From positions 310,001 through 374,000 of the forward strand of contig NC_008378.1 of NCBI RefSeq assembly GCF_000009265.1: DNA of 64,000 bases. Direction: 5' to 3'. The stretch comes from Rhizobium johnstonii 3841 (lineage in GTDB: Bacteria; Pseudomonadota; Alphaproteobacteria; Rhizobiales; Rhizobiaceae). Under the pieces are notes generated by a model, which made no database searches, was not told where the DNA came from, and saw only the letters and a program-made list of their open reading frames with translations. Numbering within the stretch: the first letter of the stretch is position 1; each line of letters begins with the position of its first letter. Shown in pieces: positions 1 to 64,000 of the stretch. Made by a program: the position numbers and the translations under genes.

Positions 1-772
1 TTGGCACTGTCCCCCCATCGATTGTATATTCGGTACCGGTGATCGACGCAGCCCGGTCCGAGGCGAGGAAGGCAATCAGGTTTGCGACCTCTTCCGGCTT
101 TGCCGGACGCCCCAGCGGAATGCCGCCCAGCCCGTCCATGATGATCTTTTTGCCCCCCTCGAGGTCTGTTCCGGCCTGCTTCGCCAGGCGCTCTGCAAGG
201 TGGACCGAAGCTTCCGTTTCGATCCAGCCTGGCGACACCCGAACGACACGAACACCTTTGGGCGAAACTTCCTTCGACATCGCCTTGCTGTAAGTGGAAA
301 GCGCTGCCTTCGCCGCAGCATAGGCCGTCGTCGATTCCGGAAGCGGCAGGACTCTCTGGATGGATGTCACATGCACCACCACACCGTTTCCTTGAGCGAC
401 CATGTCCGGAACCAGTTGCCGATCCAGGCGAACGGCTGGAAAAAGGTTGAGCGACAGCTCCTTATGCCAGTCGTCTTCCGACAGTGCAGAAAATCCACCT
501 CCGGCCGCTGAAGAGCCACCCAGCATATGGACGATGACGTCGACGCCGCCAAGGCGCCGCCGTGTGGCCTCTGCGACGATTGCACATCCCCCTTCGGTGG
601 TCAGGTCCGCCTCGACGAACAGGTCTTCCGACAGGCTGTCCGGACAGGCCCGAGCGGCTGTCAGCACCTGCGCGCCGAGCTCCCGAAACAGTCTGACGGT
701 CGCGGCACCAGTACCTTTGGTTCCAGCCGTAATGAGGGCCCGTTTGCCTCTCAGGTTGAGAAAGTCGGCCAT
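1..772 (-). CDS. SDR-family NAD(P)-dependent oxidoreductase, 3' end cut by window edge
   Basis: Short-chain dehydrogenase/reductase, an NAD(P)-linked cytosolic enzyme acting on an unidentified alcohol or ketone. The cofactor-binding glycine motif reads TAGTKGTG at residues 15-22, the catalytic Ser is near residue 137 and the YxxxK pair is Tyr151/Lys155 (YAAAK). The C-terminal IDGG motif is reached just before the window edge, so only a few residues are missing. The start ATG overlaps the TAA stop of the upstream NTF2-like gene (TAATG), so the two are translationally coupled. Divergent from the LysR gene at 1189, which is its likely regulator by position. The substrate cannot be told. Confidence 0.88.
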
Positions 773-1092
773 TATAATATCTCCAGCCTGACAATCCTGT
801 CGTCCTTGATGGTGAAGGCGTGGGTGAGCATCACCGGGCTACCGGGAAACTGGCCGCTCACCCTCGCCCGGACGAGTGCCTTGTCGCCGTCAACCGCGGA
901 TTCCACGGGTTCGGCACGGTATTGGGTCGCCTTCTTCGCAGCCACCCACCAGTCGCGGATTGCGACGGCGCCCTGATGGCGAGCGTTCTCATCTTCGACC
1001 ACGGCATCGACCGCGAGGGTCTTCACCAGCGCATCGGCATCATTGCGACTGTCGGCGTCAAAATACATGTTTACGATATGGGGCAAATCCAT
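772..1092 (-). CDS. NTF2/SnoaL-like small protein
   Basis: A 106-residue protein with the pattern of the SnoaL-like/NTF2 fold: an N-terminal helix (residues 3-25), a central segment with IRDWW, and C-terminal strands ending [16 protein letters not shown]. Members are small cone-shaped enzymes (isomerases, cyclases) or polyketide-type ligand binders, and the fold does not reveal the reaction. The start at 1092 is chosen because AGGAG lies about 8 nt upstream; an in-frame ATG at 1107 lies before that ribosome site. It is the first gene of a two-gene unit with the SDR gene, overlapping it by one base, and is divergent from the LysR regulator. Confidence 0.75.
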
Positions 1093-1188
1093 CCTGTTTC
1101 TCCTCATGATCTGCCCCGATAGTTAGCGCTCGACCATTGCATAGATAAGTGGGATAAACCGGAATTCGGTATTGAACGGATCGGGACA

Positions 1189-2091
1189 ATGGAACACGCC
1201 AGCTTGAAGGAACTCGAAGCGGCCATTGCGATTGCCCGGCGCGGGACATTCCGCGCAGCAGCCATCGATCTCGGCATGTCGACCACCGCGCTCAGCCACA
1301 CCATAGGCAGGCTTGAGGCCGGGCTCGGCGTGCGACTGTTCAACCGCACCACACGCAGCGTGTCGCTGACTGATGCCGGCAGGCTGTTTGTGCAGCAGGT
1401 AGGGCCTACGCTTCAGGATCTCCATGCTGCTCTGGATCTGGTACGCTCCCACCGCGAGACTCCTTCCGGAACAATACGGATCAACGCAGCGCCGTTTGCG
1501 GCGCGCGCCATCATCTCACCGCTCGTGCTGGAGTTCCTGCGCCGCTATCCCGACATGAATGTCGATATCGTTACCGAGGGGAAAATGGTCGATATCGTCA
1601 AGGAGGGGTTCGATCTGGGCGTCAGGGTTGAAGGCCTCGTTCCCACCGACATGATTGCCGTTTCGCTCGGGCGGCCTCAGCGACACGCTGTCGTCGGGTC
1701 TCCTGAGTATTTCAAGAAGCACGGTAGGCCCATGGTGCCTCCGGATCTTCTCAATCACCGATGCATCCGCGTGCGGCTGCCTGACGGCTCCTTGTTTCGA
1801 TGGCGGTTCGAAAAAGACGGCGAGCCGGTGCAGATAGACGTGCGGGGGCCAATCGCACTCGATGAGGCCAGCCTTACGCGGACTGCCGTGCTTGAAAACG
1901 CCGGCGTGGGCTACCTCTTTGAACAAGACATTCTCTCGGACATAGAGGCGGGGCGCGTTGCTCGTGTTCTAGAAGATTGGACGCCGCCCTATCCAGGCCT
2001 GTGCCTCTACTATCCTGGACGCCGAAATCTATCGGCTGGCGTCAGAGCATTTCTCGACTTAGCTCGTGAGTTCTCCCGAAAAGCGGCTTAA
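1189..2091 (+). CDS. LysR-family transcriptional regulator
   Basis: A 300-residue LysR-type regulator, the usual family length. The winged helix-turn-helix occupies residues 5-65 ([19 protein letters not shown], then [16 protein letters not shown] near residue 50), followed by a linker helix and an effector-binding domain with the typical [19 protein letters not shown] start near residue 105. It is divergent from the NTF2-like/SDR pair across about 96 bp, the standard arrangement for a LysR protein controlling its neighbour. A near-palindrome, ACCGGAATTCGGT at 1158-1170, lies in that gap and is a possible operator, though it is short. The effector is unknown. Confidence 0.9.
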
Positions 2092-2172
2092 CCCACTGCC
2101 TTCCGCCTTGAACGCTTTCGAACCGTTGGCCGGTGAACCCTCCTGCTTCGTTCCTGTCTACCGCCCGCCCTG

Positions 2173-3399
2173 CTACTGCGCCGGCTCCAGCATGGCGCAA
2201 TCTTCCCCGCCGGTGCACTCTCCCGAGAGGGTGCGCTGACCGAGCGCAATGATAAGGACGGTCGCGGCCCCGGCCGCCGCTGACACCCAGAATCCGCTCT
2301 GGGGACCGTAGCTGTCGACGACCCAGCCCGTGACGAAGGCGCCGAGCGCCATGCCGATGCCGATGCCGGTCATCACCCAGGTGACGCCTTCCGTCAGCAC
2401 CGATTCCGGCACGCGACGCTCGATCAGTCCGAAGGCCGTTATAAATGTCGGCGAGATCGCGATGCCGCTGACGAAGACGGCGACAGCAAGCAGGGTTACC
2501 GAGCTGCCGGCGACGAGCAGCGGCAGCGAGGTCAGTGCGAGGATCGCAACAGCGATCAGCAGCTGACGATGCAGGGGGATACGCAGATTAAGCGCGCCGA
2601 GGGTCAGACCCACTAGGAAGGAACCGAGGGCATAGACACCGATCACCAGGCTTGCCGCATTCGGCTGACCAAGCTCCTTGGTGATGGCGACAACACTCAC
2701 TTCAGCGGTTGCGAAGATCGCGCCGACGAAGATCAGCGCGAGCGTGATGATCTGCACCGGACGCTGGCGGATGGCGGAGCCAACCGCAGCCGCGCCGGCG
2801 ACATGACGCACCTTCGGCTCGGTGCCGCGCTGCACGATGAAGGCGGCCGTCCCGAGCGCCAGAAAAGCTGTGCTCACCATCATGCCGGCTTCCGGGAATA
2901 GGGCGACGGCCAGCCCGACCGACAGCGAGGCGCCGGCGATATAGACCAGTTCGTCCGCGGCACTTTCGAACGCGAAGGCGGTGTTGAGCTCGGGCCGGTT
3001 GCGAAAGAGCTCCGTCCAGCGCGCCCGCATCAGCGCCGGAATGCTTGGCATGGCTGCCGCGAGGAAGGCTGAGGCAAAGAGTGTCCACACCGGCCAGTTC
3101 TGGTTGGTCGCGGCGATCAGCGCGATAAACGCCAGCACGGATACGATGGTTGTGGGAACGACGACTGCCGTCTGGCCCAGCCGGTCGACCGCTCGCGAAA
3201 TCTGCGGCGAGATCACCGCATTGGTGAGCGCATAGGTCGCCGACACGGCGCCCGCCAGCCAATATTCGCCATGTGCCTGGGAGAGCATGGCAACGATGCC
3301 GATCGGCGCCATGGCGATGGGAAGGCGTGCGAAAAAGCCGGCTGCGGAGAAGCCCTTGGCCCCAGGTGCCGCGAATATTTGTTTATACGGATTTGACAT
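2173..3399 (-). CDS. MFS efflux transporter
   Basis: A 408-residue major facilitator superfamily protein with about twelve hydrophobic segments across its length and the RxxRWTELFRNR-type cytoplasmic loop between the halves of the N-domain. It resembles the arabinose-efflux-type drug/metabolite exporters. The start at 3399 (MSNPYKQ) has GGAAGG about 9 nt upstream; a longer frame to 3465 would run over the operators and is not preferred. Divergent from the TetR gene at 3519, with three repeated operator sites between them, so it is very likely the repressed target. The substrate is unknown. Confidence 0.88.
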   Translation of the reverse strand: MSNPYKQIFAAPGAKGFSAAGFFARLPIAMAPIGIVAMLSQAHGEYWLAGAVSATYALTNAVISPQISRAVDRLGQTAVVVPTTIVSVLAFIALIAATNQNWPVWTLFASAFLAAAMPSIPALMRARWTELFRNRPELNTAFAFESAADELVYIAGASLSVGLAVALFPEAGMMVSTAFLALGTAAFIVQRGTEPKVRHVAGAAAVGSAIRQRPVQIITLALIFVGAIFATAEVSVVAITKELGQPNAASLVIGVYALGSFLVGLTLGALNLRIPLHRQLLIAVAILALTSLPLLVAGSSVTLLAVAVFVSGIAISPTFITAFGLIERRVPESVLTEGVTWVMTGIGIGMALGAFVTGWVVDSYGPQSGFWVSAAAGAATVLIIALGQRTLSGECTGGEDCAMLEPAQ

Positions 3400-3435
3400 G
3401 GGACGACCCTTCCAGCTATCGGATAGAACACTCAT

Positions 3436-3503
3436 ATACGGAGCGTATGTGTTTAGATAATGCATACGTCACGTATGTCAATGAAAAAAGATACGCGGCG
3501 TAT
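3436..3503. promoter_or_regulatory. Three repeated 13-bp palindromic operators between MFS and TetR genes
   Basis: The palindrome ATACG-N3-CGTAT occurs three times, at 3436-3448, 3464-3476 and 3491-3503, with start-to-start spacing of 28 and 27 bp. The middle copy extends one more pair (CATACG/CGTATG). The sites fill the divergent promoter region of the MFS gene and the tetR gene, the last ending 15 nt before the TetR start. Most simply these are binding sites for the TetR-family product of the adjacent gene, controlling both promoters. That assignment is inference; the repeats themselves are directly seen. Confidence 0.8.
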
Positions 3504-3518
3504 GCCAATGGAGAAGCC

Positions 3519-4118
3519 ATGCGCAAACCGCGCCAGGAGATGATCGCAGAGACCCGCGGCAAGCTTATCGCAGCCGGGCGGCGCGCCTTTGGCACGATCG
3601 GCTACGCGGAAGCGTCGATGGACGATTTCACCGGCGAAGCGGGACTGACGCGAGGGGCCCTCTATCACCACTTCGGTGACAAGAGAGGCCTGCTCCAGGC
3701 CGTCATCATCGAAATCGACGCGGAAATGACGGAACGGCTGAACGAGGTCTCGGCCGCCGCTCCGACGCGCTGGCAGGGCTTTGTCGACGAGTGCTCCGCT
3801 TATATCGAAATGGCGCTTGAGCCCGAAATCCAGCGTATCATGTTTCGCGATGGCCCGGCTGTACTCGGCGACATCTCGCAATGGCAGAACACCCCCGGCT
3901 GTATCGCCGCCCTCTCCCGCAGCCTCGACCGTCTCAAGGCCGATGGCGAGATTATCGACATCGACACCGAAACCGCCGCTCGCCTTATCAATGGCGCCAG
4001 CAGCCATATGGCGCTTTGGATCGCCAATGCCGAGAATCCGGAGGCGGTTTCGAAGCGGGCGGTTGCGGGGTTCAAGGCTATGCTGGGCAGCCTCCGCAGG
4101 CAGCAACGAGGTGTTTGA
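3519..4118 (+). CDS. TetR-family transcriptional regulator
   Basis: A 199-residue TetR-type repressor. The N-terminal helix-turn-helix is clear at about residues 12-58: LIAAGRRAFGTIGYAEASMD, then GLTRGALYHHFGDKRGLL, the family's most conserved stretch. The rest is a helical ligand-binding and dimer domain. The start at 3519 (MRKPRQEM) is the last ATG before the HTH and has GGAGAAG just upstream; a longer open frame runs back through the operator region and is rejected. Divergent from the MFS exporter gene and probably its ligand-responsive repressor through the three ATACG-N3-CGTAT sites. Confidence 0.9.
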   Translation: MRKPRQEMIAETRGKLIAAGRRAFGTIGYAEASMDDFTGEAGLTRGALYHHFGDKRGLLQAVIIEIDAEMTERLNEVSAAAPTRWQGFVDECSAYIEMALEPEIQRIMFRDGPAVLGDISQWQNTPGCIAALSRSLDRLKADGEIIDIDTETAARLINGASSHMALWIANAENPEAVSKRAVAGFKAMLGSLRRQQRGV

Positions 4119-4298
4119 TTTTCTATTCAGGCGCCGTGGGGGTCGGTCCTCGACGATCGCGTTCCCGCCCCTCTCTAGCCGCCACTCCACACTCTGATAC
4201 GTTTTTGGCATTTCCTGAAACATGCCAGATACGCAGACCCGTCAGACATCACTCCGTCACGAAATGTCGCCTCGGGCGACAAGAACATGGAGTGCCTC

Positions 4299-5636
4299 AT
4301 GAAGAAGTTTGACAATATTCTCGCCTGGCGCCGGCTTGCCCGCGGAGCAATGGTGATGGCGGTTGGACCGATGTTGCTGTTCCCAGCCGGTTACCTTGTG
4401 CCAGCGAGTGCCGCCGACGTCACATCGGACGGGCCGGCGACGCCGATCGAGGCCGACGAAACGATCCGCCCGTTCCAGATCCACGTTCCGCAGTCACAGC
4501 TTGACGATCTGCGCAAGCGCATTGCCGAAGCGCGTTGGCCAGATAAGGAAACCGTGAGCGACACCTCGCAAGGCATCCAGCTTTCGCGCGTCCAGGATCT
4601 GGTCCGTTACTGGGGCACTGATTACGATTGGCGCAAAGCCGAGGCGGAGCTCAATGCACTTCCGGAATTCATCACGACGATCGACGGGGTCGATATCCAG
4701 TTCATCCATGTGCGATCGCGTCATCCCAACGCCCTTCCGGTCATTCTGACCCATGGTTGGCCGGGTTCGACCTTCGAGTTCATCAAGGCGATCGGCCCTC
4801 TTACCGATCCGACTGCTTATGGCGGTAAAGCGGAGGACGCATTTGACGTGGTCATTCCTTCCATCCCCGGCTACGGCTTTTCGGGTAAGCCGACGGAGCT
4901 TGGCTGGGGCCCCGACCGCGTTGCGCGGGCATGGGACATCCTGATGAAGCGGCTCGGCTATGCGCACTACGTTTCCCAGGGTGGCGACCATGGTTCCGTT
5001 ATCTCCGACGCGCTGGCGCGCCAGGCACCGAAGGGCCTGCTTGGTATCCATCTCAACATGCCGGCGACCGTTCCGGGCAATCTCACCAAGGCGATCAACA
5101 GTGGAGACCCGGCTCCTGCGGGACTGTCGGCGCTCGAGCGGGATGCCTATGAATCGTTGAGCACCTTCTTCGGCCGGAATGCGGCCTACGGGGCCGTGAT
5201 GGTGACGCGTCCGCAGACGATCGGCTACTCGCTTTCCGACTCACCGTCGGGACTGGCTGCCTGGATCTACGAAAAATTTGCTCAATGGAGCGACAGCGAG
5301 GGCATTCCCGAGCGCGTTTTTTCCAAGGACGAAATGCTGAATGACATCACATTGTACTGGCTGACCAACACGGGGGCATCCTCGTCGCGGTTCTATTGGG
5401 AGAACAACAACAACAACTTCAGCTCAGACGCGCAGAAGACCAAAGAGATCAAGATCCCGGTGGCAATCAGCGTATTCCCAAAGGAGATCTACCAGGCGCC
5501 GGAGAGTTGGAGCAAGGAGGCCTACCCCACGCTGCATTACTACCACCGTGTCGATATGGGCGGTCACTTCGCCGCCTGGGAACAGCCCCAGCTTTTCGCT
5601 GAGGAACTGCGAGAGGCATTCAGGTCGGTGCGTTGA
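4299..5636 (+). CDS. Exported epoxide hydrolase (alpha/beta hydrolase)
   Basis: A 445-residue protein of the microsomal-type epoxide hydrolase family, with the N-terminal EHN domain (residues about 55-165) and an alpha/beta-hydrolase core. Visible motifs are HGWPGS at 152-157 (oxyanion hole), the nucleophile context GGDHG with Asp230, and the C-terminal catalytic His423 in GGHFAAWEQP. Residues 1-39 form a signal peptide: basic start, hydrophobic core MVMAVGPMLLFPAGY and an ASAAD cleavage region, so it is probably periplasmic. GGAG lies 7 nt before the 4299 start, preferred over the in-frame ATG at 4287. Expected reaction is hydrolysis of an epoxide to a diol; substrate unknown. It stands alone downstream of tetR. 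Confidence 0.85.
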   Translation: MKKFDNILAWRRLARGAMVMAVGPMLLFPAGYLVPASAADVTSDGPATPIEADETIRPFQIHVPQSQLDDLRKRIAEARWPDKETVSDTSQGIQLSRVQDLVRYWGTDYDWRKAEAELNALPEFITTIDGVDIQFIHVRSRHPNALPVILTHGWPGSTFEFIKAIGPLTDPTAYGGKAEDAFDVVIPSIPGYGFSGKPTELGWGPDRVARAWDILMKRLGYAHYVSQGGDHGSVISDALARQAPKGLLGIHLNMPATVPGNLTKAINSGDPAPAGLSALERDAYESLSTFFGRNAAYGAVMVTRPQTIGYSLSDSPSGLAAWIYEKFAQWSDSEGIPERVFSKDEMLNDITLYWLTNTGASSSRFYWENNNNNFSSDAQKTKEIKIPVAISVFPKEIYQAPESWSKEAYPTLHYYHRVDMGGHFAAWEQPQLFAEELREAFRSVR

Positions 5637-5759
5637 TACATCGGCTGCAGAATGACGGCTTGGCATATCCGCGGCTGAGAGTGGCGAATTCAAAGCCGCG
5701 GAGAATCCAGCTCGAACCGTTTCATCAAATCTTCCTCATCCCACTGTATTTTCCGCGGG

Positions 5760-6371
5760 TTAGTTCATTGCGCCACCAGCGGCCAATACCTCTTCCTGCG
5801 TGTCGAGGTCGAGCAGGGCCGCGTCGCCAACATCGACATCGCGCACGGGCAGGGCTGATGTGGCGATGATATCACGGGCGCCGACATCGCCTTCAAGTCT
5901 AAGGACTGCCTGATTGAGAGAACGTGGCAGGATAATGGGATTGCCGGGTTTGCCGTGTGAGACGGCGCGCACGACGGCCTCGCCGCCGGCGTTGCGAAAG
6001 GCGGAAATCAGAGCATCGAGATGCGCCGTGGAAATGCCGGGCATATCGGCCAGCATGACGAGAATGCCTTCGGCGCTGTCAGCGTCCCTCGATGAGAATC
6101 CTGCTTTGAGCGAGCTCGCCATGCCGCTGGCGTAATCGGGATTATCGATGAAAGTCAGAGCGAGCCCATCGAGCGCGGCCTCGATCTCGCTCCTGCGATG
6201 GCCCGTGACGACAATAACGGAGGCTGCATCCGCAGCGAGTGCGGTCAATGCCGACCGCCGCACGAGCGGCACGCCGTCGAATTCGGCCAGCAGCTTGTGC
6301 CTCCCACCCTCACCCATCCGGCTTGCCTTGCCGGCAGCGAGAATGACGATCGCGACTGACGCCTCACGCAT
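5760..6371 (-). CDS. mocA: MocA-type molybdenum cofactor cytidylyltransferase
   Basis: A 203-residue nucleotidyltransferase of the MobA/MocA family. The nucleotide-binding motif LAAGKASRMG lies at about residues 10-19, and MLADMPG and GKPGNPIILP motifs follow. MocA enzymes transfer CMP from CTP to molybdopterin to form molybdopterin cytosine dinucleotide, the cofactor used by PaoABC-type aldehyde oxidoreductases. It is the last gene of the pao operon: its ATG at 6371 lies inside the last codons of the XdhC-like gene (8-nt overlap), so translation is coupled. Context favours MocA over MobA, although the specificity residues were not compared. Confidence 0.82.
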   Translation of the reverse strand: MREASVAIVILAAGKASRMGEGGRHKLLAEFDGVPLVRRSALTALAADAASVIVVTGHRRSEIEAALDGLALTFIDNPDYASGMASSLKAGFSSRDADSAEGILVMLADMPGISTAHLDALISAFRNAGGEAVVRAVSHGKPGNPIILPRSLNQAVLRLEGDVGARDIIATSALPVRDVDVGDAALLDLDTQEEVLAAGGAMN

Positions 6372-7293
6372 AAGCCACCAGTCTTGCCGCGGCGACATCC
6401 GCCAGAACAGACAGGGCGAGCGAGGTTGCATCTCGCGTCGGGCCGAACATCCCGATGGGCGCCTTGATGCGACCGATATCATCCTTTCCGAAAGCCATGG
6501 CTGTCAACCGCTCGACACGCCGATGATGCGTCCGGGTGCTGCCGAGCGCGCCGATATAAAAGGCGGGTGAGTGAAGCGCGGTCTCGAGAATGGCGGCTTC
6601 GGCGTCGAGGTCATGATGCAGGAGCACGACGGCCGTGAAGGGGTCGATGATGTCGGCTGCGACCTTGGCCCCCTCGTCCTGCCCCCTGACGATCACGTCG
6701 TAGGCGGAAGCCTCGGCCAGTCGTGCGACGGCCTGCGCTTCGATGGTCCGCCCGGAAAGGACAATGCGGGTACGGGGACGGTAGACGGTCAGAAAATCTC
6801 GCTCGTGCCAGCACGCCCGTGGCAGTGGGTCTACCGCTTCGAGCGTCTGCCGCTCCGGCGAATATGCAAGGCCGGCTGCCTGCCTGCGTTCGAGACGATC
6901 AAGAACATGCTGCAAAGCTCCGACATCTTTGAGGACATGGATTGCAACAGCGATCCCGCCGCCGCAGGGAAGGACAATGTCGAAGAAGGGAGAGCCGTCG
7001 CCGAACTTGACCGTGCGGTCCCGTCCTTCCGCCATTGCCAGAAGTGCTTCGGAAGCGACGGCGGCTTCGACGCATCCGCCGGAGACATAGCCGCAGAACC
7101 GCCCGTCTGCTGCAACGGCCATATGAGCGCCGAGCGCCCGCGCCGCTCCGCCCCGGATTTCGACGAGGGTGGCAAGTGCCGCCGCGCCGAGACCATGGGC
7201 GTCTATCGCGAAGCGAAGCAGTTCCGCCGGATCGTCGGTGGACGCGGCCCTGACGGGAATTGGCGCCGTGATGGGCGCAAGTGTCTGATCCAT
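6364..7293 (-). CDS. paoD: XdhC/CoxI-family maturation factor (PaoD-like)
   Basis: A 309-residue XdhC-family protein. The N-terminal XdhC/CoxI domain (residues about 25-95, with LATLVEIRGG and GYVSGGCVEAAV) is followed by a C-terminal Rossmann-type domain (about 175-300, with the FYIGALGSTRTHHRR motif). These proteins bind the molybdenum cofactor, help add the terminal sulfur and insert it into xanthine-oxidase-family enzymes; in the E. coli paoABCD operon the counterpart is PaoD. It follows paoC by 55 bp and overlaps mocA, making a dedicated maturation pair. The start at 7293 (MDQTLAPI) has AGGA upstream; a longer frame to 7386 enters paoC and is rejected. Confidence 0.85.
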   Translation of the reverse strand: MDQTLAPITAPIPVRAASTDDPAELLRFAIDAHGLGAAALATLVEIRGGAARALGAHMAVAADGRFCGYVSGGCVEAAVASEALLAMAEGRDRTVKFGDGSPFFDIVLPCGGGIAVAIHVLKDVGALQHVLDRLERRQAAGLAYSPERQTLEAVDPLPRACWHERDFLTVYRPRTRIVLSGRTIEAQAVARLAEASAYDVIVRGQDEGAKVAADIIDPFTAVVLLHHDLDAEAAILETALHSPAFYIGALGSTRTHHRRVERLTAMAFGKDDIGRIKAPIGMFGPTRDATSLALSVLADVAAARLVAYA

Positions 7294-7348
7294 CGGAAAT
7301 CCTACAGGAAGTGACGGGGGTCCGCTTTCGAGACCACCGCCGAAATAA

Positions 7349-9547
7349 TCAGGCCACATCCGGCAAGCCACCGATGAGCTTGTCAAGTGTCAGCGGATAG
7401 TGCCGGACCCTGACGCCGGTCGCGTTATAGACGGCGTTGGCGATTGCTGCCGCGACGCCGCAAAGGCCAAGCTCGCCGACGCCCTTTGCCTTCATCGGCG
7501 AGGACATCGGATCGGTCTCGTCCATGAAGATCACCTCCTGGTGCGGAATGTCGGCATGCACCGCCACTTCATAGCTGGCGAGATCGTGGTTGACGAAGAA
7601 GCCGCGACGGGTGTCGACCGCCAATTCCTCGGACAGCGCGCCGCCCGCCCCCATCGTCATCGCGCCGATGACCTGGCTTCGGGCGGTGATCGGATTAAGG
7701 ATTCTTCCCGCCGCACAGACTGCGAGCATCCTGCGGATCCGGCTTTCCCCAGTGGCAATGTCGACGCCAACCTCGACGAAGTGCGCGCCGAATGTCGATT
7801 GCTGATGCGTTTCGGTGAGCTCGCCCCACTTGATGGTGTCTTCGCCGACAAGGCCATCCGGACCGGCGGCTTCGGCAAGAGGCACCGAACGATTGCCCGA
7901 GCGGACCTCGCCATTCTCGAAGACGATGTCTTCGGAGTTGAAGCCGAGCTTCTTGGCGATGGCCTCACGCAGCTTGACACAGGCTGCGTAGACGCCAGAC
8001 GTGGAAGAGTTCGCACCGAACTGTCCGCCGGAACCCGCAGAAACCGGAAAACGCGAGTCGCCGAGTTGGACGGCGACCTTGTCGATCGTGACCCCCATCA
8101 TCTCGGCCGCCGTCTGGGCGATGATCGTGTAGCTGCCGGTTCCGATGTCGGTCATGTCGGTTTCCACAGTCACGACGCCTTCCCGGTCGAGCTTTACCCG
8201 GGCTCCGGAGGGAAGGACGAGGTTGTTGCGGAAGGCAACGGCGACGCCCATGCCGACCAGCCAGCTGCCATCCCGTCTGGAACCCGGCTTTCCTCTTTCA
8301 CGCCAGCCAAACCGCTCCGCACCTAGTGTGAGGCAGCCGACGAGATTGCGCTGGGAAAAAGGCCGCTGCGGCTTTTCCGGATCGACCTGCGTGTCGTTGA
8401 CGATCCGAAATTGTACAGGATCGATCCCAACTTTTTCGGCAATCTCGTCGATGGCGATTTCGAGCGCCATCAGTCCGGGGGCTTCGCCCGGAGCGCGCAT
8501 GGCATTGCCCTCCGGGAGATGAAGCGTCGCAAGACGCATTGCGGTCATCCGGTTTGCACCCGCATAGAGGAGCCGCGTCTGGTTGACGGCGGTCTCCAGT
8601 CCGCCGCCCGGAAGGTCGCCGGACCAGCTTTCGTGCGCAATGGCAGTGATCTTGCCGTCACGCTCGGTTCCAATGCGGATCCGCTGGATCGTCGCCGGCC
8701 GATGGGTGGTGTTGTTTATCAGGAGGGGGCGAGGCAAGGCGACCTTGACGGGCCGCTTGACCGCACGCGCACCGACAACGGCCAGCACGGCATCCGCCCG
8801 CAGGAACAGCTTGCCGCCGAAGCCGCCGCCGATGAACGGCGACATGAGGTGGATATTCTCCTTGTCGATGTCGAGCGTCGTTGCAAGGTCGGAGCGCCAC
8901 CAGTCGATCATCTGGCTGGAGGTCCAGACGGTCACCTCGTCGCCGTTCCAGGCTGCGATCGATGCGTGCGGCTCCATCATCGCATGCGACTGGTCGGGCG
9001 TCGTGTAAGACGCGTCGACAGTGACGGGAGCTGACCTGAAGGCAGCCTCGAAGTCGCCGACCGCTGTATCGGGCTGCTGAGATTCATCCGGCTTGACGGC
9101 TGAATCCTTTGCCTGACCGAGATCGAACACACCCTTTTCTTCGGCATAGTCGACCTTGACCAGGGAGGCTGCGGCGCGTGCCTGCTCGAAGGTCTCGGCG
9201 ACGACGACCGCGATTGCCTGGTGATAGTGCTGAACCTCGTCGCCACCGAAAAGCTTGGCGGTGTTGAACCTGCCCTTCTTCCGCTCGCCGATATCGAGCG
9301 TCGTCACGACGGCAAGCACGCCCGGAGCCTTTTTGGCGGCGGAAACGTCCATGGACGTGATGCGGCCCTTGGCGATGGCCGCGCCAACGGGATAACCGTA
9401 GGCGTAGGACATATTCGGATCGTGCCACTCATAGGCGTACATCGCGCGGCCGGTCGTCTTGAGCTGACCATCGATGCGGTGGATCGGCTGGCCGACGACC
9501 TTCAGATTGTCGATCGGGTTGGTTGTCGCTGGCGTATCGAACTGCAT
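7349..9547 (-). CDS. paoC: Molybdopterin-binding subunit of periplasmic aldehyde oxidoreductase (PaoC-like)
   Basis: The 732-residue large subunit of a xanthine-oxidase-family enzyme. It has the aldehyde oxidase a/b hammerhead domain (residues about 20-130) followed by the molybdopterin-binding domains, with GGGFGGK near residue 240, EAPG near residue 355 and the GVGELGLCGVA motif near the C-terminus that supplies the catalytic Glu. It oxidises an aldehyde or N-heterocycle by hydroxylation. It has no signal peptide of its own; in this family the complex is carried across the membrane by the Tat signal on the Fe-S subunit. It starts 3 nt after paoB stops. Confidence 0.9.
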   Translation of the reverse strand: MQFDTPATTNPIDNLKVVGQPIHRIDGQLKTTGRAMYAYEWHDPNMSYAYGYPVGAAIAKGRITSMDVSAAKKAPGVLAVVTTLDIGERKKGRFNTAKLFGGDEVQHYHQAIAVVVAETFEQARAAASLVKVDYAEEKGVFDLGQAKDSAVKPDESQQPDTAVGDFEAAFRSAPVTVDASYTTPDQSHAMMEPHASIAAWNGDEVTVWTSSQMIDWWRSDLATTLDIDKENIHLMSPFIGGGFGGKLFLRADAVLAVVGARAVKRPVKVALPRPLLINNTTHRPATIQRIRIGTERDGKITAIAHESWSGDLPGGGLETAVNQTRLLYAGANRMTAMRLATLHLPEGNAMRAPGEAPGLMALEIAIDEIAEKVGIDPVQFRIVNDTQVDPEKPQRPFSQRNLVGCLTLGAERFGWRERGKPGSRRDGSWLVGMGVAVAFRNNLVLPSGARVKLDREGVVTVETDMTDIGTGSYTIIAQTAAEMMGVTIDKVAVQLGDSRFPVSAGSGGQFGANSSTSGVYAACVKLREAIAKKLGFNSEDIVFENGEVRSGNRSVPLAEAAGPDGLVGEDTIKWGELTETHQQSTFGAHFVEVGVDIATGESRIRRMLAVCAAGRILNPITARSQVIGAMTMGAGGALSEELAVDTRRGFFVNHDLASYEVAVHADIPHQEVIFMDETDPMSSPMKAKGVGELGLCGVAAAIANAVYNATGVRVRHYPLTLDKLIGGLPDVA

Positions 9548-9550
9548 GGC

Positions 9551-10501
9551 TCAACCCCTTGCTTCGGCAATGACCGCGCCGAGCGTGCGCTCGACCAGGT
9601 CGACCTTGAAACGGTTCTGTTCGGTCGGGTGCGCGCCGGCAAGAAGCACGCCTGCCACCGCCCGCGCGCCTTTCGGCAGCTCGGCTTCGGCGGCCTCGAT
9701 GCGCCACGGTTTGTGGGCGACGCCGCCGACGGCGAGACGTCCTGTCCCATCCGGCTGGATCACGGCTCCGACCGAGACCAGCGCAAAGGCATAGGAGGCG
9801 CGGTCTCGCACCTTGCGATAGATGTGCTTGCCGCCGATCGGGGGTGGCAGCAGGACCGCCGTGATCAACTCGCCGCGCTCAAGAACGGTTTCGATATCAG
9901 GCGTGTCGCCGGGCAACCGATGAAAGTCGGCGATCGCAATCGCGCGGCGACTTCCGTCGGCCTTGACCGTTTCCACAACAGCATCGAGCGCCCGCATGGC
10001 GATGGCCATGTCACTCGGGTGAGTGGCGATGCAAGCTTCGCTGGTGCCGACGACGGCATGCTGGCGGCTGAAGCCGCCGATGGCGGAACAGCCGCTGCCC
10101 GGCTGCCGCTTGTTGCACGGCTGGTTCGGGTCATAGAAATAAGGACAGCGCGTGCGCTGCAGGAGGTTGCCGGCCGTCGTCGCCTTGTTGCGCAGTTGCC
10201 CGGAGGCGCCCGCGACAAGCGCCCTGGAGATCAGGCTGTAGTCGCGGCGAACGGTCTCATGAGCTGCAAGATCGGTGTTGCGGACCAAGGCGCCGATGCG
10301 CAGCCCGCCCTGCGGCGTGGGTTCGATCTTGTCGAGGCCGACACCGTTGACATCGATCAGATGCGTTGGCGTTTCGATCTCGAGCTTCATCAGGTCGAGG
10401 AGGTTGGTGCCGCCGGCGATGAACTTGGTTTCAGGATTGGAGGCTGCCGCCTTGGCCGCGGCCTCGACGGACGAGGCACGTTCATAAGTGAAGGCTCTCA
10501 T
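9551..10501 (-). CDS. paoB: FAD-binding subunit of aldehyde oxidoreductase (PaoB-like)
   Basis: The 316-residue FAD subunit (CO-dehydrogenase flavoprotein/PCMH fold). FAD contacts appear as [13 protein letters not shown] at about residues 28-40 and [11 protein letters not shown] near 115. The cysteine set RTRC, CNKR and GSGC at about 115-140 is the insertion that holds an extra [4Fe-4S] cluster in PaoB, which separates this subunit from ordinary xanthine dehydrogenase FAD subunits. Its ATG overlaps the paoA stop by 4 nt (ATGA). Together with PaoA and PaoC it forms the heterotrimer that passes electrons from Mo through Fe-S to FAD. Confidence 0.9.
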
Positions 10502-11133
10502 GCTTTAATCCCCGCGACTTCCGAAATGGCATCGATAATGTTGGAATAGGCGCCGCATCGACAGATATTGCCGCTCATGCGTTCGCGGATCTCGGCCGCA
10601 GTGACGGCCGCCTGAGCCGTAAGATCGCCGGTGACGTGGCTCGGTATATTCGCCTTGATCTCCTCGAGCACCGCCACGGAGGAACAGATCTGTCCCGGCG
10701 TGCAGTAGCCGCACTGGAAGCCGTCATGCTTGACGAAGGCCGCCTGCATCGGATGAAGGTTTTCAGGCTGGCCGAGGCCCTCGATCGTGGTGATTTGATC
10801 GCCTTCGTGCATGACCGCCAGCGTCAGGCAGGAATTGATGCGGTGGCCGTCGACCATGACGGTGCATGCACCGCATTGGCCGTGGTCGCATCCCTTTTTC
10901 GTGCCTGTGAGATGTAGGTGCTCGCGCAACGCGTCGAGCAGCGACGTTCTGTTGTCGACCTCGAGATCGCGCTTCTCACCGTTAACCGCGAAGGAAACCT
11001 TGGATGTATAGGCCATGTCATTTCCTGGGGACTGTGCCGCCGCGGGCGCGACGGCTGCGGTGACCGCAATCGTTGCGGCCGACGAGATAAGTAGATCTCG
11101 ACGGGAAAGTTCCAGTTGTGTCTGGCTTGGCAT
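10498..11133 (-). CDS. paoA: 2Fe-2S subunit of aldehyde oxidoreductase with Tat signal (PaoA-like)
   Basis: The 211-residue small Fe-S subunit and first gene of the operon. The N-terminus carries a twin-arginine motif (SRRDLLISS) followed by a hydrophobic, alanine-rich stretch ending AAAQS, so the folded complex should be exported by Tat. Two [2Fe-2S] sites are visible: plant-ferredoxin type ([11 protein letters not shown] with a later Cys) at about 95-120 and the helical-domain type (CGYCTPGQ and CRCGAY) near 145 and 195. The ATG at 11133 has AGGTGGA at good spacing; a GTG 12 nt earlier overlaps that ribosome site. The 315-bp gap upstream is shared with the creatininase-family gene. Confidence 0.9.
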
Positions 11134-11448
11134 GAACTGTTCCACCTTGCTCGTTGGACATAGGCGCGCGTCAACGCCGTCTGCTGAGGTAGTGCAACTC
11201 CGCCTCCTGATTAGACCCCTTCCGTTGCATACGGTTATCGATCTGGCTCATGAATTCCCCGAGCCGCGGTCATAAGATGCCGCGAGCCACAACATCAATG
11301 AAGTTGGCTTGGACGCGGAAGCGCCAGCGGAGCAACGCCCGCCGATGCGCGCGAAAAAAAGCAGCGCCATGCGCAAAAAATGATGCTTTTCGGGCTCATC
11401 ATTATTCCCTACTCCCTATCGAAGCAGGTGACGAAAGGGGAAGACCGC
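11134..11448. promoter_or_regulatory. Divergent intergenic region of paoA and the creatininase-family gene
   Basis: 315 bp without a gene. It must hold the paoA promoter (minus strand) and the promoter of the creatininase-family gene (plus strand). Just upstream of the latter lies ATGCGCA at 11369-11375 followed by TGATGCTTTTC at 11381-11391. The same two words occur upstream of the ABC-transporter operon at 13276-13282 and 13290-13300, suggesting a shared operator. An AAAGGGG ribosome site precedes the 11449 start. No small coding gene is convincing. Confidence 0.55.
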
Positions 11449-12246
11449 ATGCCCACGCCGTTTTACTGGAACGAGCTCAATACATATGATTTTGCCGGCC
11501 TCTCCCCCGAGACCACGATTGCTATTCTGCCCATCGCCTCGACGGAACAGCACGGCCCGCATCTGCCGATTGCAACGGATGTCGCCATCGCGACCGGCAT
11601 GCTGGCGGAGCTGAAGAGGCAGCGGCCGGAGGATCTGGACATGCTGGTCCTTCCGACACAGGAGATCGGCAAGGCCAACGAACACATCTACGGCCCCGGC
11701 ACGCTGTCGCTCGGTGCCGAGCTGCTCATCCCCGTCTGGACGGCGATCGGCGCAAAGGTTGCCGAAGCCGGGCTGCGGAAGATGGTGATCGTCAATTCCC
11801 ACGGCGGCAATGTCGACATCATGAGCATCGTCGCGCGCGAACTGCGCGTGCACTATCAAATGGCGGTGGTCTCCACGCAATGGGGCCGTTTCGGCCACCC
11901 GGAAGGCATGGTCAGCGATCACGAGAGCAAATACGGCATCCACGGCGGCGATGTCGAGACGTCGTTGATGCTGCATTTCCGCCCCGAACTGGTGCGGATG
12001 GACAAGGCCCAGAACTTTGCCTCGAAGGCCGAAAGGATGCGGGAGCAATCCAGATTTCTTCAGCCTCTGCCGCCGCATTCGCTCGCCTGGATTGCGCATG
12101 ACCTCAATCCCTTCGGCGTGGTCGGCGATGCCTCGATTGCCACTGCCGAAAAGGGCGAGGCGATCTGCCGCCATCAAGTCAAGGGGTTCGTCGAGCTGCT
12201 CCGGGACCTCAAGGCCTATCCGCTTTCGAATCTCTATGTGAAATAG
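11449..12246 (+). CDS. Creatininase-family amidohydrolase
   Basis: A 265-residue member of the creatininase family, metal-dependent hydrolases that open cyclic amides or act on formamides. The metal-site motifs are present: STEQHGPHLPIATD at about residues 30-45 (Glu, His and Asp ligands) and VNSHGGN near 115, with a GDVETSLML segment carrying a further Glu near 170. The start at 11449 (MPTPFYWNEL) follows AAGGGG. The gene is next to a LysR regulator and an ABC/amidohydrolase operon, and shares an upstream motif with that operon, so ring opening of an imported heterocycle is the most likely role. The family does not reveal the exact substrate. It overlaps the convergent LysR gene by 38 bp. 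Confidence 0.85.
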   Translation: MPTPFYWNELNTYDFAGLSPETTIAILPIASTEQHGPHLPIATDVAIATGMLAELKRQRPEDLDMLVLPTQEIGKANEHIYGPGTLSLGAELLIPVWTAIGAKVAEAGLRKMVIVNSHGGNVDIMSIVARELRVHYQMAVVSTQWGRFGHPEGMVSDHESKYGIHGGDVETSLMLHFRPELVRMDKAQNFASKAERMREQSRFLQPLPPHSLAWIAHDLNPFGVVGDASIATAEKGEAICRHQVKGFVELLRDLKAYPLSNLYVK

Positions 12247-13198
12247 GTTCAGCCGCCGGTTTCACATCCGGTGGGATATGACCCTTGGCCTGCAATTCCT
12301 GCACCAGGCCGAGCAGTTCAGCGAGCAGATATTCGACGAAAAGGCTGGTGGCCGCGTCGAGCGGCGCACGGGCGCGGGCAAACAGTTTCATCTGCTGGTA
12401 ACGCGCATGCGGCTCGGCGATCGGCCGGAAGACGAGTTCACCGCGCCGGCATTCGGTGATGACGTCAAGCGGATTGAGCAGCGTCAGCCCCGTGCCGCAT
12501 TTGACGAGCTGTTTCAGCATCTCCGATGCATTGGTTTCCAGCACCGGCTCGACCGAGATGGGCAGGCGCGCAAAAGCAAGGTTGATCACCTCGCGCAGGC
12601 TGGTGCCCGGCTGCGCCAGAACCAGTTTTTCCTGGGTGACATCGGCGAGGTTGATCGGCCCGGGACCGATCAGGTGATGCCCCGGCGGCAGCACGACACC
12701 GATCGGGATATCGAAATTTCCGAGCGTGCGGATGCCGGGCATGGCGGGGATGTTGAAGCCAAGACCGATATCCACCTCGCCTGATACAACGGGGCTGGCC
12801 GTCGTGCCGCCGGTGTCGTTGCGCAGCTGGACGAAAACGCGCGGATGTTCTGAAAGAAAGCGCGCGATGATTTCGGGCAGCGGTCCGGCGGCAAGCCCAA
12901 CGGTGGTCACCATGCGCACCTTGCCTGCCTGCTGCATCTTGAGGCTGCGGATGCGCCCTTCCAGACGCTCGTAATTCTTCAGCACGTCCCGGATATGCTC
13001 GATGCAGAGTTCGCCGGCAGCCGTCAGCCGCAAGCCACGCGGCAGCCGCTCGAAAAGCGGCGCCCCGATCTCCTCCTCCAGCGCCAAAATCTGCCTGTTG
13101 ACCGCCGATGACGCAACATTGAGGCGCGCGGCCGCCTTGCGGATCGAACCACAACGGGCAATCTCGTTGATGTAGAGAAGGCGTCTGGAGTGCAGCAT
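12209..13198 (-). CDS. LysR-family transcriptional regulator of the heterocycle locus
   Basis: A 329-residue LysR-type regulator. The helix-turn-helix is at about residues 5-62 (YINEIARCGSIRKAAARLN, then ALEEEIGAPLFERLPRGLRL); the ligand domain begins with VRMVTTVGLAAGPLPEIIARFL near residue 92. It lies between the creatininase-family gene (convergent, 38-bp overlap) and the ABC operon (divergent). The 183-bp divergent gap holds two large dyads, one 16-42 bp upstream of its own ATG. It is therefore the probable regulator of both flanking transcription units and of itself. The start at 13198 (MLHSRRLLY) matches the family N-terminus; a longer frame to 13234 would overlap the dyad. Confidence 0.88.
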   Translation of the reverse strand: MLHSRRLLYINEIARCGSIRKAAARLNVASSAVNRQILALEEEIGAPLFERLPRGLRLTAAGELCIEHIRDVLKNYERLEGRIRSLKMQQAGKVRMVTTVGLAAGPLPEIIARFLSEHPRVFVQLRNDTGGTTASPVVSGEVDIGLGFNIPAMPGIRTLGNFDIPIGVVLPPGHHLIGPGPINLADVTQEKLVLAQPGTSLREVINLAFARLPISVEPVLETNASEMLKQLVKCGTGLTLLNPLDVITECRRGELVFRPIAEPHARYQQMKLFARARAPLDAATSLFVEYLLAELLGLVQELQAKGHIPPDVKPAAEPISHRDSKADRP

Positions 13199-13381
13199 GG
13201 TCTCTCCGATGCATAAATTTTGCGCAGAGCGCACAAATTATTTTCAGCTTTCCGACAGATGCCGAAAAGGCATCAATGCGCACGAATTTTGATGCTTTTC
13301 AAAGCGCATGGCAATGGCTCAAATTCCCTCAAAAGGAGGCCGAGCAAGGCCTCCCTCGGTCAAAAAGGGGAACTGCCGACC
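13199..13381. promoter_or_regulatory. Divergent lysR/ABC-operon promoter region with two dyads
   Basis: First dyad: an imperfect 27-bp palindrome at 13214-13240 with core TGCGC-AGA-GCGCA and matching A/T flanks (TAA and TTA). Second dyad: GAAAAGGCATCA at 13264-13275 mirrored by TGATGCTTTTC at 13290-13300, with ATGCGCA at 13276-13282 between them. The right arm plus ATGCGCA also occur upstream of the creatininase-family gene (11369-11391). LysR regulators typically bind such paired sites, one high-affinity site near their own start and one activation site near the target promoter, so these are its likely binding sites. Confidence 0.65.
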
Positions 13382-14398
13382 ATGTTGAAAGCACAGACGA
13401 AGACGCAATTCCTGAGCTGCCTCGGCCTCGCTTCGATGCTTGCCGCCGCCTCGCCGGCGCTTGCCCTCGACAAGGTGAGCTATGGGACGAACTGGCTTGC
13501 CCAAGCGGAACATGGCGGCTTCTACCAAGCCGTCGCCGACGGTACCTATGCAAAATACGGCCTCGACGTCACCATCGTCCAGGGCGGCCCGAATGCTGCA
13601 AACAGCGCGCTCTTGATCTCCGGCAAGCTCGATTTCTACATGGGCGGCCCGCAGGGCGAAATATCCGCCGTCGAGCAGGGCATTCCGCTGGTCGATGTCG
13701 CCGCGATCTTCCAAAAGGATCCGCAGGTGCTGATCGCCCATCCGGACAACGGCGTCGACAAGTTCGAGGATCTCGCCAAGCTGAAAACGCTGTTCCTCAG
13801 CAAGGACGGCTACCTCACCTATTTCGAATGGATGAAGGCCAACTTCAAAGGCTTCAAGGACGAACAGTACAAGCCCTATAACTTCAGTCCCGCGCCCTTC
13901 CTCGCAGACAAGGACTCTGCCCAGCAGGGGTACCTGACCTCCGAACCTTACGAGATCCAGAAGCAGGCAGGCTTTGAGCCGAAGGTCTTCCTGCTCGCCG
14001 ACAACGGCTACTCGCCCTATTCGACGATGATCACGACAACACAGGCGATGATCGACAGCAAGTCCGATGTCGTGCAGCGCTTCGTCGATGCCTCGATCGA
14101 GGGCTGGTACAACTACCTCCATGGCGACAACACCAAGGCGAACGAGCTGATCAAGAAGGATAATCCTGAAATGACGGATGGCCAGCTCGCCTATTCGATC
14201 GCCAAGATGAAGGAATACGGCATCATCGAATCCGGCGACAGCCTCGACAAGGGCATCGGCTGCATCACCGATGCGCACTACAAGACGTTCTTCAACGAGA
14301 TGGTGGCGATCAAGGTCTTCAAGCCGGAGACGGATTACACCAAAGCGTTTACGACGAAGTTCGTCTGCAAGAGCACCGGCGTGGCACTGAAGAAATAG
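13382..14398 (+). CDS. ABC transporter substrate-binding protein, THI5/NMT1-like
   Basis: A 338-residue periplasmic binding protein with a Sec signal peptide (residues 1-31, SMLAAASPALALD). The mature N-terminus, with NWLAQAEHGGFYQAVADG, is typical of the NMT1/THI5-like and SsuA/ThiY group, whose members bind pyrimidines, riboflavin-like compounds, sulfonates and other small anionic or heteroaromatic ligands. It heads an operon with a matching ATPase and permease and three catabolic enzymes. The pyrimidine-like assignment of the ligand is inferred from the downstream cytosine-deaminase-like enzyme. Confidence 0.85.
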   Translation: MLKAQTKTQFLSCLGLASMLAAASPALALDKVSYGTNWLAQAEHGGFYQAVADGTYAKYGLDVTIVQGGPNAANSALLISGKLDFYMGGPQGEISAVEQGIPLVDVAAIFQKDPQVLIAHPDNGVDKFEDLAKLKTLFLSKDGYLTYFEWMKANFKGFKDEQYKPYNFSPAPFLADKDSAQQGYLTSEPYEIQKQAGFEPKVFLLADNGYSPYSTMITTTQAMIDSKSDVVQRFVDASIEGWYNYLHGDNTKANELIKKDNPEMTDGQLAYSIAKMKEYGIIESGDSLDKGIGCITDAHYKTFFNEMVAIKVFKPETDYTKAFTTKFVCKSTGVALKK

Positions 14399-14457
14399 GC
14401 TTACCGCCGGCTCTCCTGGTCCGCCAATGAGGACGTGGCGGGCCGTATCCTCCCCGC

Positions 14458-15297
14458 ATGAACGAGACAGCAATGCTCCCAGCAGACGCCCAGGCGGTAT
14501 CCCCGAAAGAGACGCGCAAGCGGCCGCTTGTTATCATGCAATCGGTGTCGAAGATCTTCTCCAGCGGCACTGTCGCCCTTTCGCACATGTCGCTCACGGT
14601 CGAAAGCGGCGAGTTCGTCAGCCTGCTCGGCCCTTCCGGCTGCGGCAAGTCGACGGCGCTGCGCATCATCGCCGGTCTCGGCGATGTCACCTCGGGAACG
14701 ATCGATTGGCCGAGTTCGCGCATCAATTCCAGAGGTCTGCCGGAGGGCGATATCGGCTTTGTCTTCCAGGAGCCGACGTTGATGCCCTGGAAGAACGTGT
14801 TCGACAATGTCCATCTGCCGCTGTGGTTGAGGCGCGTTTCGAAGGCAGCCGCGCATGATCAGATCATGGAAGTGCTAGCAACCGTCGGCCTTCAGGATTT
14901 TGCCAAGGCCTATCCGCGCGAACTTTCCGGCGGCATGAAGATGCGCGTCTCGATCGCCCGTGCGCTGGTGACGAAGCCGAAGCTGCTGCTGATGGACGAG
15001 CCTTTCGCCGCGCTCGATGAGATCACCCGTCAGAAGCTCAACGACGATGTGCTGCGGCTGTGGAAGGCGACCGGCATTACGGTGATTTTCGTGACGCATT
15101 CGGTCTTCGAGTCCGCCTATCTCTCGAACCGCATCGTCGTGATGAAGGCAAGGCCCGGGCGCGTGCATGCCGACGTCCCGCTGATCACCAGCCTCGAACG
15201 CGACGCGCACTACCGCACCTCGGAAGAATACCGCAAGGCCTGCGAAACGGTATCGCATTCGCTGATCGGGGCGATCAATTCGGCAGGGGATCATTGA
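14458..15297 (+). CDS. ABC transporter ATP-binding protein (SsuB/TauB/ThiZ type)
   Basis: A 279-residue ATPase. Walker A GPSGCGKST is at about residues 58-66, the Q-loop in VFQEPTLMPW near 100, signature LSGGMKMR near 155, and Walker B LLLMDEPF near 178, followed by the H-loop VTHSVFE. The LSGGM signature and TLMPW Q-loop are characteristic of the nitrate/sulfonate/taurine/pyrimidine importer family, matching the binding protein upstream. There is no clear Shine-Dalgarno site at 14458; the 59-bp gap from the binding-protein gene holds nothing else. Its TGA overlaps the start of the permease gene. Confidence 0.9.
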   Translation: MNETAMLPADAQAVSPKETRKRPLVIMQSVSKIFSSGTVALSHMSLTVESGEFVSLLGPSGCGKSTALRIIAGLGDVTSGTIDWPSSRINSRGLPEGDIGFVFQEPTLMPWKNVFDNVHLPLWLRRVSKAAAHDQIMEVLATVGLQDFAKAYPRELSGGMKMRVSIARALVTKPKLLLMDEPFAALDEITRQKLNDDVLRLWKATGITVIFVTHSVFESAYLSNRIVVMKARPGRVHADVPLITSLERDAHYRTSEEYRKACETVSHSLIGAINSAGDH

Positions 15298-16139
15298 TGA
15301 GTGACGAAACAGACACATCGCCGCTGCTCGTTAAGGGTACCGCAAGCGCAACGCGCCGCGATCTTGCGCTGCGCATCGCCATCCCCTTCCTCGTCATCGC
15401 CCTGTTGATCCTTGTCTGGTACGCCTATGTGAAACTGTCCGGCGTGCCACCCTATATCCTGCCAGGACCGGCCGCTGTGGCAAACGCCTTCGTGACGGAT
15501 TGGGGTACGCTGGCCCCTGCCCTCTGGGTCACCACCAAGATCACCTTCATGTCGCTGATGCTGGCGCTTGTCGGCGGCGTCGGCTTTGCGATCTTTCTCG
15601 TGCAGTCGCGCTGGGTCGAGCTTGCCTTCTATCCGCTTGCCGTCATCCTGCAGGTAACGCCGATCGTCGCCATCTCGCCGCTGATCCTGATCTATGCGCC
15701 GTCGACACAGGTCGCGCTGCTGATCTGCGCCTTCCTCGTCGCCTTTTTCCCGATCCTTTCGAACATGGTGCAGGGACTGAAGAGCGTCGACCACAATCTG
15801 ATCAACCTCTTTGAACTCTACGGCGCCTCGCGATGGCAGACGTTGATCCATCTGAAGATCCCGGCCGCCCAGCCCTATTTCATGACCGGCCTTCGCATCG
15901 GCGGCGGGCTCGCACTGATCGCCGCTGTCGTCGCCGAATTTGCCGCGGGCTCGGCCGGTGCCGGATCCGGTCTCGCCTTCCGCCTGCTCGAAGCGCAGTA
16001 CCGGATGAACATCCCGCGGCTCTTCGCAGCCCTCTTGATGCTCTCCATGCTTGGCGTAGCGATCTTCGGCCTCACCACACTCATCGCCTGGCTGAGCCTC
16101 CACCGCTGGCATGAGAGCAGCATCAAACGGGAAAACTGA
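15297..16139 (+). CDS. ABC transporter permease (SsuC/ThiX type)
   Basis: A 280-residue integral membrane permease with about six transmembrane segments and the BPD_transp_1 coupling helix (ELYGASRWQTLIHLKIPAA) at about residues 175-195. The N-terminal 25 residues are cytoplasmic. Its ATG overlaps the ATPase stop (TGATG), and its own TGA overlaps the start of the amidohydrolase gene, so transporter and enzymes are made as one coupled unit. It completes a one-permease, one-ATPase, one-binding-protein importer. Confidence 0.9.
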   Translation: MSDETDTSPLLVKGTASATRRDLALRIAIPFLVIALLILVWYAYVKLSGVPPYILPGPAAVANAFVTDWGTLAPALWVTTKITFMSLMLALVGGVGFAIFLVQSRWVELAFYPLAVILQVTPIVAISPLILIYAPSTQVALLICAFLVAFFPILSNMVQGLKSVDHNLINLFELYGASRWQTLIHLKIPAAQPYFMTGLRIGGGLALIAAVVAEFAAGSAGAGSGLAFRLLEAQYRMNIPRLFAALLMLSMLGVAIFGLTTLIAWLSLHRWHESSIKREN

Positions 16140-17452
16140 TGACCTATTCCTTCATATCCCCGCCGAATGCTGCCCGGTTCGTGCTGAGCAATGCGACAGT
16201 GCCCGCCGTCACCGTCGAGCATATCGACGTGCCGGTCACAGAAGGGCTGGCCACAGTCGATATCGTCATCAGCGACGGCATGATTGCCGCCATCCGGCCG
16301 GCCGGCGCCGCACCCGCCGATTATGCCAGGACCGATCTCAGGGACGGAATGGTCTGGCCGTGCTTTGCCGATATCCATACCCATCTCGACAAGGGCCATA
16401 TCTGGCCGCGCCAGGCCAATCCCGACGGTAGCTTCATGGGTGCGCTCGATGCCGTCAGGGCCGACCGTGAAGCCAACTGGTCGGCGGCAGACGTCAAACG
16501 GCGCATGGAATTCTCGCTCCGCTCCGCCCATGCCCATGGCACCAGCCTGATCCGCACGCACCTCGATTCGCTTGCGCCCCAGCATCGCATCTCCTTCGAG
16601 GTCTTTGCCGAAATCCGGGATGCCTGGAAAGACAGGATCGCACTGCAAGCGGTCGCCCTCTTCCCGCTGGATGCCATGGCAGACAGCGCCTTCTTTGCCG
16701 ATCTCGTCACAACAATCCGACAGACCGGCGGCCTGCTTGGCGGCGTCACCCGGATGGGGCCGGAGCTTGTCTGGCAGCTCGACATGCTCTTCAGGACTGC
16801 CGCAGAGCATGGCCTGGATATCGATCTGCATGTCGACGAGACGGATGATCGCGGTGCGGAAACACTGAAGGCAATTGCCGAGGCCGTGCTGCGCAACGGG
16901 TTCGAGGGCAAGGTGACCGCCGGCCATTGCTGCTCGCTCGCCCGCCAGGACGAAGACACCGCCGCGCGCACCGTCGAGTTGGTCGCCAAGGCAGGTATCG
17001 CGGTCATCGCGCTGCCGATGTGCAACATGTATCTGCAGGACCGCTATCCCGGCCGCACCCCGCGCTGGCGCGGTGTCACCCTGTTCAAGGAGCTGGTCGC
17101 CGCCGGTGTCGCGACCGCGGTCGCATCCGACAATACCCGTGATCCCTTCTATGCCTATGGCGATCTCGATCCGGTGGAGGTCTTCCGCGAGGCCGTGCGG
17201 ATTCTGCATCTCGATCACCCGCTCGATACCGCCGCCCGTGTCGTCACCACCTCGCCCGCCGCCATCGTCGGGCGACCGGACAAGGGCCGTATCGCCGCCG
17301 GCGATCCCGCCGATCTCGTGCTCTTCAGCGCACGGCGCTGGAGTGAATTCCTGTCCCGTCCGCAGTCTGACCGCGTCGTGCTTCGCCGCGGCAAGGTGAT
17401 CGACCGCAGTCTGCCGGATTACCGTGAACTCGATAGTGTCGTTGGAGCCTGA
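16139..17452 (+). CDS. Cytosine-deaminase-like amidohydrolase
   Basis: A 437-residue metal-dependent amidohydrolase (TIM-barrel superfamily) related to cytosine deaminase and N-isopropylammelide-type enzymes. The metal-site motif HTHLDKGH lies near residues 78-85; later ligands and catalytic residues appear in DLHVDETDD (about 230), TAGHCCS (about 260) and ASDNTRDPF (about 330). In this group they deaminate or hydrolyse amino-substituted N-heterocycles such as cytosine, creatinine or triazines. It overlaps the permease gene by one base and is followed after 1 bp by an FAD oxidase. This supports a pathway that imports and then deaminates a heterocycle. Confidence 0.85.
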   Translation: MTYSFISPPNAARFVLSNATVPAVTVEHIDVPVTEGLATVDIVISDGMIAAIRPAGAAPADYARTDLRDGMVWPCFADIHTHLDKGHIWPRQANPDGSFMGALDAVRADREANWSAADVKRRMEFSLRSAHAHGTSLIRTHLDSLAPQHRISFEVFAEIRDAWKDRIALQAVALFPLDAMADSAFFADLVTTIRQTGGLLGGVTRMGPELVWQLDMLFRTAAEHGLDIDLHVDETDDRGAETLKAIAEAVLRNGFEGKVTAGHCCSLARQDEDTAARTVELVAKAGIAVIALPMCNMYLQDRYPGRTPRWRGVTLFKELVAAGVATAVASDNTRDPFYAYGDLDPVEVFREAVRILHLDHPLDTAARVVTTSPAAIVGRPDKGRIAAGDPADLVLFSARRWSEFLSRPQSDRVVLRRGKVIDRSLPDYRELDSVVGA

Positions 17453-17453
17453 C

Positions 17454-18863
17454 ATGGCCGATTATCAGAAGATCAAAAAGGACCTCGAAGGCATCGCTGT
17501 CGAGGACAATCCGGCGCTGGTTCGCCAGAAGAGCCGGGATTTCTATTGGTACTCGCCGATCCTGAAGGCGCAGCTCGACAATGTTTCCGCCGATCTCGTC
17601 GTCACGCCGAAGACCGAGGAAGAGGTCATCCGGACGCTGAAGGTCGCCTATGCCCATGGCGTGCCGGTCACGCCGCGCGGCGCCGGCACCGGCAATTACG
17701 GCCAGGCCATGCCGCTTTCCGGCGGCATCGTGCTGAACCTTGCAGCTATGGACAAGATCAAAGAGATCCATCCCGGCCGCGTCGTCTGCGAACCGGGCAT
17801 CGTACTTGCCCAACTCGACAAGCAGACCAAGGCCCATTCCGGCCAGGAGCTGCGCTTCCACCCCTCCACCGCCCAAACGGCGACGGTCGGCGGCTTCATT
17901 GCCGGCGGCTCGGGCGGCGTCGGCTCGATCACCTGGGGCGGCTTGCGCGACCTCGGCAATATCCTGCGCCTGCGCGTCGTCACGATGGAGGCCGAACCGC
18001 GCGTGCTCGACCTCACCGGCTGGGATCTCCAGAAGGTGAGCCACGCCTACGGCACCAACGGTATCATCACCGAGATCGAGATGCCGCTTGCGCCTGCCTA
18101 TGACTGGGTCGATGTGCTCGTCGGCTATGACGACTTCATGGAAGCGGTGCGCTTTTCCGACGCGCTGGCGAAATGCAACGGCATCCTCGTCAAGGAGATC
18201 GCGCCGATCGCCGCTCCCATCCCTTACGACTATTTCACCCGCCACAAGCCCTACATCCGTCAGGGCCAGTCGATTGTCGTGCTGATGATCGCGCCGCACT
18301 CCATGGATGCCTTTCTTGCCTTCACGGCGGCGCAGAAGGGCGAGATCATGTTCCGCTCCGACAAGGTGGAAAGCATGCGCGGCATCCCGCACGCCTATGA
18401 GCTTGCCTGGAACCACACGACACTGCGTGCGCTGAAGGTCGACCCGAGCTTCACCTATCTGCAGGTGCAATATCCTGGACCCGATCATGTCGCCAAGGTC
18501 CGCAAGATGGTGGAGATCTTCGGTGACGAAGTGCCGGGTCATCTCGAATTCATCAAATTCGACGGCCAGATCCAGTGCTCGGGCCTGCCGCTGGTGCGCT
18601 ATACCACCGAGGAGCGGCTGGAGGAGATCATCAAGATCCACCAGGATAATGGATGCCCGATCTTCAACCCGCACCGCTATACGCTCGAAGAAGGCGGCAT
18701 GAAGCGGACCGATGCGGTGCAACTCGCCTTCAAGCAGGAAACCGATCCGAAGGGCCTGCTCAATCCCGGCAAGATGATCGCCTGGGAAAATCCCGATTTC
18801 GATTTCAACGCCGGCAAGAACTATCTCTTCCCCGGCCTGGCGGCCCTGATGGAGGCCTCATGA
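17454..18863 (+). CDS. FAD-binding oxidoreductase (PCMH/FAD_binding_4 type)
   Basis: A 469-residue flavoenzyme of the lactate-dehydrogenase/glycolate-oxidase-D type. The PCMH FAD domain runs from about residue 40 to 220, with TPRGAGTGNYGQAMPLSGG near 76-94 and AGGSGGVGSITWG near 147; a C-terminal substrate domain ends with FNPHRYTLEEGGM and DPKGLLNPGKM, the usual family ending. It probably oxidises a hydroxyl- or amine-bearing pathway intermediate. Its ATG lies 1 bp after the amidohydrolase stop, and its TGA overlaps the next start (ATGA). The substrate is unknown; coupling to a RidA gene hints at an imine product. Confidence 0.82.
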   Translation: MADYQKIKKDLEGIAVEDNPALVRQKSRDFYWYSPILKAQLDNVSADLVVTPKTEEEVIRTLKVAYAHGVPVTPRGAGTGNYGQAMPLSGGIVLNLAAMDKIKEIHPGRVVCEPGIVLAQLDKQTKAHSGQELRFHPSTAQTATVGGFIAGGSGGVGSITWGGLRDLGNILRLRVVTMEAEPRVLDLTGWDLQKVSHAYGTNGIITEIEMPLAPAYDWVDVLVGYDDFMEAVRFSDALAKCNGILVKEIAPIAAPIPYDYFTRHKPYIRQGQSIVVLMIAPHSMDAFLAFTAAQKGEIMFRSDKVESMRGIPHAYELAWNHTTLRALKVDPSFTYLQVQYPGPDHVAKVRKMVEIFGDEVPGHLEFIKFDGQIQCSGLPLVRYTTEERLEEIIKIHQDNGCPIFNPHRYTLEEGGMKRTDAVQLAFKQETDPKGLLNPGKMIAWENPDFDFNAGKNYLFPGLAALMEAS

Positions 18864-19441
18864 GGGTTCTCGTCCTCCACTCTCACCCGGTCGAGGAAAG
18901 TTATGGCAAGGCGCTTTACCGGCAAACCGTCGAGAGCCTGCAGAAGGCCGGGCATATGGTGGATGGCTGCGACCTCTATGAAGAGCGGTTCGATCCGGTG
19001 CTCTCGCGCCACGACCGGCTCGCCTATCACGACTATCCGGAAAATCTGAAGCTGGTGGAATCGCATGTCGAAAGGTTGAAGGCGGCCGAGGGGCTGGTGA
19101 TCTGCACCCCGATCTGGAACTTCGGCTTTCCGGCGATCCTCAAGGGATATTTCGACCGAGTCTGGCTGCCGGGCGTTTCCTTCGAGCTGGTCAACGGCAA
19201 GGTGGAATCGCGGCTGCGCCACATCCGCAAGCTCGCAGCCGTCCTGACCTACGGCGCAACGCCCTTCCGGGCCTTCGCTGCCGGCAACCCTCCAAAGAAA
19301 ATCGTCAAGCGCGTGCTGAGGGCGCAGATCAATCCAGTGAGGCCGGTGACGTTCCTGGCCCATTACGACATGAACAATTGCACGCCGGAAACGCGGGCAA
19401 AATTCCTCGCCCGCGTCGGAGGGGCGATGGAGCGCTTTTAG
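18860..19441 (+). CDS. Flavodoxin-fold NAD(P)H dehydrogenase (quinone reductase family)
   Basis: A 193-residue flavodoxin-fold protein of the NAD(P)H:quinone oxidoreductase/KefF/MdaB group. It begins with the FMN/FAD-contacting strand RVLVLHSHPVEESYGKAL and carries TPIWNFGFPAILKGYFDRV near residues 80-98, the family's flavin-binding loop. It is translationally coupled to the FAD oxidase gene (ATGA overlap) and is the last gene of the operon. It could supply reduced flavin or reduce a quinoid or heteroaromatic intermediate. It ends against the convergent ridA gene with a 4-bp overlap of stops. Confidence 0.82.
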   Translation: MRVLVLHSHPVEESYGKALYRQTVESLQKAGHMVDGCDLYEERFDPVLSRHDRLAYHDYPENLKLVESHVERLKAAEGLVICTPIWNFGFPAILKGYFDRVWLPGVSFELVNGKVESRLRHIRKLAAVLTYGATPFRAFAAGNPPKKIVKRVLRAQINPVRPVTFLAHYDMNNCTPETRAKFLARVGGAMERF

Positions 19442-19827
19442 AAGATTTTCGCGGCCGTCACCTCGACTTCGACGAGGAACTCAGGGCGGGTAAAGCCGCC
19501 GATGACGAGCAAGGTGGAAACCGGCTTTGGATCGAGCGTATAGCGATCCCGCACGGCCATATAGGCCGGGAAATCCTCGCGGCGGGTGACGAAGCCCGAA
19601 ATGCGGATGACATCGGCAAAACTCATCTCCGCCTCTTCGAGGATCGCCTTGATCGCCTCGAAGCAGAGCTCTGCCTGCGCGGTGATGTCGCTCGGAACAA
19701 CATCGTCGAGACCGATACCAAGCTGGCCCGACGTGACCAGGAGCGATGCGCCGGGCGGCACGAGCAGGCCGTGATTGTAATTTCCAAAAGGCCGGCGCAC
19801 CGAGGCCGGATTGAAGGTCTTCTTCAT
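19438..19827 (-). CDS. RidA/YjgF-family imine deaminase
   Basis: A 129-residue RidA-family protein. Family marks include the N-terminal FGNYNHGLLVPPG, a TSGQLGIG strand, and SFADVIRISGFVT followed by PVSTLLVIGGFTRPEFLVEVEVTA. RidA proteins hydrolyse reactive enamine/imine intermediates to ketones and ammonia. The Arg normally present in the catalytic strand is not conserved in the usual RPEFLVEVE context but an RPEFLVE version is. It is convergent to the catabolic operon, overlapping by 4 bp. ATG at 19827 is chosen; a GTG at 19836 with GGGAA 5 nt upstream is an alternative start adding three residues. Confidence 0.85.
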   Translation of the reverse strand: MKKTFNPASVRRPFGNYNHGLLVPPGASLLVTSGQLGIGLDDVVPSDITAQAELCFEAIKAILEEAEMSFADVIRISGFVTRREDFPAYMAVRDRYTLDPKPVSTLLVIGGFTRPEFLVEVEVTAAKIF

Positions 19828-20021
19828 CGATCGCACTTAGTTTCCCATAGGTCCGCAGATCCCGCGACCGTACACGATGCGGCAGGATATGAGAATATCG
19901 CTGCCGCTCATGATGCCTTGCGACGAGTGATGCGGGACAACTGCTTTGGAGGGATCGAGCCGATGATCGCCCAGGCGCCAGGTCAATGTCTTTCGGTATC
20001 TTACCTGACGTCAGCCGCGCG

Positions 20022-21899
20022 TCATCTTTGCGTCACGCGCCGCGAAGCGACCAAGTGGATTGGCCTATTGCCTTCAAAGGCCCGCCCGCTGCGCTGCCCG
20101 TCCGCGGCACTTTTGTCGCCGTCCAATTGAAACTGGTTGACCAGATCCCGCAGGCGGCCCGCCTCGGAGGACAATGAGGCAACGGCAGCCGTCGACTGCT
20201 CGACCATTGCCGCGTTTTGCTGGGTCGCCTGGTCCATTTGATTGACGGCCGTGTTGATCTCGGCAAGTCCAGTCGACTGCTCGCGCGCCGATGTGGCAAT
20301 CGCATCCATGAGTTGGTTGATATGGACAACGTACTCACCGATCGACTTGAGCGAGGTTCCGGTTTCAAGAACCAGTTTCACGCCATTTTCCACATCTGCT
20401 GATGACTTTTGAATAAAGCCTTTGATTTCCTTGGCCGCTTGAGCGGCACGCTGGGCGAGCTCACGGACTTCCTGGGCGACAACGGCAAAACCCTTGCCCG
20501 CCTCACCCGCACGGGCAGCCTCAACGCCGGCATTCAGCGCCAGGAGGTTCGTCTGAAAGGCGATTTCATCAATTGCACCGATGATGTTCGAAATCTGCTG
20601 TGAACTGTCCTCGATGCGTCGCATGGCCCCTTCCGCCTGCGAGACGACCGCTGCCGACCGCTGAGCACTGATATCGGCTTCTTTGGCGACATTGCGCGCC
20701 TCGTCGGTGCGTTTGGTCGCCATCGTCACATTCGACGTGATCTCTTCCAGGGCTGCGGCCGTCTCCTCGAGAGAGGCGGCTTGTTGTTCGGTACGCTTGG
20801 AAAGATCCTGCGCGGCAGATGCAATCTCACCGGTACCATTATCGATGCTGTACACCGTCTGCAGCACGGCGCCGATCGTCGCGCCCAATTGCCGGAGCGA
20901 AGCGTTAAAGTCTTCGCGCAAGGCTTCGTATTCGGCCGCAAATTGCTCCGAAAGCTGGAAGGATATGTCACCTGATGCAAGCCGCCGGAGGCCTTCGCCC
21001 AATGTCGTGGTCGCGAAGCGCAATTGTTCCGCCTCGCGTTCGGCGCGCTGCTGGGCTGCGGCGCGCGCTGCCTCGCTCTCGCTGCGGGATTCGGCGGCTT
21101 CCTTCTCGAGCCTGACGACGTTGAGGGCATTCTGACGAAAGATTTCAACCGCGCCGGCCATTTCGCCGACTTCGTCGGCGCGACCGGCATAGGGAATATC
21201 GCTGTCAAGATCGCCATCCGACAAGCGCCTCATGGCTGAGGCGATGCTTCGGATTGGGTTGGCGATGCCCGATATCGCAAATAAGATTCCGGCTACGGCA
21301 AGAAGCACTGCCAGCACTGCGATCGTGGCCGTCAGCATGAAAGCGGATTGCGCGGAAGCACCGCTCGCGGCCACAAAACCTTCGGCCTGGCCGAGAATGA
21401 AAGCGACCAGGTCCGCCACCGCCTTGTTGACCAGTTCCGCTTGTGGTTCCATATTTTCCTTGAAGAGGCGGATTGCTTCAGGCGTCTTCCCGTCATTTTC
21501 AAGCGCGATCATTTGCTCTGCCAGCGCGCGATATTTGGCGAGTTCCGGCTTCATCTGGTTGATCAGTTCGCGTCCACGCTCGGTGCGGACACCCCTTTCG
21601 TATTCGGTGACGACTTTCTCGACCGCGGCGCCGGCGGCATCGATTTTTTGTTGTCCAACCATCCGCTCCTCCGCCGTATCCTCCAGGAGGTACTGGGCAT
21701 AGACCAGTTTCAGGTCGAGGAAGTCATCCTTGATCTCGCGAGCCGTCACAAGCCGCTGCATCCAGAAGGTCCCGATCTGCTCGGTATTGGCACGAAGCGT
21801 CGAAATCGTGCTCAGCGAGACATAGGACAGGCTAACCATGAACAGAGTGATGATCGACAGCTTTAAGATCAGGGCTTGCTTGATACTCGGGCGTTTCAT
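20022..21899 (-). CDS. Methyl-accepting chemotaxis protein
   Basis: A 625-residue membrane chemoreceptor. Transmembrane helix 1 is at about residues 8-30, a periplasmic four-helix-bundle sensor at 35-190, helix 2 at about 195-217 (MLTATIAVLAVLLAVAGILF), then a HAMP domain and a cytoplasmic signalling domain. The hairpin tip IAFQTNLLALNAGVEAARAG is diagnostic, with further conserved coiled coil on both sides. The start at 21899 (MKRPSIKQ) follows AGGAG; the open frame upstream to 22208 runs through the intergenic region and is rejected. No che genes are nearby. It is divergent from the siderophore gene vbsP, across a gap holding a 16-bp palindrome. Confidence 0.92.
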   Translation of the reverse strand: MKRPSIKQALILKLSIITLFMVSLSYVSLSTISTLRANTEQIGTFWMQRLVTAREIKDDFLDLKLVYAQYLLEDTAEERMVGQQKIDAAGAAVEKVVTEYERGVRTERGRELINQMKPELAKYRALAEQMIALENDGKTPEAIRLFKENMEPQAELVNKAVADLVAFILGQAEGFVAASGASAQSAFMLTATIAVLAVLLAVAGILFAISGIANPIRSIASAMRRLSDGDLDSDIPYAGRADEVGEMAGAVEIFRQNALNVVRLEKEAAESRSESEAARAAAQQRAEREAEQLRFATTTLGEGLRRLASGDISFQLSEQFAAEYEALREDFNASLRQLGATIGAVLQTVYSIDNGTGEIASAAQDLSKRTEQQAASLEETAAALEEITSNVTMATKRTDEARNVAKEADISAQRSAAVVSQAEGAMRRIEDSSQQISNIIGAIDEIAFQTNLLALNAGVEAARAGEAGKGFAVVAQEVRELAQRAAQAAKEIKGFIQKSSADVENGVKLVLETGTSLKSIGEYVVHINQLMDAIATSAREQSTGLAEINTAVNQMDQATQQNAAMVEQSTAAVASLSSEAGRLRDLVNQFQLDGDKSAADGQRSGRAFEGNRPIHLVASRRVTQR

Positions 21900-21971
21900 G
21901 CGGGTCTCCTCGAAGATAGCTGGGACGAGCGGCGTGCCGGCTGATGTAAGATCTCGCACCGGATTCCATAA

Positions 21972-21987
21972 TTTAGTATTAACTAAA
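21972..21987. promoter_or_regulatory. 16-bp palindrome between chemoreceptor gene and vbsP
   Basis: TTTAGTATTAACTAAA has perfect 6-bp arms (TTTAGT and ACTAAA) around ATTA. It sits 73 bp upstream of the chemoreceptor start and 122 bp upstream of vbsP. The arms resemble the TTTAGA-type words in the vbsG/vbsA divergent promoter and are loosely like iron-control elements of rhizobia, but the match to a known box is not exact. Confidence 0.45.
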
Positions 21988-22108
21988 CAATGGTCCCGCC
22001 TCATTTGCGAAGATCTTCTGAGTTGACCAATACTTCCGCGATCAATTAAACGCGTTACGACCCTGAGTTCTTGAAAATTCAGGGAGATAGCAGCCACGGC
22101 GAGCGAAA

Positions 22109-22828
22109 ATGCACCAACCTGAAGATCATCCTGCCGGCATTGAAATCGCGCTTTGGCCGTATTCCAAGATCGAAGGAGACTGGAACCGCTGGATGCAGTC
22201 GCTTTCACCGGATGAACGGGAGCGCGGTGCGACGTACCGTTTTGACCGGGATCGGGCCTCGTTCGTTGCCGGCCGGTATCTCCTGCGGCGGCTATTGAGC
22301 GTGCATACCGGGATATCGCCGAGCAAGCTCCTGTTGTCCCCGGACAACCGTGGCAAGCTGAGGCTTGAGGGGCGTGAGAGGCCGCATTTCAGCCTCGCAA
22401 ATACCGACGGGCTTGTGGCGGTCGCTGTCGCTTCAGGATGTGACCACCTGGGAATAGACTGCGAACGCGCCGATACCGAGATCGAAGCGGCGGCAGTGGA
22501 TAGCTATTGCAGTGCAGACGAACGGCGCTGCCTTGCGGAATTGCCTGCGCGCGAACGCACGCGCGCGGCCATTGCACTCTGGACGCTCAAGGAGAGCCAT
22601 CTGAAGGCACTCGGCGTCGGGCTGCGCGAGAATCCCCGCAACGTCGCCTTTTCCTGGAAGGATGGTATCCCAGTCATGGTCGATGGTGGCGATCGCGATC
22701 GGCGATGGCATCATCGTCTGGTCGAAAGCGGCAGCCAGCACGTCGTCGCGCTGGCTGCTTGCTCGCAATCCGGGTTCCCCGGCATTTCGACACGCCTATT
22801 TCAGGACGATAGCATGCCGTCCGAATAG
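22109..22828 (+). CDS. vbsP: 4'-phosphopantetheinyl transferase for siderophore synthesis
   Basis: A 239-residue Sfp-type phosphopantetheinyl transferase. It shows the three family motifs: FVAGRYLLRRLL near residue 52, the Mg-binding LGIDCE near 113, and WTLKESHLKALG near 157. It transfers phosphopantetheine from CoA to the carrier-domain Ser of the NRPS encoded by vbsS, without which no siderophore is made. It is convergent to vbsO and overlaps its 3' end by 28 bp. In R. leguminosarum vbsP is a separate unit of the vicibactin locus, which agrees with this position. The start at 22109 has only a modest ribosome site (GCGAG). Confidence 0.88.
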   Translation: MHQPEDHPAGIEIALWPYSKIEGDWNRWMQSLSPDERERGATYRFDRDRASFVAGRYLLRRLLSVHTGISPSKLLLSPDNRGKLRLEGRERPHFSLANTDGLVAVAVASGCDHLGIDCERADTEIEAAAVDSYCSADERRCLAELPARERTRAAIALWTLKESHLKALGVGLRENPRNVAFSWKDGIPVMVDGGDRDRRWHHRLVESGSQHVVALAACSQSGFPGISTRLFQDDSMPSE

Positions 22829-24153
22829 CCGGCGCGGAGCTGATGAGGCATTGCGGACGCGGTCTCCGTCGCCCAGGCGAGTTGCCCATTGTCGGGTTCT
22901 GCATTGAAATGCTGCCGGCCGAGAAGCGTATTGACGATGGTTGCGCTGCGCCAGGCCATGAGGCTGAGCTGAGAATCGGCGATACCATGCGAGTATCGCC
23001 CCGCATTCTGCGCAAACAGCCGGTTGGCCCTCGGACCCGTCCACTGCATCGTGTAGTCGTCATTGAGAAGCGGATAGCCGTTTCTGTCGAGCGTTATCCT
23101 GTCGCCCAGTGAGCCGAGAGCATCCGGTAACCGGAACCGGTAGCCGGTTGCCAGAACCACCGCATCCGCATGAAGCACCTCGATCCCACCGTCGAATTGG
23201 TTCCTGACGATGAGCCGGTAGGCATTGCCGTTCCGCTCCATCTGAATCACATCGCGATTTGGCGCCAGAGATGCGTTGAGTGTGCTCGGTTCGAGATAGC
23301 GCAATGCATAGAGGCGGCGATAGATCGCGTGTATCGTCGAAATCGACAAGCCGTCGCTGGTCAGGATCGAGTTCTTCAAAGCGGCTTGCTTCTGCTCGCT
23401 GCCGAGCTTCAGATAGGCCTGCACGTATTCTGGTGAGAAGACTTGGTTCGAAAACGGCGTGTCGTTGATCGGCTCGAAATTGTGACGCCGGCTAATCCAT
23501 GTCAGCTCCTTCATGGAACCGGGATCGGCAAGCAGGGCTTCGACAACCTCACCGCCGCTTTGACCGCCGCCGACCACGACGATGCGGGCAACGCCGAGAT
23601 CGCTGAGACGCGATTTGGCCTCGCTGTTGTGAAAGCAATCAGCACCCAGAAACGGTTTTGCCCAGTCGGGCACGAAGGGTGGAGATCCCGTGCCGATCAC
23701 CAGGTTTCGCGCCTCCTCCTGCCCGCTGTCGAACCGCAGGAAGAAGCGGTCGTCGCGATGCTCGACGTCACGGATCTCCGTGCCAAAGCGCAGGCCGTCC
23801 AACCCGTTGGCCACCCAGGCGAGATAACGTGCAAACTCCTGCCGGGGAACGGCCTCATAATTGGCGTTCAGGAAGGCGTAGAGCCTCTTATGGGCAACCA
23901 GATAGGAGACGAATGACCAGCGGCTGGTCGGCAGGACCGGGGTGACGAGGTCTTTCAGAAAGGACGATTGCAACTCGACGCCGGGCATCATCATGCCGGG
24001 ATGCCAGTCGAACGAGTCTCGTCGCTCGAAGAAACGGCTTCTGATCTCGGGCACCGACTCGAACAGGCAGGCGAGGCTCAGATTGGAGGGGCCGATGCCG
24101 ATGCCGGCAATATCCAGCGGCTCGGCATCCCTGCGGGCAAAAGCGACGGTCAT
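22801..24153 (-). CDS. vbsO: L-ornithine N5-monooxygenase (vicibactin hydroxylase)
   Basis: A 450-residue flavin-dependent N-hydroxylating monooxygenase (SidA/PvdA/IucD family). FAD motif GIGIGPSNLSLA is at about residues 17-28, the NADPH motif VVVGGGQSGGE near 190-200, and the C-terminal ATGYRF near 318. It uses NADPH and O2 to hydroxylate the side-chain amine of L-ornithine, the first step toward the hydroxamate groups. It is the last gene of the vbsGSO unit: its ATG overlaps the vbsS stop by 4 bp (ATGA). Family length and motifs are complete. Confidence 0.92.
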   Translation of the reverse strand: MTVAFARRDAEPLDIAGIGIGPSNLSLACLFESVPEIRSRFFERRDSFDWHPGMMMPGVELQSSFLKDLVTPVLPTSRWSFVSYLVAHKRLYAFLNANYEAVPRQEFARYLAWVANGLDGLRFGTEIRDVEHRDDRFFLRFDSGQEEARNLVIGTGSPPFVPDWAKPFLGADCFHNSEAKSRLSDLGVARIVVVGGGQSGGEVVEALLADPGSMKELTWISRRHNFEPINDTPFSNQVFSPEYVQAYLKLGSEQKQAALKNSILTSDGLSISTIHAIYRRLYALRYLEPSTLNASLAPNRDVIQMERNGNAYRLIVRNQFDGGIEVLHADAVVLATGYRFRLPDALGSLGDRITLDRNGYPLLNDDYTMQWTGPRANRLFAQNAGRYSHGIADSQLSLMAWRSATIVNTLLGRQHFNAEPDNGQLAWATETASAMPHQLRAGYSDGMLSS

Positions 24154-27100
24154 GCGATATCCTTCTCTGTTTCCTTGAGACGCAGGGCAAGCCTTGAGTG
24201 GAAGGCGGGAGACCCGATCATGTGCAGATGGTTGGTGCCGGTGATGATTTCGGCCGCACGCGCCCGCGGCGACAGGCGGCGCCAGTCGATCAGGTTGAGG
24301 CCGCGGTTGAGGCTGTCGTCAGCAGCCCAGGGATAGATCGGCACATCGTGAGGAACGAGCCGGTGCTTGCGGAAGATCAGGGCATTGTCGATCAGCACCC
24401 AAAACGTATGCTCGCGACTGCTGATATCGGGCCCGTCGTTTGGAAGCGGATCCTTTTCGTCGCCGACAAAGCGCAGGAACTGATCGTAGGTATCCGCGTC
24501 CATCGTCGACAGCAGCCGGTCCCATTCGGGACGCATCGCCGTTCTTCCAAGCCATGCCTGCACGTCTCGGTGAAGCTCATCGCGCTCGCCGGGCCGGAAC
24601 CTCGGCTTTGCGCCGATCGCGAATTCCGATCCGAGATCGCAAACGTCGACCATCGCCATCATCCTGACGTCGACCTCATCACCGAGGGCGCGGGCAGCCT
24701 CATAGGCCAGAAGCCCGCCCCAGGACCAGCCGAGGAAATAGCAGGGCGCTCCCTGGCTGTGCGTCCTGATATAGTCGACATAGCTCTCGATGATCTCTTC
24801 GACCGGAGCGCCGACTGCCTTTTTCTCGGAAAGCGAGTGGCAGATAAAGCCGGTTGCCGGCTGATCGGCTCCGAGATAGTCGACGAGCTTGACGTATTCA
24901 CGGGTACTGACGAGAAGGCCTGGGAAGCAATAGAGCCGCGGCTTGACGCCGGAAGCACGCAGCACGATCACCTCCGACAGATCCCGTTGGTCTCCCTGCT
25001 CGATTACGCCGGCAAATGAGCGCACGGTCGGATTGTTGAAGATATCGGCGACGGTGAGCGGGGTTTTCGGCCGGCGCTGCCGCAACTGCGAAAGGATGCG
25101 GATCGCGCCAAGCGAATTGCCGCCGATCGCGAAGAAATTGTCCTCGACGCTGATTGCTTCCAGCTTGAGAATCTGCCGCCAGACATCCAGCACCTCTTCT
25201 TCGAGCACGGTTGACGGCTGGACGATTGTGCGTTTGACCGGTTGTGGCGCCGGCAGCGCAAATCGATCGAGCTTGCTGTTCGGATTGGTCGGCATTTTTT
25301 CCAGTTCGACCACGGCAGCCGGCACCATATAGGACGGCAGGCTGCGCTCGAGGCCGGCGCGGATCGTCTCGACGTTCAACGTCTCGTCTTTCTTCGGAAC
25401 GACGTAGGCAACGAGCGCCTTGTCGCCGCCGGCATCGTCATCGCGCAGGACGACCAGGGCCTCGCCGACGCCTGGCTGCTGGAGCAGGGCCGCTTCGATC
25501 TCGCCGAGCTCGATCCGGTAGCCACGGAGCTTCACCTGATGGTCGACACGACCGACGAATTCGACGGTTCCGTCATCACGCCAACGCGTCAGATCACCGG
25601 AGCGATAAAGCCGGCCGCCTTCCGTGAAGAACGGATCGGGGATGAAGCGGTCCGCAGTCGTATCCGGCTTGCCGAGATAGCCGCGTGCGATGCCCTCGCC
25701 GCCGATATAGAGCTCGCCAGTCACGCCGATCGGGCACGGATTGAGGTCAGGGTCGAGCACATAGATGCGCCTTAACCCGACAGCGCGACCGAGCGGAGCA
25801 TAGACACCCTGAAATTTCGTGCCGGCCCTCACCTTCCAGACCATCGGCGTCATGATGGTTTCGGTCGGCCCGTAGCCGTTGATCAGCCATTCCGATTTCA
25901 GCGCCCGCGACAGAAGATCGAAGGTCGGTTGCGCCAGCCCCTCGCCACCGAAAGAGTAAAGCCGCATCGGCGGCGCGCCGTCTGAAATATCGGCCCATTC
26001 CGCCAGTTGCTGCAGATAGGTGGTCGGAATGCTCGCATTGTTGGCGCCATGCTTGCGCATGGCCGTCAATGTCTCTTCCGGTGTCCACAGCGGCTGGTCG
26101 GGAAGAATGATGCTGCCGCCTTCCATCAGCGGGTTCATCCACCGCTCGTGCCCGCCATCCGAACTGAAAGGCAGGAACGGCAGCTCGCGGGATGCCGAGC
26201 TCATGCCATAGACACGCGAGGTGTTCTGCAGATGGTGCGTCAGCGGACCGTGCTCGACGGCCACACCCTTCGGTAGTCCGGTCGATCCGGAGGTGTACAT
26301 GACATAGGCGAGCTGATCCTTGTGAGTGGGAATATCAAGCGGCGTATCCGGCTCGCCGTCGAGGTCGATCTTGTCGAGTTCGAGGATAATGGTGTCGAGC
26401 TCTTCCGGCAGCCGATGGCGAAGCCAGCTATGGGTCAGGACGATTTTGACGCCGCCGTCGCGCAGAATGTGATGGTTGCGGACCGGCGGATGGTCGGGCT
26501 CGACCGGGATATAGGCGCCGCCCGCCTTCAGCGTCGCGAGGATCCCGACGATGGCCTCCGGCGATCGCTTGATGAAGATGGCGACCGTCACCTCGGCACG
26601 AACGCCCAGTTGCCGCAACCGATGTGCGAGACGGTTGGTACTGGCCTCCAGCCAGCCATGGCTCCATTCCTCGTCACCGTAGACAATCGCCGTCTTCTTC
26701 GGCGTCTGGCGCGAATGGGCCGATATCAGCTCGTGGACCGGTCTGTCGTCGTTGACGACCTCGTCTTCGTAGGGCGCCGACAACTGGTCGAGCTCGTCGC
26801 ACCCCACGAGTTCGATGTCCTTGATCCGCACCTTCGGCCGCGCAACGATCTGCTCGAGCACGAGGGTGAAATGCCGGGAGACACGGGCAATCAGCGCGCC
26901 GTCATAGAGATCCTGCGCATAATCGATCAGCCCAGCTGCGGCCCCATCCAGACGTGCCTCGACCACCAGGGAAAGCTCGCTATCGGCGCGCGCGCCCAGT
27001 GGTTCCAGATTTGTTGCGTGTCTTGGGACCGGATACGGCTCGCGGAATTCGAACAGCGCCTTGACCACGGCTTCCTGGGCGGCCGCTTCGTCGACGACCA

Positions 27101-28142
27101 GTTCCTGCGTGATGCGCTCCAGCGGAACGAGCCGGGCAAGCCCCTCCTCCGTTGCCGATGAGATCGCTGCGATGACATCGTCGAGAGAGCTTCTTGATGT
27201 CAGCGACAGGACGAGGGGAAGGACCTGTTCGGCACGGCCGCGGTTCGCAAGATGTTCCTTCTGCGGCCGCGCGACCAGGAGCCCGGTCAGCAAAGCATAG
27301 TTGCCGCTGTAACGTGCCAGCATCGCGCAAAAGGCCGCATGAAGCACGCGCTCGACCTGATAACCCTTATGCTGCGCATGTCGACCGAGCTTGCCCCAGA
27401 GATCGGGCTCGATCGAAAATCGATGTTGAGCGCGCGCCACACCTGCCAGCCCGCCACTGTTGAAGCGGGTGGGAAAGGTCGAGGCGGCGTAGTCGAGACC
27501 GATCGTGTTCCGCCAATAGGAGAGGGATTCCTGCGCCTGCTCGGTCTGCAGCCATTCAGCCTCCCGCGTTCCGGCCAAGATTTCGGTCAGCTGTGTGTCG
27601 CCGGCGGCTGCGCCGTCGAGAATTCGCGTCAGGGAGCCGGAGAGAATAGACTTCTCGCGATCGTCCGAGATCACGGGATGAAGCACGATCGTCAGAAGCG
27701 ACTGCCCATCGGCAAGCAAGATAATCTGAACACGCGCCGGTGGACCAGCAAGGAGATCGAAGCGCCCGTCGCGGAAGGCTTTCTGGGCGGCCAACGCATC
27801 GGCCTCAGCAAGAGCCGCGCCTTCGCCGACAATCTCGATCGGTACTGCGTTCAATGCGCCGCAGTATTGCTCGACGCGGCCGCCCGCCAGCCGGCGGAAC
27901 CGGGTGGCAAGCGACGGATGCTGCGCCACGAGCGTCCGGCAGGCGCCGGCAATGGTCTTGACGTCGACCGCCGGGCTTAATCGCAGCGAAATGACCTGGT
28001 CGGGAAATACCGTCTCATTGCCGATCTGCTCCAGCGACCAGATACGCTTCTGCGCGATCGTCAGCGGGAAGCTCTCGAAGATCGCATCCGTTGCGACATC
28101 GGTCGGGTAGGCATCTGCGAAATTTGTGATCTGTTTGTTCAT
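24150..28142 (-). CDS. vbsS: Single-module NRPS for vicibactin (C-A-T-TE)
   Basis: A 1330-residue nonribosomal peptide synthetase. Domains in order: condensation-like (about 20-450), adenylation (about 480-960: YTSGSTGLPKG near 615, YGPTETI, GELYIGGEG, NSKLDR), carrier (FFAIGGNSL, Ser near 1010) and thioesterase (about 1085-1325: GWSWGG nucleophile near 1136, a final His in NHLHMIG near 1302). One module can make a cyclic trimer if the thioesterase works iteratively, as expected for vicibactin. The condensation motif HHxxxDG reads HPVISDD (residue 154 on), lacking the catalytic second His. The start at 28142 (MNKQIT) has GGATGG upstream; ATG at 28151 is possible. It follows vbsG by about 20 bp. 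Confidence 0.9.
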   Translation of the reverse strand: MNKQITNFADAYPTDVATDAIFESFPLTIAQKRIWSLEQIGNETVFPDQVISLRLSPAVDVKTIAGACRTLVAQHPSLATRFRRLAGGRVEQYCGALNAVPIEIVGEGAALAEADALAAQKAFRDGRFDLLAGPPARVQIILLADGQSLLTIVLHPVISDDREKSILSGSLTRILDGAAAGDTQLTEILAGTREAEWLQTEQAQESLSYWRNTIGLDYAASTFPTRFNSGGLAGVARAQHRFSIEPDLWGKLGRHAQHKGYQVERVLHAAFCAMLARYSGNYALLTGLLVARPQKEHLANRGRAEQVLPLVLSLTSRSSLDDVIAAISSATEEGLARLVPLERITQELVVDEAAAQEAVVKALFEFREPYPVPRHATNLEPLGARADSELSLVVEARLDGAAAGLIDYAQDLYDGALIARVSRHFTLVLEQIVARPKVRIKDIELVGCDELDQLSAPYEDEVVNDDRPVHELISAHSRQTPKKTAIVYGDEEWSHGWLEASTNRLAHRLRQLGVRAEVTVAIFIKRSPEAIVGILATLKAGGAYIPVEPDHPPVRNHHILRDGGVKIVLTHSWLRHRLPEELDTIILELDKIDLDGEPDTPLDIPTHKDQLAYVMYTSGSTGLPKGVAVEHGPLTHHLQNTSRVYGMSSASRELPFLPFSSDGGHERWMNPLMEGGSIILPDQPLWTPEETLTAMRKHGANNASIPTTYLQQLAEWADISDGAPPMRLYSFGGEGLAQPTFDLLSRALKSEWLINGYGPTETIMTPMVWKVRAGTKFQGVYAPLGRAVGLRRIYVLDPDLNPCPIGVTGELYIGGEGIARGYLGKPDTTADRFIPDPFFTEGGRLYRSGDLTRWRDDGTVEFVGRVDHQVKLRGYRIELGEIEAALLQQPGVGEALVVLRDDDAGGDKALVAYVVPKKDETLNVETIRAGLERSLPSYMVPAAVVELEKMPTNPNSKLDRFALPAPQPVKRTIVQPSTVLEEEVLDVWRQILKLEAISVEDNFFAIGGNSLGAIRILSQLRQRRPKTPLTVADIFNNPTVRSFAGVIEQGDQRDLSEVIVLRASGVKPRLYCFPGLLVSTREYVKLVDYLGADQPATGFICHSLSEKKAVGAPVEEIIESYVDYIRTHSQGAPCYFLGWSWGGLLAYEAARALGDEVDVRMMAMVDVCDLGSEFAIGAKPRFRPGERDELHRDVQAWLGRTAMRPEWDRLLSTMDADTYDQFLRFVGDEKDPLPNDGPDISSREHTFWVLIDNALIFRKHRLVPHDVPIYPWAADDSLNRGLNLIDWRRLSPRARAAEIITGTNHLHMIGSPAFHSRLALRLKETEKDIA

Positions 28143-28161
28143 CCGTGCCATCCAGCCGTTT

Positions 28162-28380
28162 TCAGAGACGCGCATCGCCGGCGATTGCCGAGCGCAAGGA
28201 GAGGGGGCGCGGATCCGCCCAGACGTCAGCGATATGCGCCAGGCATTGCTGGCGCGAACCGGCAAAACCCGCCGGCTCCCAGCCCAGGGGAATCCGCTTG
28301 TCCTGCGGCCAGACCGAGTAGCGACGCTCGGTGTCGATGACGGCGATCCAGAGATCGTCGTGAAGTTCAAGATTATCCAT
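28162..28380 (-). CDS. vbsG: MbtH-like NRPS accessory protein
   Basis: A 72-residue MbtH-family protein. It matches the family pattern: YSVWPQDKRIPLGWE at about residues 21-35, then CLAHIADVWADPRPLSL near 46-62 with the conserved Trp residues. MbtH proteins bind and activate NRPS adenylation domains. It is the first gene of vbsGSO and lies directly upstream of the NRPS gene, its expected partner. The promoter region is shared with the divergent vbsADL unit. Confidence 0.9.
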   Translation of the reverse strand: MDNLELHDDLWIAVIDTERRYSVWPQDKRIPLGWEPAGFAGSRQQCLAHIADVWADPRPLSLRSAIAGDARL

Positions 28381-28436
28381 TCGCAGCTCCTGCGGTGATG
28401 ATGGTCATGCGCAAGTGACGGATCCGGCAGGCTGCA

Positions 28437-28481
28437 GTTTAGAAAATTGATGAGAATTTTTTTCTTCACTTATCTCTAAAC
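28437..28481. promoter_or_regulatory. Divergent vbsG/vbsA promoter element with inverted GTTTAGA words
   Basis: GTTTAGA at 28437-28443 and its reverse complement TCTAAAC at 28475-28481 face each other in the 205-bp gap between vbsG and vbsA. Read outward on each strand the contexts are similar (GTTTAGA followed by an A/T-rich stretch and TGA). They may be matching promoter elements for the ECF sigma factor RpoI encoded nearby, or arms of one operator. The dyad is seen; the role is inferred. Confidence 0.45.
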
Positions 28482-28585
28482 CCAGCGGGAGATGGATCGT
28501 CATTCTACTAAATCGGCGTAAGAGCACGCTTCATGCTCACAGCGCCAAAAGCCCGACCGGCCCCCGACCGGCCAAGGAGAACATC

Positions 28586-29575
28586 ATGGATTTCGACGCC
28601 GTCAAACCAAGGCGCGCTCTGCAGTCGCGCAGCTACGTCAGCCTCGCCCCCAATCTCATCCACCTCAAGACCGCTTACGGCCACCACGAAGCCGCATTCG
28701 AGGTCGAGGCCGGCATCGCGTCGGTGACCTTCTACCATCGTGATCCGGTGCAATCGCCGGAGCTTCTTATGGCGGCCGCCGAAGCCGTGACGGCAGAGGA
28801 TCGCTCGATCACGTCAGTCGTCTTCGAAGGGCATCAGGCAAGCCTCCCGCCGCATATTGCGGATGCAGTCGGAAGGCTCGATTCGGCGATCCTGTGGCAG
28901 TGGCCATCGCTGTGGCTGCCGCAGCTGTCCTATCCGCTGCCGCCCGTGCAGGAGATGACCGCGGGCCGGTATCATCCGCGTCGACCCGCAAAGCCGAAGG
29001 GCACGATCTACAGGCGTTTCATCCCCTGGCTGGAACGGGAAATCACCTTCACGGTGGCCGACCCGGAGACCGATCTTGCAGGATTTCATCGCTGGATGAA
29101 CGACGAACAGGTCAACACGATCTGGGAGGATGCGGGTTCGATCGACAAGCACCGGGAGATCCTGGAAGAGAGGATCGCAGATCCGCATGTCCTGCCGCTA
29201 ATCGGCAGTTTCGCGGACATCCCCTTCGGCTATTTCGAAGTCTATTGGGCGAAAGAGAACCGGCTCGGCCCCTTCTACGACGCCGACGACTATGATCGTG
29301 GATGGCATGTGGCGATCGGCGAGCCCGGCTATCGCGGCAAGAAATGGATCAGCGCATGGCTTCCCTCGCTGATGCATTTCATCTTCCTCGACGATCCGCG
29401 CACGAAGCGCATCGTCGGCGAGCCGCGCGCCAGTCACGAACAGCAGATCCGCAACCTCGACCGTTCGGGTTTTGCCAAGGTCAAGCATTTCGATTTTCCG
29501 CATAAGCGGGCGCTCCTGGTGATGCTCGGCCGCGAGCGTTTTTTCGGCGATCGTCTCTGGGTGCCTGCGTCATGA
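28586..29575 (+). CDS. vbsA: N5-hydroxyornithine acyltransferase, GNAT (VbsA-like)
   Basis: A 329-residue siderophore acyltransferase of the IucB/RhbD-type GNAT family. An N-terminal non-catalytic segment (1-140) precedes the acetyl-CoA-type fold (about 150-320) with FHRWMNDEQVNTIWE and GWHVAIGEPGYRGKKW motifs and IVGEPRASHEQQI near 275. In vicibactin biosynthesis VbsA is described as transferring (R)-3-hydroxybutyryl from CoA to N5-hydroxyornithine. First gene of vbsADL, with a strong AAGGAG ribosome site. Its stop overlaps the vbsD start by 4 bp. Assignment to VbsA rather than VbsC rests on gene order and length. Confidence 0.85.
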   Translation: MDFDAVKPRRALQSRSYVSLAPNLIHLKTAYGHHEAAFEVEAGIASVTFYHRDPVQSPELLMAAAEAVTAEDRSITSVVFEGHQASLPPHIADAVGRLDSAILWQWPSLWLPQLSYPLPPVQEMTAGRYHPRRPAKPKGTIYRRFIPWLEREITFTVADPETDLAGFHRWMNDEQVNTIWEDAGSIDKHREILEERIADPHVLPLIGSFADIPFGYFEVYWAKENRLGPFYDADDYDRGWHVAIGEPGYRGKKWISAWLPSLMHFIFLDDPRTKRIVGEPRASHEQQIRNLDRSGFAKVKHFDFPHKRALLVMLGRERFFGDRLWVPAS

Positions 29576-30993
29576 ACGATATGAGCGACACAAGCGGCAG
29601 CTTCCGGAAACGGCAGCGCCTCGCACCGGAGGACCTTGCCAGTCCTGAGCTCCTCAGGCTGCTGCTTCGGCTCGGACTGCCGGCCATGTTCGGCCTGTCG
29701 ATCAACGCCGCCCATCACACGATCAACATGATTTTCGTCGGGATGATCGGTGACGACCAAATCGCGGCGATCATGATCGTCCTGCCGGTCCTCATGCTCG
29801 TCGCCGCCTTCGGCGAAGGGATCGGCGTCGGTGTCGCAACAGAGGTCGGACGCACGCTCGGCGCCGGCAACCGATCCCGGGCCGGCGCCATTGCCTCGAT
29901 CAGCCTTGCTGCCGGCGTCGTCTTCGGCGCGGCAAGCGCCATCGCAATCCTCGCATTTCCGGATTTGCTGCTGTTTGGCGCCACGCCTGCCCTTCAGCCG
30001 CTCGCGCAACATTACCTGATGATCATTGCGGTCTCGGTGCCGCTGACGATGGCGCAGATCATTCTCGATTTCCTGGCAATAGCAGAGGGCAATGCCCGTT
30101 TCAGCATGTGGACGCTGGTCGCCTGCTTTGCGCTGAACATGATCCTCGACCCGATCATGATCTTCGGCTTCGGCCTCGGCCTGCAGGGCGTTGCAATCGC
30201 AACCATCCTGTCCCAGCTCGTCGCGCTTTGCATCTATGCTGCTTACCACGCCAGGCGACTTGGGACCGTCCGGCTGACCTTTGGCTGGCGGTGGAGAGAT
30301 ATCGGCTATCTCAGGCCTGTGCTTGCTGTGGGCGCACCGACGACACTGACCAGTCTCGCAACCGCAGGCGCGATTGCGGCCGTGGTATCGCTCGCCGGCA
30401 CCTATCACGGAGAAGCCGGCATTGCCGGCGTCGGGATCGCCTTGCGGCTGCTGGCGGTCGGAACCCTCCCCGTCATCGGCATTTCACTCGGAGCCCAGTC
30501 GATCCTGAGCTTTGCCTGGGGTCGAGGCGATACGACCCGGATGCTGTCGGCAGCCCGCATCCTCACAGTGGTCACCAGTGCGGTGAGTGGCGCATACGGG
30601 TTGGGGGCGCTCGTTTTCTCCGAAGAGCTTGCCTCGTTCTTCACCGACGATGCCACGGTGATCGGGATCGCCGGGCAAGCGATCATTGCGACCCATCTTC
30701 CCCTTTTGCTGTTCGGCCTGCGGCAAACGGTGCTGATCCTCTTCCAGGCCCAGGGCAGACCGAAAGCGGCGGTTGCCATCGGCCTGGCGCAGAATGGCTA
30801 TCTTCTTTTTCCGCTGCTTGCTCTTCTGCCGCCGTTCTTCGGTTTTTCAGGCTTGCTGGCAGCAATGTTCCTGGCCTCTGCCTTGACCGGCCTGCTGTCA
30901 GCCGGCTGCCTGGCGAGGACGCTCAGCGCGCTCCGTCAGCGCGCTGCCGACCATCTGACCTCCATCCGTCCATATCCCAACTTTTGTCCATGA
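29572..30993 (+). CDS. vbsD: MATE-family exporter, probable siderophore export
   Basis: A 473-residue MATE-type multidrug/metabolite exporter with twelve hydrophobic segments; the conserved N-terminal region (LRLLLRLGLPAMFGLSINAA) and the symmetric second half from about residue 240 are clear. Translation is coupled to vbsA (ATGA overlap) and it is followed by vbsL. By position it is the VbsD counterpart and the best candidate for exporting finished vicibactin or an intermediate, coupled to Na+ or H+. Confidence 0.87.
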   Translation: MNDMSDTSGSFRKRQRLAPEDLASPELLRLLLRLGLPAMFGLSINAAHHTINMIFVGMIGDDQIAAIMIVLPVLMLVAAFGEGIGVGVATEVGRTLGAGNRSRAGAIASISLAAGVVFGAASAIAILAFPDLLLFGATPALQPLAQHYLMIIAVSVPLTMAQIILDFLAIAEGNARFSMWTLVACFALNMILDPIMIFGFGLGLQGVAIATILSQLVALCIYAAYHARRLGTVRLTFGWRWRDIGYLRPVLAVGAPTTLTSLATAGAIAAVVSLAGTYHGEAGIAGVGIALRLLAVGTLPVIGISLGAQSILSFAWGRGDTTRMLSAARILTVVTSAVSGAYGLGALVFSEELASFFTDDATVIGIAGQAIIATHLPLLLFGLRQTVLILFQAQGRPKAAVAIGLAQNGYLLFPLLALLPPFFGFSGLLAAMFLASALTGLLSAGCLARTLSALRQRAADHLTSIRPYPNFCP

Positions 30994-31003
30994 GAGGATG
31001 ACC

Positions 31004-32191
31004 ATGAACCAGTCGATCAACCCGCACGACCTTGGCGCCCATGCGGCCGCTGACGATCTCTTTACGCCTGTCGATCCGGCGGCATTCAACGCCGTGTCTC
31101 CGCCGATCTTCCAGACATCGCTCTTCACTTACGACAGTTACGAGGCGATGGAGGATGTCTTTGCCGGACGCACGCGCAACTATATCTATTCGCGCGGCGA
31201 CAATCCGACGGTTCGCGAATTCGAACTGCTGGTCGCCCGCCTCGAGGGCGCAGAGGACGGACGTGCCTTCTCCAGCGGAACGGCCGCCATTACATCGACA
31301 ATTCTCAGTCTTGTTGAGGCGGGAGACCGGGTCGTTGCGGTCCGCCATCTCTACAACGATGTCTACCGCCTTCTGGTGAAGCTGCTTGCCAGGCTCGGTG
31401 TCGCGGTGGATTTCGTCGATCCCGCCGACCACGACGAGGTCCGCAAGGCCCTGTCGGGTGCCAAGCTGCTCTACCTCGAAAACCCCACATCCTTCGTCTT
31501 CGAGCTTCAGGACATTGCGGCGCTGTCGGCCATGGCAAAGGAGGCTGGCGTCACGAGTATCATCGACAATTCCTGGGCAACGCCGCTCTTTCAGAAACCG
31601 ATCCAGCATGGCGTCGATATCGTCATTCACGCCGCCTCGAAATATCTCGGCGGTCACAGCGATACGGTCGCCGGCGTCGTCGTCGGCTCGAAAGAAGCCA
31701 TCGCCAGGATCAACGCGACATCCTACCCCTATGTCGGCGCCAAACTGTCACCGTTCGAAGCCTGGCTGCTGCTGCGCGGCATGCGCACGCTGCGTGTCCG
31801 TCTCAAGGAGCATGAGCGCAGCGGGCTTTTGCTGGCCGGGCGGCTGAAGGAGCATTCTGCGATCGGATGCGTTCGTCACCCGGCATTTCAGGAGCATCCC
31901 GGGCGGGCGACGCTGACGGGCTATGCCGGGCTGTTTGCCTTCGACCTCAATCCCGATATCGATGTCGCACGCTTTGTGAATAGCCTTCGCGACATCCGTC
32001 TCGGTGTCAGCTGGGGGGGACCCGAAACGCTGGTGGTCCCCGCCAAGGTCGCGCTGCAGATCCCCGACCGGATGACCTCCTTCATCCGGTTCGGCGTGAG
32101 CGAGCAGACGGTTCGTTTCGCCGTTGGCCTGGAAGAGCCGGAACTGCTGTGGAGCGATTTGCAGCAGGCGCTGCACGCAGCGAAACGGTAG
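31004..32191 (+). CDS. vbsL: PLP-dependent epimerase of the Cys/Met-metabolism fold (VbsL-like)
   Basis: A 395-residue fold-type I PLP enzyme resembling cystathionine gamma-synthase and methionine gamma-lyase. Tyr/Arg phosphate contacts appear in YIYSRGDNPTV near residue 63; FSSGTAAI near 90 and the Schiff-base Lys in HAASKYLGGHSDT near 213. In vicibactin synthesis VbsL inverts the ornithine alpha-carbon of the acylated intermediate to give the D residue, an unusual job for this fold. The ATG at 31004 has AGAGG at good spacing; the ATG at 30998 does not. Its last 110 bp overlap the convergent rpoI frame. Confidence 0.85.
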   Translation: MNQSINPHDLGAHAAADDLFTPVDPAAFNAVSPPIFQTSLFTYDSYEAMEDVFAGRTRNYIYSRGDNPTVREFELLVARLEGAEDGRAFSSGTAAITSTILSLVEAGDRVVAVRHLYNDVYRLLVKLLARLGVAVDFVDPADHDEVRKALSGAKLLYLENPTSFVFELQDIAALSAMAKEAGVTSIIDNSWATPLFQKPIQHGVDIVIHAASKYLGGHSDTVAGVVVGSKEAIARINATSYPYVGAKLSPFEAWLLLRGMRTLRVRLKEHERSGLLLAGRLKEHSAIGCVRHPAFQEHPGRATLTGYAGLFAFDLNPDIDVARFVNSLRDIRLGVSWGGPETLVVPAKVALQIPDRMTSFIRFGVSEQTVRFAVGLEEPELLWSDLQQALHAAKR

Positions 32192-32741
32192 GCTCCTGCG
32201 GGTGCGCATGGTCGGGGCGGGAAGCAGGTTCGGCGATCGCCAGATGGCAATGTTCCTCTGCCGCCTTGATCATGAAGTTGACGAGGGTCCTTGAGACGCC
32301 GAGTTCGGCTGCAATATCCTTCTGCGGCACGCCGTTGAGGCGATGGCGAATGAAGGCATCGTTGGTTCGCTTCGGCAGCGCCTCGAGCGAGGCAAGCACA
32401 TTGCGCAGGGTCTCGGCAGCGACGAGCTGGTCGAGCACGGTGGGGATGGGAGCCGTGATCTCCTGAATCTGGTCTATCGACCTATGGTTGTTCATCTTCT
32501 GGCGTCGCCGGCGGCTCTCATCGAGTGCGAGATTGTAGACCATCCGGAAGGCGTAGCCGATCGGGCAACGAATGTCGTCGGTCTTGACCCCATAGGCTTT
32601 AATGACTCCATCTTGAAAGATATCCTCGGAATATGACTTTGATTTGACAACGCTTTCAATCGTTTTAAGGAGCTTGTCCTTGTTTTCGATCATGGCGTTG
32701 ACCACGGCATTTCCGTTCACATCACGATGCAATGCTTGCAT
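32082..32741 (-). CDS. rpoI: ECF sigma factor, iron starvation type (RpoI)
   Basis: A 219-residue extracytoplasmic-function sigma factor of the PvdS/FecI group. Region 2 spans about residues 30-85 (KSYSEDIFQDGVIKAYG and RMVYNLALDESRRRR), region 4 about 115-165 (LEALPKRTNDAFIRHRL, then DIAAELGVSRTLVNFMI). In R. leguminosarum RpoI drives the vbs operons. No FecR-type anti-sigma gene is present and the nearby receptor lacks a signalling extension, so control is more likely transcriptional. The last 50 or so residues are basic, low-complexity and antisense to vbsL over 110 bp. The start at 32741 has AGGACA upstream; a start at 32693 is possible. Confidence 0.87.
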   Translation of the reverse strand: MQALHRDVNGNAVVNAMIENKDKLLKTIESVVKSKSYSEDIFQDGVIKAYGVKTDDIRCPIGYAFRMVYNLALDESRRRRQKMNNHRSIDQIQEITAPIPTVLDQLVAAETLRNVLASLEALPKRTNDAFIRHRLNGVPQKDIAAELGVSRTLVNFMIKAAEEHCHLAIAEPASRPDHAHPQEPTVSLRAAPAANRSTAVPALPGQRRNEPSARSRRTG

Positions 32742-32857
32742 TGTCCTGTACCCTTTTTACAAATGGAAAATCAGGCTCTGTCGTTGCTGGCCGGTTCGGT
32801 CTCGGGCTCCTTTTTTGAGCTGAAGTACACGATTTGATTGCAGTGTCTATTTTAAGG

Positions 32858-32872
32858 TGATAACAGGAGTCA
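32858..32872. promoter_or_regulatory. Candidate iron-responsive operator between rpoI and vbsC
   Basis: TGA-N9-TCA at 32858-32872 in the divergent region, 117 bp upstream of rpoI and 33 bp upstream of the GNAT gene. This is the reported form of the iron-responsive operator bound by RirA in Rhizobium. Only six bases are fixed, so a single match could be chance, but the location and the rpoI context favour it. Confidence 0.5.
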
Positions 32873-32904
32873 AGTTTAAATCGACCGATCGGAGGCGAGA
32901 AAAA

Positions 32905-33396
32905 ATGGGAAAAACAATTGAGATCCTGACCGGCAAGGCAGAGCTCTGCCGATCGATCATGGGGGCTTTGCCGGACTGGTTTTCAGAACCTGCGGTTATC
33001 GAAGCGAGCGCCCAGGCGATCGAAGACCTGCCGGTGTTCGGCTATGTCGAAGCGGATGTCGTGACCGCGTTGATGGCCCTGAAGCGGCACCCGCCCGGCG
33101 CCGTCGAGATCGCGCTGATCGCGACACGACCGGAACATCACGGTCGCGGCGCCGGACGCCATCTCATCGATGCGGCCGAACGTTTCGGCCATGAATCGGG
33201 TGCGCGGCTGCTGACGGTCAAGACGCTCGCCCCGCGAGGCCTCGACGAACCGCAGTTCGAGGCGACGCGGCGTTTCTATGACCGGAACGGCTTTGTGCGG
33301 GCGGAGGTCTTTGCAAAGCTCTGGCACGAGGACCATCCATGCCTGTTCATGGTCAAGCCACTCGCCGGCGTCGAGGCAGGTGAGGCTACGCTTTGA
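32905..33396 (+). CDS. vbsC: GNAT acetyltransferase (probable VbsC)
   Basis: A 163-residue GNAT. The acetyl-CoA-binding pattern ALIATRPEHHGRGAGRHLID lies at about residues 72-91, followed by EATRRFYDRNGFVRAEVF near 125-142. It has a strong GGAGG ribosome site about 9 nt before the ATG. Within the vicibactin locus the second acetyltransferase, VbsC, acetylates the ornithine alpha-amine; position next to rpoI and inside the iron block makes that the likeliest role. The fold alone would fit many N-acetyltransferases, so the symbol is a contextual assignment. Confidence 0.7.
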   Translation: MGKTIEILTGKAELCRSIMGALPDWFSEPAVIEASAQAIEDLPVFGYVEADVVTALMALKRHPPGAVEIALIATRPEHHGRGAGRHLIDAAERFGHESGARLLTVKTLAPRGLDEPQFEATRRFYDRNGFVRAEVFAKLWHEDHPCLFMVKPLAGVEAGEATL

Positions 33397-33479
33397 GACG
33401 ACGAGACTTTCTGCTTGGCGCGCATTGGCAATAACTGGTGCGCAGGGCACCCGTCTCTGCACGCGGCGGACGATAGGAG

Positions 33480-34262
33480 CTAGTGGCGCCCCTCCGGCAG
33501 CGGGCAGGCTTCGCCGCAGCCACCGACGCCCGGCAGGTTATAGCGCAGGCAGCAGATTTTCCGGCGCACGAATTCGAGCCCGCATTGCTGGCGCGCAATG
33601 CGGATCATGCCGAACATCGGGTTGCGCCCGCCACCCGGCCATTGAGCTTCTTCCAGCAGCGCCAGGCCGCCTTCGACGTGGACGGGCCCATGGCGATGAG
33701 CGATCTCCTTCAGAATCCAGGAGAGATAGGCCGCGACATTGTTCCAGAGAAGCTTCGGTGCGACGCCGGCGTTGGCGGCGATCGCCGCGATGACGGGCTC
33801 GGCGTGACCGAGCATCAGCCGGTGAAGCTCGCCGGCCGGGTCACTCGTCACCTCGGGCCTGCCTGACATCACGAATGCTTCCGGCTTGCCTGTCTGTTCG
33901 TTGCAGACGAGCAAAAGCCGGTCGACCTCCAACGGCAGCGCGATGCGGTTCATGAACATATGGACGCTCGGAGCAATCGTCAGCATGCTGAAATAATAGA
34001 GGGTCCACATGGAGACGATCGCACGACGGTCGCTGCCCGGAAATTTTTGCGCATATCGGCCAATGATCTCGTCGAAGATCGCTCGGTCGCAAAGATCCCT
34101 GCAGGAAACAACGATGCCCGTCTGCGGGAGAGCGCTGAGCAGCTTGCCGCGGCAATAGGAGAACGGGCCGTCGCCCACCAGACCGTCGAGGTCGACGGCC
34201 TGGTGGGCGACAGGATGGTCAGCGATCAAGGTCGGGCGCTGAAACGCCCCGGTTGTCTCCAT
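33480..34262 (-). CDS. fhuF: FhuF-type ferric siderophore reductase
   Basis: A 260-residue FhuF-family protein. The N-terminal half (30-200) has the family's LYYFSMLTIAPSVHMF pattern; the C-terminus carries the [2Fe-2S] cysteines, CC near residue 236, then Cys ten residues later and a last Cys after three more (CGEAC). FhuF reduces Fe(III)-hydroxamates in the cytoplasm to release Fe(II). The usual ending is C-x2-C, so the x3 spacing is a variation. It starts 9 bp after the TonB receptor gene, forming a receptor-reductase operon, and is convergent to the GNAT gene. Confidence 0.85.
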   Translation of the reverse strand: METTGAFQRPTLIADHPVAHQAVDLDGLVGDGPFSYCRGKLLSALPQTGIVVSCRDLCDRAIFDEIIGRYAQKFPGSDRRAIVSMWTLYYFSMLTIAPSVHMFMNRIALPLEVDRLLLVCNEQTGKPEAFVMSGRPEVTSDPAGELHRLMLGHAEPVIAAIAANAGVAPKLLWNNVAAYLSWILKEIAHRHGPVHVEGGLALLEEAQWPGGGRNPMFGMIRIARQQCGLEFVRRKICCLRYNLPGVGGCGEACPLPEGRH

Positions 34263-34271
34263 TGCCGTGCC

Positions 34272-36452
34272 TTACCACCGGTATTTCAGGGTGCCGGTCA
34301 TGTTGCGGCCCTGGCCGAGATAGCAGAAGCCTTCGTTGCAGACAGTGTCGCGTTCGTCGGCAATGTTGCGGATATTGAAGGCGGCCGTCAGGCCCTCATA
34401 TTTCTTGTCGACCGCGCCGAAATCATAAGCGGCGGATGCATCGATGTAGAAGCTCGAGGGATTCTTCGAGGTATTGGCTGTATCTGTCCAATTCTCGCTG
34501 ACATAACGGACACCCGCGCCGACCGACAGGCCGTTGAAGGGGTTGGTTTCCTGGAATGTATAGTTGGCCCAGAGGCTTGCGACATGTGACGGCGTCACGG
34601 CTGGCGTATTGCCCTCGTTGTTGCCTCCGGTCACCTCGGAATGATTGTAGGTGTAGGCTGCAATGAGATCCAGGCCATCGGCGACTGCCGCGCGGGCTTC
34701 AAGCTCGATGCCTTTTCCCGTCACCTCGCCGAGCGAGTCATAGGCAAGGGTTACCGGATTGACCAGCACTGGCTTGTTCTGTTCGACGATATGATAGGCG
34801 ACCGCCGACAGCAGGATATCTGTCCCTGGCGGCTGGTATTTTACGCCGAGTTCGTATTGTTCACCCTCTGTCGGCTCAAGAATCTTGCCGGATGTCGACC
34901 GGTTGGTCACCGGGTCAAACGAAGTTGCGTAAGAGACGAAGGGCGCGATGCCGTTGTCGAAGAGATAAAGCGCGCCGGCCTGCCAGGAGAACGCATTCTT
35001 GTTGACGTCTTCCGATTCGTTCGACCCGAAGGAGGGGTAGGTCGTATCTCGCGTCTGGTTCACCCAGGTCTGGCGGCCGCCGAGATTAAAGCGCCAGTTT
35101 CCGGCCTCGATCTGATCCATGGCGTAAACACCGACCTGTCGCATGTCGGCATCGGCAACGATGAAGTTATAGGCCGGCGTTGCGCCCGAGACGCCATAGG
35201 TCGGATTGGCGATATCGAAATCGAATGCCGAGTTGACGGCGCCAATGCCGTAGCCCCAATTGGATTGGAGATTGGTGTAGTCGAGCCCGAACAGCATCGT
35301 ATGGGCAAGCGGGCCTGTATCGAACTTCGCCTCGAGCTGGTTGTCGACCTGGAAGACGTTCATCTCGTCCCGGATCGAACTTGCGTTGCGATGTGCGACG
35401 GTCCCGGTCCAGCTGGAAACGCCGAGGTAGCGCGCCCTGAGATCGAGATGCGAGTAACGCAGGTTCTGCCGGAACGTCAGGCCATTGTCGAATTCATGCT
35501 CGAACTGATAGCCGACCTGCTGCTGCTTGACCTTCTGGTAGTCGTAGTCGGGATCGCTCTGCCTGATGTCGAGTATTCTGCCGTCCAGAGTCGTGATCGC
35601 GCCGACGTTGGAGTCGGTCTCGTCGGCCTGCGCCAGACCGTACACCGTGAAGGTCGTGCCCTCGTCCGGTTTCCAGGTGAAGGACGGCGCCAGGAAATAG
35701 CGGTCGTCGGCAATATCGAAATTGGTGTCGCCACGGCGGGCAAGGCCGACGATGCGATAGAGGAAATCGTCATTGTCTTCGCTGATCGGCCCGCCGAAAT
35801 CGAACATCGCCTGAGCCCGATCCTTGGTGCTGTATGAAATACCCACCTCGCGGATCGGCTCTTCGGTCGGAAGCTTCGATATCTTGTTGACGAGACCGCC
35901 CGGCGATCCCGAGCCGTAGAGCACGGATACCGGCCCCTTGATCACCTCGACGCGCTGCAGTTGATAGGGATCGGTGCGGAACATGCCGTAATTGATGTAG
36001 GGCTGGCGCAAGCTGTCACGGTAGTCACCGACCGTCGTAACGTTAAAGCCGCGGATGTAGATCTGGTCGAAGCGCGGATCGAAGCCGTTCGGCCCTGTCG
36101 TCACGCCGGCCGAGTAGCGCACGGCCTCGATGATGCTCTGGGCGCCACGCTGCTCGATTTCCTTCTCGGTGGTCACCGAGACCGAACGCGGCGTTTCGAC
36201 GAGCGGCGTGTTGACCTTGGTCGCGGCCGAACTGTTCTTGGCGGCAACGGACGTCCGGTCCGTCTTGCTATCAGAGGATGCGCCTTGAATGACGATCGGT
36301 TCCAGCGCTGTCGCGCCGGCATCTGCGGATGCGCTCTGGGCTGAGGCCGGCGATGCTGCAATGCCGATCAGGACGATCGCTGTCGTGACAAATAGGCTAT
36401 CTCTATAAATTCGCGATACATTATTAGAAACATTCAAAAAAACACGCGCCAT
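34272..36452 (-). CDS. TonB-dependent ferric siderophore receptor (FhuA type)
   Basis: A 726-residue outer-membrane receptor. The signal peptide covers about residues 1-38 (LFVTTAIVLIGIAASPASAQ). A TonB-box-like EPIVIQG is near 50, the plug domain near 85-215 (RVEVIKGPVSVLYGSGSPGG), and a beta-barrel follows to the final aromatic residue in TLKYRW. It lacks the extra N-terminal signalling domain seen in FecA-type receptors. It is the likely importer of ferric vicibactin. The start at 36452 (MARVFLN) is chosen; the longer frame lies in the promoter. A TTGACA promoter and a TGA-N9-TCA operator lie upstream. Confidence 0.9.
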   Translation of the reverse strand: MARVFLNVSNNVSRIYRDSLFVTTAIVLIGIAASPASAQSASADAGATALEPIVIQGASSDSKTDRTSVAAKNSSAATKVNTPLVETPRSVSVTTEKEIEQRGAQSIIEAVRYSAGVTTGPNGFDPRFDQIYIRGFNVTTVGDYRDSLRQPYINYGMFRTDPYQLQRVEVIKGPVSVLYGSGSPGGLVNKISKLPTEEPIREVGISYSTKDRAQAMFDFGGPISEDNDDFLYRIVGLARRGDTNFDIADDRYFLAPSFTWKPDEGTTFTVYGLAQADETDSNVGAITTLDGRILDIRQSDPDYDYQKVKQQQVGYQFEHEFDNGLTFRQNLRYSHLDLRARYLGVSSWTGTVAHRNASSIRDEMNVFQVDNQLEAKFDTGPLAHTMLFGLDYTNLQSNWGYGIGAVNSAFDFDIANPTYGVSGATPAYNFIVADADMRQVGVYAMDQIEAGNWRFNLGGRQTWVNQTRDTTYPSFGSNESEDVNKNAFSWQAGALYLFDNGIAPFVSYATSFDPVTNRSTSGKILEPTEGEQYELGVKYQPPGTDILLSAVAYHIVEQNKPVLVNPVTLAYDSLGEVTGKGIELEARAAVADGLDLIAAYTYNHSEVTGGNNEGNTPAVTPSHVASLWANYTFQETNPFNGLSVGAGVRYVSENWTDTANTSKNPSSFYIDASAAYDFGAVDKKYEGLTAAFNIRNIADERDTVCNEGFCYLGQGRNMTGTLKYRW

Positions 36453-36483
36453 TGCTTGGTCCCTACGCCACGGATGCGGGCGG

Positions 36484-36512
36484 AACCTATGGAGCGAAAT
36501 TGGCTCTGTCAA
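36484..36512 (-). promoter_or_regulatory. Sigma70-like promoter of the TonB receptor gene
   Basis: On the minus strand TTGACA (36512-36507) is followed after 17 bp by TAGGTT (36489-36484), a consensus -35 and a fair -10 at ideal spacing. The start of translation is 32 bp downstream. The iron-responsive palindrome ends directly upstream of the -35. Confidence 0.55.
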
Positions 36513-36515
36513 CAT

Positions 36516-36538
36516 AAGATGATTATTTTAGTCATCTT
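36516..36538. promoter_or_regulatory. Iron-responsive operator (IRO/RirA-type) of the receptor-fhuF operon
   Basis: Perfect 7-bp arms AAGATGA (36516-36522) and TCATCTT (36532-36538) flank 9 bp, which includes the exact TGA-N9-TCA pattern reported for RirA-bound operators in Rhizobium. It abuts the -35 element of the receptor promoter. The long perfect arms make this a stronger call than the site near rpoI. Confidence 0.7.
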
Positions 36539-36867
36539 TTAATCGATAAAATTGCTGCGTTCGACGCTCCCGAACAGGTTGCACTCAGCATCGAGCCCGT
36601 AACGTTTTGTTCGGGTAAATTGCCAACGGAGGCGGTTCTGTCGTGCGAGGGACCAAGTGCGGACTGAGACGACTGTCAATCTTCCGGTCTCGATGGGGGC
36701 GAACCGTAAATTTGGCCCGGCGCGGGTGAGACTTTGAACCGATGTGACACACCTTAACAACATACTGTCGTGAAGTGGTCCAAAATCATTAGGGCAAGCA
36801 TATCGTCTTTTGCGGCGCAATTTGCGGCTCGTCTTGTCTCCGGTCGTCTGCTCCCTAGATCCGACAC
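36539..36867. other. Intergenic region with no convincing gene
   Basis: 329 bp between the receptor promoter and the diguanylate cyclase gene. An open frame of 93 codons exists on the minus strand but has no ribosome site or recognisable family, so it is not called. The promoter of the diguanylate cyclase gene must lie here, but no consensus element stands out. Confidence 0.5.
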
Positions 36868-38154
36868 ATGGATACCGAGCGAACCACAGCTCCTATCAAA
36901 CCGGTAAGGGCGTCTTCGCGGAAACCTCTTCAGAGGTTGAGCCCGGCCATTGTCGAGCAGGTCGAGCGCCTGCTCGGTGGACGCACGCGTGATATCCGCT
37001 TCAATGGTGAACTGGCCCTGCTTTTTCGCGAACGCTCCTGGCCGCGGACTGCCAAGATCATCCGCGCGTGGATGGTTTGGGTAATCGTGCTCGACGTTCT
37101 GACGTTGGGCCTCAACGCGGTCTTGCTTCCGACCGAAACTGTGATGTCGATGCTTTGGCCAGCGTCTATCCTTCCCCCCGCAGCTCTTGTCGCATCGATA
37201 GCCTTCCTGCGGCCGCATGCCTTGTGGGTGCAGGGAGTTTTCATCCTCTCGGCTGTTTTTCTCATCCTCCTGTCGGTCGCCTTGGTGGGCGTTAACACCG
37301 GTGGCGAGTTTTACGAGCGGCATTTGAACATCATGCTTTTTGTGGCCGTCACCGCCATTATCATATTTCCCGTTCCACTCGGTTGGGCGATGGCGATCGG
37401 TGCTACTGCCCTCGGTATCTACCTTGTGTTTCAGCTGCGCAATCCAGACATTAAAGCGGGGAGTGCTCTGGCCGGTACGCTGTTTTTCGCAAGCGGTGTG
37501 GCTGCAACCGTCGTTGCCCGACGCACCGCAACCATCTTCGCTCAGAAGACTTTCTTGCTCGAGTTACGAGATCGAAGTCGCCTCGCGGAGCTTACCGACG
37601 CCAACTCGCAGCTTGAATTGCTGGCGCGGACCGATCCGCTGACGGGTGTCGCCAACCGGCGCTCGATGATGGAAACGCTCCATTATTTCTGGAGCGAGGA
37701 TCTTAAACGAACGAGCGGCGCGGCGATGCTGATGTGCGATATCGACGACTTCAAGCATCTCAACGATAATCTCGGACATGCCGAAGGCGACCGCTGCCTG
37801 GTGAAAGTTGCCGGCATCATTCAGAGCAGCATGAGAGACGAGCGGGACCAGGTCGCCCGGTACGGAGGCGAAGAATTTCTCGTCTTTCTCCCAGGCTCTG
37901 ATGAACAAGAGGCCGGGGTGATCGCTGAGAGAATTCGCAGCCGAGTAGAAGCTGCGTCTCTTCCAAATCCTACCTCCCGCGTCGGCCCCTGGGTCACTGT
38001 CAGCATCGGAGTAGCGATATTGATGCAAAACAGCGGACTCGTGTCAGCAGAGCACATGCAGCGACAAGCGGATGCGGCGCTCTACCTTGCCAAAAAGACC
38101 GGCCGCAACTGCGTGGTGGTCCATGCTTCAGAGGTCGGTCAAGCCTCCGGCTGA
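36868..38154 (+). CDS. Membrane-bound diguanylate cyclase (GGDEF)
   Basis: A 428-residue protein with about five transmembrane helices at roughly residues 65-215 (an MASE-like sensor region), a short coiled coil (LAELTDANSQLELLA) and a C-terminal GGDEF domain from about 255. The active-site motif is RYGGEEF near 330 with DPLTGVANRR at the domain start, so it should make c-di-GMP from two GTP. The inhibitory site RxxD five residues before GGEEF reads DERD, lacking the Arg at the right place, so product inhibition is probably weak. The 36868 start has no good ribosome site. It is a lone gene. Confidence 0.9.
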   Translation: MDTERTTAPIKPVRASSRKPLQRLSPAIVEQVERLLGGRTRDIRFNGELALLFRERSWPRTAKIIRAWMVWVIVLDVLTLGLNAVLLPTETVMSMLWPASILPPAALVASIAFLRPHALWVQGVFILSAVFLILLSVALVGVNTGGEFYERHLNIMLFVAVTAIIIFPVPLGWAMAIGATALGIYLVFQLRNPDIKAGSALAGTLFFASGVAATVVARRTATIFAQKTFLLELRDRSRLAELTDANSQLELLARTDPLTGVANRRSMMETLHYFWSEDLKRTSGAAMLMCDIDDFKHLNDNLGHAEGDRCLVKVAGIIQSSMRDERDQVARYGGEEFLVFLPGSDEQEAGVIAERIRSRVEAASLPNPTSRVGPWVTVSIGVAILMQNSGLVSAEHMQRQADAALYLAKKTGRNCVVVHASEVGQASG

Positions 38155-38268
38155 GGTCATTCCAGAAGAACTGTGCTGTTTGCCTGTTGTCGTTCTGGCG
38201 CCAAGAACGACCGCTTCAAACGGCTGCGAGCGGAGGGGCCAGCCATTCCAAGCCTGACCATTTGACAG

Positions 38269-38297
38269 ATATCCTACAAGTGGATATGTAATATCCA
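38269..38297. promoter_or_regulatory. GntR operator region with three ATATCC-type half-sites
   Basis: ATATCC (38269-38274), GGATAT (38282-38287) and ATATCC (38291-38296) alternate in orientation; the last two form the perfect palindrome TGGATAT-GTA-ATATCCA at 38281-38297. It lies 33 bp before the GntR start and is the likely self-regulatory operator of the cluster. Confidence 0.6.
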
Positions 38298-38329
38298 TCT
38301 TATTGGCGATGCGGGAAAGTGACCGGGGC

Positions 38330-39073
38330 ATGACATTGAAATCGATGAAGCCGCTGACGCGTGCCCCGCTGTTGCATGTCTCCGTGCAGGAAAGTCTGCG
38401 CGCCTATATCGACGACAATGGCCTTGCGCCCGGAACCCTGCTTCCGGCGGAAGGAGAACTCGCCACCCAGCTAGGTGTCAGCCGCAATTCGCTGAGGGAA
38501 GGCATAAAGGCGTTGGAATCGCTCGGTGTGCTGGAGACGCGGCGCGGCGTCGGCATCTTCGTGAAGGCCTTTTCCTTCGAGCCGCTTCTCGACAACCTCG
38601 CTTACGGCCTCGGCGGCGCCCTGCGGCAGATCGAGGAGGTCCTCGAAATCCGGCGTACACTGGAAGTGGGATTGATCGGCAAGACGATCGACGTGATTGG
38701 CGAGGAGGACATCGCCGAGCTGCGCGCCACCGTCAATCGGATGCGCGCGCATGCCGAGCGGGGCGAAACCTTTGCGGAAGACGACCAGTTGTTCCACCGG
38801 CTGCTGTTTCGCTGCCAGGACAATGAAACGCTGGTGCGGCTGATCGATGTCTTCTGGCTCGCCTTCTACAAGGCGTCGGATTTCGTCAATCTTGAAAATG
38901 CCGATCCGATGGCGACGTGGCGCGACCATGCCGCGATCGTCGATGCGATCGAGGCAAAAGATCTGGAGGAGGCGCGCAGACGCCTGGATCGTCACTACGA
39001 GGGCATTGCCCGGGTGATTGCCAACAACAAGACAAGTTCAAACGTGGGAGGAACACATGAAAAGACTGTCTAG
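38330..39073 (+). CDS. GntR/FCD-family transcriptional regulator
   Basis: A 247-residue FadR-subfamily GntR regulator. The winged HTH is at about residues 20-80 (LLPAEGELATQLGVSRNSLR and LGVLETRRGVGIFV); the helical FCD ligand domain follows (EVLEIRRTLEVGLI near 95, ending with HYEGIARVI). FCD proteins sense small organic acids, often sugar acids or amino-acid derivatives, which fits the DapA-type lyases downstream. The gene heads the operon and overlaps the binding-protein gene by 17 bp, so it is made with the transporter. A start at 38303 or 38345 is possible. Confidence 0.88.
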   Translation: MTLKSMKPLTRAPLLHVSVQESLRAYIDDNGLAPGTLLPAEGELATQLGVSRNSLREGIKALESLGVLETRRGVGIFVKAFSFEPLLDNLAYGLGGALRQIEEVLEIRRTLEVGLIGKTIDVIGEEDIAELRATVNRMRAHAERGETFAEDDQLFHRLLFRCQDNETLVRLIDVFWLAFYKASDFVNLENADPMATWRDHAAIVDAIEAKDLEEARRRLDRHYEGIARVIANNKTSSNVGGTHEKTV

Positions 39074-40655
39074 ACTATCCGTTATTGCGCTTGGCGCCCT
39101 GCTGTCGACGGCTGCCGTTCCGGCTCTTGTCGTTTCGGGCGTTGCAACCCAGGCTCAGGCAGCCACGCTGTCGGGCGGCTTCGATGTCGGCCCCGGAGGC
39201 TTCCAGGGCAACTTCAATCCGCTCGCCGCGACCGCCGGCTTCACCTGGCTCAGCGTCTACTACGAACCGCTGATCACCTATGACGAGAAGCTGCAGAAGG
39301 TCGTCGGCGCGCTGGCAAGCTCCTACGAGGTCAGCTCCGACCAGATGACCTACACGTTCAAGCTGACGGACGCCAAATGGCATGACGGCAAACCGTTCAC
39401 CGCCAAGGACGCGAAGTTCACCATGGGCCTTGCTATGGATGCGAAAACCGGCTCGGTGCTCGCTGCCCGGCTGAAGGGCATATCGTCCGTCGAGACGCCG
39501 GACGATCGCACTGTTATCATCAAGCTTAGCGCGCCGAGCAGCAGTTTTCCCGACACGATGACCAAGGTGATGATGCTGCCCGAGCATGCGCTCTCCTCGA
39601 TTCCGGCCGACCAGCTGGCGAAGAACACCTGGTGGTCCACAGCTCCGATCGGCACCGGTCCGTTCAAATTCACCAAATACGTCTCGGATCAATATGTCGA
39701 ACTTGCCGCAAACACCGATTATCGCGGTGGCAAACCCGCACTGGAACGCGTCATCAATCGCTATTTCGCCAACCCGGCCGCAGCGATCGCGGCGCTGAGA
39801 TCCGGCGAAATTCAGTTCACCTATGTCGATTCCAACGACGTGCCGACCTTCAAGGACAACAAGGACTTCCAGGTCATCGAAGGCAACTCTTTCGTCGTCA
39901 ATTATCTCGGCTTCAACCACGATTCGCCGCTCTGGAAGGACGCGCGCGTCCGCCAGGCGGTGATGTACGCGATCAATCGCGATGCCATCATCCAGAGCCT
40001 CTATGGCGGCGCGGCCAAGCCTGCCAATTGCGCCTATGTCGCCGAACAGCTGATCCCCCCTGATATCGACAGCTATGCCTATGATCCCGAGAAGGCCAAG
40101 AAGCTTTTGACGGATGCCGGCTGGGACCAGATCAATGGCGGCAAGCCGATCACCCTTCTGACCTATTACACCACACCGCTGGCGACCAATGTGCTTGCCG
40201 CAGTCCAGGCGATGCTGGCCCAGGTCGGCATCAACATCGTCCCGCGTGCCGTCGATGCGCCGACCTATAACAGCATCGTGCTCAATGCGACGCCGGACAT
40301 TGCCCAGTTCCAATTGGTTTATGCCGGGCTGCAGAACGGGCCGGATGCCGGAAGCATCAATGTCGGCCTTAACGAGAAGCAGATCCCTCCGGCCGGACCG
40401 AATGTCGCCAGGGTTCGCATGCCTGACCTCACCAAGGCGCTCGATAGTGCCTTGGCCGAGCCTGACAGCACCAAGCGGGATGCCGCCTACCAGGACGTCT
40501 GCAAGGTGATGAACACCAACCTGCCCTGGGCGACCCTCTGGGTGGCGAACCGCTACGGCATCGTCTCGACCAAGGTGAAGGATTTCGTCTGGACGCCGGC
40601 GCCGGGCGGCGGCCCCTACCAGGCCAACCCGCAGAAATGGTCGATCGCCGAATAG
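39057..40655 (+). CDS. ABC transporter substrate-binding protein, family 5 (dipeptide/oligopeptide type)
   Basis: A 532-residue SBP_bac_5 periplasmic binding protein with a Sec signal peptide (residues 1-36, ending ATQAQAA). Family marks include YEPLITYDEKLQKVVGALA near 62, the KWHDGKPFTAKD motif near 105, and VRQAVMYAINRD near 300. The start at 39057 follows a perfect GGGAGG site that lies inside the last codons of the gntR gene. The cluster has all parts of a Dpp/Opp importer; the two lyases suggest the ligand is a carboxylated sugar-like or amino-acid-derived compound. Confidence 0.9.
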   Translation: MKRLSRLSVIALGALLSTAAVPALVVSGVATQAQAATLSGGFDVGPGGFQGNFNPLAATAGFTWLSVYYEPLITYDEKLQKVVGALASSYEVSSDQMTYTFKLTDAKWHDGKPFTAKDAKFTMGLAMDAKTGSVLAARLKGISSVETPDDRTVIIKLSAPSSSFPDTMTKVMMLPEHALSSIPADQLAKNTWWSTAPIGTGPFKFTKYVSDQYVELAANTDYRGGKPALERVINRYFANPAAAIAALRSGEIQFTYVDSNDVPTFKDNKDFQVIEGNSFVVNYLGFNHDSPLWKDARVRQAVMYAINRDAIIQSLYGGAAKPANCAYVAEQLIPPDIDSYAYDPEKAKKLLTDAGWDQINGGKPITLLTYYTTPLATNVLAAVQAMLAQVGINIVPRAVDAPTYNSIVLNATPDIAQFQLVYAGLQNGPDAGSINVGLNEKQIPPAGPNVARVRMPDLTKALDSALAEPDSTKRDAAYQDVCKVMNTNLPWATLWVANRYGIVSTKVKDFVWTPAPGGGPYQANPQKWSIAE

Positions 40656-40676
40656 GCTCTTTCCGGGAAAGCCTTG

Positions 40677-40696
40677 AGGGTGGCCTCGGCCACCCT
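40677..40696 (+). other. Stem-loop after the binding-protein gene
   Basis: Perfect 9-bp arms AGGGTGGCC (40677-40685) and GGCCACCCT (40688-40696) around a 2-nt gap, located between the binding-protein stop and the first permease. Such stem-loops commonly protect the upstream mRNA so that binding protein is made in excess. There is no T-run, so it is not a strong terminator. Confidence 0.6.
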
Positions 40697-40713
40697 GACA
40701 AGACGGATGAACC

Positions 40714-41673
40714 ATGCTCCAATACAGTCTCAGACGCCTGGTCATAGGAATAGGCATGCTCGTTGCCCTGAGCATGCTGATCTTCCTGCTGCTGCGCCTG
40801 ACGCCCGGCGATCCGATCGATGCCTATATCGATCCGAACCTGCCGATGTCGCCGTCAGACCTTGCCGATCTGCGCAGAAGCCTCGGGCTCGATCAGCCCT
40901 TGCCCGCGCAGTATCTGGGCTGGTTGCAGCAGGCGTTGACGGGCAATCTCGGCTATTCGATCAAGCGTATCGATCAGCCGGTTCTGGGCCTGGTGCTGTC
41001 ACGGATCGGCCCGACAGTGCTCTTGATGGGCACCGCACTTGCCTTTGCCATCGTCGCAGGCATCACCTGCGGGGTGATCGGCGCCGTCCGCCGCAATTCG
41101 CTTGCCGATCTCTCCTTATCGGTGGTTGCGCTTGCCGGCATTTCGAGCCCAGCCTTCCTCAGCGCGCTGATCGGCCTTTATATTTTTTCCGTTCGTCTGC
41201 ACTGGATGCCATCAGGCGGCATGCTGACGCCGGGCGAGGAATTCTCGCTCGGCGACCTCCTCCACCATCTGATCCTGCCGGCAGCACTTCTGTCTGTCGC
41301 GCAAGCCGCATTGATCATGCGTTACATGCGCGCTTCGCTGCTCGAAGTCCTGAACCAGGATTACGTGCGCACCGCCCGCGCCAAGGGCGTTCGCGAATTC
41401 TGGGTCATCACCAAGCATGCCTTGCGCAATGCGCTTCTTCCGATCGTCACGCTGATCGGCTCCACCATCGGGCTTGCAATCGGCGGCGCCATCTTCATCG
41501 AGAGCGTCTTCAACTGGCCGGGCATGGGGCTCTTGCTCGTCGATGCCGTGCAGACCCGCGATTACCCCGTCATCATGGGGGCAACGCTCGTCATCGGCGC
41601 CTGCGTTATCGTCGTCAATCTTCTGACCGATATCACTTATGCGGTCGTCGACCCGCGCATCAAGGTGGGTTGA
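40714..41673 (+). CDS. ABC transporter permease, DppB type
   Basis: A 319-residue permease with six transmembrane segments. It has the DppB-type N-terminus ([20 protein letters not shown]) and a large periplasmic loop with [10 protein letters not shown]. The coupling (EAA) segment is [20 protein letters not shown] near residue 225. It pairs with the DppC-type permease 2 bp downstream to form the channel of the importer. Confidence 0.92.
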
Positions 41674-41675
41674 TC

Positions 41676-42554
41676 ATGCTGGCACACTCTTCCGAACGCC
41701 GGAGCCCCGGACCACTGGCCCGCGCCTTCAGTCGGTTTCTGCTCAACCGCGCAGCCGTTGCCGGCGTCTGCATTGCCATTCCGATGCTGCTGTTGATCCT
41801 CTCCTATCCGTTATGGTGGGCTTTCCGGCCGAACGACATCGATCTTCTGGCCATGAATAGCGGCCCAACGGCAACGCACTGGTTCGGAGCCGACGGCGTC
41901 GGTCGCGACGTCTTCGCCCGCGTGCTCGAAGGCGGCAGGATTTCGCTGCTGGTCGCCGTCGCATCCACCGCGCTTTCGGCGGTCATCGGTTTTCTTTTCG
42001 GGGCAATCTCGGCGCTTGCGGGACGTTGGACGGACGCCGTCTCGATGCGCTTCGTCGATCTGGTGATGACCCTGCCGCCCGTCATTTTCCTGCTTGTGCT
42101 CGCCTCGATTGCCGGCACCGGCATCTGGCCGACCGTGCTGGTCATCTCGCTGCTTTCCTGGCCGCTGCTTGCGCGCATGATCCGCTCTCGATTGCTGGAA
42201 TTGCGCGAGCGCGACTTCGTCATGGCTGCCCGCGGCATGGGCGCCGGCATCGGACATCTGCTCTTTCGCCACGGCCTGCCGAACTCGATCGATATCCTGG
42301 TGGTCTATGCAACGTTGCAGATCGCCAATGCCATCCTGCTCGAGGCGGGGCTGTCCTTTCTCGGTCTCGGCATCGCCCCGCCGGCGGCAAGCTGGGGCAA
42401 CATGCTGAACGCGGCCCGCTCGACCGCCGTGCTCGAACAATATCCGTGGCAATGGCTCTTCCCCGGCGCCGCGCTCATCCTTGCCGTCCTGGCGATCAAC
42501 TTCATTGGCGATGGCCTCAGAGATGCCTTCGACCCACGTGCCGAACTGAACTGA
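41676..42554 (+). CDS. ABC transporter permease, DppC type
   Basis: A 292-residue permease of the DppC/OppC group. The N-terminal OppC_N segment ([20 protein letters not shown]) is followed by [17 protein letters not shown] near residue 70, then six transmembrane segments and the coupling motif [20 protein letters not shown] near 180. It starts 2 bp after the DppB-type gene and is followed by a DapA-family lyase gene 18 bp later. Confidence 0.92.
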
Positions 42555-42572
42555 CAATCGAAAGAAGCGAAA

Positions 42573-43490
42573 ATGACCAAATTCAAGGGTGTCGTCCCTC
42601 CCGTCGTAACGCCGCTCAATCCGGATCTCACCGTCGATTACCCATCCTATACACGCGTGCTCGAACATCTGATCGATGCCGGCTGCCATGGCGTATTCGT
42701 GCTCGGCTCGACGAGTGAGGTGATCTTCCATGACGAAAAGACCCGGCGGGACGTCATCGAACATTCGGCCAAGGTGGTGAATGGCCGGGTGCCGTTGATC
42801 GTCGGCGTCATCGATCCGACCACGGATCGCGTCATCGCCCATGCGAAGGTCGCAAAGGCCGCCGGCGCCGATGCGGTCGTGGTGACGGCCCCATTCTATA
42901 CTGTCACCAGCCAGTCCGAGATACTCGATCACTTCCGTTATATCCGCGACGCGGTGGACATTCCGCTGATCGCCTACGACATTCCCGTCTGCGTTCACGT
43001 CAAGCTGCAGCGCCAGACCGTGGTCACGCTCGCCAGGGAAGGCGCGATTATTGGTCTCAAGGATTCCAGCGGCGACGACGGCAACTTCCGCTATGCGCTC
43101 CTCGATCTTGCCGAACACAAGAACGTCTTCCTGATGACCGGCTCCGAGATCGTCGTCGACACCGCCCTGCTGATGGGCGCCCATGGCGTCGTTCCCGGTA
43201 TCGCCAATGTCGATCCGCACGGCTATGTCCGCCTTTGGGATGCTGCCCAGCGTGGCGACTGGGTCGCCGCAAGGAAGGAGCAGGAGCGCCTCTGCCGCCT
43301 GTTCGAAATCGTCTGGGTCGCGCAGGGCCGCGTCAGCGGCGGCGCAGCCGGCATCGGCGCCTTCAAGGCGGCGATGCGCAGCCTCGGCATCATCGATTCC
43401 GCCGTCATGCCGCGGCCGCGTGCCGCCCTCAACGATGCCGAAACGGCGCGGATCGACGAGATCCTGCGTGCAACCGGCCTGCTGAACTGA
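42573..43490 (+). CDS. DapA-family aldolase/lyase (first copy)
   Basis: A 305-residue class I aldolase of the dihydrodipicolinate synthase/N-acetylneuraminate lyase family (TIM barrel). The Schiff-base Lys is in [10 protein letters not shown] near residue 163, the catalytic Tyr in LIAYDIPV near 134, and the substrate loop in [14 protein letters not shown] near 46-59. Such enzymes cleave or form 2-oxo-acid aldols. Because the gene sits in a transporter operon, catabolic cleavage of an imported 2-oxo acid is more likely than lysine synthesis. The loop residues differ from true DapA (GTTGES), so its substrate probably does too. Confidence 0.85.
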
Positions 43491-43498
43491 GCCGGCTA

Positions 43499-44515
43499 AT
43501 GGAACAGATCGCCGAACCCGTGCTCGACATCAAGGGATTGCGAACGGTCTTCCGCATCCGCGGCGGTGAGATCACGGCGGTCAACAATATCGACCTAACC
43601 GTTGCCGCCGGCGAGACGCTTGCGCTCGTCGGCGAATCCGGCTCCGGCAAGTCGGTCACCAGCCTGTCGGTCATGCGGCTGCTCACCCGCAACATCGGCG
43701 TGATCGCCGCAGGCAGCATCCGCCTTGCGACGAGCGATGGCGTGGTCCGCGATCTCGTCTCCCTCGACGAAGAGAGCATGCGCAGGATCAGGGGCGACGA
43801 CATCGGCATGATATTCCAGGAGCCGATGTCGAGCCTCAATCCTGTCTTCACCATTGGCGACCAGATCGCCGAGCCGATCCGCATCCATCGCGGCGCGGAC
43901 CGCAAGGCGGCAATGAACGCAGCCGTCGCGCTGCTTGAAAGCGTCGGCATACCGGACGCCCGACGCCGCGCCGGCCAATATCCGCACGAACTGTCAGGCG
44001 GCATGCGGCAGCGCGCGACGATCGCCATGGCGCTCGCCTGCGATCCGGCGCTGCTGATCGCCGACGAGCCGACCACGGCGCTCGACGTGACGATCCAGGC
44101 GCAGATTCTCGACCTGCTCCTCAAATTGCAGCGCGAGCGCGGCATGGCCATGCTCTTCGTCACCCACAATCTCGGCGTCGTCGCCGAAATCGCCCATCGC
44201 GTGGCGGTGATGTATGCCGGCCGGATCGTCGAAGAAGGGCCGGTCGGCGAGGTTTTCCGCAATCCCAAGCACCCCTACACGATGGGCCTTCTCGCCTCCA
44301 TGCCGCGCCTTGGCGATGCCGCGCGGATGAAGCTGGCCGGCGAAAAGCTCGCGGCCATTCCCGGCATGGTTCCGAGCCTGATGAACATGCCGAGCGGCTG
44401 CGCCTTTTCCCCGCGCTGCAAATTCGCGATCGAAGCCTGTCGCGCTGCCGTTCCCGCGCTCGAACAGGTCAATCCGCAGCATCTCAGCCGCTGCATCAGA
44501 TGGCAGGAGATCTAG
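43499..44515 (+). CDS. ABC transporter ATP-binding protein, DppD/OppD type
   Basis: A 338-residue ATPase. Walker A GESGSGKS is near residue 43, the Q-loop in [11 protein letters not shown] near 105, signature LSGGMRQR near 165, Walker [13 protein letters not shown] near 185. The C-terminal oligopeptide-transporter extension has clustered cysteines ([14 protein letters not shown]). The start at 43499 is preferred to the long frame through the lyase gene. It directly abuts the next ATPase gene (TAG then ATG). Confidence 0.9.
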
Positions 44516-45469
<954 letters not shown>

Positions 45470-45495
45470 TCCGTCATCCATCGGAGAAACAAGAG

Positions 45496-46431
45496 ATGAA
45501 TGCGAAGACGCTGCGTCCTGCCATTGGCGGAAATTGGGCGAGCCTGCTTTTGCCGATCGCAGCCGATGACAGCATCGAATTCGACAAGCTTGGTGAAGAG
45601 ATCGACATCCTCATCGATGCCGGCGTCGATGGTATCTATTCCAACGGCACTGCCGGTGAATTCCACAATCAGACGGAAGCGGAGTTCGATAGCATCCAGG
45701 CAATGCTGGCCGAACGCTGCAAGGTGTCTTCAACCCCATTCGTCATCGGCGCCTGCCAGCCCGACCCGCTGATCATGCTCAATCGCGTCCGCCGCGCCGC
45801 CGCGCTCGATCCCCGCGCCATTCAGACCATATTGCCGGACTGGTGGCCGCTCACCGATGCCGAAGCGGTCGACTTCCTGAAACGAGCGGCCGAGGCTGCC
45901 GACGGTATTCCGCTCATCCTCTACAACCCGCCGCATGCAAAACGCGTGCTGGCGCCAAGGGAGCTCGGCATGGTCTGCGCGGCAGTGCCTGAGGTGATCG
46001 GCATCAAGCTCGCTGACGGCGACGGCTCCTGGTATGCCGAAGCACGCCGGCATTTGTCCGGGCTTTCGCTCTTCGTCCCCGGCCATCATCTCGCAACCGG
46101 CACCAAGGAAGGTGTGGCAGCAGGCTCTTTTTCCAATGTGGCCTGCCTTAGTCCCCGCGGTGCTCAGGCCTGGACGGTCTCGATGCGAAACGATATCGAC
46201 GCCGCACTCGATCTGGAGCGACGCATCTGCGCGTTTATGGACGCGCATATCGTCCCGTTTCGCCAGGAATTTGGCTATTCGAACGCCGCTCTCGACAAGC
46301 TTTTAAGTGCGATCGGCAATTGGGGACCCGTGGGCACCCGTTTGCGCTTTCCCTATCGTTCGATAGACATGGCAGAAGCGGTCAGGTTGCGACCCATTGC
46401 ACGCGCCGAACTCCCCGATCTTTTCCTCTGA
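45496..46431 (+). CDS. DapA-family aldolase/lyase (second copy)
   Basis: A 311-residue member of the same aldolase family as the gene at 42573 but clearly divergent. The Tyr is in LILYNPPHAKRV near residue 143 and the Schiff-base Lys in VIGIKLADGDGSWY near 172. The N-terminus (GGNWASLLLPIAADD) and substrate loop (GIYSNGTAGEFHNQ) differ from the first copy, so the two enzymes probably act on different substrates or steps. It is the last gene of the operon, 26 bp after the second ATPase gene. AAGAG precedes the 45496 ATG. Confidence 0.83.
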   Translation: MNAKTLRPAIGGNWASLLLPIAADDSIEFDKLGEEIDILIDAGVDGIYSNGTAGEFHNQTEAEFDSIQAMLAERCKVSSTPFVIGACQPDPLIMLNRVRRAAALDPRAIQTILPDWWPLTDAEAVDFLKRAAEAADGIPLILYNPPHAKRVLAPRELGMVCAAVPEVIGIKLADGDGSWYAEARRHLSGLSLFVPGHHLATGTKEGVAAGSFSNVACLSPRGAQAWTVSMRNDIDAALDLERRICAFMDAHIVPFRQEFGYSNAALDKLLSAIGNWGPVGTRLRFPYRSIDMAEAVRLRPIARAELPDLFL

Positions 46432-46530
46432 GTTTGCTCAAAGAGCGGGCTTGTCACGAAACAACCTGCGTTGGCTCGCCTCGATGGGCGTCGAGCCGAA
46501 GAGACAAGGCCCGATATGGCGCAGAACGCT

Positions 46531-47295
46531 CTACCATCCCAGCCGGGCCGATATCTTGCTGGAGGCCTCCTTCAGCAGAACGATGAAGCGGTCGACGTCG
46601 CTTTTTTGCGTGCGGAAGGCCGGGGCGCCGACATTCACCGCGGCGATCACGGATCCGTCGAAAGCCAGAACCGGCACCGAGACGGAGACGAGTTGCTCGC
46701 TGACTTCACCGTAACTCACACAAAATCCCTGGCGGCGGATTTTATCCAATTCAGCCACCAGCTTGCTGCGATCCGTGATCGTGCGCTTGGTCAGCCGCGG
46801 CAAAGTCTCCGGGATCATTTGCAACTGCACCTGGGGGTGGAGATAGGCGAGAAGCACCTTGTACGAGCCGGCCGTGAGCGGCCGTCTTCGACCGATCATC
46901 GCCTGCACTCGCAAGTCGCGCATCGGTTCGAACTTTGCAATACACAGGGATTCCCCATTGTCGATGATCCTGAGCTGGGTCGTTTCGTTCGCCTTCTGGC
47001 CGACTTCTTCAAGAATAGGATTGGCTATTCGCACCAGATCAACCTGTGTCGAGGCAGCGGTCCCGAGAATGATCGCAGTCGTCCCCAGCCGGTAAGTGCC
47101 CGTATCGCTCTTCCGCACCAGGCCGCGCCGTTCCAGTGTGCGTAACATGCGCAAAATTCTCGGTTTGGTTTCCCCGAGGTTCTGCGCCACCTCAGTCAGT
47201 CTGATATCCGGGTTTTTGGCGACATTCAGCAATACGTCGATGCAGACATCAACAGATTGCACAATCTCGCTTTTTGATGGTTGTCTTTTGTCCAT
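46531..47295 (-). CDS. IclR-family transcriptional regulator
   Basis: A 254-residue IclR regulator. The winged HTH is at about residues 12-70 (DVLLNVAKNPDIRLTEVAQ and RGLVRKSDTGTYRLG), and the GAF-like effector domain follows with GSYKVLLAYLHP near 140 and GFCVSYGEVSEQLVSVSVPV near 188, where the conserved GE motif is present. The start at 47295 (MDKRQPS) matches the family; the upstream frame to 47442 crosses the operator region. It is divergent from the second dipeptide-type cluster, probably its regulator. It is convergent to the first cluster's last gene. Confidence 0.9.
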   Translation of the reverse strand: MDKRQPSKSEIVQSVDVCIDVLLNVAKNPDIRLTEVAQNLGETKPRILRMLRTLERRGLVRKSDTGTYRLGTTAIILGTAASTQVDLVRIANPILEEVGQKANETTQLRIIDNGESLCIAKFEPMRDLRVQAMIGRRRPLTAGSYKVLLAYLHPQVQLQMIPETLPRLTKRTITDRSKLVAELDKIRRQGFCVSYGEVSEQLVSVSVPVLAFDGSVIAAVNVGAPAFRTQKSDVDRFIVLLKEASSKISARLGW

Positions 47296-47346
47296 GGGAC
47301 CAGAATTTTCTCCGCGACCAGGGCTGAAGGATTGGCGTAGTCTCAA

Positions 47347-47363
47347 GTTACGCCTATCGTAAC
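47347..47363. promoter_or_regulatory. Candidate IclR operator
   Basis: GTTACG (47347-47352) and CGTAAC (47358-47363) form a perfect inverted repeat around 5 bp, between the divergent iclR and transporter genes. IclR proteins often bind such short palindromes near their own promoter. The repeat is seen; the binding is inferred. Confidence 0.5.
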
Positions 47364-47488
47364 GCGCTTGTTTTCCGTTTGACAGCCCCCTTGAGGCCCC
47401 CTTACCAATTTGTGTCAAGAGTGGACGGGAACCTGCTCGCACCGACCAAGCAAGGTCGGCCCAAAAACGCTAAACCGGGATGGAAGAA

Positions 47489-49063
47489 ATGGCCGCAAAA
47501 ACATTGACGCGGGCAGCGATCGGGCTGCTTGGCACGATTGCTATTCCTGCAATGGCCGCCGCACAGGAAACCCCGCTGACGATCGGGATGTCGACGACGC
47601 CGACGACGCTGGATCCTCATGAAGACAGTTCGGCGCCAAACAATGCGACCTCGCGCCATATCTGGGACAGCCTGATAAACCTCACGGGAACGTCGGCAAA
47701 TGCGCCGGAACTCGCCACCGAATGGAAGGTCGTCGACCCTACTCACTGGGAATTCAAGCTGCGGAAGGGCGTGAAATTCCATGACGGCAGCGAGTTCAAC
47801 GCCGATGACGTCATCGCTTCGCTTCTGCGTGCCCGCGACAAGCCCAGCCAGAGCTTTGCTTCCTACACCCGCAATATTGTCAATGTCACCGCCACGGATC
47901 CCTATACCATCGTCGTCGAGACAAAGGTTCCGGATCCGATCCTGCTGAATTCCGTCAGCCGAATTCGCATTATCAGCGCCGATTGCAAGGAGGCGCCAGT
48001 CCAGGATTTCGACAACGGCAAGTGTGCAATCGGAACCGGGGCCTATTCCTTCGTCTCCTATTCGCCAGGCAGCAACCTGACCTTGAAGCGCAATGACAGC
48101 TATTTCGCAGGCCCCTCGCACTGGTCGAACGTCACGCTGCGCTTCCTGCCCGATGACGGCGCCCGTCTGGCATCGCTTCTCTCCAACGAGATCGACCTTA
48201 TCGAAACCCTTCCTGCCGATGGAATGGCACGCGTGGAAGCGAGCGATAATCTGCAAGTCATCAACGGCCTGTCTTCCCGCTTCGTTTATCTTGGCCTCGA
48301 TGTCAGCCGCGATGTTTCACCTTTCGTGAAGGCTGCGGATGGTTCCGATCTCGACAAGAACCCGCTCAAGGATGAACGGGTGCGTCGGGCAATGCTGATG
48401 TCGATCAACCGGCCGGCAATCGTCGACCGCGTCATGCAGAAGAACGGCACGGTGGCCGACCAATTCGTCACCCAAGGCTATGCGGGCTATTCCGGAAAAG
48501 TCGAGAAGGTGGGTTATGATCCCGCCGCCGCCAAGGCGCTTTTGGCCGAGGCCGGTTATCCCGATGGCTTCAGCCTGACCCTGCACGGTCCCTCTGGCCG
48601 TTACGTCAAGGATGCCGAAGTTCTGCAGGCGGTCGGCCAGATGTTCACACGCATCGGCATCAAATCGAAAGTCGAAGTCCTGCCCTGGTCGATGTATTCG
48701 GAAGCCTATTCAAAGGGCACCTACAGCACCTATTTCGGCTCCTGGGGTGTGAACACCGGCGAAACCACCAATCCGACTGTCGCGCTCGTCGCCACGCGCG
48801 ACGAGAAAAAGGGGACCGGCAGATATAACGGCGGCGGCGTGTCCGATCCGAAGATCGACGAGGTACTGGCCAAGGCGAGTTCGACACTCGATGAAGCTGC
48901 ACGGGCGCCCCTTCTCGAGGAACTGTCGACCGAGACCTTCAACAACCTCTGGCTCCTCCCGATGCATTACGAAAACGTCGTGCTGGGTGCAAAGAAGACC
49001 GTGTCCTACACCCCGCGCGGTGACAAATATACGCTCGCTTACGACGTGAAGCCGGCGGATTAA
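47489..49063 (+). CDS. ABC transporter substrate-binding protein, family 5 (second cluster)
   Basis: A 524-residue SBP_bac_5 protein with a signal peptide (residues 1-24, IAIPAMAAAQE). Family marks are STTPTTLDPHEDSSA near 32, the KFHDGSEFNADDVIASLLRA pattern near 95 and VRRAMLMSINRPAIV near 300. The 47489 start has GGAAGAA upstream and gives a normal signal peptide; ATG 47480 adds three residues. It is separated from the hydrolase gene by 148 bp holding a repeat and a hairpin, which suggests separate mRNA processing. Hydrolase and gamma-glutamyltransferase genes nearby hint at a peptide-like or ester ligand. Confidence 0.9.
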   Translation: MAAKTLTRAAIGLLGTIAIPAMAAAQETPLTIGMSTTPTTLDPHEDSSAPNNATSRHIWDSLINLTGTSANAPELATEWKVVDPTHWEFKLRKGVKFHDGSEFNADDVIASLLRARDKPSQSFASYTRNIVNVTATDPYTIVVETKVPDPILLNSVSRIRIISADCKEAPVQDFDNGKCAIGTGAYSFVSYSPGSNLTLKRNDSYFAGPSHWSNVTLRFLPDDGARLASLLSNEIDLIETLPADGMARVEASDNLQVINGLSSRFVYLGLDVSRDVSPFVKAADGSDLDKNPLKDERVRRAMLMSINRPAIVDRVMQKNGTVADQFVTQGYAGYSGKVEKVGYDPAAAKALLAEAGYPDGFSLTLHGPSGRYVKDAEVLQAVGQMFTRIGIKSKVEVLPWSMYSEAYSKGTYSTYFGSWGVNTGETTNPTVALVATRDEKKGTGRYNGGGVSDPKIDEVLAKASSTLDEAARAPLLEELSTETFNNLWLLPMHYENVVLGAKKTVSYTPRGDKYTLAYDVKPAD

Positions 49064-49064
49064 T

Positions 49065-49101
49065 GCATGTCGTCCGAAAGCGTGCAGCGGTTTTGGGACA
49101 A
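49065..49101. repeat. Rhizobial intergenic repeat, truncated copy
   Basis: Begins GCATGTCG and contains GTGCAGCGGTTTTG, as does the fuller copy at 51675-51719. This copy lacks the closing CGACATGC arm. It lies directly after the stop codon of the binding-protein gene. Short repeats of this wording are common between rhizobial genes; the class name is not certain. Confidence 0.6.
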
Positions 49102-49120
49102 ATAAAGATTTGAAGTGCGT

Positions 49121-49141
49121 CGCATCGATCCAATCGATGCG
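49121..49141 (+). other. Stem-loop upstream of the hydrolase gene
   Basis: Perfect 9-bp arms CGCATCGAT (49121-49129) and ATCGATGCG (49133-49141) around a 3-nt loop. It lies between the intergenic repeat and the hydrolase ribosome site. There is no T-run, so mRNA stabilisation or partial attenuation is more likely than full termination. Confidence 0.55.
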
Positions 49142-49211
49142 GCGCGGTTTAAAAAGAGCAGCATGGGGCCGCACCAGGGCCGTCCCTTTCTTCATCTCCC
49201 AGGAGACATTC

Positions 49212-50066
49212 ATGCAGGAACTTGGAACGGGCGAAGCCGTCGCCCGGGCGAAGGCCATCTATGACTATGGCCAGACGGCCATCTTCGCCTCTCAGGCCGA
49301 TCCCCGCCTCCATATGGTGCTTTATGTGCCGCCGACGGCGGCAGATGGCCGCAAGCTCGACCTCCTGGTCGCGGTCCACGGCACCGGGCGCACATCGGCC
49401 ATCGACTTCCGCGACGGTTTTGCCGAATTCGGGCTCTACAACGACTGTGCCATCCTTTGCCCGATCTTCCCGGTTGGTGTGCTCGGCGATGGTGCGCGTT
49501 CCGGCTACAAGTTTCTTGAGGAAGGCGACATCCGCTACGATCAGGTCGTCCTGGCCATGGTCGCGGAGATGGCCGACAAATACCGTCAGGACTGGTCCAA
49601 ATTCGCCATGTTCGGCTTCTCCGGTGGCGGGCATTTCGTGCACCGTTTCACCATCCTGCATCCGGAAAAGCTCTGGGCGGCATCCATCGGCGCACCTGGT
49701 TCCGTCACCCTTCTGGATCCGACGCGTGACTGGTGGGTCGGCATTCGGGATCTGGAGGTGCGCTTCGGCAAGTCCTTCCGGCCCGAAGATCTCGCCACGG
49801 TGCCGGTGCATATGATCGTCGGCGACGCCGATCTGGAGACCTGGGAAATCACCCACAAGCCGGGCGGCAAATATTATATGGATGGTGCCAACGACGCCGG
49901 CAAAACGCGGCCCGAGCGCCTTGCCGCTTTGGCGAGTTCATTCCGCGAAGCGGGTGTCGATGTAACGTTCGATCGTGTTCCGGGCGTCTCTCACGACCGG
50001 ATGAGAGTTCTCGGTCACGTCAAGGCCTTCCTGGCAAAGGTGCTGGAGGAGCGGCGCGCGAAATGA
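49212..50066 (+). CDS. Alpha/beta hydrolase
   Basis: A 284-residue alpha/beta-hydrolase, resembling the polyhydroxybutyrate-depolymerase/acyl-esterase branch. The oxyanion region is LVAVHGTGRTSAIDF near residue 57; the nucleophile elbow is GFSGGGHFV with Ser near 138; an acidic residue follows in IVGDADLETWE near 206 and the His is in GVSHDRMRV near 262. It has no signal peptide, so it is cytoplasmic and acts on the imported compound. The ATG follows AGGAG. Its stop overlaps the gamma-glutamyltransferase start by 4 bp, so the two are made together. Confidence 0.83.
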   Translation: MQELGTGEAVARAKAIYDYGQTAIFASQADPRLHMVLYVPPTAADGRKLDLLVAVHGTGRTSAIDFRDGFAEFGLYNDCAILCPIFPVGVLGDGARSGYKFLEEGDIRYDQVVLAMVAEMADKYRQDWSKFAMFGFSGGGHFVHRFTILHPEKLWAASIGAPGSVTLLDPTRDWWVGIRDLEVRFGKSFRPEDLATVPVHMIVGDADLETWEITHKPGGKYYMDGANDAGKTRPERLAALASSFREAGVDVTFDRVPGVSHDRMRVLGHVKAFLAKVLEERRAK

Positions 50067-51673
50067 GAAATGCAACGATCGTAGCGCCTCAGCCGGAGGC
50101 AGTCGAAGCCGGTGCGGAAGTTCTCGAACGCGGCGGCAATGCCATCGACGCAGCACTCGCCTGTGCTTTCGTCCAGGGCGTGGTCGACCCGCAGATGGCC
50201 GGCATCGGCGGCTTCGGCTCCATGCATGTCTATATGCCGAAAAAGGGTGTGCACGAGATCCTCGAATTTTATGCGCGCGCGCCGTTGAAGGCTGCGCCGG
50301 ACATGTGGCTCGACAAGATCAAGCACCAGAGCCGCGACGGCTTCGGCTACGTGCTTGAAGGCAATATATCCGATATCGGCTACCTTGCCGTCTGCACCCC
50401 CGGCTCGCTCAAGGGTTATGAGACTGCGCTGCGCGACTACGGCACCTTCGATTGGGCCGATCTCATCAAGCCGGCTATCCGCCTTGCCCGTAACGGTTTC
50501 ATGATCCGAAACCATATGCACTGGTATTGGGCCAAGGACCAGTCGAATGACGGTTTTGCCAACACGCTCGACAAGCTGCGCTTTTCTGAAACGGGCCGGA
50601 AAGTCTATTTCCACGACGACGGCACGCTCAAGAATGTCGGCGACCTGCTTGTCAACAAGGACATGGGAGAGACGCTCGAACGCATCGCGCGAAGCGGCGG
50701 CTCGGACATTTTCTATCACGGCGAACTGGCCGAACAGATCGCCGGCGATTTCAAGGCAAATGGCGGCTTGATCGATCGGCAGGATCTGGCGCGTTACGAA
50801 TTGTCGAAGGTAGAGCCGGTTTGGGGCGACTACCGCGACCACCGCATCGCCACCTCGCCTCCACCAGGCTCGGGCTTCCCGATGCTGGAACTCCTGCATA
50901 TCATGGAGCAGTTCGATGTCGGCTCGCTGCAGCATGGCAGCGCCGATCATGTCCGCATCCTGTTCGAAGCGATGAAGCGGATGACGATCGACAAGGACGC
51001 GCATATGGGTGATCCCGCCTATGTCGACGTGCCCTATGAAAAGCTGCTGTCGAAAGAGCATGCAAAGGCCCATGCCCGCGCGATCAAGGCGGGCGAGATC
51101 GCCAGTGTTTCGCGTCTTGATAGCTCGCAGCGCGACACCACCCACATCTCGGTAATCGACAAGGACGGCAATGCCGTCGCGATGACCCACACCCTCGGCA
51201 GTCCCTCGGGTGCGATCACCGACGGCCTCGGCTTCATGTACAATGGCACGATGAGCCGCTTTAATCCGCTTCCCGGCAAGCCCGGCTCCATCGCGCCCGG
51301 CAAGCGGCGTCCCAGCTCGGCAGCGCCGACGATCGTCTTCAAGGGCGACGAGCCCAGCATCGTCATTGGAGCGCCAGGCGGCAGCTATATCGCGCCGGCC
51401 GTTGCGCAATGCCTGATGAACATGATCGATTTCGACATGTCCGTGCTCGAAGCCGTCTCGGCGCCGAGGATCGTAGGGGTGTCGAACACGATCGACATCT
51501 GCAATCGCATTCGACACTCTGTCGAAGACGAGCTGCGGGCGCAGGGTTACCAGGTGGCGCGGTCGCCGCAGACATACGCGTTCGCCGCAGTCCACGCGAT
51601 CAAGATTGACGGCGGCATCTCGAAAGGCGCTGCCGATCCGCAGCGTGACGGGATGGCGATCTCCGTCGGCTAG
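50063..51673 (+). CDS. ggt: Gamma-glutamyltransferase family protein
   Basis: A 536-residue gamma-glutamyltranspeptidase (Ntn hydrolase). The N-terminal region ATIVAPQPEAVEAGAEVL and NAIDAALACAF is typical; the autocleavage Thr359 starts DTTHISVID near residues 358-366, giving the small subunit, and GSPSGAITDGLGF and SAAPTIVF follow. These enzymes cleave or transfer gamma-glutamyl groups. There is no signal peptide, unlike the periplasmic E. coli enzyme, so it should act on imported substrate in the cytoplasm. Coupled to the hydrolase gene (ATGA). The cluster therefore may degrade a gamma-glutamyl amide or ester. Confidence 0.87.
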   Translation: MRNATIVAPQPEAVEAGAEVLERGGNAIDAALACAFVQGVVDPQMAGIGGFGSMHVYMPKKGVHEILEFYARAPLKAAPDMWLDKIKHQSRDGFGYVLEGNISDIGYLAVCTPGSLKGYETALRDYGTFDWADLIKPAIRLARNGFMIRNHMHWYWAKDQSNDGFANTLDKLRFSETGRKVYFHDDGTLKNVGDLLVNKDMGETLERIARSGGSDIFYHGELAEQIAGDFKANGGLIDRQDLARYELSKVEPVWGDYRDHRIATSPPPGSGFPMLELLHIMEQFDVGSLQHGSADHVRILFEAMKRMTIDKDAHMGDPAYVDVPYEKLLSKEHAKAHARAIKAGEIASVSRLDSSQRDTTHISVIDKDGNAVAMTHTLGSPSGAITDGLGFMYNGTMSRFNPLPGKPGSIAPGKRRPSSAAPTIVFKGDEPSIVIGAPGGSYIAPAVAQCLMNMIDFDMSVLEAVSAPRIVGVSNTIDICNRIRHSVEDELRAQGYQVARSPQTYAFAAVHAIKIDGGISKGAADPQRDGMAISVG

Positions 51674-51674
51674 T

Positions 51675-51719
51675 GCATGTCGCGCAAAAGTGTGCAGCGG
51701 TTTTGCGGCAACGACATGC
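51675..51719. repeat. Rhizobial intergenic repeat with stem arms
   Basis: Perfect 8-bp arms GCATGTCG (51675-51682) and CGACATGC (51712-51719) enclose GTGCAGCGGTTTTGCGGCA, forming a REP-like hairpin. About 37 bp match the copy at 49065. Both copies lie right after stop codons inside the same transporter cluster, between genes read in the same direction. Confidence 0.65.
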
Positions 51720-51803
51720 GTAAAAACAAAGACGTCGATTCAAAGTGTTACAGCGTCTTTTGCGGCTCTCGGAAAGACGCTCGGCGCTGTAGGGAGAGGT
51801 TCA

Positions 51804-52778
51804 ATGGTCACATCCATCATCAGGCGATTGATACAGGCGCTGTTCGTCATTGTCGCGATGACGATCATCGTCTTCATCGGTGTCAATGTGATCGGCAATC
51901 CGGTCGACATCCTGATCAACCCGGACGCCAACCAGGCGGAGCGGGCACTCGTTATCGCGCATTACGGCCTGGATCAGCCGCTGTGGAAACAGTATCTGCT
52001 GTTTCTCCAAGGGCTTCTGCACGGGGACTTCGGCAACAGCTTCGTTTATGGGCGGCCGGCGCTGGGCCTGATCCTCGAACGTCTCCCGGCGACGCTCGAA
52101 CTGGCGATCACGGCTCTTGTCATTGCACTGCTGTTCGGCTTGCCGCTTGGGCTGTATGCAGGGCTCTACCCCAATCGCATTTCCTCCAAGCTGATCATGA
52201 GCGGCTCAATTCTGGGTTTCTCGCTTCCGACCTTCTGGGTCGGTCTCATGCTGATCATGGTGTTTTCCGTCGAGCTCGGCTGGTTGCCGACGAATGGCCG
52301 CGGCCCAACGCGGGAACTGCTTGGCGCACAATGGTCGTTTCTGACCGGGGACGGCATCAGGCATCTTCTATTGCCGGCCTTCAACCTGGCTCTGTTCAAG
52401 ACGTCGCTCATTCTTCGGCTGACCCGCGCCGGTGTACAGGAGGTCCTTCCCCAGGACTATGTGAAGTTTGCCCGCGCCAAGGGATTGCGAGAGCGGCGGA
52501 TCATTTCGGTGCACGTTCTCAAGAACCTGATGATCCCGGTGGTGACCATCATCGGTCTCGAGTTCGGCTCACTCATCGCCTTTTCGGTCGTCACCGAAAG
52601 CATCTTTGCGTGGCCGGGCATGGGCAAGCTCATCATTGACTCGATCAATCTTCTCGATCGCCCGGTCATCGTCGCCTACCTGATGATGATGGTGCTGCTC
52701 TTCGTCGTCCTCAATTTCATCATCGATATCTGTTATACCCTTCTGGATCCGCGGGTCCGGCTGGAAGGAAAGGCTTGA
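51804..52778 (+). CDS. ABC transporter permease, DppB type (second cluster)
   Basis: A 324-residue permease with the DppB N-terminus (IIRRLIQALFVIVAMTIIVF), periplasmic INPDANQAERALVIAHYGLD near residue 40, six transmembrane segments and the coupling segment YVKFARAKGLRERRIISVHV near 225. The ATG at 51804 follows AGGGAGAGG. The open frame continues upstream through the repeat region but has no sensible start there. Four bases separate it from the DppC-type gene. Confidence 0.9.
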   Translation: MVTSIIRRLIQALFVIVAMTIIVFIGVNVIGNPVDILINPDANQAERALVIAHYGLDQPLWKQYLLFLQGLLHGDFGNSFVYGRPALGLILERLPATLELAITALVIALLFGLPLGLYAGLYPNRISSKLIMSGSILGFSLPTFWVGLMLIMVFSVELGWLPTNGRGPTRELLGAQWSFLTGDGIRHLLLPAFNLALFKTSLILRLTRAGVQEVLPQDYVKFARAKGLRERRIISVHVLKNLMIPVVTIIGLEFGSLIAFSVVTESIFAWPGMGKLIIDSINLLDRPVIVAYLMMMVLLFVVLNFIIDICYTLLDPRVRLEGKA

Positions 52779-52782
52779 CCCC

Positions 52783-53697
52783 ATGGCCGAACCACAAACG
52801 CAAGACACCAGCGCTCCAACGCCCGAACCCAGTCGTCTGTCGAAAGGGGTCACGGATTTCTTCAGCTCTCCGGCAGCCGCGATCGCCTTCCTCACGCTGG
52901 TGATCATCTGTTGCCTGGCGCTGTTTGCGCCATGGATCTCTCCGCAAAATCCCTATGATTTGATGCAGCTCGACATCATGGATGGACGGCTGCCGCCGGG
53001 GTCCGAATCCATGACCGGGCTTGTCTATCACCTCGGTACCGACAGCCAGGGCCGCGATATCCTGTCCGGCATCCTCTATGGGTTGCGCACCTCCTTGCTG
53101 GTGGGCGTTCTGTCGGCTTTCGCTGCTGCCATCATCGGAACCTCAGCCGGATTGTTTGCCGCTTACGTGGGAGGGCGCACGGAAACCGCGATGATGCGGC
53201 TCGTCGATCTGCAGCTCTCGTTTCCCACCATATTGATGGCGCTCATGATGCTCGCCGTGCTCGGCAAGGGCGTACCCAACGTCGTGATCGCACTGATCAT
53301 CGCCGAGTGGGCGACCTATGCCCGAACGGTCCGCGGCACCGCTCTGGTCGAGCGCGAGAAGGAATATATCGAGGCGGCCCGGATGCTGCGCCTGCCCGGA
53401 TGGCGCATCCTCTTCAGGCACCTGCTGCCGAACTGTCTTGCGCCGGTCATCGTCATCGCCACGATGCAGATCGCCCGGGCAATCGGCCTCGAAGCAACCT
53501 TGTCCTTCCTCGGTCTCGGTGCATCCGTGACCGAACCCTCGCTCGGCATGCTGATCTCGACGGGCTACCAGTATCTACTGACGGGCCTTTACTGGATCAG
53601 CTTCTTTCCCGGCATTGCCCTTCTGGTCACGATCGCGGCGATCAATCTCGTCGGCGACCGGCTGCGCGATGTCCTCAACCCGAGGAACATGTCATGA
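52783..53697 (+). CDS. ABC transporter permease, DppC type (second cluster)
   Basis: A 304-residue DppC/OppC-type permease: a cytoplasmic N-terminus, first helix near residues 35-60, the HLGTDSQGRDILSGILYGLR motif near 82, further helices, and coupling motif YIEAARMLRLPGWRILFRHL near 197. Its stop overlaps the start of the ATPase gene by 4 bp (ATGA). With the DppB-type partner it forms the second cluster's channel. Confidence 0.92.
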   Translation: MAEPQTQDTSAPTPEPSRLSKGVTDFFSSPAAAIAFLTLVIICCLALFAPWISPQNPYDLMQLDIMDGRLPPGSESMTGLVYHLGTDSQGRDILSGILYGLRTSLLVGVLSAFAAAIIGTSAGLFAAYVGGRTETAMMRLVDLQLSFPTILMALMMLAVLGKGVPNVVIALIIAEWATYARTVRGTALVEREKEYIEAARMLRLPGWRILFRHLLPNCLAPVIVIATMQIARAIGLEATLSFLGLGASVTEPSLGMLISTGYQYLLTGLYWISFFPGIALLVTIAAINLVGDRLRDVLNPRNMS

Positions 53698-54671
53698 CCC
53701 CATTGCTGCAAGTGAGCAATCTCGTCACCGAATTCGGCGGCGGCAGGGGACGCCCCAGCCTTTGCGCCGTCAACGATGTGTCGTTCACGGTGGAGCGCGG
53801 CAAGGTCCTTGGTCTTGTGGGAGAATCCGGATCCGGAAAGTCGGTGACCGGCTTCTCGATCATGCGGCTCCTCGATAAACCCGGCCGGGTTGCCGGCGGC
53901 CGGATCATCTTCGACGGCGCCGACATCGCGAAATATTCGGATGAAGAGATGCGGCAGCTGCGCGGCAAGCGGATCGCCATGGTATTCCAGGATCCGATGA
54001 TGACGCTCAACCCGGTCCTGACGGTCGGTACGCAGATGGTGGAAGCCGTCCAGGCACACGACCGGGTCTCGAAGGATGCCGCCCGGCAGCGGGCGCGGGA
54101 TGCTTTGGCGCTGGTCGGAATACCAAGCCCTGAAGAAAGGCTTGCCGCCTACCCGCATCAGTTTTCCGGCGGAATGCGCCAGCGGGTGGCGATCGCCATC
54201 GCGCTTCTTCACAAGCCGGACCTTATCATCGCCGATGAACCGACAACAGCGCTTGATGTGACGATCCAGAGCCAGATCATTTCCGAGTTCCAGAAGCTCA
54301 CCGAAGAGGGGAATACGGCGGTGATCTGGATCACCCACGATCTGGCGATCGTCTCAAGATTGGCCGACGAGATCGCCGTCATGTATGCCGGCCGCCTCGT
54401 GGAGACCGGACCGGTGGGCAAGGTTCTGACCGATCCTCACCATCCCTACACGGCCGGTCTGATCGCGTCCGTTCCTTCGCAAAACAAACGCGGAGAACCG
54501 CTTCACCAGATCCGCGGCATGACGCCGGCGATCGACCGGCTCCCACAGGGATGCAGTTTTCGTACGCGCTGTGATCGAGCAACCGACGGTTGTCTGGTCG
54601 TGCCGGCGCTCATGCCGGAAGGCGATCGCTCCTTCCGCTGCATTCATCCCGTAACGAAAGAGGTAGCATGA
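53694..54671 (+). CDS. ABC transporter ATP-binding protein, DppD/OppD type (second cluster)
   Basis: A 325-residue ATPase with Walker A GESGSGKS near residue 42, Q-loop VFQDPMMTLNP near 97, signature FSGGMRQR near 157, Walker [13 protein letters not shown] near 177 and the C-terminal cysteine-bearing extension (CSFRTRCDRATDGC near 285). Its start lies in the last codon of the permease gene, and its stop overlaps the next ATPase gene. Confidence 0.9.
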   Translation: MTPLLQVSNLVTEFGGGRGRPSLCAVNDVSFTVERGKVLGLVGESGSGKSVTGFSIMRLLDKPGRVAGGRIIFDGADIAKYSDEEMRQLRGKRIAMVFQDPMMTLNPVLTVGTQMVEAVQAHDRVSKDAARQRARDALALVGIPSPEERLAAYPHQFSGGMRQRVAIAIALLHKPDLIIADEPTTALDVTIQSQIISEFQKLTEEGNTAVIWITHDLAIVSRLADEIAVMYAGRLVETGPVGKVLTDPHHPYTAGLIASVPSQNKRGEPLHQIRGMTPAIDRLPQGCSFRTRCDRATDGCLVVPALMPEGDRSFRCIHPVTKEVA

Positions 54672-55675
54672 TGACGGCGACCACCGCGCCCCTGATCGAA
54701 GCGAGGAACGTGTCGCAACGCTTCGGAGCCAAGCCCGATCTCGCCGCCAAGGTCGTGCTCAAGCTCAAGCTGGCCAAACCGACGCCCGTCGTTCACGCGC
54801 TTGATAATGTCAGCCTCAGCATCCGGCCCGGAGAGGTTGTCGGCCTTGTCGGCGAAAGCGGTTGCGGGAAGTCGACGCTCGGCCGCGCCATTGCAGGGAT
54901 CACCTCGCCAAGCCAGGGCCACATTCTCTGGAAGGGGATGGACCGAAGCGCCATGTCGAAAGGCGAGCAGCATCAGTTCGGTCTCGCCAGCCAGATGATC
55001 TTCCAGAATCCGATGGCGGCTCTCAATCCGCGCATGACCGTCGAGCAGCTTATCTGGGAGGCGCCTCGAACGCATGGGCTTGCCCGCTCGACGGAACGCG
55101 ACGCCTATGTCGACAGATATTTGATGCTGGCCGGCTTCGACCCGGCCATGAAAAAGCGATACCCGCACCAGTTTTCCGGCGGCCAGCGGCAACGCGTCAA
55201 TATTGCGCGCGCGCTCGCCGTGCAGCCGAAATTCCTCGTCTGTGACGAAAGCGTTGCGGCGCTCGACGTTTCCATCCAGGCACAGGTGATCAACCTGTTC
55301 ATGGAACTTCGTGACAAGCTCGACCTGACCTATTTGTTCGTCAGCCATGATCTCGGCGTCGTGGAACATATTTCCGACCGTGTTGCGATCATGTATCTCG
55401 GCCGCATCGTCGAAGAGGCGCCCGTCGAGGAGGTTTTCAGGCGGCCCAATCATCCTTACACGAAAGCGCTCTTGGCCGAGGTGCCGCGCATCGAACCCGG
55501 CAAGCGGCAGTTCAAGCCCGTCGACGGCGAACTCCCCAGCCCGATAAACCCGCCGAAAGGCTGTCACTTCCATCCGAGATGCCCGTTTGCGATGGACCGC
55601 TGTCATATGGAAGTGCCGGTGAAAAAGGAAATTGCACCGGGGCACCTGTCGGCTTGCCATCTCAATGATGAATGA
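54668..55675 (+). CDS. ABC transporter ATP-binding protein, DppF/OppF type (second cluster)
   Basis: A 335-residue ATPase with Walker A GESGCGKST near residue 62, Q-loop IFQNPMAALNP near 115, signature FSGGQRQR near 170 and Walker B FLVCDESVAALD near 193, where the usual DEP is DES. An insertion of about 20 residues (FGAKPDLAAKVVLKLKLAKP) near residue 18 lengthens the N-terminus, as in many OppF proteins. The C-terminal CHFHPRCPFAMDRC is near 300. It ends the operon. Confidence 0.9.
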   Translation: MMTATTAPLIEARNVSQRFGAKPDLAAKVVLKLKLAKPTPVVHALDNVSLSIRPGEVVGLVGESGCGKSTLGRAIAGITSPSQGHILWKGMDRSAMSKGEQHQFGLASQMIFQNPMAALNPRMTVEQLIWEAPRTHGLARSTERDAYVDRYLMLAGFDPAMKKRYPHQFSGGQRQRVNIARALAVQPKFLVCDESVAALDVSIQAQVINLFMELRDKLDLTYLFVSHDLGVVEHISDRVAIMYLGRIVEEAPVEEVFRRPNHPYTKALLAEVPRIEPGKRQFKPVDGELPSPINPPKGCHFHPRCPFAMDRCHMEVPVKKEIAPGHLSACHLNDE

Positions 55676-55819
55676 TCTCAAACGACAGGAGCGCTGACAG
55701 CGATCTGTTCGCGCAAGTGGCCCGCGGGTTTGCAGGATTGGGCGTCATCTTTTCAGAGCAACGATCGGCGCAAGTTTGTCCAGCCGACCGGCAACCCGAT
55801 CTCGGTCTTTAAGGGCAGA

Positions 55820-55850
55820 AGAATTTTCTGTTGTCGCAAATGAAAATTCT
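55820..55850. promoter_or_regulatory. Inverted repeat upstream of the L,D-transpeptidase gene
   Basis: Perfect 9-bp A/T-rich arms AGAATTTTC (55820-55828) and GAAAATTCT (55842-55850) around 13 bp, ending 44 bp before the ATG at 55895. Possibly an operator or a leader hairpin; nothing identifies the factor. Confidence 0.45.
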
Positions 55851-55894
55851 GATTTATTGTTACTTCGCTGCTGGCTTTAAGGGGGATATTGCCG

Positions 55895-56569
55895 ATGGTG
55901 GGGACACGCAGGGATATTTTGCTTGGTAGTTTGGCGTTACTTGGCGCCGCCGCGGTTCAGAAACCGGCATTTGCCGTGGCGTCTTCCAATTTTACCGGCA
56001 CCGCGGTCGACAATGGCGTGACGTTCCAAAGGACGAACTTCGCCAAGATTGATAAGAAGTGGCAACGCCGGGTCGTCAAATATTTCAGCAGCGAGCCGAT
56101 CGGCACAGTGGTCGTCGATACAAGGCATCATTTTCTCTACGTGATTATGGAGAACAAGACGGCCATCCGCTACGGCGTCGGCGTCGGCCGCGAGGGCTTC
56201 AAATGGTTCGGCCGCGCCACGATCGACGCTAAATCGCTTTGGCCGCGCTGGACACCGCCACCGGAGATGCGCAAGCGCCATCCGGAACTGCCCGAATTCG
56301 TGGCGGGAGGTTCGCCAAAGAATCCGCTCGGTCCCCGCGCCATGTACCTGCATCGTGACGGCGTCGACACCGGCTATCGCTTCCACGGCACGGTGGAGCC
56401 TTGGAGCATCGGTAAGGATGCCTCCAGCGGCTGTATCCGCATGTTCAACGAAGACGCCATCGATCTTTACCAGCGTTGCCCGATCGGCACCGCTGTGCAG
56501 GTTCTGCCGCATATTGCCGACCAGGCTGAAAGTGCCGCGCAGGTCAGCCAAACAACTCCGGTCGAATGA
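55895..56569 (+). CDS. L,D-transpeptidase (YkuD domain)
   Basis: A 224-residue exported L,D-transpeptidase. The N-terminus (TRRDILLGSLALLGAAA) is a signal with a twin-arginine look. The YkuD domain covers about residues 65-205: GTVVVDTRHHFLYVIMENK at its start, then the active site with YRFHGTVEPWSIGK and SGCIRM, Cys near 180. These enzymes make 3-3 cross-links in peptidoglycan or anchor proteins to it. The ATG at 55895 is preferred; an in-frame TTG at 55889 is very close to the GGGGG ribosome site. Coupled by a 4-bp overlap to an OmpA-like lipoprotein gene. Confidence 0.88.
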   Translation: MVGTRRDILLGSLALLGAAAVQKPAFAVASSNFTGTAVDNGVTFQRTNFAKIDKKWQRRVVKYFSSEPIGTVVVDTRHHFLYVIMENKTAIRYGVGVGREGFKWFGRATIDAKSLWPRWTPPPEMRKRHPELPEFVAGGSPKNPLGPRAMYLHRDGVDTGYRFHGTVEPWSIGKDASSGCIRMFNEDAIDLYQRCPIGTAVQVLPHIADQAESAAQVSQTTPVE

Positions 56570-57120
56570 GGAATATCACCCTGATGTTTGCTCCGACCGG
56601 ATATACGAGGCGCCTTGCTGTCGCGGCCATGCTCCTGGCGCTCACTGCCTGCACCACCACCAAGGTCGCGTCCCTGGAAGAGCCTGCTGCGGCGCCGATG
56701 ACCGGCCAGACCAACGATCCGGCGCCCGGCTTCGAAACCGTCGCGGCTGGCAGCGAAGAGGATTTCATCCTCAATGTCGGCCGACGGATCTACTTCGCGC
56801 AGGATTCGGCCACGCTCGATTCCGTCGCCATGGCAACGTTGGATAACCAGGCGGCCTGGCTCAGCAAGAACCCGACTTGGCTGCTCAAGCTGCAGGGATT
56901 TGCCGACGATTCCGGCTCCGCATCCAGCATGGAGACGCTGTCGCAGAAGCGCGCCGATGCGGCGATGGCCTATCTCGCCTCGAAGGGCGTGGAGGCCAGG
57001 CGCATGTGGGCCAAGGGTTACGGCAACGACCGCGAGGTCCGCGACTGCACGGAGCGCTCCTGCAAGGTGCAGAACCGGCGCGTCGTCTCCAATCTCCGCA
57101 CCCAGCCGGACGCAGTCTGA
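56566..57120 (+). CDS. OmpA-family peptidoglycan-binding lipoprotein
   Basis: A 184-residue lipoprotein. The lipobox LTAC places the lipidated Cys at residue 29 after a hydrophobic signal (LAVAAMLLALTA). The OmpA-like domain runs from about 65 to 180 and includes RIYFAQDSATLD, LKLQGFADDSGS and LSQKRADAAMAYLASKGV. It probably links the outer membrane to peptidoglycan as Pal does. Co-translated with the L,D-transpeptidase gene, suggesting that the pair acts on envelope stability. Confidence 0.87.
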   Translation: MRNITLMFAPTGYTRRLAVAAMLLALTACTTTKVASLEEPAAAPMTGQTNDPAPGFETVAAGSEEDFILNVGRRIYFAQDSATLDSVAMATLDNQAAWLSKNPTWLLKLQGFADDSGSASSMETLSQKRADAAMAYLASKGVEARRMWAKGYGNDREVRDCTERSCKVQNRRVVSNLRTQPDAV

Positions 57121-57238
57121 GTTGGGATTGCCCGCGCCTCTTTTCAGCGCCGTCGGCCATGAAAATCCACGCGTGTGCGTCATGACGATGTCGCGCGGAA
57201 CCGCAGCGAAGACGAAACCAAATCCAGTTAATTCAAAA

Positions 57239-57261
57239 GGGCCGGCCGCAGGCGCCGGCCC
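57239..57261 (-). terminator. Rho-independent-type terminator of the hsp20 unit
   Basis: GC-rich arms GGGCCGGC (57239-57246) and GCCGGCCC (57254-57261) pair perfectly around a 7-nt loop. On the minus strand the stem is followed by TTTTGAATTAA, a short T-run. It lies 22 bp past the stop of the small basic ORF and fits termination of the hsp20 transcript. Confidence 0.65.
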
Positions 57262-57283
57262 CACTTGACGTCAAAAGAGCTGC

Positions 57284-57424
57284 TCAGGGTCTTGGCACCG
57301 CTACGGCGCTTCCGGAGCGGAGCTTGTCTATCAGCTTCGAGCGCGCGCGCTTTCCTTCATCCTTCGCGCTGCTCGCGCGACGTTTCCTGACCTCAACGGT
57401 AAACGGCTTTGTCCGGGACTTCAT
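57284..57424 (-). CDS. Small basic protein, 46 residues, downstream of hsp20
   Basis: A small open frame not explained by the larger genes. It starts MKSRTKPFTVEVRKRRASS, is rich in Lys and Arg and ends AVAVPRP. AAGGAG lies 9 nt before the ATG, which is strong support for translation. It begins 13 bp after the hsp20 stop and ends just before the terminator, so it is the second gene of the heat-shock transcript. The KSRTKPFTVE opening resembles small rhizobial proteins I recall as uncharacterised. Its charge suggests nucleic-acid or ribosome binding, but no function is known. Confidence 0.65.
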   Translation of the reverse strand: MKSRTKPFTVEVRKRRASSAKDEGKRARSKLIDKLRSGSAVAVPRP

Positions 57425-57437
57425 CGAGAAGCTCTCC

Positions 57438-57908
57438 TTAAGCCACCTGACGCTCGGCTTCGATCTGAAGAGGCGTTTGCTGAAAGGAGCCTTCTCCGAT
57501 CGCGATCTTGCGCGGCTTCATGGCTTCCGGCACTTCACGCTTCAAAGCGACCGAGAGAATACCGTTGGTCAAAGAAGCATTCTCGACCCTCACGTGGTCG
57601 GCGAGCTCGAAGCGACGCTCGAATGCGCGCCCGGCGATGCCGCGGTGCAGGTACTCGCCGTCCTTTTCTTCGGTCCTTTGACCCTTCACCACGAGAACGT
57701 TCCGCTCCTGCGTGATGTCGAGGTCGGCCTCGGCGAAGCCGGCAACCGCCATCTGGATTCGGTAGTCGTCTTCGCCGATCTTGACGATGTCATAAGGCGG
57801 CCAGCTATCGATCGCCTGCAGGCGTTGCGCATTGTTCAGGAGATTGAAGACCCGGTCGAAGCCGATGCTGGACCGGTAAAGGGGTGCGAAGTCAAGTTCG
57901 TTTCTCAT
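57438..57908 (-). CDS. Small heat-shock protein, Hsp20/IbpA type
   Basis: A 156-residue alpha-crystallin-family chaperone that holds unfolding proteins. The N-terminal segment (FAPLYRSSIGFDRVFNLLNN) is class A IbpA-like; the alpha-crystallin domain runs at about 36-130 with YRIQMAVAGFAEADLDI, LVVKGQRTEEKDGEYLHRGI and FELADHVRVENASLTNGIL. The ATG at 57908 has GGAGG 8 nt upstream; the ATG at 57914 is too close to it. The leader forms a ROSE RNA thermometer and an RpoH-type promoter lies upstream, so expression is heat-controlled twice. A 46-residue gene follows. Confidence 0.92.
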   Translation of the reverse strand: MRNELDFAPLYRSSIGFDRVFNLLNNAQRLQAIDSWPPYDIVKIGEDDYRIQMAVAGFAEADLDITQERNVLVVKGQRTEEKDGEYLHRGIAGRAFERRFELADHVRVENASLTNGILSVALKREVPEAMKPRKIAIGEGSFQQTPLQIEAERQVA

Positions 57909-57995
57909 AGCCATATCCTCCGTAAAGCAACATGGGTTGGAGACGCATTGGAAACTGCGCCTCTGCTCTGATCGGCCCGCTTTGCGCTGCCGACG
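57909..57995 (-). ncRNA. ROSE-type RNA thermometer in the hsp20 5' leader
   Basis: Three successive hairpins lie in the predicted leader: 57973-57992 (arms CGGC/GCCG with inner CGC/GCG), 57940-57963 (8-bp stem, arms GAGGCGCA and TGCGTCTC on the minus strand) and 57911-57935. The last hides the ribosome site: CCAT pairs with ATGG and TTGCT pairs with the Shine-Dalgarno AGGA, leaving the middle G unpaired. That U(U/C)GCU-against-AGGA pairing with a bulged G is the hallmark of ROSE elements, which melt at heat-shock temperature to allow translation. Confidence 0.82.
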
Positions 57996-58001
57996 AAAAT
58001 G

Positions 58002-58032
58002 ATCTGGTTTCGCGCATTTTTCGATTCAAGAG
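58002..58032 (-). promoter_or_regulatory. RpoH-type heat-shock promoter of hsp20
   Basis: On the minus strand CTCTTGAA (58032-58025) and CCAGAT (58007-58002) are separated by 17 bp, an exact match to the CNCTTGAA-N17-CCANAT form I recall for rhizobial RpoH promoters. Transcription would begin near 57995, giving a leader of about 87 nt that holds the ROSE hairpins. Confidence 0.78.
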
Positions 58033-58079
58033 CAGATCCAAAAATTTTTTCTGCATGTTCACCGACAACGATCGGAAGC

Positions 58080-58109
58080 CTCTTGAACGCTGTTTTTGTT
58101 CACCTAAAT
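58080..58109 (+). promoter_or_regulatory. Possible second RpoH-like promoter for the 58165 gene
   Basis: CTCTTGAA at 58080-58087 is followed by CCTAAAT at 58103-58109, a spacing of 15 bp instead of 17. The -35 is exact and the -10 weak. It would put the 58165 gene under heat control, divergent from hsp20. Confidence 0.35.
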
Positions 58110-58164
58110 CGACTGATGCCTGAAGATGTTCTTCGATTGTGTGGAAATTTTTGGGAGAGTTCTC

Positions 58165-58515
58165 ATGACCAGCAAAGGCACCACCACGATCATTCCTGAT
58201 GGCGTCGCCGAGGCGATCTCCGCGTCGCACATCTTACATCCCCAACTCCATTTCACGTCTCCGAACGAAATCCTCGCCGCCGACACGCCTGCGCAGGAGA
58301 AGAGAGCGATCCTCGCGTCCTGGGCTTCGGACCTCTATGCGGTGGAGTCCGTTCCGGAACTGCGGCAGCCGCCAGGCGTGCCGGCTCCGGTTCGCTATGC
58401 CGACATCCTGGCGGCGCTGAAGGCCCTGGATGGCGGGCGCGCTGAGGCAGGCCGCGTCGGGAAAGGATTTCGGCGCTCTCGCCCTTGGATGACTTCCCGG
58501 ATCCGGGCCGCTTGA
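58165..58515 (+). CDS. Hypothetical protein, possible 3' frameshift
   Basis: A 116-residue protein of unrecognised family, read divergently from hsp20. The ATG at 58165 follows GGGAGAG. The N-terminal 85 residues look like a real protein (GTTTIIPDGVAEAISASHIL, AQEKRAILASWASDLYAVES). From about residue 95 the frame becomes Arg-rich and ends in RRSRPWMTSRIRAA; one base out of frame the DNA reads KDFGALALG and stops. A single-base indel near 58460 would restore a more ordinary C-terminus. Function unknown; position suggests a stress link. Confidence 0.6.
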   Translation: MTSKGTTTIIPDGVAEAISASHILHPQLHFTSPNEILAADTPAQEKRAILASWASDLYAVESVPELRQPPGVPAPVRYADILAALKALDGGRAEAGRVGKGFRRSRPWMTSRIRAA

Positions 58516-58604
58516 CCTTCACGGGAGCGATGGTCGCGCTCGACCTGCCTCATCGGGCGCGAACCTCATCAATCCAATGGGATTGGTGTGGTGAAGGCGG
58601 CCGT

Positions 58605-61088
58605 TTATGCGATGAGACTGGTCGCTTGGTGCGACGGAGGCAGCAAATAATCCAATGGTGACGGCAGATCGATGACAAACCTGATATCCGCGGCATTCGC
58701 CGCCACGATCAGTTGGTAATCGCCCGGTTCAGCGCGGAAGGCGCCGGCCTCGATGTCAAAATAGGCGAGGTCGCGCGGCAGGATCCTCATTTCGGCCGTG
58801 CCGGTCTCACCGGGCGGCAGCGAAAGCTTTGCGAAGGCGCGCAGCTCCTTGTCCGGCCGCTCCACCCTGGATTTTGGCGAGCGCACATAGAGCTGGACCA
58901 GTTCCGATCCGGCCCGGTCGCCGATATTGGTCAGATCGACGCTGATCGTCACGCCTTCGGCACCCATTTCGCTTGCTGAGAGCCGCGGCTCGCCCCAGTT
59001 GAAGCGTGTATAGCCAAGGCCGAAACCGAAGGCGAAGAGCGGCTCGACGGCGCGTGTATCGTGGTGACGGTAGCCGACGAACACGCCTTCGGCATAGCGC
59101 ACATGCCCATCCTTACCCGGATAGACGGCCGGATCGCCCGTCATGGCGGAATTGTCGGCAAGCGCCTTCGGGAATGTTTGCGGCAGGCGTCCGCCGGGCT
59201 CGACGTCGCCGAACAGGACATCGGCGACGGCATTGCCCATCTCCTGCCCGGGATACCAGATCTGCAGCACGGCGCGAACCTTGCCGAGCCAGGGCATTTC
59301 CACCGGACCGCCGGTCTGCAGCACGACCACGGTGTTGGCGTTGATGGCCGCAACCCGCTCGATGAGCTCTTCCTGCCGGCCCGGAAGCCGCATGTCGGGC
59401 AGGTCCAAGCCCTCGGTATCCCATTCGCCGTCGCGGCCGACGAAGAGAAGCGCCACATCGGCATTCAGCGCCGTCTCGACGGCGTCCTCGATATCGGCCT
59501 CGCCCAAAGGCTTTTCGACGCCGAAGCGAATGGCCGTGAGGTTGATCCCCTCCCCGGTCGCCACCGGCGGGTCATACTCGACGGTGACGGCATGGGCTTT
59601 GCCCGCATCGAGCGCTACCGTGCCGCGCTGTTCATCATTGGCCGTGCCGAAATAGTTTTCGCCGCGCGTCCAGCCGTCATGACCATCGACCGTGAGCCTG
59701 CCATCGACGAAGAGCCGCGCCAGTCCGGCATTGGTCATGCCGAAGACATGATCGCCGCTCTCCTCCGGCACGAATTGCATCGTCATCCGCGCCGAGAAAT
59801 TGGCGGGGTCGAGTTCGCCTGACGGCAACTCGAACCAGAAGAACTCGCCCTTGTCGACGGTCTCGACGTGAAGGGGAGTACCCCGGCAACCGCGTCCCTT
59901 GAAATATTCGACGGTGATCTTTCCCTTGGCCACCTCGATCAGACGGTTGTGGCGGCAGCCAACGGCGTGGCTGACGCTGTTGGCATTGGAAAGGGCCGCT
60001 CGAATCCCTTCGAGCGGGCTGACCGTATAATGCGCCGCGATCTGCGCACTGCCGCCGCCCATGACACGCGCGCTCGCAGCGTTGGGTCCGATGACGGCGA
60101 TCCGGTCGAGCGACGTCTTGGCAAGCGGCAGGACGCCGTCGTTCTTCAAAAGGACCGCGCCTTCCGCGCCGAGACGTCGTATCAGCGCCCGGTCTTCCGG
60201 CAGGTCGACCGCCTGCTCCGTAAGATCTGGCTTCTTCTCGAACGCGCCGACCCGCTCGAGCAGCAGCAGGATTCGCCGCGCCGCCGCCCGCACGGTGGCC
60301 GCTTCGACCCTGCCCTCGCGCACGGCCGCAACCAGTTTCTCGCCGCGATCGCGCGCCGGGCCGGGCATTTCGAGATCGAGTCCGGCATTGATCGTCTCGG
60401 CCGTCGAATGCGAACCGAACCAGTCGGACATGACGATCCCGTCAAATCCCCATTCCTCGCGCAGCACCTTGGTCAGTAGCCACGCGTGTTCGCTCGTATA
60501 GGTGCCGTTGAGGCGGTTATAGGAGGACATGACGGCCATCACCCCGGCGCGCCGGACAGCCTGTTCGAAGGGCGGGAAGTAGATTTCGCGCAGCGTCCGC
60601 TCGTCGATATCGGAAGACATGGTCTGCCGCTCGATCTCGGATTCGTTGCCGGCGAAGTGCTTGATCGTCGCTGCGATCCCCTGGCTCTGCACGCCCTTGA
60701 TATAGGCGACGGCGAGTTCCGCCGTCAGCATCGGATCTTCGGAATAACATTCGAAATTTCGCCCGTTGAGCCCGGAACGATGGATATTCACCGTGGGTGC
60801 GAGCAGCACGGCGGCACCCTTGCTCTTCGCCTGTTGGGCAAGCGCCACGCCCATACGCTCGACGAGATCGGGGTTCCAGGTGGCGCCGAGCGCGATGGCG
60901 ACAGGAAAACAGGTCGCCTTGACGCCGCCGACCAGCGAGCCCGCGCCGCGAGCCCCATTCGGCCCGTCCGTCACCTTGATCTTCGGCACATCAAGACGCT
61001 CGACGGGAACCGTCGTCCAGAAATCGGCGCCGGACAGCAACGAGACCTGCTCCTCAATCGTCATCTTGTCGAGAATGGAATCGATCAT
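58605..61088 (-). CDS. Glycoside hydrolase family 3 beta-glucosidase with PA14 domain
   Basis: An 827-residue GH3 enzyme. The N-terminal TIM barrel (about 10-290) carries KVTDGPNGARG near 37, KHFAGNESE near 140 and the nucleophile Asp near 220 in VMSDWFGSHS. The second alpha/beta domain is split by a PA14 carbohydrate-binding insert at about 395-520, and a fibronectin-III-like domain lies near 700-800. This architecture is typical of beta-glucosidases acting on plant oligoglucosides. No signal peptide is seen, so it is probably cytoplasmic. A GGGGAGG site precedes the 61088 ATG. Divergent from a TetR regulator across a 32-bp dyad. Confidence 0.9.
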   Translation of the reverse strand: MIDSILDKMTIEEQVSLLSGADFWTTVPVERLDVPKIKVTDGPNGARGAGSLVGGVKATCFPVAIALGATWNPDLVERMGVALAQQAKSKGAAVLLAPTVNIHRSGLNGRNFECYSEDPMLTAELAVAYIKGVQSQGIAATIKHFAGNESEIERQTMSSDIDERTLREIYFPPFEQAVRRAGVMAVMSSYNRLNGTYTSEHAWLLTKVLREEWGFDGIVMSDWFGSHSTAETINAGLDLEMPGPARDRGEKLVAAVREGRVEAATVRAAARRILLLLERVGAFEKKPDLTEQAVDLPEDRALIRRLGAEGAVLLKNDGVLPLAKTSLDRIAVIGPNAASARVMGGGSAQIAAHYTVSPLEGIRAALSNANSVSHAVGCRHNRLIEVAKGKITVEYFKGRGCRGTPLHVETVDKGEFFWFELPSGELDPANFSARMTMQFVPEESGDHVFGMTNAGLARLFVDGRLTVDGHDGWTRGENYFGTANDEQRGTVALDAGKAHAVTVEYDPPVATGEGINLTAIRFGVEKPLGEADIEDAVETALNADVALLFVGRDGEWDTEGLDLPDMRLPGRQEELIERVAAINANTVVVLQTGGPVEMPWLGKVRAVLQIWYPGQEMGNAVADVLFGDVEPGGRLPQTFPKALADNSAMTGDPAVYPGKDGHVRYAEGVFVGYRHHDTRAVEPLFAFGFGLGYTRFNWGEPRLSASEMGAEGVTISVDLTNIGDRAGSELVQLYVRSPKSRVERPDKELRAFAKLSLPPGETGTAEMRILPRDLAYFDIEAGAFRAEPGDYQLIVAANAADIRFVIDLPSPLDYLLPPSHQATSLIA

Positions 61089-61194
61089 GCAAACCTCCCC
61101 TTCAATGGAATTCGGGCATTGCGAAATGCTGGCCGAGTATGCCCCGTGCCAATTCACCCGGTGGCGACGCCAACTTCTCTACGCACAGGTAGTT

Positions 61195-61226
61195 CTTAAA
61201 CCTACCGATTACTCGGTATTTTTAAG
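61195..61226. promoter_or_regulatory. 32-bp symmetric operator between GH3 and TetR genes
   Basis: Nested perfect arms: TACCGA (61203-61208) with TCGGTA (61213-61218) around TTAC, and outside them CTTAAA (61195-61200) with TTTAAG (61221-61226). The inner TACCGA/TCGGTA core is a form common among TetR-family operators. It lies 107 bp before the GH3 start and 60 bp before the TetR start. Confidence 0.7.
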
Positions 61227-61286
61227 ATGTCAACTACGCGCCCGTGATGTATGGATGGAGGGCGTGAGAAAGAGGCAGACGAGACG

Positions 61287-61925
61287 ATGGCAGAATTTTT
61301 CGAATCGAAGACCGGACTGGAGGAAAAGCGACGGCGCCGATCCCGCAAGGGCGAAGCGCGCCGCGCGGAGATCCTGTCGGCTGCGATGCGACGCTTTGCC
61401 GAAGACGGCTACCAGAATGCTGCGATCGGCGATATCGCCCGCGACGTCGGCCTGTCGCTGCCCGGCCTGCTGCACCATTTTCCGACCAAGGTCGATCTCC
61501 TGCTTGCCATTCTGGACAAGCGCGATCTCGAAAGCGAAAGCTTCATCGGGCCCTATCGCTCCGATCTCCGCGGCTTGCTCAAGGGCATGGTCGAAGTCTT
61601 CCGCCGCAACGCCGATATGGTCGAGGTCGTCAGGACCTTCGCCATCCTGAATGCCGAGAGCCTGATGAAGGATCACCCGGCCAAGGCATGGTTTCTCGAT
61701 CGCGCCACCCAGCTGCAGAATGACATCGCCGCGACTTTCGAACAGGCCGTCGCCGATGGCTCGATAGACGGCAAGATCGATGGCCGGGCGATGGCAGCCG
61801 AGCTGATCGCCGTGATGGACGGCCTTCAGATGCTCTGGCTGCGCGATCCCACCCGCTTCGACATGGTCGGCGGGTTGGAAGCCTATGTCAGCCGCCTGCT
61901 GGCGAGCCTTGGCCTGGAGGATTGA
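61287..61925 (+). CDS. TetR-family transcriptional regulator
   Basis: A 212-residue TetR regulator. The HTH is at about residues 25-72 (ILSAAMRRFAEDGYQNAAIG, then VGLSLPGLLHHFPTKVDLL); the rest is a helical ligand domain of the BetI/AcrR C-terminal type. The N-terminus is strongly basic (KRRRRSRKGEARR). It is divergent from the GH3 gene and probably represses it through the TACCGA/TCGGTA dyad, released by a sugar-related or plant-derived ligand. The 61287 ATG lacks a strong ribosome site; an ATG at 61251 would add 12 residues. Confidence 0.87.
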   Translation: MAEFFESKTGLEEKRRRRSRKGEARRAEILSAAMRRFAEDGYQNAAIGDIARDVGLSLPGLLHHFPTKVDLLLAILDKRDLESESFIGPYRSDLRGLLKGMVEVFRRNADMVEVVRTFAILNAESLMKDHPAKAWFLDRATQLQNDIAATFEQAVADGSIDGKIDGRAMAAELIAVMDGLQMLWLRDPTRFDMVGGLEAYVSRLLASLGLED

Positions 61926-61982
61926 GCTTGGCTTGCGGCTCTGTGCTCGGGGGCCGATCGAGGTGGCGCTCTATCGGAAGAT

Positions 61983-62822
61983 CTAGCATCCATCAAAGCG
62001 TGCCAACCAGACCATAATGCGGCTTACAGCTTCGTAATACCTCTGCCCGACGAGCAGACCCGTATGTGTCGTACCCCAGAGACCTAGATATTCGCCACCG
62101 ATGTGGCGTGCTGTCGCCAGGCCTCGATGATCATCGGATTCGTCGTTGACGGCGCAAATGACGAGGCTGGGGCACGTGATCTTCTCGCTTTCGATGGAAA
62201 TCCCCTCCGCCCCGAAATGAAAGGAAAATTCGCTGAATGCTTTTGCAGATTCCATGGACAGGTACTTCCGCTGGAATTCGATATCCTCGAATGTTTCATC
62301 GGTACTGATTTGCTCGTCACGCACGGGAGCAGGCACGACGAGGTCGGGCATTCGCAACGCGAGATCGCGATAGTGCGCCTCCGCATGCACTTCCCTGCAA
62401 ATACTGGAATCGATCAGCACCAGCCCGGCTATCTTCACGCTTTCCGCCAGTTTCTGGCTCAGGATTCCTCCCATGCTGAAAGCGATCACGATGGGAGGAG
62501 TTCCACATTCTTCGACGATTTCGGAGATCACCAGCCGGATGTCTTCCAGGTAATCTTCAAACAGGATTTTTGTGAAATCCACCGACCTGCTTTTGTAGTG
62601 GCCTCGCAGGTTGACGCAATAAGAGTTCCATCCAGCGGATATGAAATGAGGAATGTATTTGCTCCACATCCAGCTCCCGGTAAACGCGCCGTGAACAAAG
62701 AGCAAAGGCGGCCGAACGGACTGCCCTGGGTCCCTGTTCCCATGAAACATTTCCAGAAATAGGTCATTCTCTCCGATGTATTTTTCCGTGTGCTCGGGTC
62801 GTTCTTTTGCATAGTCCCTCAT
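61983..62822 (-). CDS. Alpha/beta hydrolase
   Basis: A 279-residue alpha/beta-hydrolase. The oxyanion segment is LLFVHGAFTGSWMWSKYIPH near residue 44, the nucleophile elbow AFSMGG with Ser near 117, a possible acid in CAVNDESDDH near 227 and the His in GTTHTGLL near 253. AAGGAG precedes ATG 62822; a GTG at 62831 is rejected. Codon use is noticeably more A/T-rich than in the neighbours, which hints at horizontal acquisition. It is divergent from the LysR gene at 62947, its probable regulator. Substrate unknown. Confidence 0.82.
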   Translation of the reverse strand: MRDYAKERPEHTEKYIGENDLFLEMFHGNRDPGQSVRPPLLFVHGAFTGSWMWSKYIPHFISAGWNSYCVNLRGHYKSRSVDFTKILFEDYLEDIRLVISEIVEECGTPPIVIAFSMGGILSQKLAESVKIAGLVLIDSSICREVHAEAHYRDLALRMPDLVVPAPVRDEQISTDETFEDIEFQRKYLSMESAKAFSEFSFHFGAEGISIESEKITCPSLVICAVNDESDDHRGLATARHIGGEYLGLWGTTHTGLLVGQRYYEAVSRIMVWLARFDGC

Positions 62823-62946
62823 ACCGCTCACTCCTTTGATATTGGCTGGCTGCGCATCGAGACAGAGGATATTTCCTATGCAATATTGATCAATTACGGC
62901 TCTTGGACTTACATAAAGGACAAAATATCTTCAATCGGGTGCTGAT

Positions 62947-63888
62947 GTGGACAGTCTCGCAAGTGTTGTCGCCTTCGTTCACGCCGCCGAACAGCAGAGT
63001 TATGTCGCAGCCGCCAGGGTTGGCGGAGTTTCGCCGTCCGCGATCGGAAAGGCAGTGGCGCGTCTCGAAGGCCGGCTGGGCGTGCGGCTCTTCAACCGGA
63101 CGACGCGCAGTATCAGCCTGACTGAGGAAGGAGCGGTCCTCTACGAGCGCTACAAACGCATCATCGATGACATGGACGACGCAGAGGCCACAATCTCACG
63201 AAGCCGGGAACGACCAAGGGGGCGCCTTCGCGTCAGCGTACCGCATATCGTCGGACACCACCTTCTTATGCCGATCCTGCCCATTTTTGCCGAGCAGTTT
63301 CCGGAGATCGAACTGGACATCGATTTCGAAGACAAGGTCACCGATCTGGTTGCAGAGGGCCTGGATGTCGTCGTGCGCAGTGGTGAGCTTGCCGATGCAC
63401 GATTGATTGCCCGCCGTCTCGGCGATCAGCATTTCGTCGTTTGCGGAAGTCCCGATTATCTCAAGCGCCATGGGCGACCGGAGACCCCGGATGACCTCTC
63501 CCAACATGCCTGCATTCACTTCAAATACCCATCCAGCGGCCGGCTCGCACCATGGGCATTCCGCTCACCATACGATCGGGTAATTTTTCCAAGAACCCTT
63601 ACATTCAACAATACGGACGCAGGGCTGCGGGCAGCACGAGACGGTTTGGGGATCGCGCATCTGCCTGTCTACGTCGCAGAGCCCCATATGCGAACCGGGA
63701 GTCTGGTCCCCGTCCTGACCTCCTTCATGGTGCCGTACGGCTCGCTCTCGCTCGTCTGGCCGTCCAATCGTCAGCTTTCACCAAAAGTCCGCGCTTTCGT
63801 GGATTTTGTGGCTGCGAACTTTGCCGCCCGACCCGACGCTTTTCGCCCGCTGGATGCGGCTGGCATCCCATCCAATTCTAGGAGATAG
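62947..63888 (+). CDS. LysR-family transcriptional regulator
   Basis: A 313-residue LysR regulator, GTG start. The HTH is at residues 3-62 (VVAFVHAAEQQSYVAAARVG, then [16 protein letters not shown]); the effector domain begins near 92 with LRVSVPHIVGHHLLMPILPI. The wording closely follows the LTTR group that controls oxidoreductases and hydrolases next door. It is divergent from the alpha/beta hydrolase gene across about 124 bp. The GTG has only a weak ribosome site; the nearby ATG at 62945 is out of frame. Confidence 0.87.
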   Translation: MDSLASVVAFVHAAEQQSYVAAARVGGVSPSAIGKAVARLEGRLGVRLFNRTTRSISLTEEGAVLYERYKRIIDDMDDAEATISRSRERPRGRLRVSVPHIVGHHLLMPILPIFAEQFPEIELDIDFEDKVTDLVAEGLDVVVRSGELADARLIARRLGDQHFVVCGSPDYLKRHGRPETPDDLSQHACIHFKYPSSGRLAPWAFRSPYDRVIFPRTLTFNNTDAGLRAARDGLGIAHLPVYVAEPHMRTGSLVPVLTSFMVPYGSLSLVWPSNRQLSPKVRAFVDFVAANFAARPDAFRPLDAAGIPSNSRR

Positions 63889-64000
63889 CAGGCGCTTTCA
63901 GGAGCGCCCGCCAGTTCTTGAAATCATGGTGCGACATGCTGCCGTAGGCCATTTGATTCCCGGCACGTATGGCGGTCAGGCGTCAGCCATTCTGCAGCTT
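63889..64000. other. Window end; possible coding fragment on the minus strand
   Basis: 112 bp after the LysR gene. On the minus strand a frame ending at 63878 reads MAYGSMSHHDFKNWRALLKA followed by PAIS, but it meets a stop at about 63985 and has no ribosome site. It looks like the C-terminal remnant of a gene rather than an intact one. Confidence 0.25.

Follow-up and report, generated by a model that had tools for sequence, protein, structure and literature searches.

Folate biosynthesis is established; the route by which folate and pterins are broken down is known only in fragments. Degradation of folic acid in the environment "has not been fully elucidated" (PMC9513972). The same work covers deamination and the release of glutamate, goes no further than deaminated folate and pteroate, and poses the question whether these two compounds are degraded by other bacteria, and by what route (PMC9513972). 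The pterin deaminase (PDA) of Variovorax sp. F1 comprises 399 aa, shares 37% identity with the pterin deaminase Arad3529 from A. radiobacter K84, and its gene is followed by an "endoribonuclease" gene (PMC9513972). A second described system is the flavin oxygenase deposited in 2020 as 6v42, with the entry title "Crystal structure of the flavin oxygenase with cofactor bound involved in folate catabolism". In the open-licence literature no match to the code 6v42 and no paper on the whole locus presented here was found.

We analysed a stretch of 64,000 nucleotides from Rhizobium johnstonii 3841 (NC_008378.1, positions 310,001 to 374,000), hereafter the window. A first-pass annotation of its sequence had described one locus as a candidate undescribed pathway for uptake and degradation of an N-heterocycle; the substrate was left open, and folate and pterins were not named. 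Given the 6v42 entry and the published amidohydrolase-type pterin deaminases (PMC9513972), "undescribed" was too strong. Our conclusion is that the locus probably imports and breaks down folate or pterins, which would make this route testable. It would offer a gene-by-gene answer in a manipulable symbiont, a root-nodule bacterium, with a candidate importer included. It would also name many proteins now annotated as "cytosine deaminase", "creatininase" or "RidA", and put a Rid protein without the catalytic arginine into a defined pathway.

Gene layout and protein families

Nine genes were found within 11449-19836, and by profile matches their families are those that the first-pass annotation had named:

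11449..12246, + strand, Crn, creatininase-family metal hydrolase, 265 aa (PF02633, 240 bits)
12209..13198, - strand, LysR regulator, 329 aa (PF00126 and PF03466; the open reading frame reaches GTG 13234)
13382..14398, + strand, SBP, NMT1/THI5-type ABC substrate-binding protein, 338 aa (PF09084, 92.5 bits)
14458..15297, + strand, ABC transporter ATPase, 279 aa (PF00005)
15297..16139, + strand, ABC transporter permease, 280 aa (PF00528)
16139..17452, + strand, Cda, NF005759/PRK07583-family amidohydrolase, proposed pterin/folate deaminase, 437 aa (NF005759, 699.5 bits against a cut-off of 403)
17454..18863, + strand, FadOx, FAD protein (PF01565), 469 aa, orthologue of 6v42 by sequence
18860..19441, + strand, NQO, flavodoxin-fold NAD(P)H reductase, 193 aa (PF02525)
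19438..19836, - strand, Rid-family protein without the RidA catalytic Arg, 132 aa (PF01042)

Six genes form an operon at 13382-19441 (SBP, ATPase, permease, Cda, FadOx and NQO). The LysR gene is divergent from it, and the Crn and Rid genes lie outside it, the latter on the opposite strand. Overlaps of 1-4 bp had been described throughout the importer and enzyme genes; this is true for ATPase/permease and permease/amidohydrolase (1 bp each) and for FadOx/reductase (4 bp), but a gap of 59 bp separates the binding protein and ATPase genes, and deaminase and FadOx are 1 bp apart. The start of FadOx is most likely ATG 17454, 1 bp past the deaminase stop, and it is annotated likewise in WSM1325, where the LysR homologue is annotated with 990 bp. 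The Crn gene is a separate unit; its last 38 bp overlap the LysR gene, which is read in the opposite direction. Its start at 11449 agrees with R. etli CIAT 652, where the gene is annotated with 798 bp; a further in-frame ATG (ORF 11380-12246) gives the length annotated in WSM1325, 867 bp.

Cda passed the NF005759 model; the cut-off of the CodA-type cytosine deaminase model (PRK09230) was not reached (133.9 bits vs 483). "Cytosine deaminase-like" was correct as to the family, and as an annotation "cytosine deaminase" tells the family and no more. The metal residues H80, H82, H231, E234, H263 and D331 were each conserved in 97% or more of the 140 rows, a count that, like the Rid count below, includes the window and leaves out rows with internal stops.

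Crn missed the cut-offs of all four NCBIfam equivalog models that it matched, among them creatininase TIGR04448 (98.5 bits vs 235) and MftE (120.7 vs 172). In the alignment with PF02633 enzymes E33, H35, D44 and H118 were conserved. The metal ligands of creatininase are Glu34, His36, Asp45, His120 and Glu122; four of these positions are kept, and in place of Glu122 the window protein has Gly120. The proposed ring-opening hydrolase of the creatininase family stands as to family, but the score far under the creatininase cut-off weakens that step.

In the Rid protein, Ser107 takes the position of the RidA catalytic residue, Arg105, and Ser was found there in 130 of 130 rows. The imine hydrolysis claimed for this gene is not supported, and the reading as a RidA-type imine deaminase was rejected. 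Against the RutC model the protein scored 29.6 bits (cut-off 169.1), and no other Rut model was among the matches listed for the nine proteins, of which three had lists ending at 25 entries. On these score cut-offs the creatinine, cytosine and Rut routes were rejected.

The nearest solved relatives of NQO are oxidoreductases and quinone reductases. SBP weakly matches 4nmy and the formylaminopyrimidine-binding protein 3ix1 (E 4e-6). SMc02344-SMc02346 may be a Sinorhizobium counterpart and is kept apart from the evidence used below. Two studies describe it as a putative glycine-betaine/choline transporter and report its response under nitrogen stress or in mutants of GlnBK/GlnD (PMC8829014, PMC3596328); a third lists SMc02344 as positively controlled by Hfq (PMC3484140).

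Conservation of the gene set and operator-like sites

The search of the order gave 100 genomes matched over nearly the full length at 52% or more; 58 of these were fetched together with two paralogue places, followed by 20 more stretches. The named loci, the best 80 of the 579 that were confirmed, are mostly from Rhizobium. Of 152 loci entered (L036-L176 without L096, and L195-L206), 149 had a FadOx of at least 55% identity; three were dropped for lower FadOx identity, and another 12 had flanks that were too short. The remaining 137 extend 8 kb or more to either side of FadOx. Every locus was chosen through FadOx, and the 137 are uncorrected for seven duplicates among the 149. A gene was scored as present if its match reached 35% identity (40% in the case of ATPase, LysR and chemotaxis receptor), covered 55% of the query and lay no further than 11 kb from FadOx.

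All eight non-regulator genes were found together in 109 of the 137 loci, and the six-gene operon was complete in 129. The first-pass annotation had asked whether the eight travel together; they do in these 109, the rest being incomplete at the thresholds used. Singly, the counts were 116 for Crn, 132 for SBP, 133 for ATPase, 132 for permease, 135 for Cda, 133 for NQO and 127 for Rid. Outside neighbours were rare (XdhA, XdhB and XdhC five each, a chemotaxis receptor six, two others three and three). The co-conservation of the cluster genes is far beyond chance. Neighbourhoods without the creatininase-family or the Rid gene, which had been named as counter-evidence, were a minority; at the thresholds used Crn was not found in 21/137 and Rid in 10/137, and these genes may be diverged. 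When portions of these loci had been counted earlier, the eight were complete in 37/53 and 63/73. In four loci (L073, L080, L082, L083) Cda, FadOx and NQO are present but, apart from ATPase matches, the importer, Crn and Rid are missing; in L090 almost nothing of the gene set accompanies FadOx. LysR was present in 59/137 loci and in 0/67 of the 55-70% FadOx identity band, so that this gene is found only in loci close to that of the window.

Among 398 genomes of the phylum, FadOx (6v42 as query, E <=1e-80) was found in 32 and Cda (window protein as query, E <=1e-60) in 28; 27 genomes share both, against about two expected if they were independent, which related genomes are not.

The xanthine-dehydrogenase-type trio at 7349-11145 was rejected as part of the pathway, being near FadOx in only 5/137 loci. 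A DAO-GcvT fusion and a GntC-like aminotransferase, flank genes without an evident tie to folate, were likewise rejected as core genes (17/142 and 14/142 loci, respectively). Pfam was run on ten representatives of at least 45 other recurrent gene groups and returned two EamA transporters, an aldehyde dehydrogenase, an adenylosuccinate synthetase, an aminotransferase and five without a match; no evident pterin enzyme was among those ten.

Three short sequence elements were found before the Crn gene and the importer operon:

11371..11391, + strand, operator-like site before the Crn gene, GCGCA..TGATGCTTTTC, one of two genome matches to the composite pattern
13258..13274, unstranded, dyad GATGCC-N5-GGCATC, holding a T-N11-A LysR-type box at 13260-13272 (TGCC-GAAAA-GGCA)
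13278..13300, + strand, operator-like site before the importer operon, GCGCA..TGATGCTTTTC, the other of the two genome matches

The composite pattern GCGCANNAAN{0,3}TGATGCTTTTC, itself drawn from these two sites, gave two matches and no third in the 7.75-Mb genome, and the reversed control gave none. The 11-mer TGATGCTTTTC alone occurs ten times. Its eight places elsewhere in the genome speak against the argument for a shared operator. The in-frame ATG of the longer Crn reading lies inside the Crn-side site. Motif statistics were collected on 58-60 loci with LysR of at least 60% identity, the 58-locus set also having SBP and Crn of at least 60%. With at most one mismatch, TGATGCTTTT was found upstream of Crn in 54/58 loci (mean for shuffles 0.2) and upstream of SBP in 54/58, upstream of Rid in 0/54 and of NQO in 0/58; the count upstream of Cda was 2/58. 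The dyad is the sole exact match in the window, and with up to three mismatches its count was at chance. Across 60 aligned regions between LysR and SBP, most of its columns were conserved at 75-90% or more. The T-N11-A box between the divergent LysR and SBP genes fits a LysR-regulated divergent operon and is a putative binding site. The proposal that importer and catabolic enzymes for an N-heterocycle are one unit was supported: the genes travel together, and the operator-like motif joins the Crn gene to the operon.

Folate or pterins as the probable substrate

FadOx matched 6v42 with E 1.7e-215 over 458 residues at 66% identity. The structure predicted with 31 sequences (mean pLDDT 75.3, against an unusable 31.6 without alignment) aligned with 6v42 at Z 43.9 over 449 residues with 60% identity, and the next among the structural matches listed reached Z 28.1. 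In a midpoint-rooted tree of 95 sequences both proteins fell in one clade of 39 tips with a support of 0.97; outside were paralogues of 39-51% and many more distant cluster-type FadOx (56-70%). In the genomes nearest to 6v42 (90% and 88% identical; L195 and L196) all eight genes surround FadOx. Judged from its sequence, FadOx is the orthologue of 6v42. The folate/pterin reading was drawn because this closest solved relative of FadOx is titled for folate catabolism.

We infer the substrate and the following order of steps and products. The NMT1-type ABC transporter (SBP, ATPase and permease) would import folate, pteroate or a free pterin. Cda would then strip the 2-amino group from the pterin ring to give a lumazine-type product, FadOx would oxidise the deaminated pterin, and Crn would open the cyclic amide of the oxidised ring. 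NQO may feed reducing power to FadOx or reduce a quinonoid product, and the Rid protein may assist, probably otherwise than as an imine deaminase. LysR would control the importer operon and the Crn gene through the shared operator.

Several observations speak against folate or pterins. The likeness of SBP to pyrimidine-binding proteins is one, weak as it is. Some orthologous loci are without parts of the set, Crn being missed in 21/137, some flanks carry the DAO-GcvT and GntC-like genes that lack an evident folate tie, and there are paralogue modules without Cda: FadOx paralogues (44-51%) stand beside importer or creatininase-family genes without a Cda of their own (L060, L086, L093, L094), and the module may therefore serve more than one substrate.

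An alternative is that the substrate is another N-heterocycle, such as a pyrimidine, a thiamine fragment, a creatinine analogue or a purine oxidation product, and that 6v42 owes its folate label to a substrate which differs from that of the window protein. The NMT1/THI5 type of SBP and its weak match to the formylaminopyrimidine-binding protein are consistent with this, as are the modules without Cda and the urea amidolyase and amidase genes that adjoin the creatininase-family gene in R. etli CIAT 652. The orthology with 6v42 at 66%, the same gene context around its nearest relatives, and the distance of Cda, Crn and Rid from the CodA, creatininase and RutC cut-offs make it unlikely.

Attack on the side chain was judged improbable as well. 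Cytokinin dehydrogenases oxidise an N-CH2 bond to an imine and share the fold of FadOx (Z 23-24); FadOx, acting in this manner on the C9-N10 secondary amine of folate, would yield an imine that breaks down to a pterin aldehyde and p-aminobenzoyl-glutamate, and Cda and Crn would act on the freed pterin. The fold is however common to the whole VAO/PCMH family, D-lactate and D-2-hydroxyglutarate dehydrogenases scored higher (Z about 28), and the 6v42 title says oxygenase. Aldehyde-oxidoreductase-type neighbours, possible handlers of a pterin aldehyde, were found in 5/137 loci only, and Rid is without the imine-deaminase arginine.

Catabolism of homarine or a trigonelline-type N-methylpyridine, in which a plant or algal betaine is imported and its ring opened oxidatively, was prompted by the presence of the cluster in many alphaproteobacteria and dropped on the 6v42 title; it is very improbable, as the importer and ring-attacking enzymes in one locus are its sole suggestion, the deaminase would have no evident role, and the FadOx orthologue indicates folate. 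The homarine literature searched gave citations and metabolite mentions only.

Comparison with known systems

Beyond the folate/pterin reading itself we propose, tentatively and with rather less than even confidence, that the locus is a complete unpublished pathway for folate/pterin import and pterin ring opening across Alpha-, Beta- and Gammaproteobacteria, in which the flavin oxygenase and the creatininase-like amidohydrolase act consecutively and the Arg-less Rid protein is not an imine deaminase.

CodA belongs to the same protein family as Cda (E 1.3e-32 to solved CodA), but Cda scores far below the CodA model. Creatininase, MftE and IolN (3-dehydro-scyllo-inosose hydrolase) have a Pfam family in common with Crn; Crn differs by falling under the cut-offs and by the Gly at the E122 position. 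The Rut pyrimidine pathway has, as here, a Rid-family protein beside flavin enzymes, from which the low RutC score sets the locus apart.

Arad3529 and the Variovorax PDA are amidohydrolase-type deaminases, as is proposed for Cda, and an endoribonuclease (Rid-type) neighbour is a further point in common. The Pantoea Cda homologue has 399 aa, and after its gene come those for Rid, Crn, SBP, ATPase, permease and FadOx; the Variovorax PDA gene matches this cluster member in length and gene order, PF01042, the Rid family, being described as Endoribonuclease L-PSP. In an R. rhizogenes genome only the cluster Cda closely resembles that of the window (77%, with the next at 30%), and it is also the best match of the out-of-class homologues from L209 (39%, next 27%) and Pantoea (33%, next 26%). 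Cda may be orthologous to Arad3529. Another possible home for Arad3529 is the PRK08203 family. A second deaminase of this family is present in 22/142 unique loci, in favour of the folate/pterin reading; its solved relatives include 2paj, an isoxanthopterin deaminase.

The 6v42/6v43 flavin oxygenase, known here from its entry title alone, is like FadOx and of the same clade, and its nearest relatives sit in the same cluster. In the system of PMC9513972, ring opening and import lie outside the account given; both are proposed for the window locus.

Gene organisation and conservation of the cluster

The genes of the cluster, with the short names used here, were laid out as follows:

11449-12246, + strand: Crn, creatininase-family protein
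12209-13198, - strand: LysR regulator
13382-14398, + strand: SBP, binding protein
14458-15297, + strand: ATPase
15297-16139, + strand: permease
16139-17452, + strand: Cda, amidohydrolase
17454-18863, + strand: FadOx, FAD protein
18860-19441, + strand: NQO, flavodoxin-fold reductase
19438-19836, - strand: Rid

The family assignments made in the first-pass annotation were correct. It had also taken the overlapping gene boundaries as a sign of one functional unit; this held for the operon proper, SBP through NQO (six genes), and not for Crn and Rid, which are separate units. A homologous annotated stretch with the same genes was present in WSM1325.

FadOx homologues (at least 52% identity, nearly full length) were found in 100 of the 297 genomes of the order, and two further genomes (G172 and G246) contained broken matches. 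We then scored the surroundings of FadOx in 137 loci that had FadOx at least 55% identical and at least 8 kb of sequence to either side. Cda was present in 135, ATPase and NQO in 133 each, SBP and permease in 132 each, Rid in 127 and Crn in 116. The six-gene operon was complete in 129/137 loci and the set of all eight genes (without the LysR regulator) in 109/137. By the same presence rule, three xanthine-dehydrogenase-type genes just outside the cluster were each found in 5/137 loci, a chemotaxis receptor in 6/137, and the two genes beyond the receptor in 3/137 each. LysR was found in 59/137 loci, with 0/67 among those whose FadOx was 55-70% identical; a MarR-type gene occurred in 28 of the 142 unique loci. 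Four loci without the importer, Crn and Rid (L073, L080, L082 and L083), and L090, which lacked nearly all cluster genes, count against a unit.

The same families, Crn and Rid among them, were encoded on a single strand both on a Comamonadaceae plasmid and in a locus outside the class (L212). Pantoea had the same gene order, with a PDR/VanB-type oxidoreductase gene in place of NQO. Across 398 genomes of the phylum, using the 6v42 sequence as FadOx query (E ≤ 1e-80) and E ≤ 1e-60 for Cda, we detected FadOx in 32, Cda in 28 and, from the overlap of the genome lists, both in 27; about 2 would be expected if they were independent, but the genomes are related. Four of the five FadOx-only genomes (G354, G476, G598 and G634) had, next to FadOx, a Cda of lower identity (32-39%).

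Several other genes were observed in the surroundings. The PaoABC-like molybdenum aldehyde oxidoreductase trio at 7349-11145 (so annotated in WSM1325), divergent from Crn, was ruled out as part of the cluster, as it was near FadOx in only 5/137 loci. At 22109-24153 we recognised by eye phosphopantetheinyl transferase-like and lysine/ornithine N-monooxygenase-like genes, a pair typical of siderophore synthesis; each was found in 3/137 FadOx loci and the pair is not conserved there. A DAO-GcvT fusion protein was encoded near the cluster in 17/142 unique loci (L048:5277-7724 and 16 others). On two Rhodobacterales plasmids (L177:16009-17550 and L178:15928-17447) an extra reductase gene and a 2OG-Fe(II) oxygenase gene lay between the reductase and creatininase genes, and relatives of this oxygenase occurred in 3/142 loci.

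Relation of FadOx and Cda to folate and pterin enzymes

The closest solved chain to FadOx was 6v42 (E 1.7e-215; next 2e-18), released on 2020-12-02 under the title 'Crystal structure of the flavin oxygenase with cofactor bound involved in folate catabolism'. A FadOx model built with 31 sequences (mean pLDDT 75) matched 6v42 with Z 43.9 and 2.5 Å over 449 residues at 60% identity, the next structure reaching Z 28.1. In the genome search the two proteins were 66% identical. They fell into one clade of 39 tips (support 0.97) in a midpoint-rooted FastTree phylogeny of 95 sequences, outside of which were paralogues of 39-51% and also more distant cluster-type FadOx. The genomes nearest to 6v42 (90% and 88%) had all eight genes around FadOx (L195 and L196). 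Because of the identity, the shared clade and this context, read from the nearest relatives of 6v42, the two sequences most likely represent the same enzyme in the same context. FadOx paralogues of 44-51% (L060, L086, L093 and L094) were accompanied by importer and/or creatininase-family genes and had no Cda of their own; these loci may be sister modules for other substrates.

Cda passed the NF005759 cut-off (PRK07583; family name 'cytosine deaminase') and was far from reaching that of the CodA model. Its presumed metal and catalytic positions, assigned by analogy with CodA, were conserved. Cda was 32-39% identical to its counterparts in clusters beyond the near relatives. A published pterin deaminase of Variovorax sp. 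F1 has 399 residues, 37% identical to the pterin deaminase Arad3529 of A. radiobacter K84; for its cloning, a primer was placed in the conserved endoribonuclease genes that in V. paradoxus lie downstream of predicted deaminase genes (PMC9513972). The Pantoea cluster encodes a 399-residue Cda followed by Rid. In the genome of one R. rhizogenes strain, the window Cda had a single near relative, the Cda of the cluster there (77%; next 30%), and that protein was also the best hit for the Cda proteins from L209 (39%; next 27%) and Pantoea (33%; next 26%). The simplest reading would make Arad3529 the Cda of strain K84.

A second deaminase, of the PRK08203 family, was found in the neighbourhood in 22/142 unique loci, including some where the creatininase-family gene was not found; the one at L049:15682-17025 scored above the 8-oxoguanine deaminase cut-off. 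Solved relatives of one tested member were 3hpa, the 8-oxoguanine deaminase 7ww2, 2paj and others. We take 2paj to be an isoxanthopterin deaminase, and the second deaminase thus again points to pterins.

Further amidohydrolases were seen elsewhere. A second PRK07583-family protein of the same genome (L224:9424-10776, contig C6) was 50% identical to Cda and over the cut-off; an IS110-type transposase gene was nearby, and a scan of ten ORFs showed no importer domain. Another amidohydrolase of this broad family (L237:7938-9269) scored 293.5 bits, short of the 403 required; it is encoded on the atrazine plasmid pADP-1, next to an ABC transporter beside atzD, the cyanuric acid gene.

Crn, Rid and a shared operator-like element

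Crn kept four of the five metal ligands of creatininase, with glycine at what we take to be the Glu122 position. It matched four NCBIfam models and reached the cut-off in none. Judged from sequence, Crn is a predicted metal amidohydrolase, to which we assign no specificity. In R. etli CIAT 652 (L232:1-3832) the creatininase-family gene has urea amidolyase and amidase genes as direct neighbours, an arrangement that would be compatible with a urea-type fragment being released. Rid had serine at the position presumed to hold the catalytic arginine of RidA in 130/130 rows (loci with FadOx at least 55% identical), so that the imine hydrolysis earlier ascribed to it has no sequence support.

In the LysR-SBP intergenic alignment (60 loci), a T-N11-A LysR-type box lay within a conserved dyad, GATGCC-N5-GGCATC, and a further conserved element, TGATGCTTTT, came after the dyad. 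The only exact copy of the dyad in the window was at 13258; with up to 3 mismatches, the window held no more matches than chance (64 vs 61.6 expected). Exact TGATGCTTTT sites in the window were two, at 13290-13299 before SBP and at 11381-11390 before Crn, and with at most one mismatch there were 7 sites vs 3.25 expected. GCGCA plus the element occurred genome-wide (7.75 Mb in seven contigs) only at those two sites (reversed control 0), a count that speaks for specificity and not for discovery, as the pattern was drawn from the sites themselves. The 11-mer TGATGCTTTTC alone occurred 10 times in the genome.

Allowing at most one mismatch, we located the element in the 58 loci whose LysR, SBP and Crn all reached 60%: it lay upstream of SBP in 54/58 and of Crn in 54/58, compared with 0/54 for Rid, 0/58 for NQO and 2/58 for Cda; mononucleotide shuffles gave means of 0.1-0.3. 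Exact copies preceded SBP in 51/59 and Crn in 38/58 loci. Crn, but not Rid, is thereby tied to the operon. An in-frame ATG lies inside the site before Crn; the WSM1325 annotation uses a start of matching length, and the R. etli annotation begins Crn at a 265-residue start. Since the alignment upstream of Crn was conserved in the motif, with little conservation in its flanks, a regulatory site fits better than coding sequence. LysR would bind at this putative operator.

Proposed pathway and comparison with known systems

Folate, pteroate or a pterin would be imported and deaminated by Cda, the deaminated pterin would be oxidised by FadOx with NQO as partner, and Crn would open a cyclic amide, with Rid in an accessory role. 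We consider this scheme reasonably probable. Our confidence is not higher because the only direct evidence for the substrate is the title of a structure together with the similarity to deaminases in the literature; the main rivals are a cleavage of the C9-N10 side chain and a different heterocycle as substrate.

In the open-licence literature we found no locus-level account with the importer, a creatininase-like step, the Rid without the arginine and the shared operator. The pterin deaminase, like the flavin oxygenase, is already known as such, and there is a considerable chance that the complete pathway has yet to be described.
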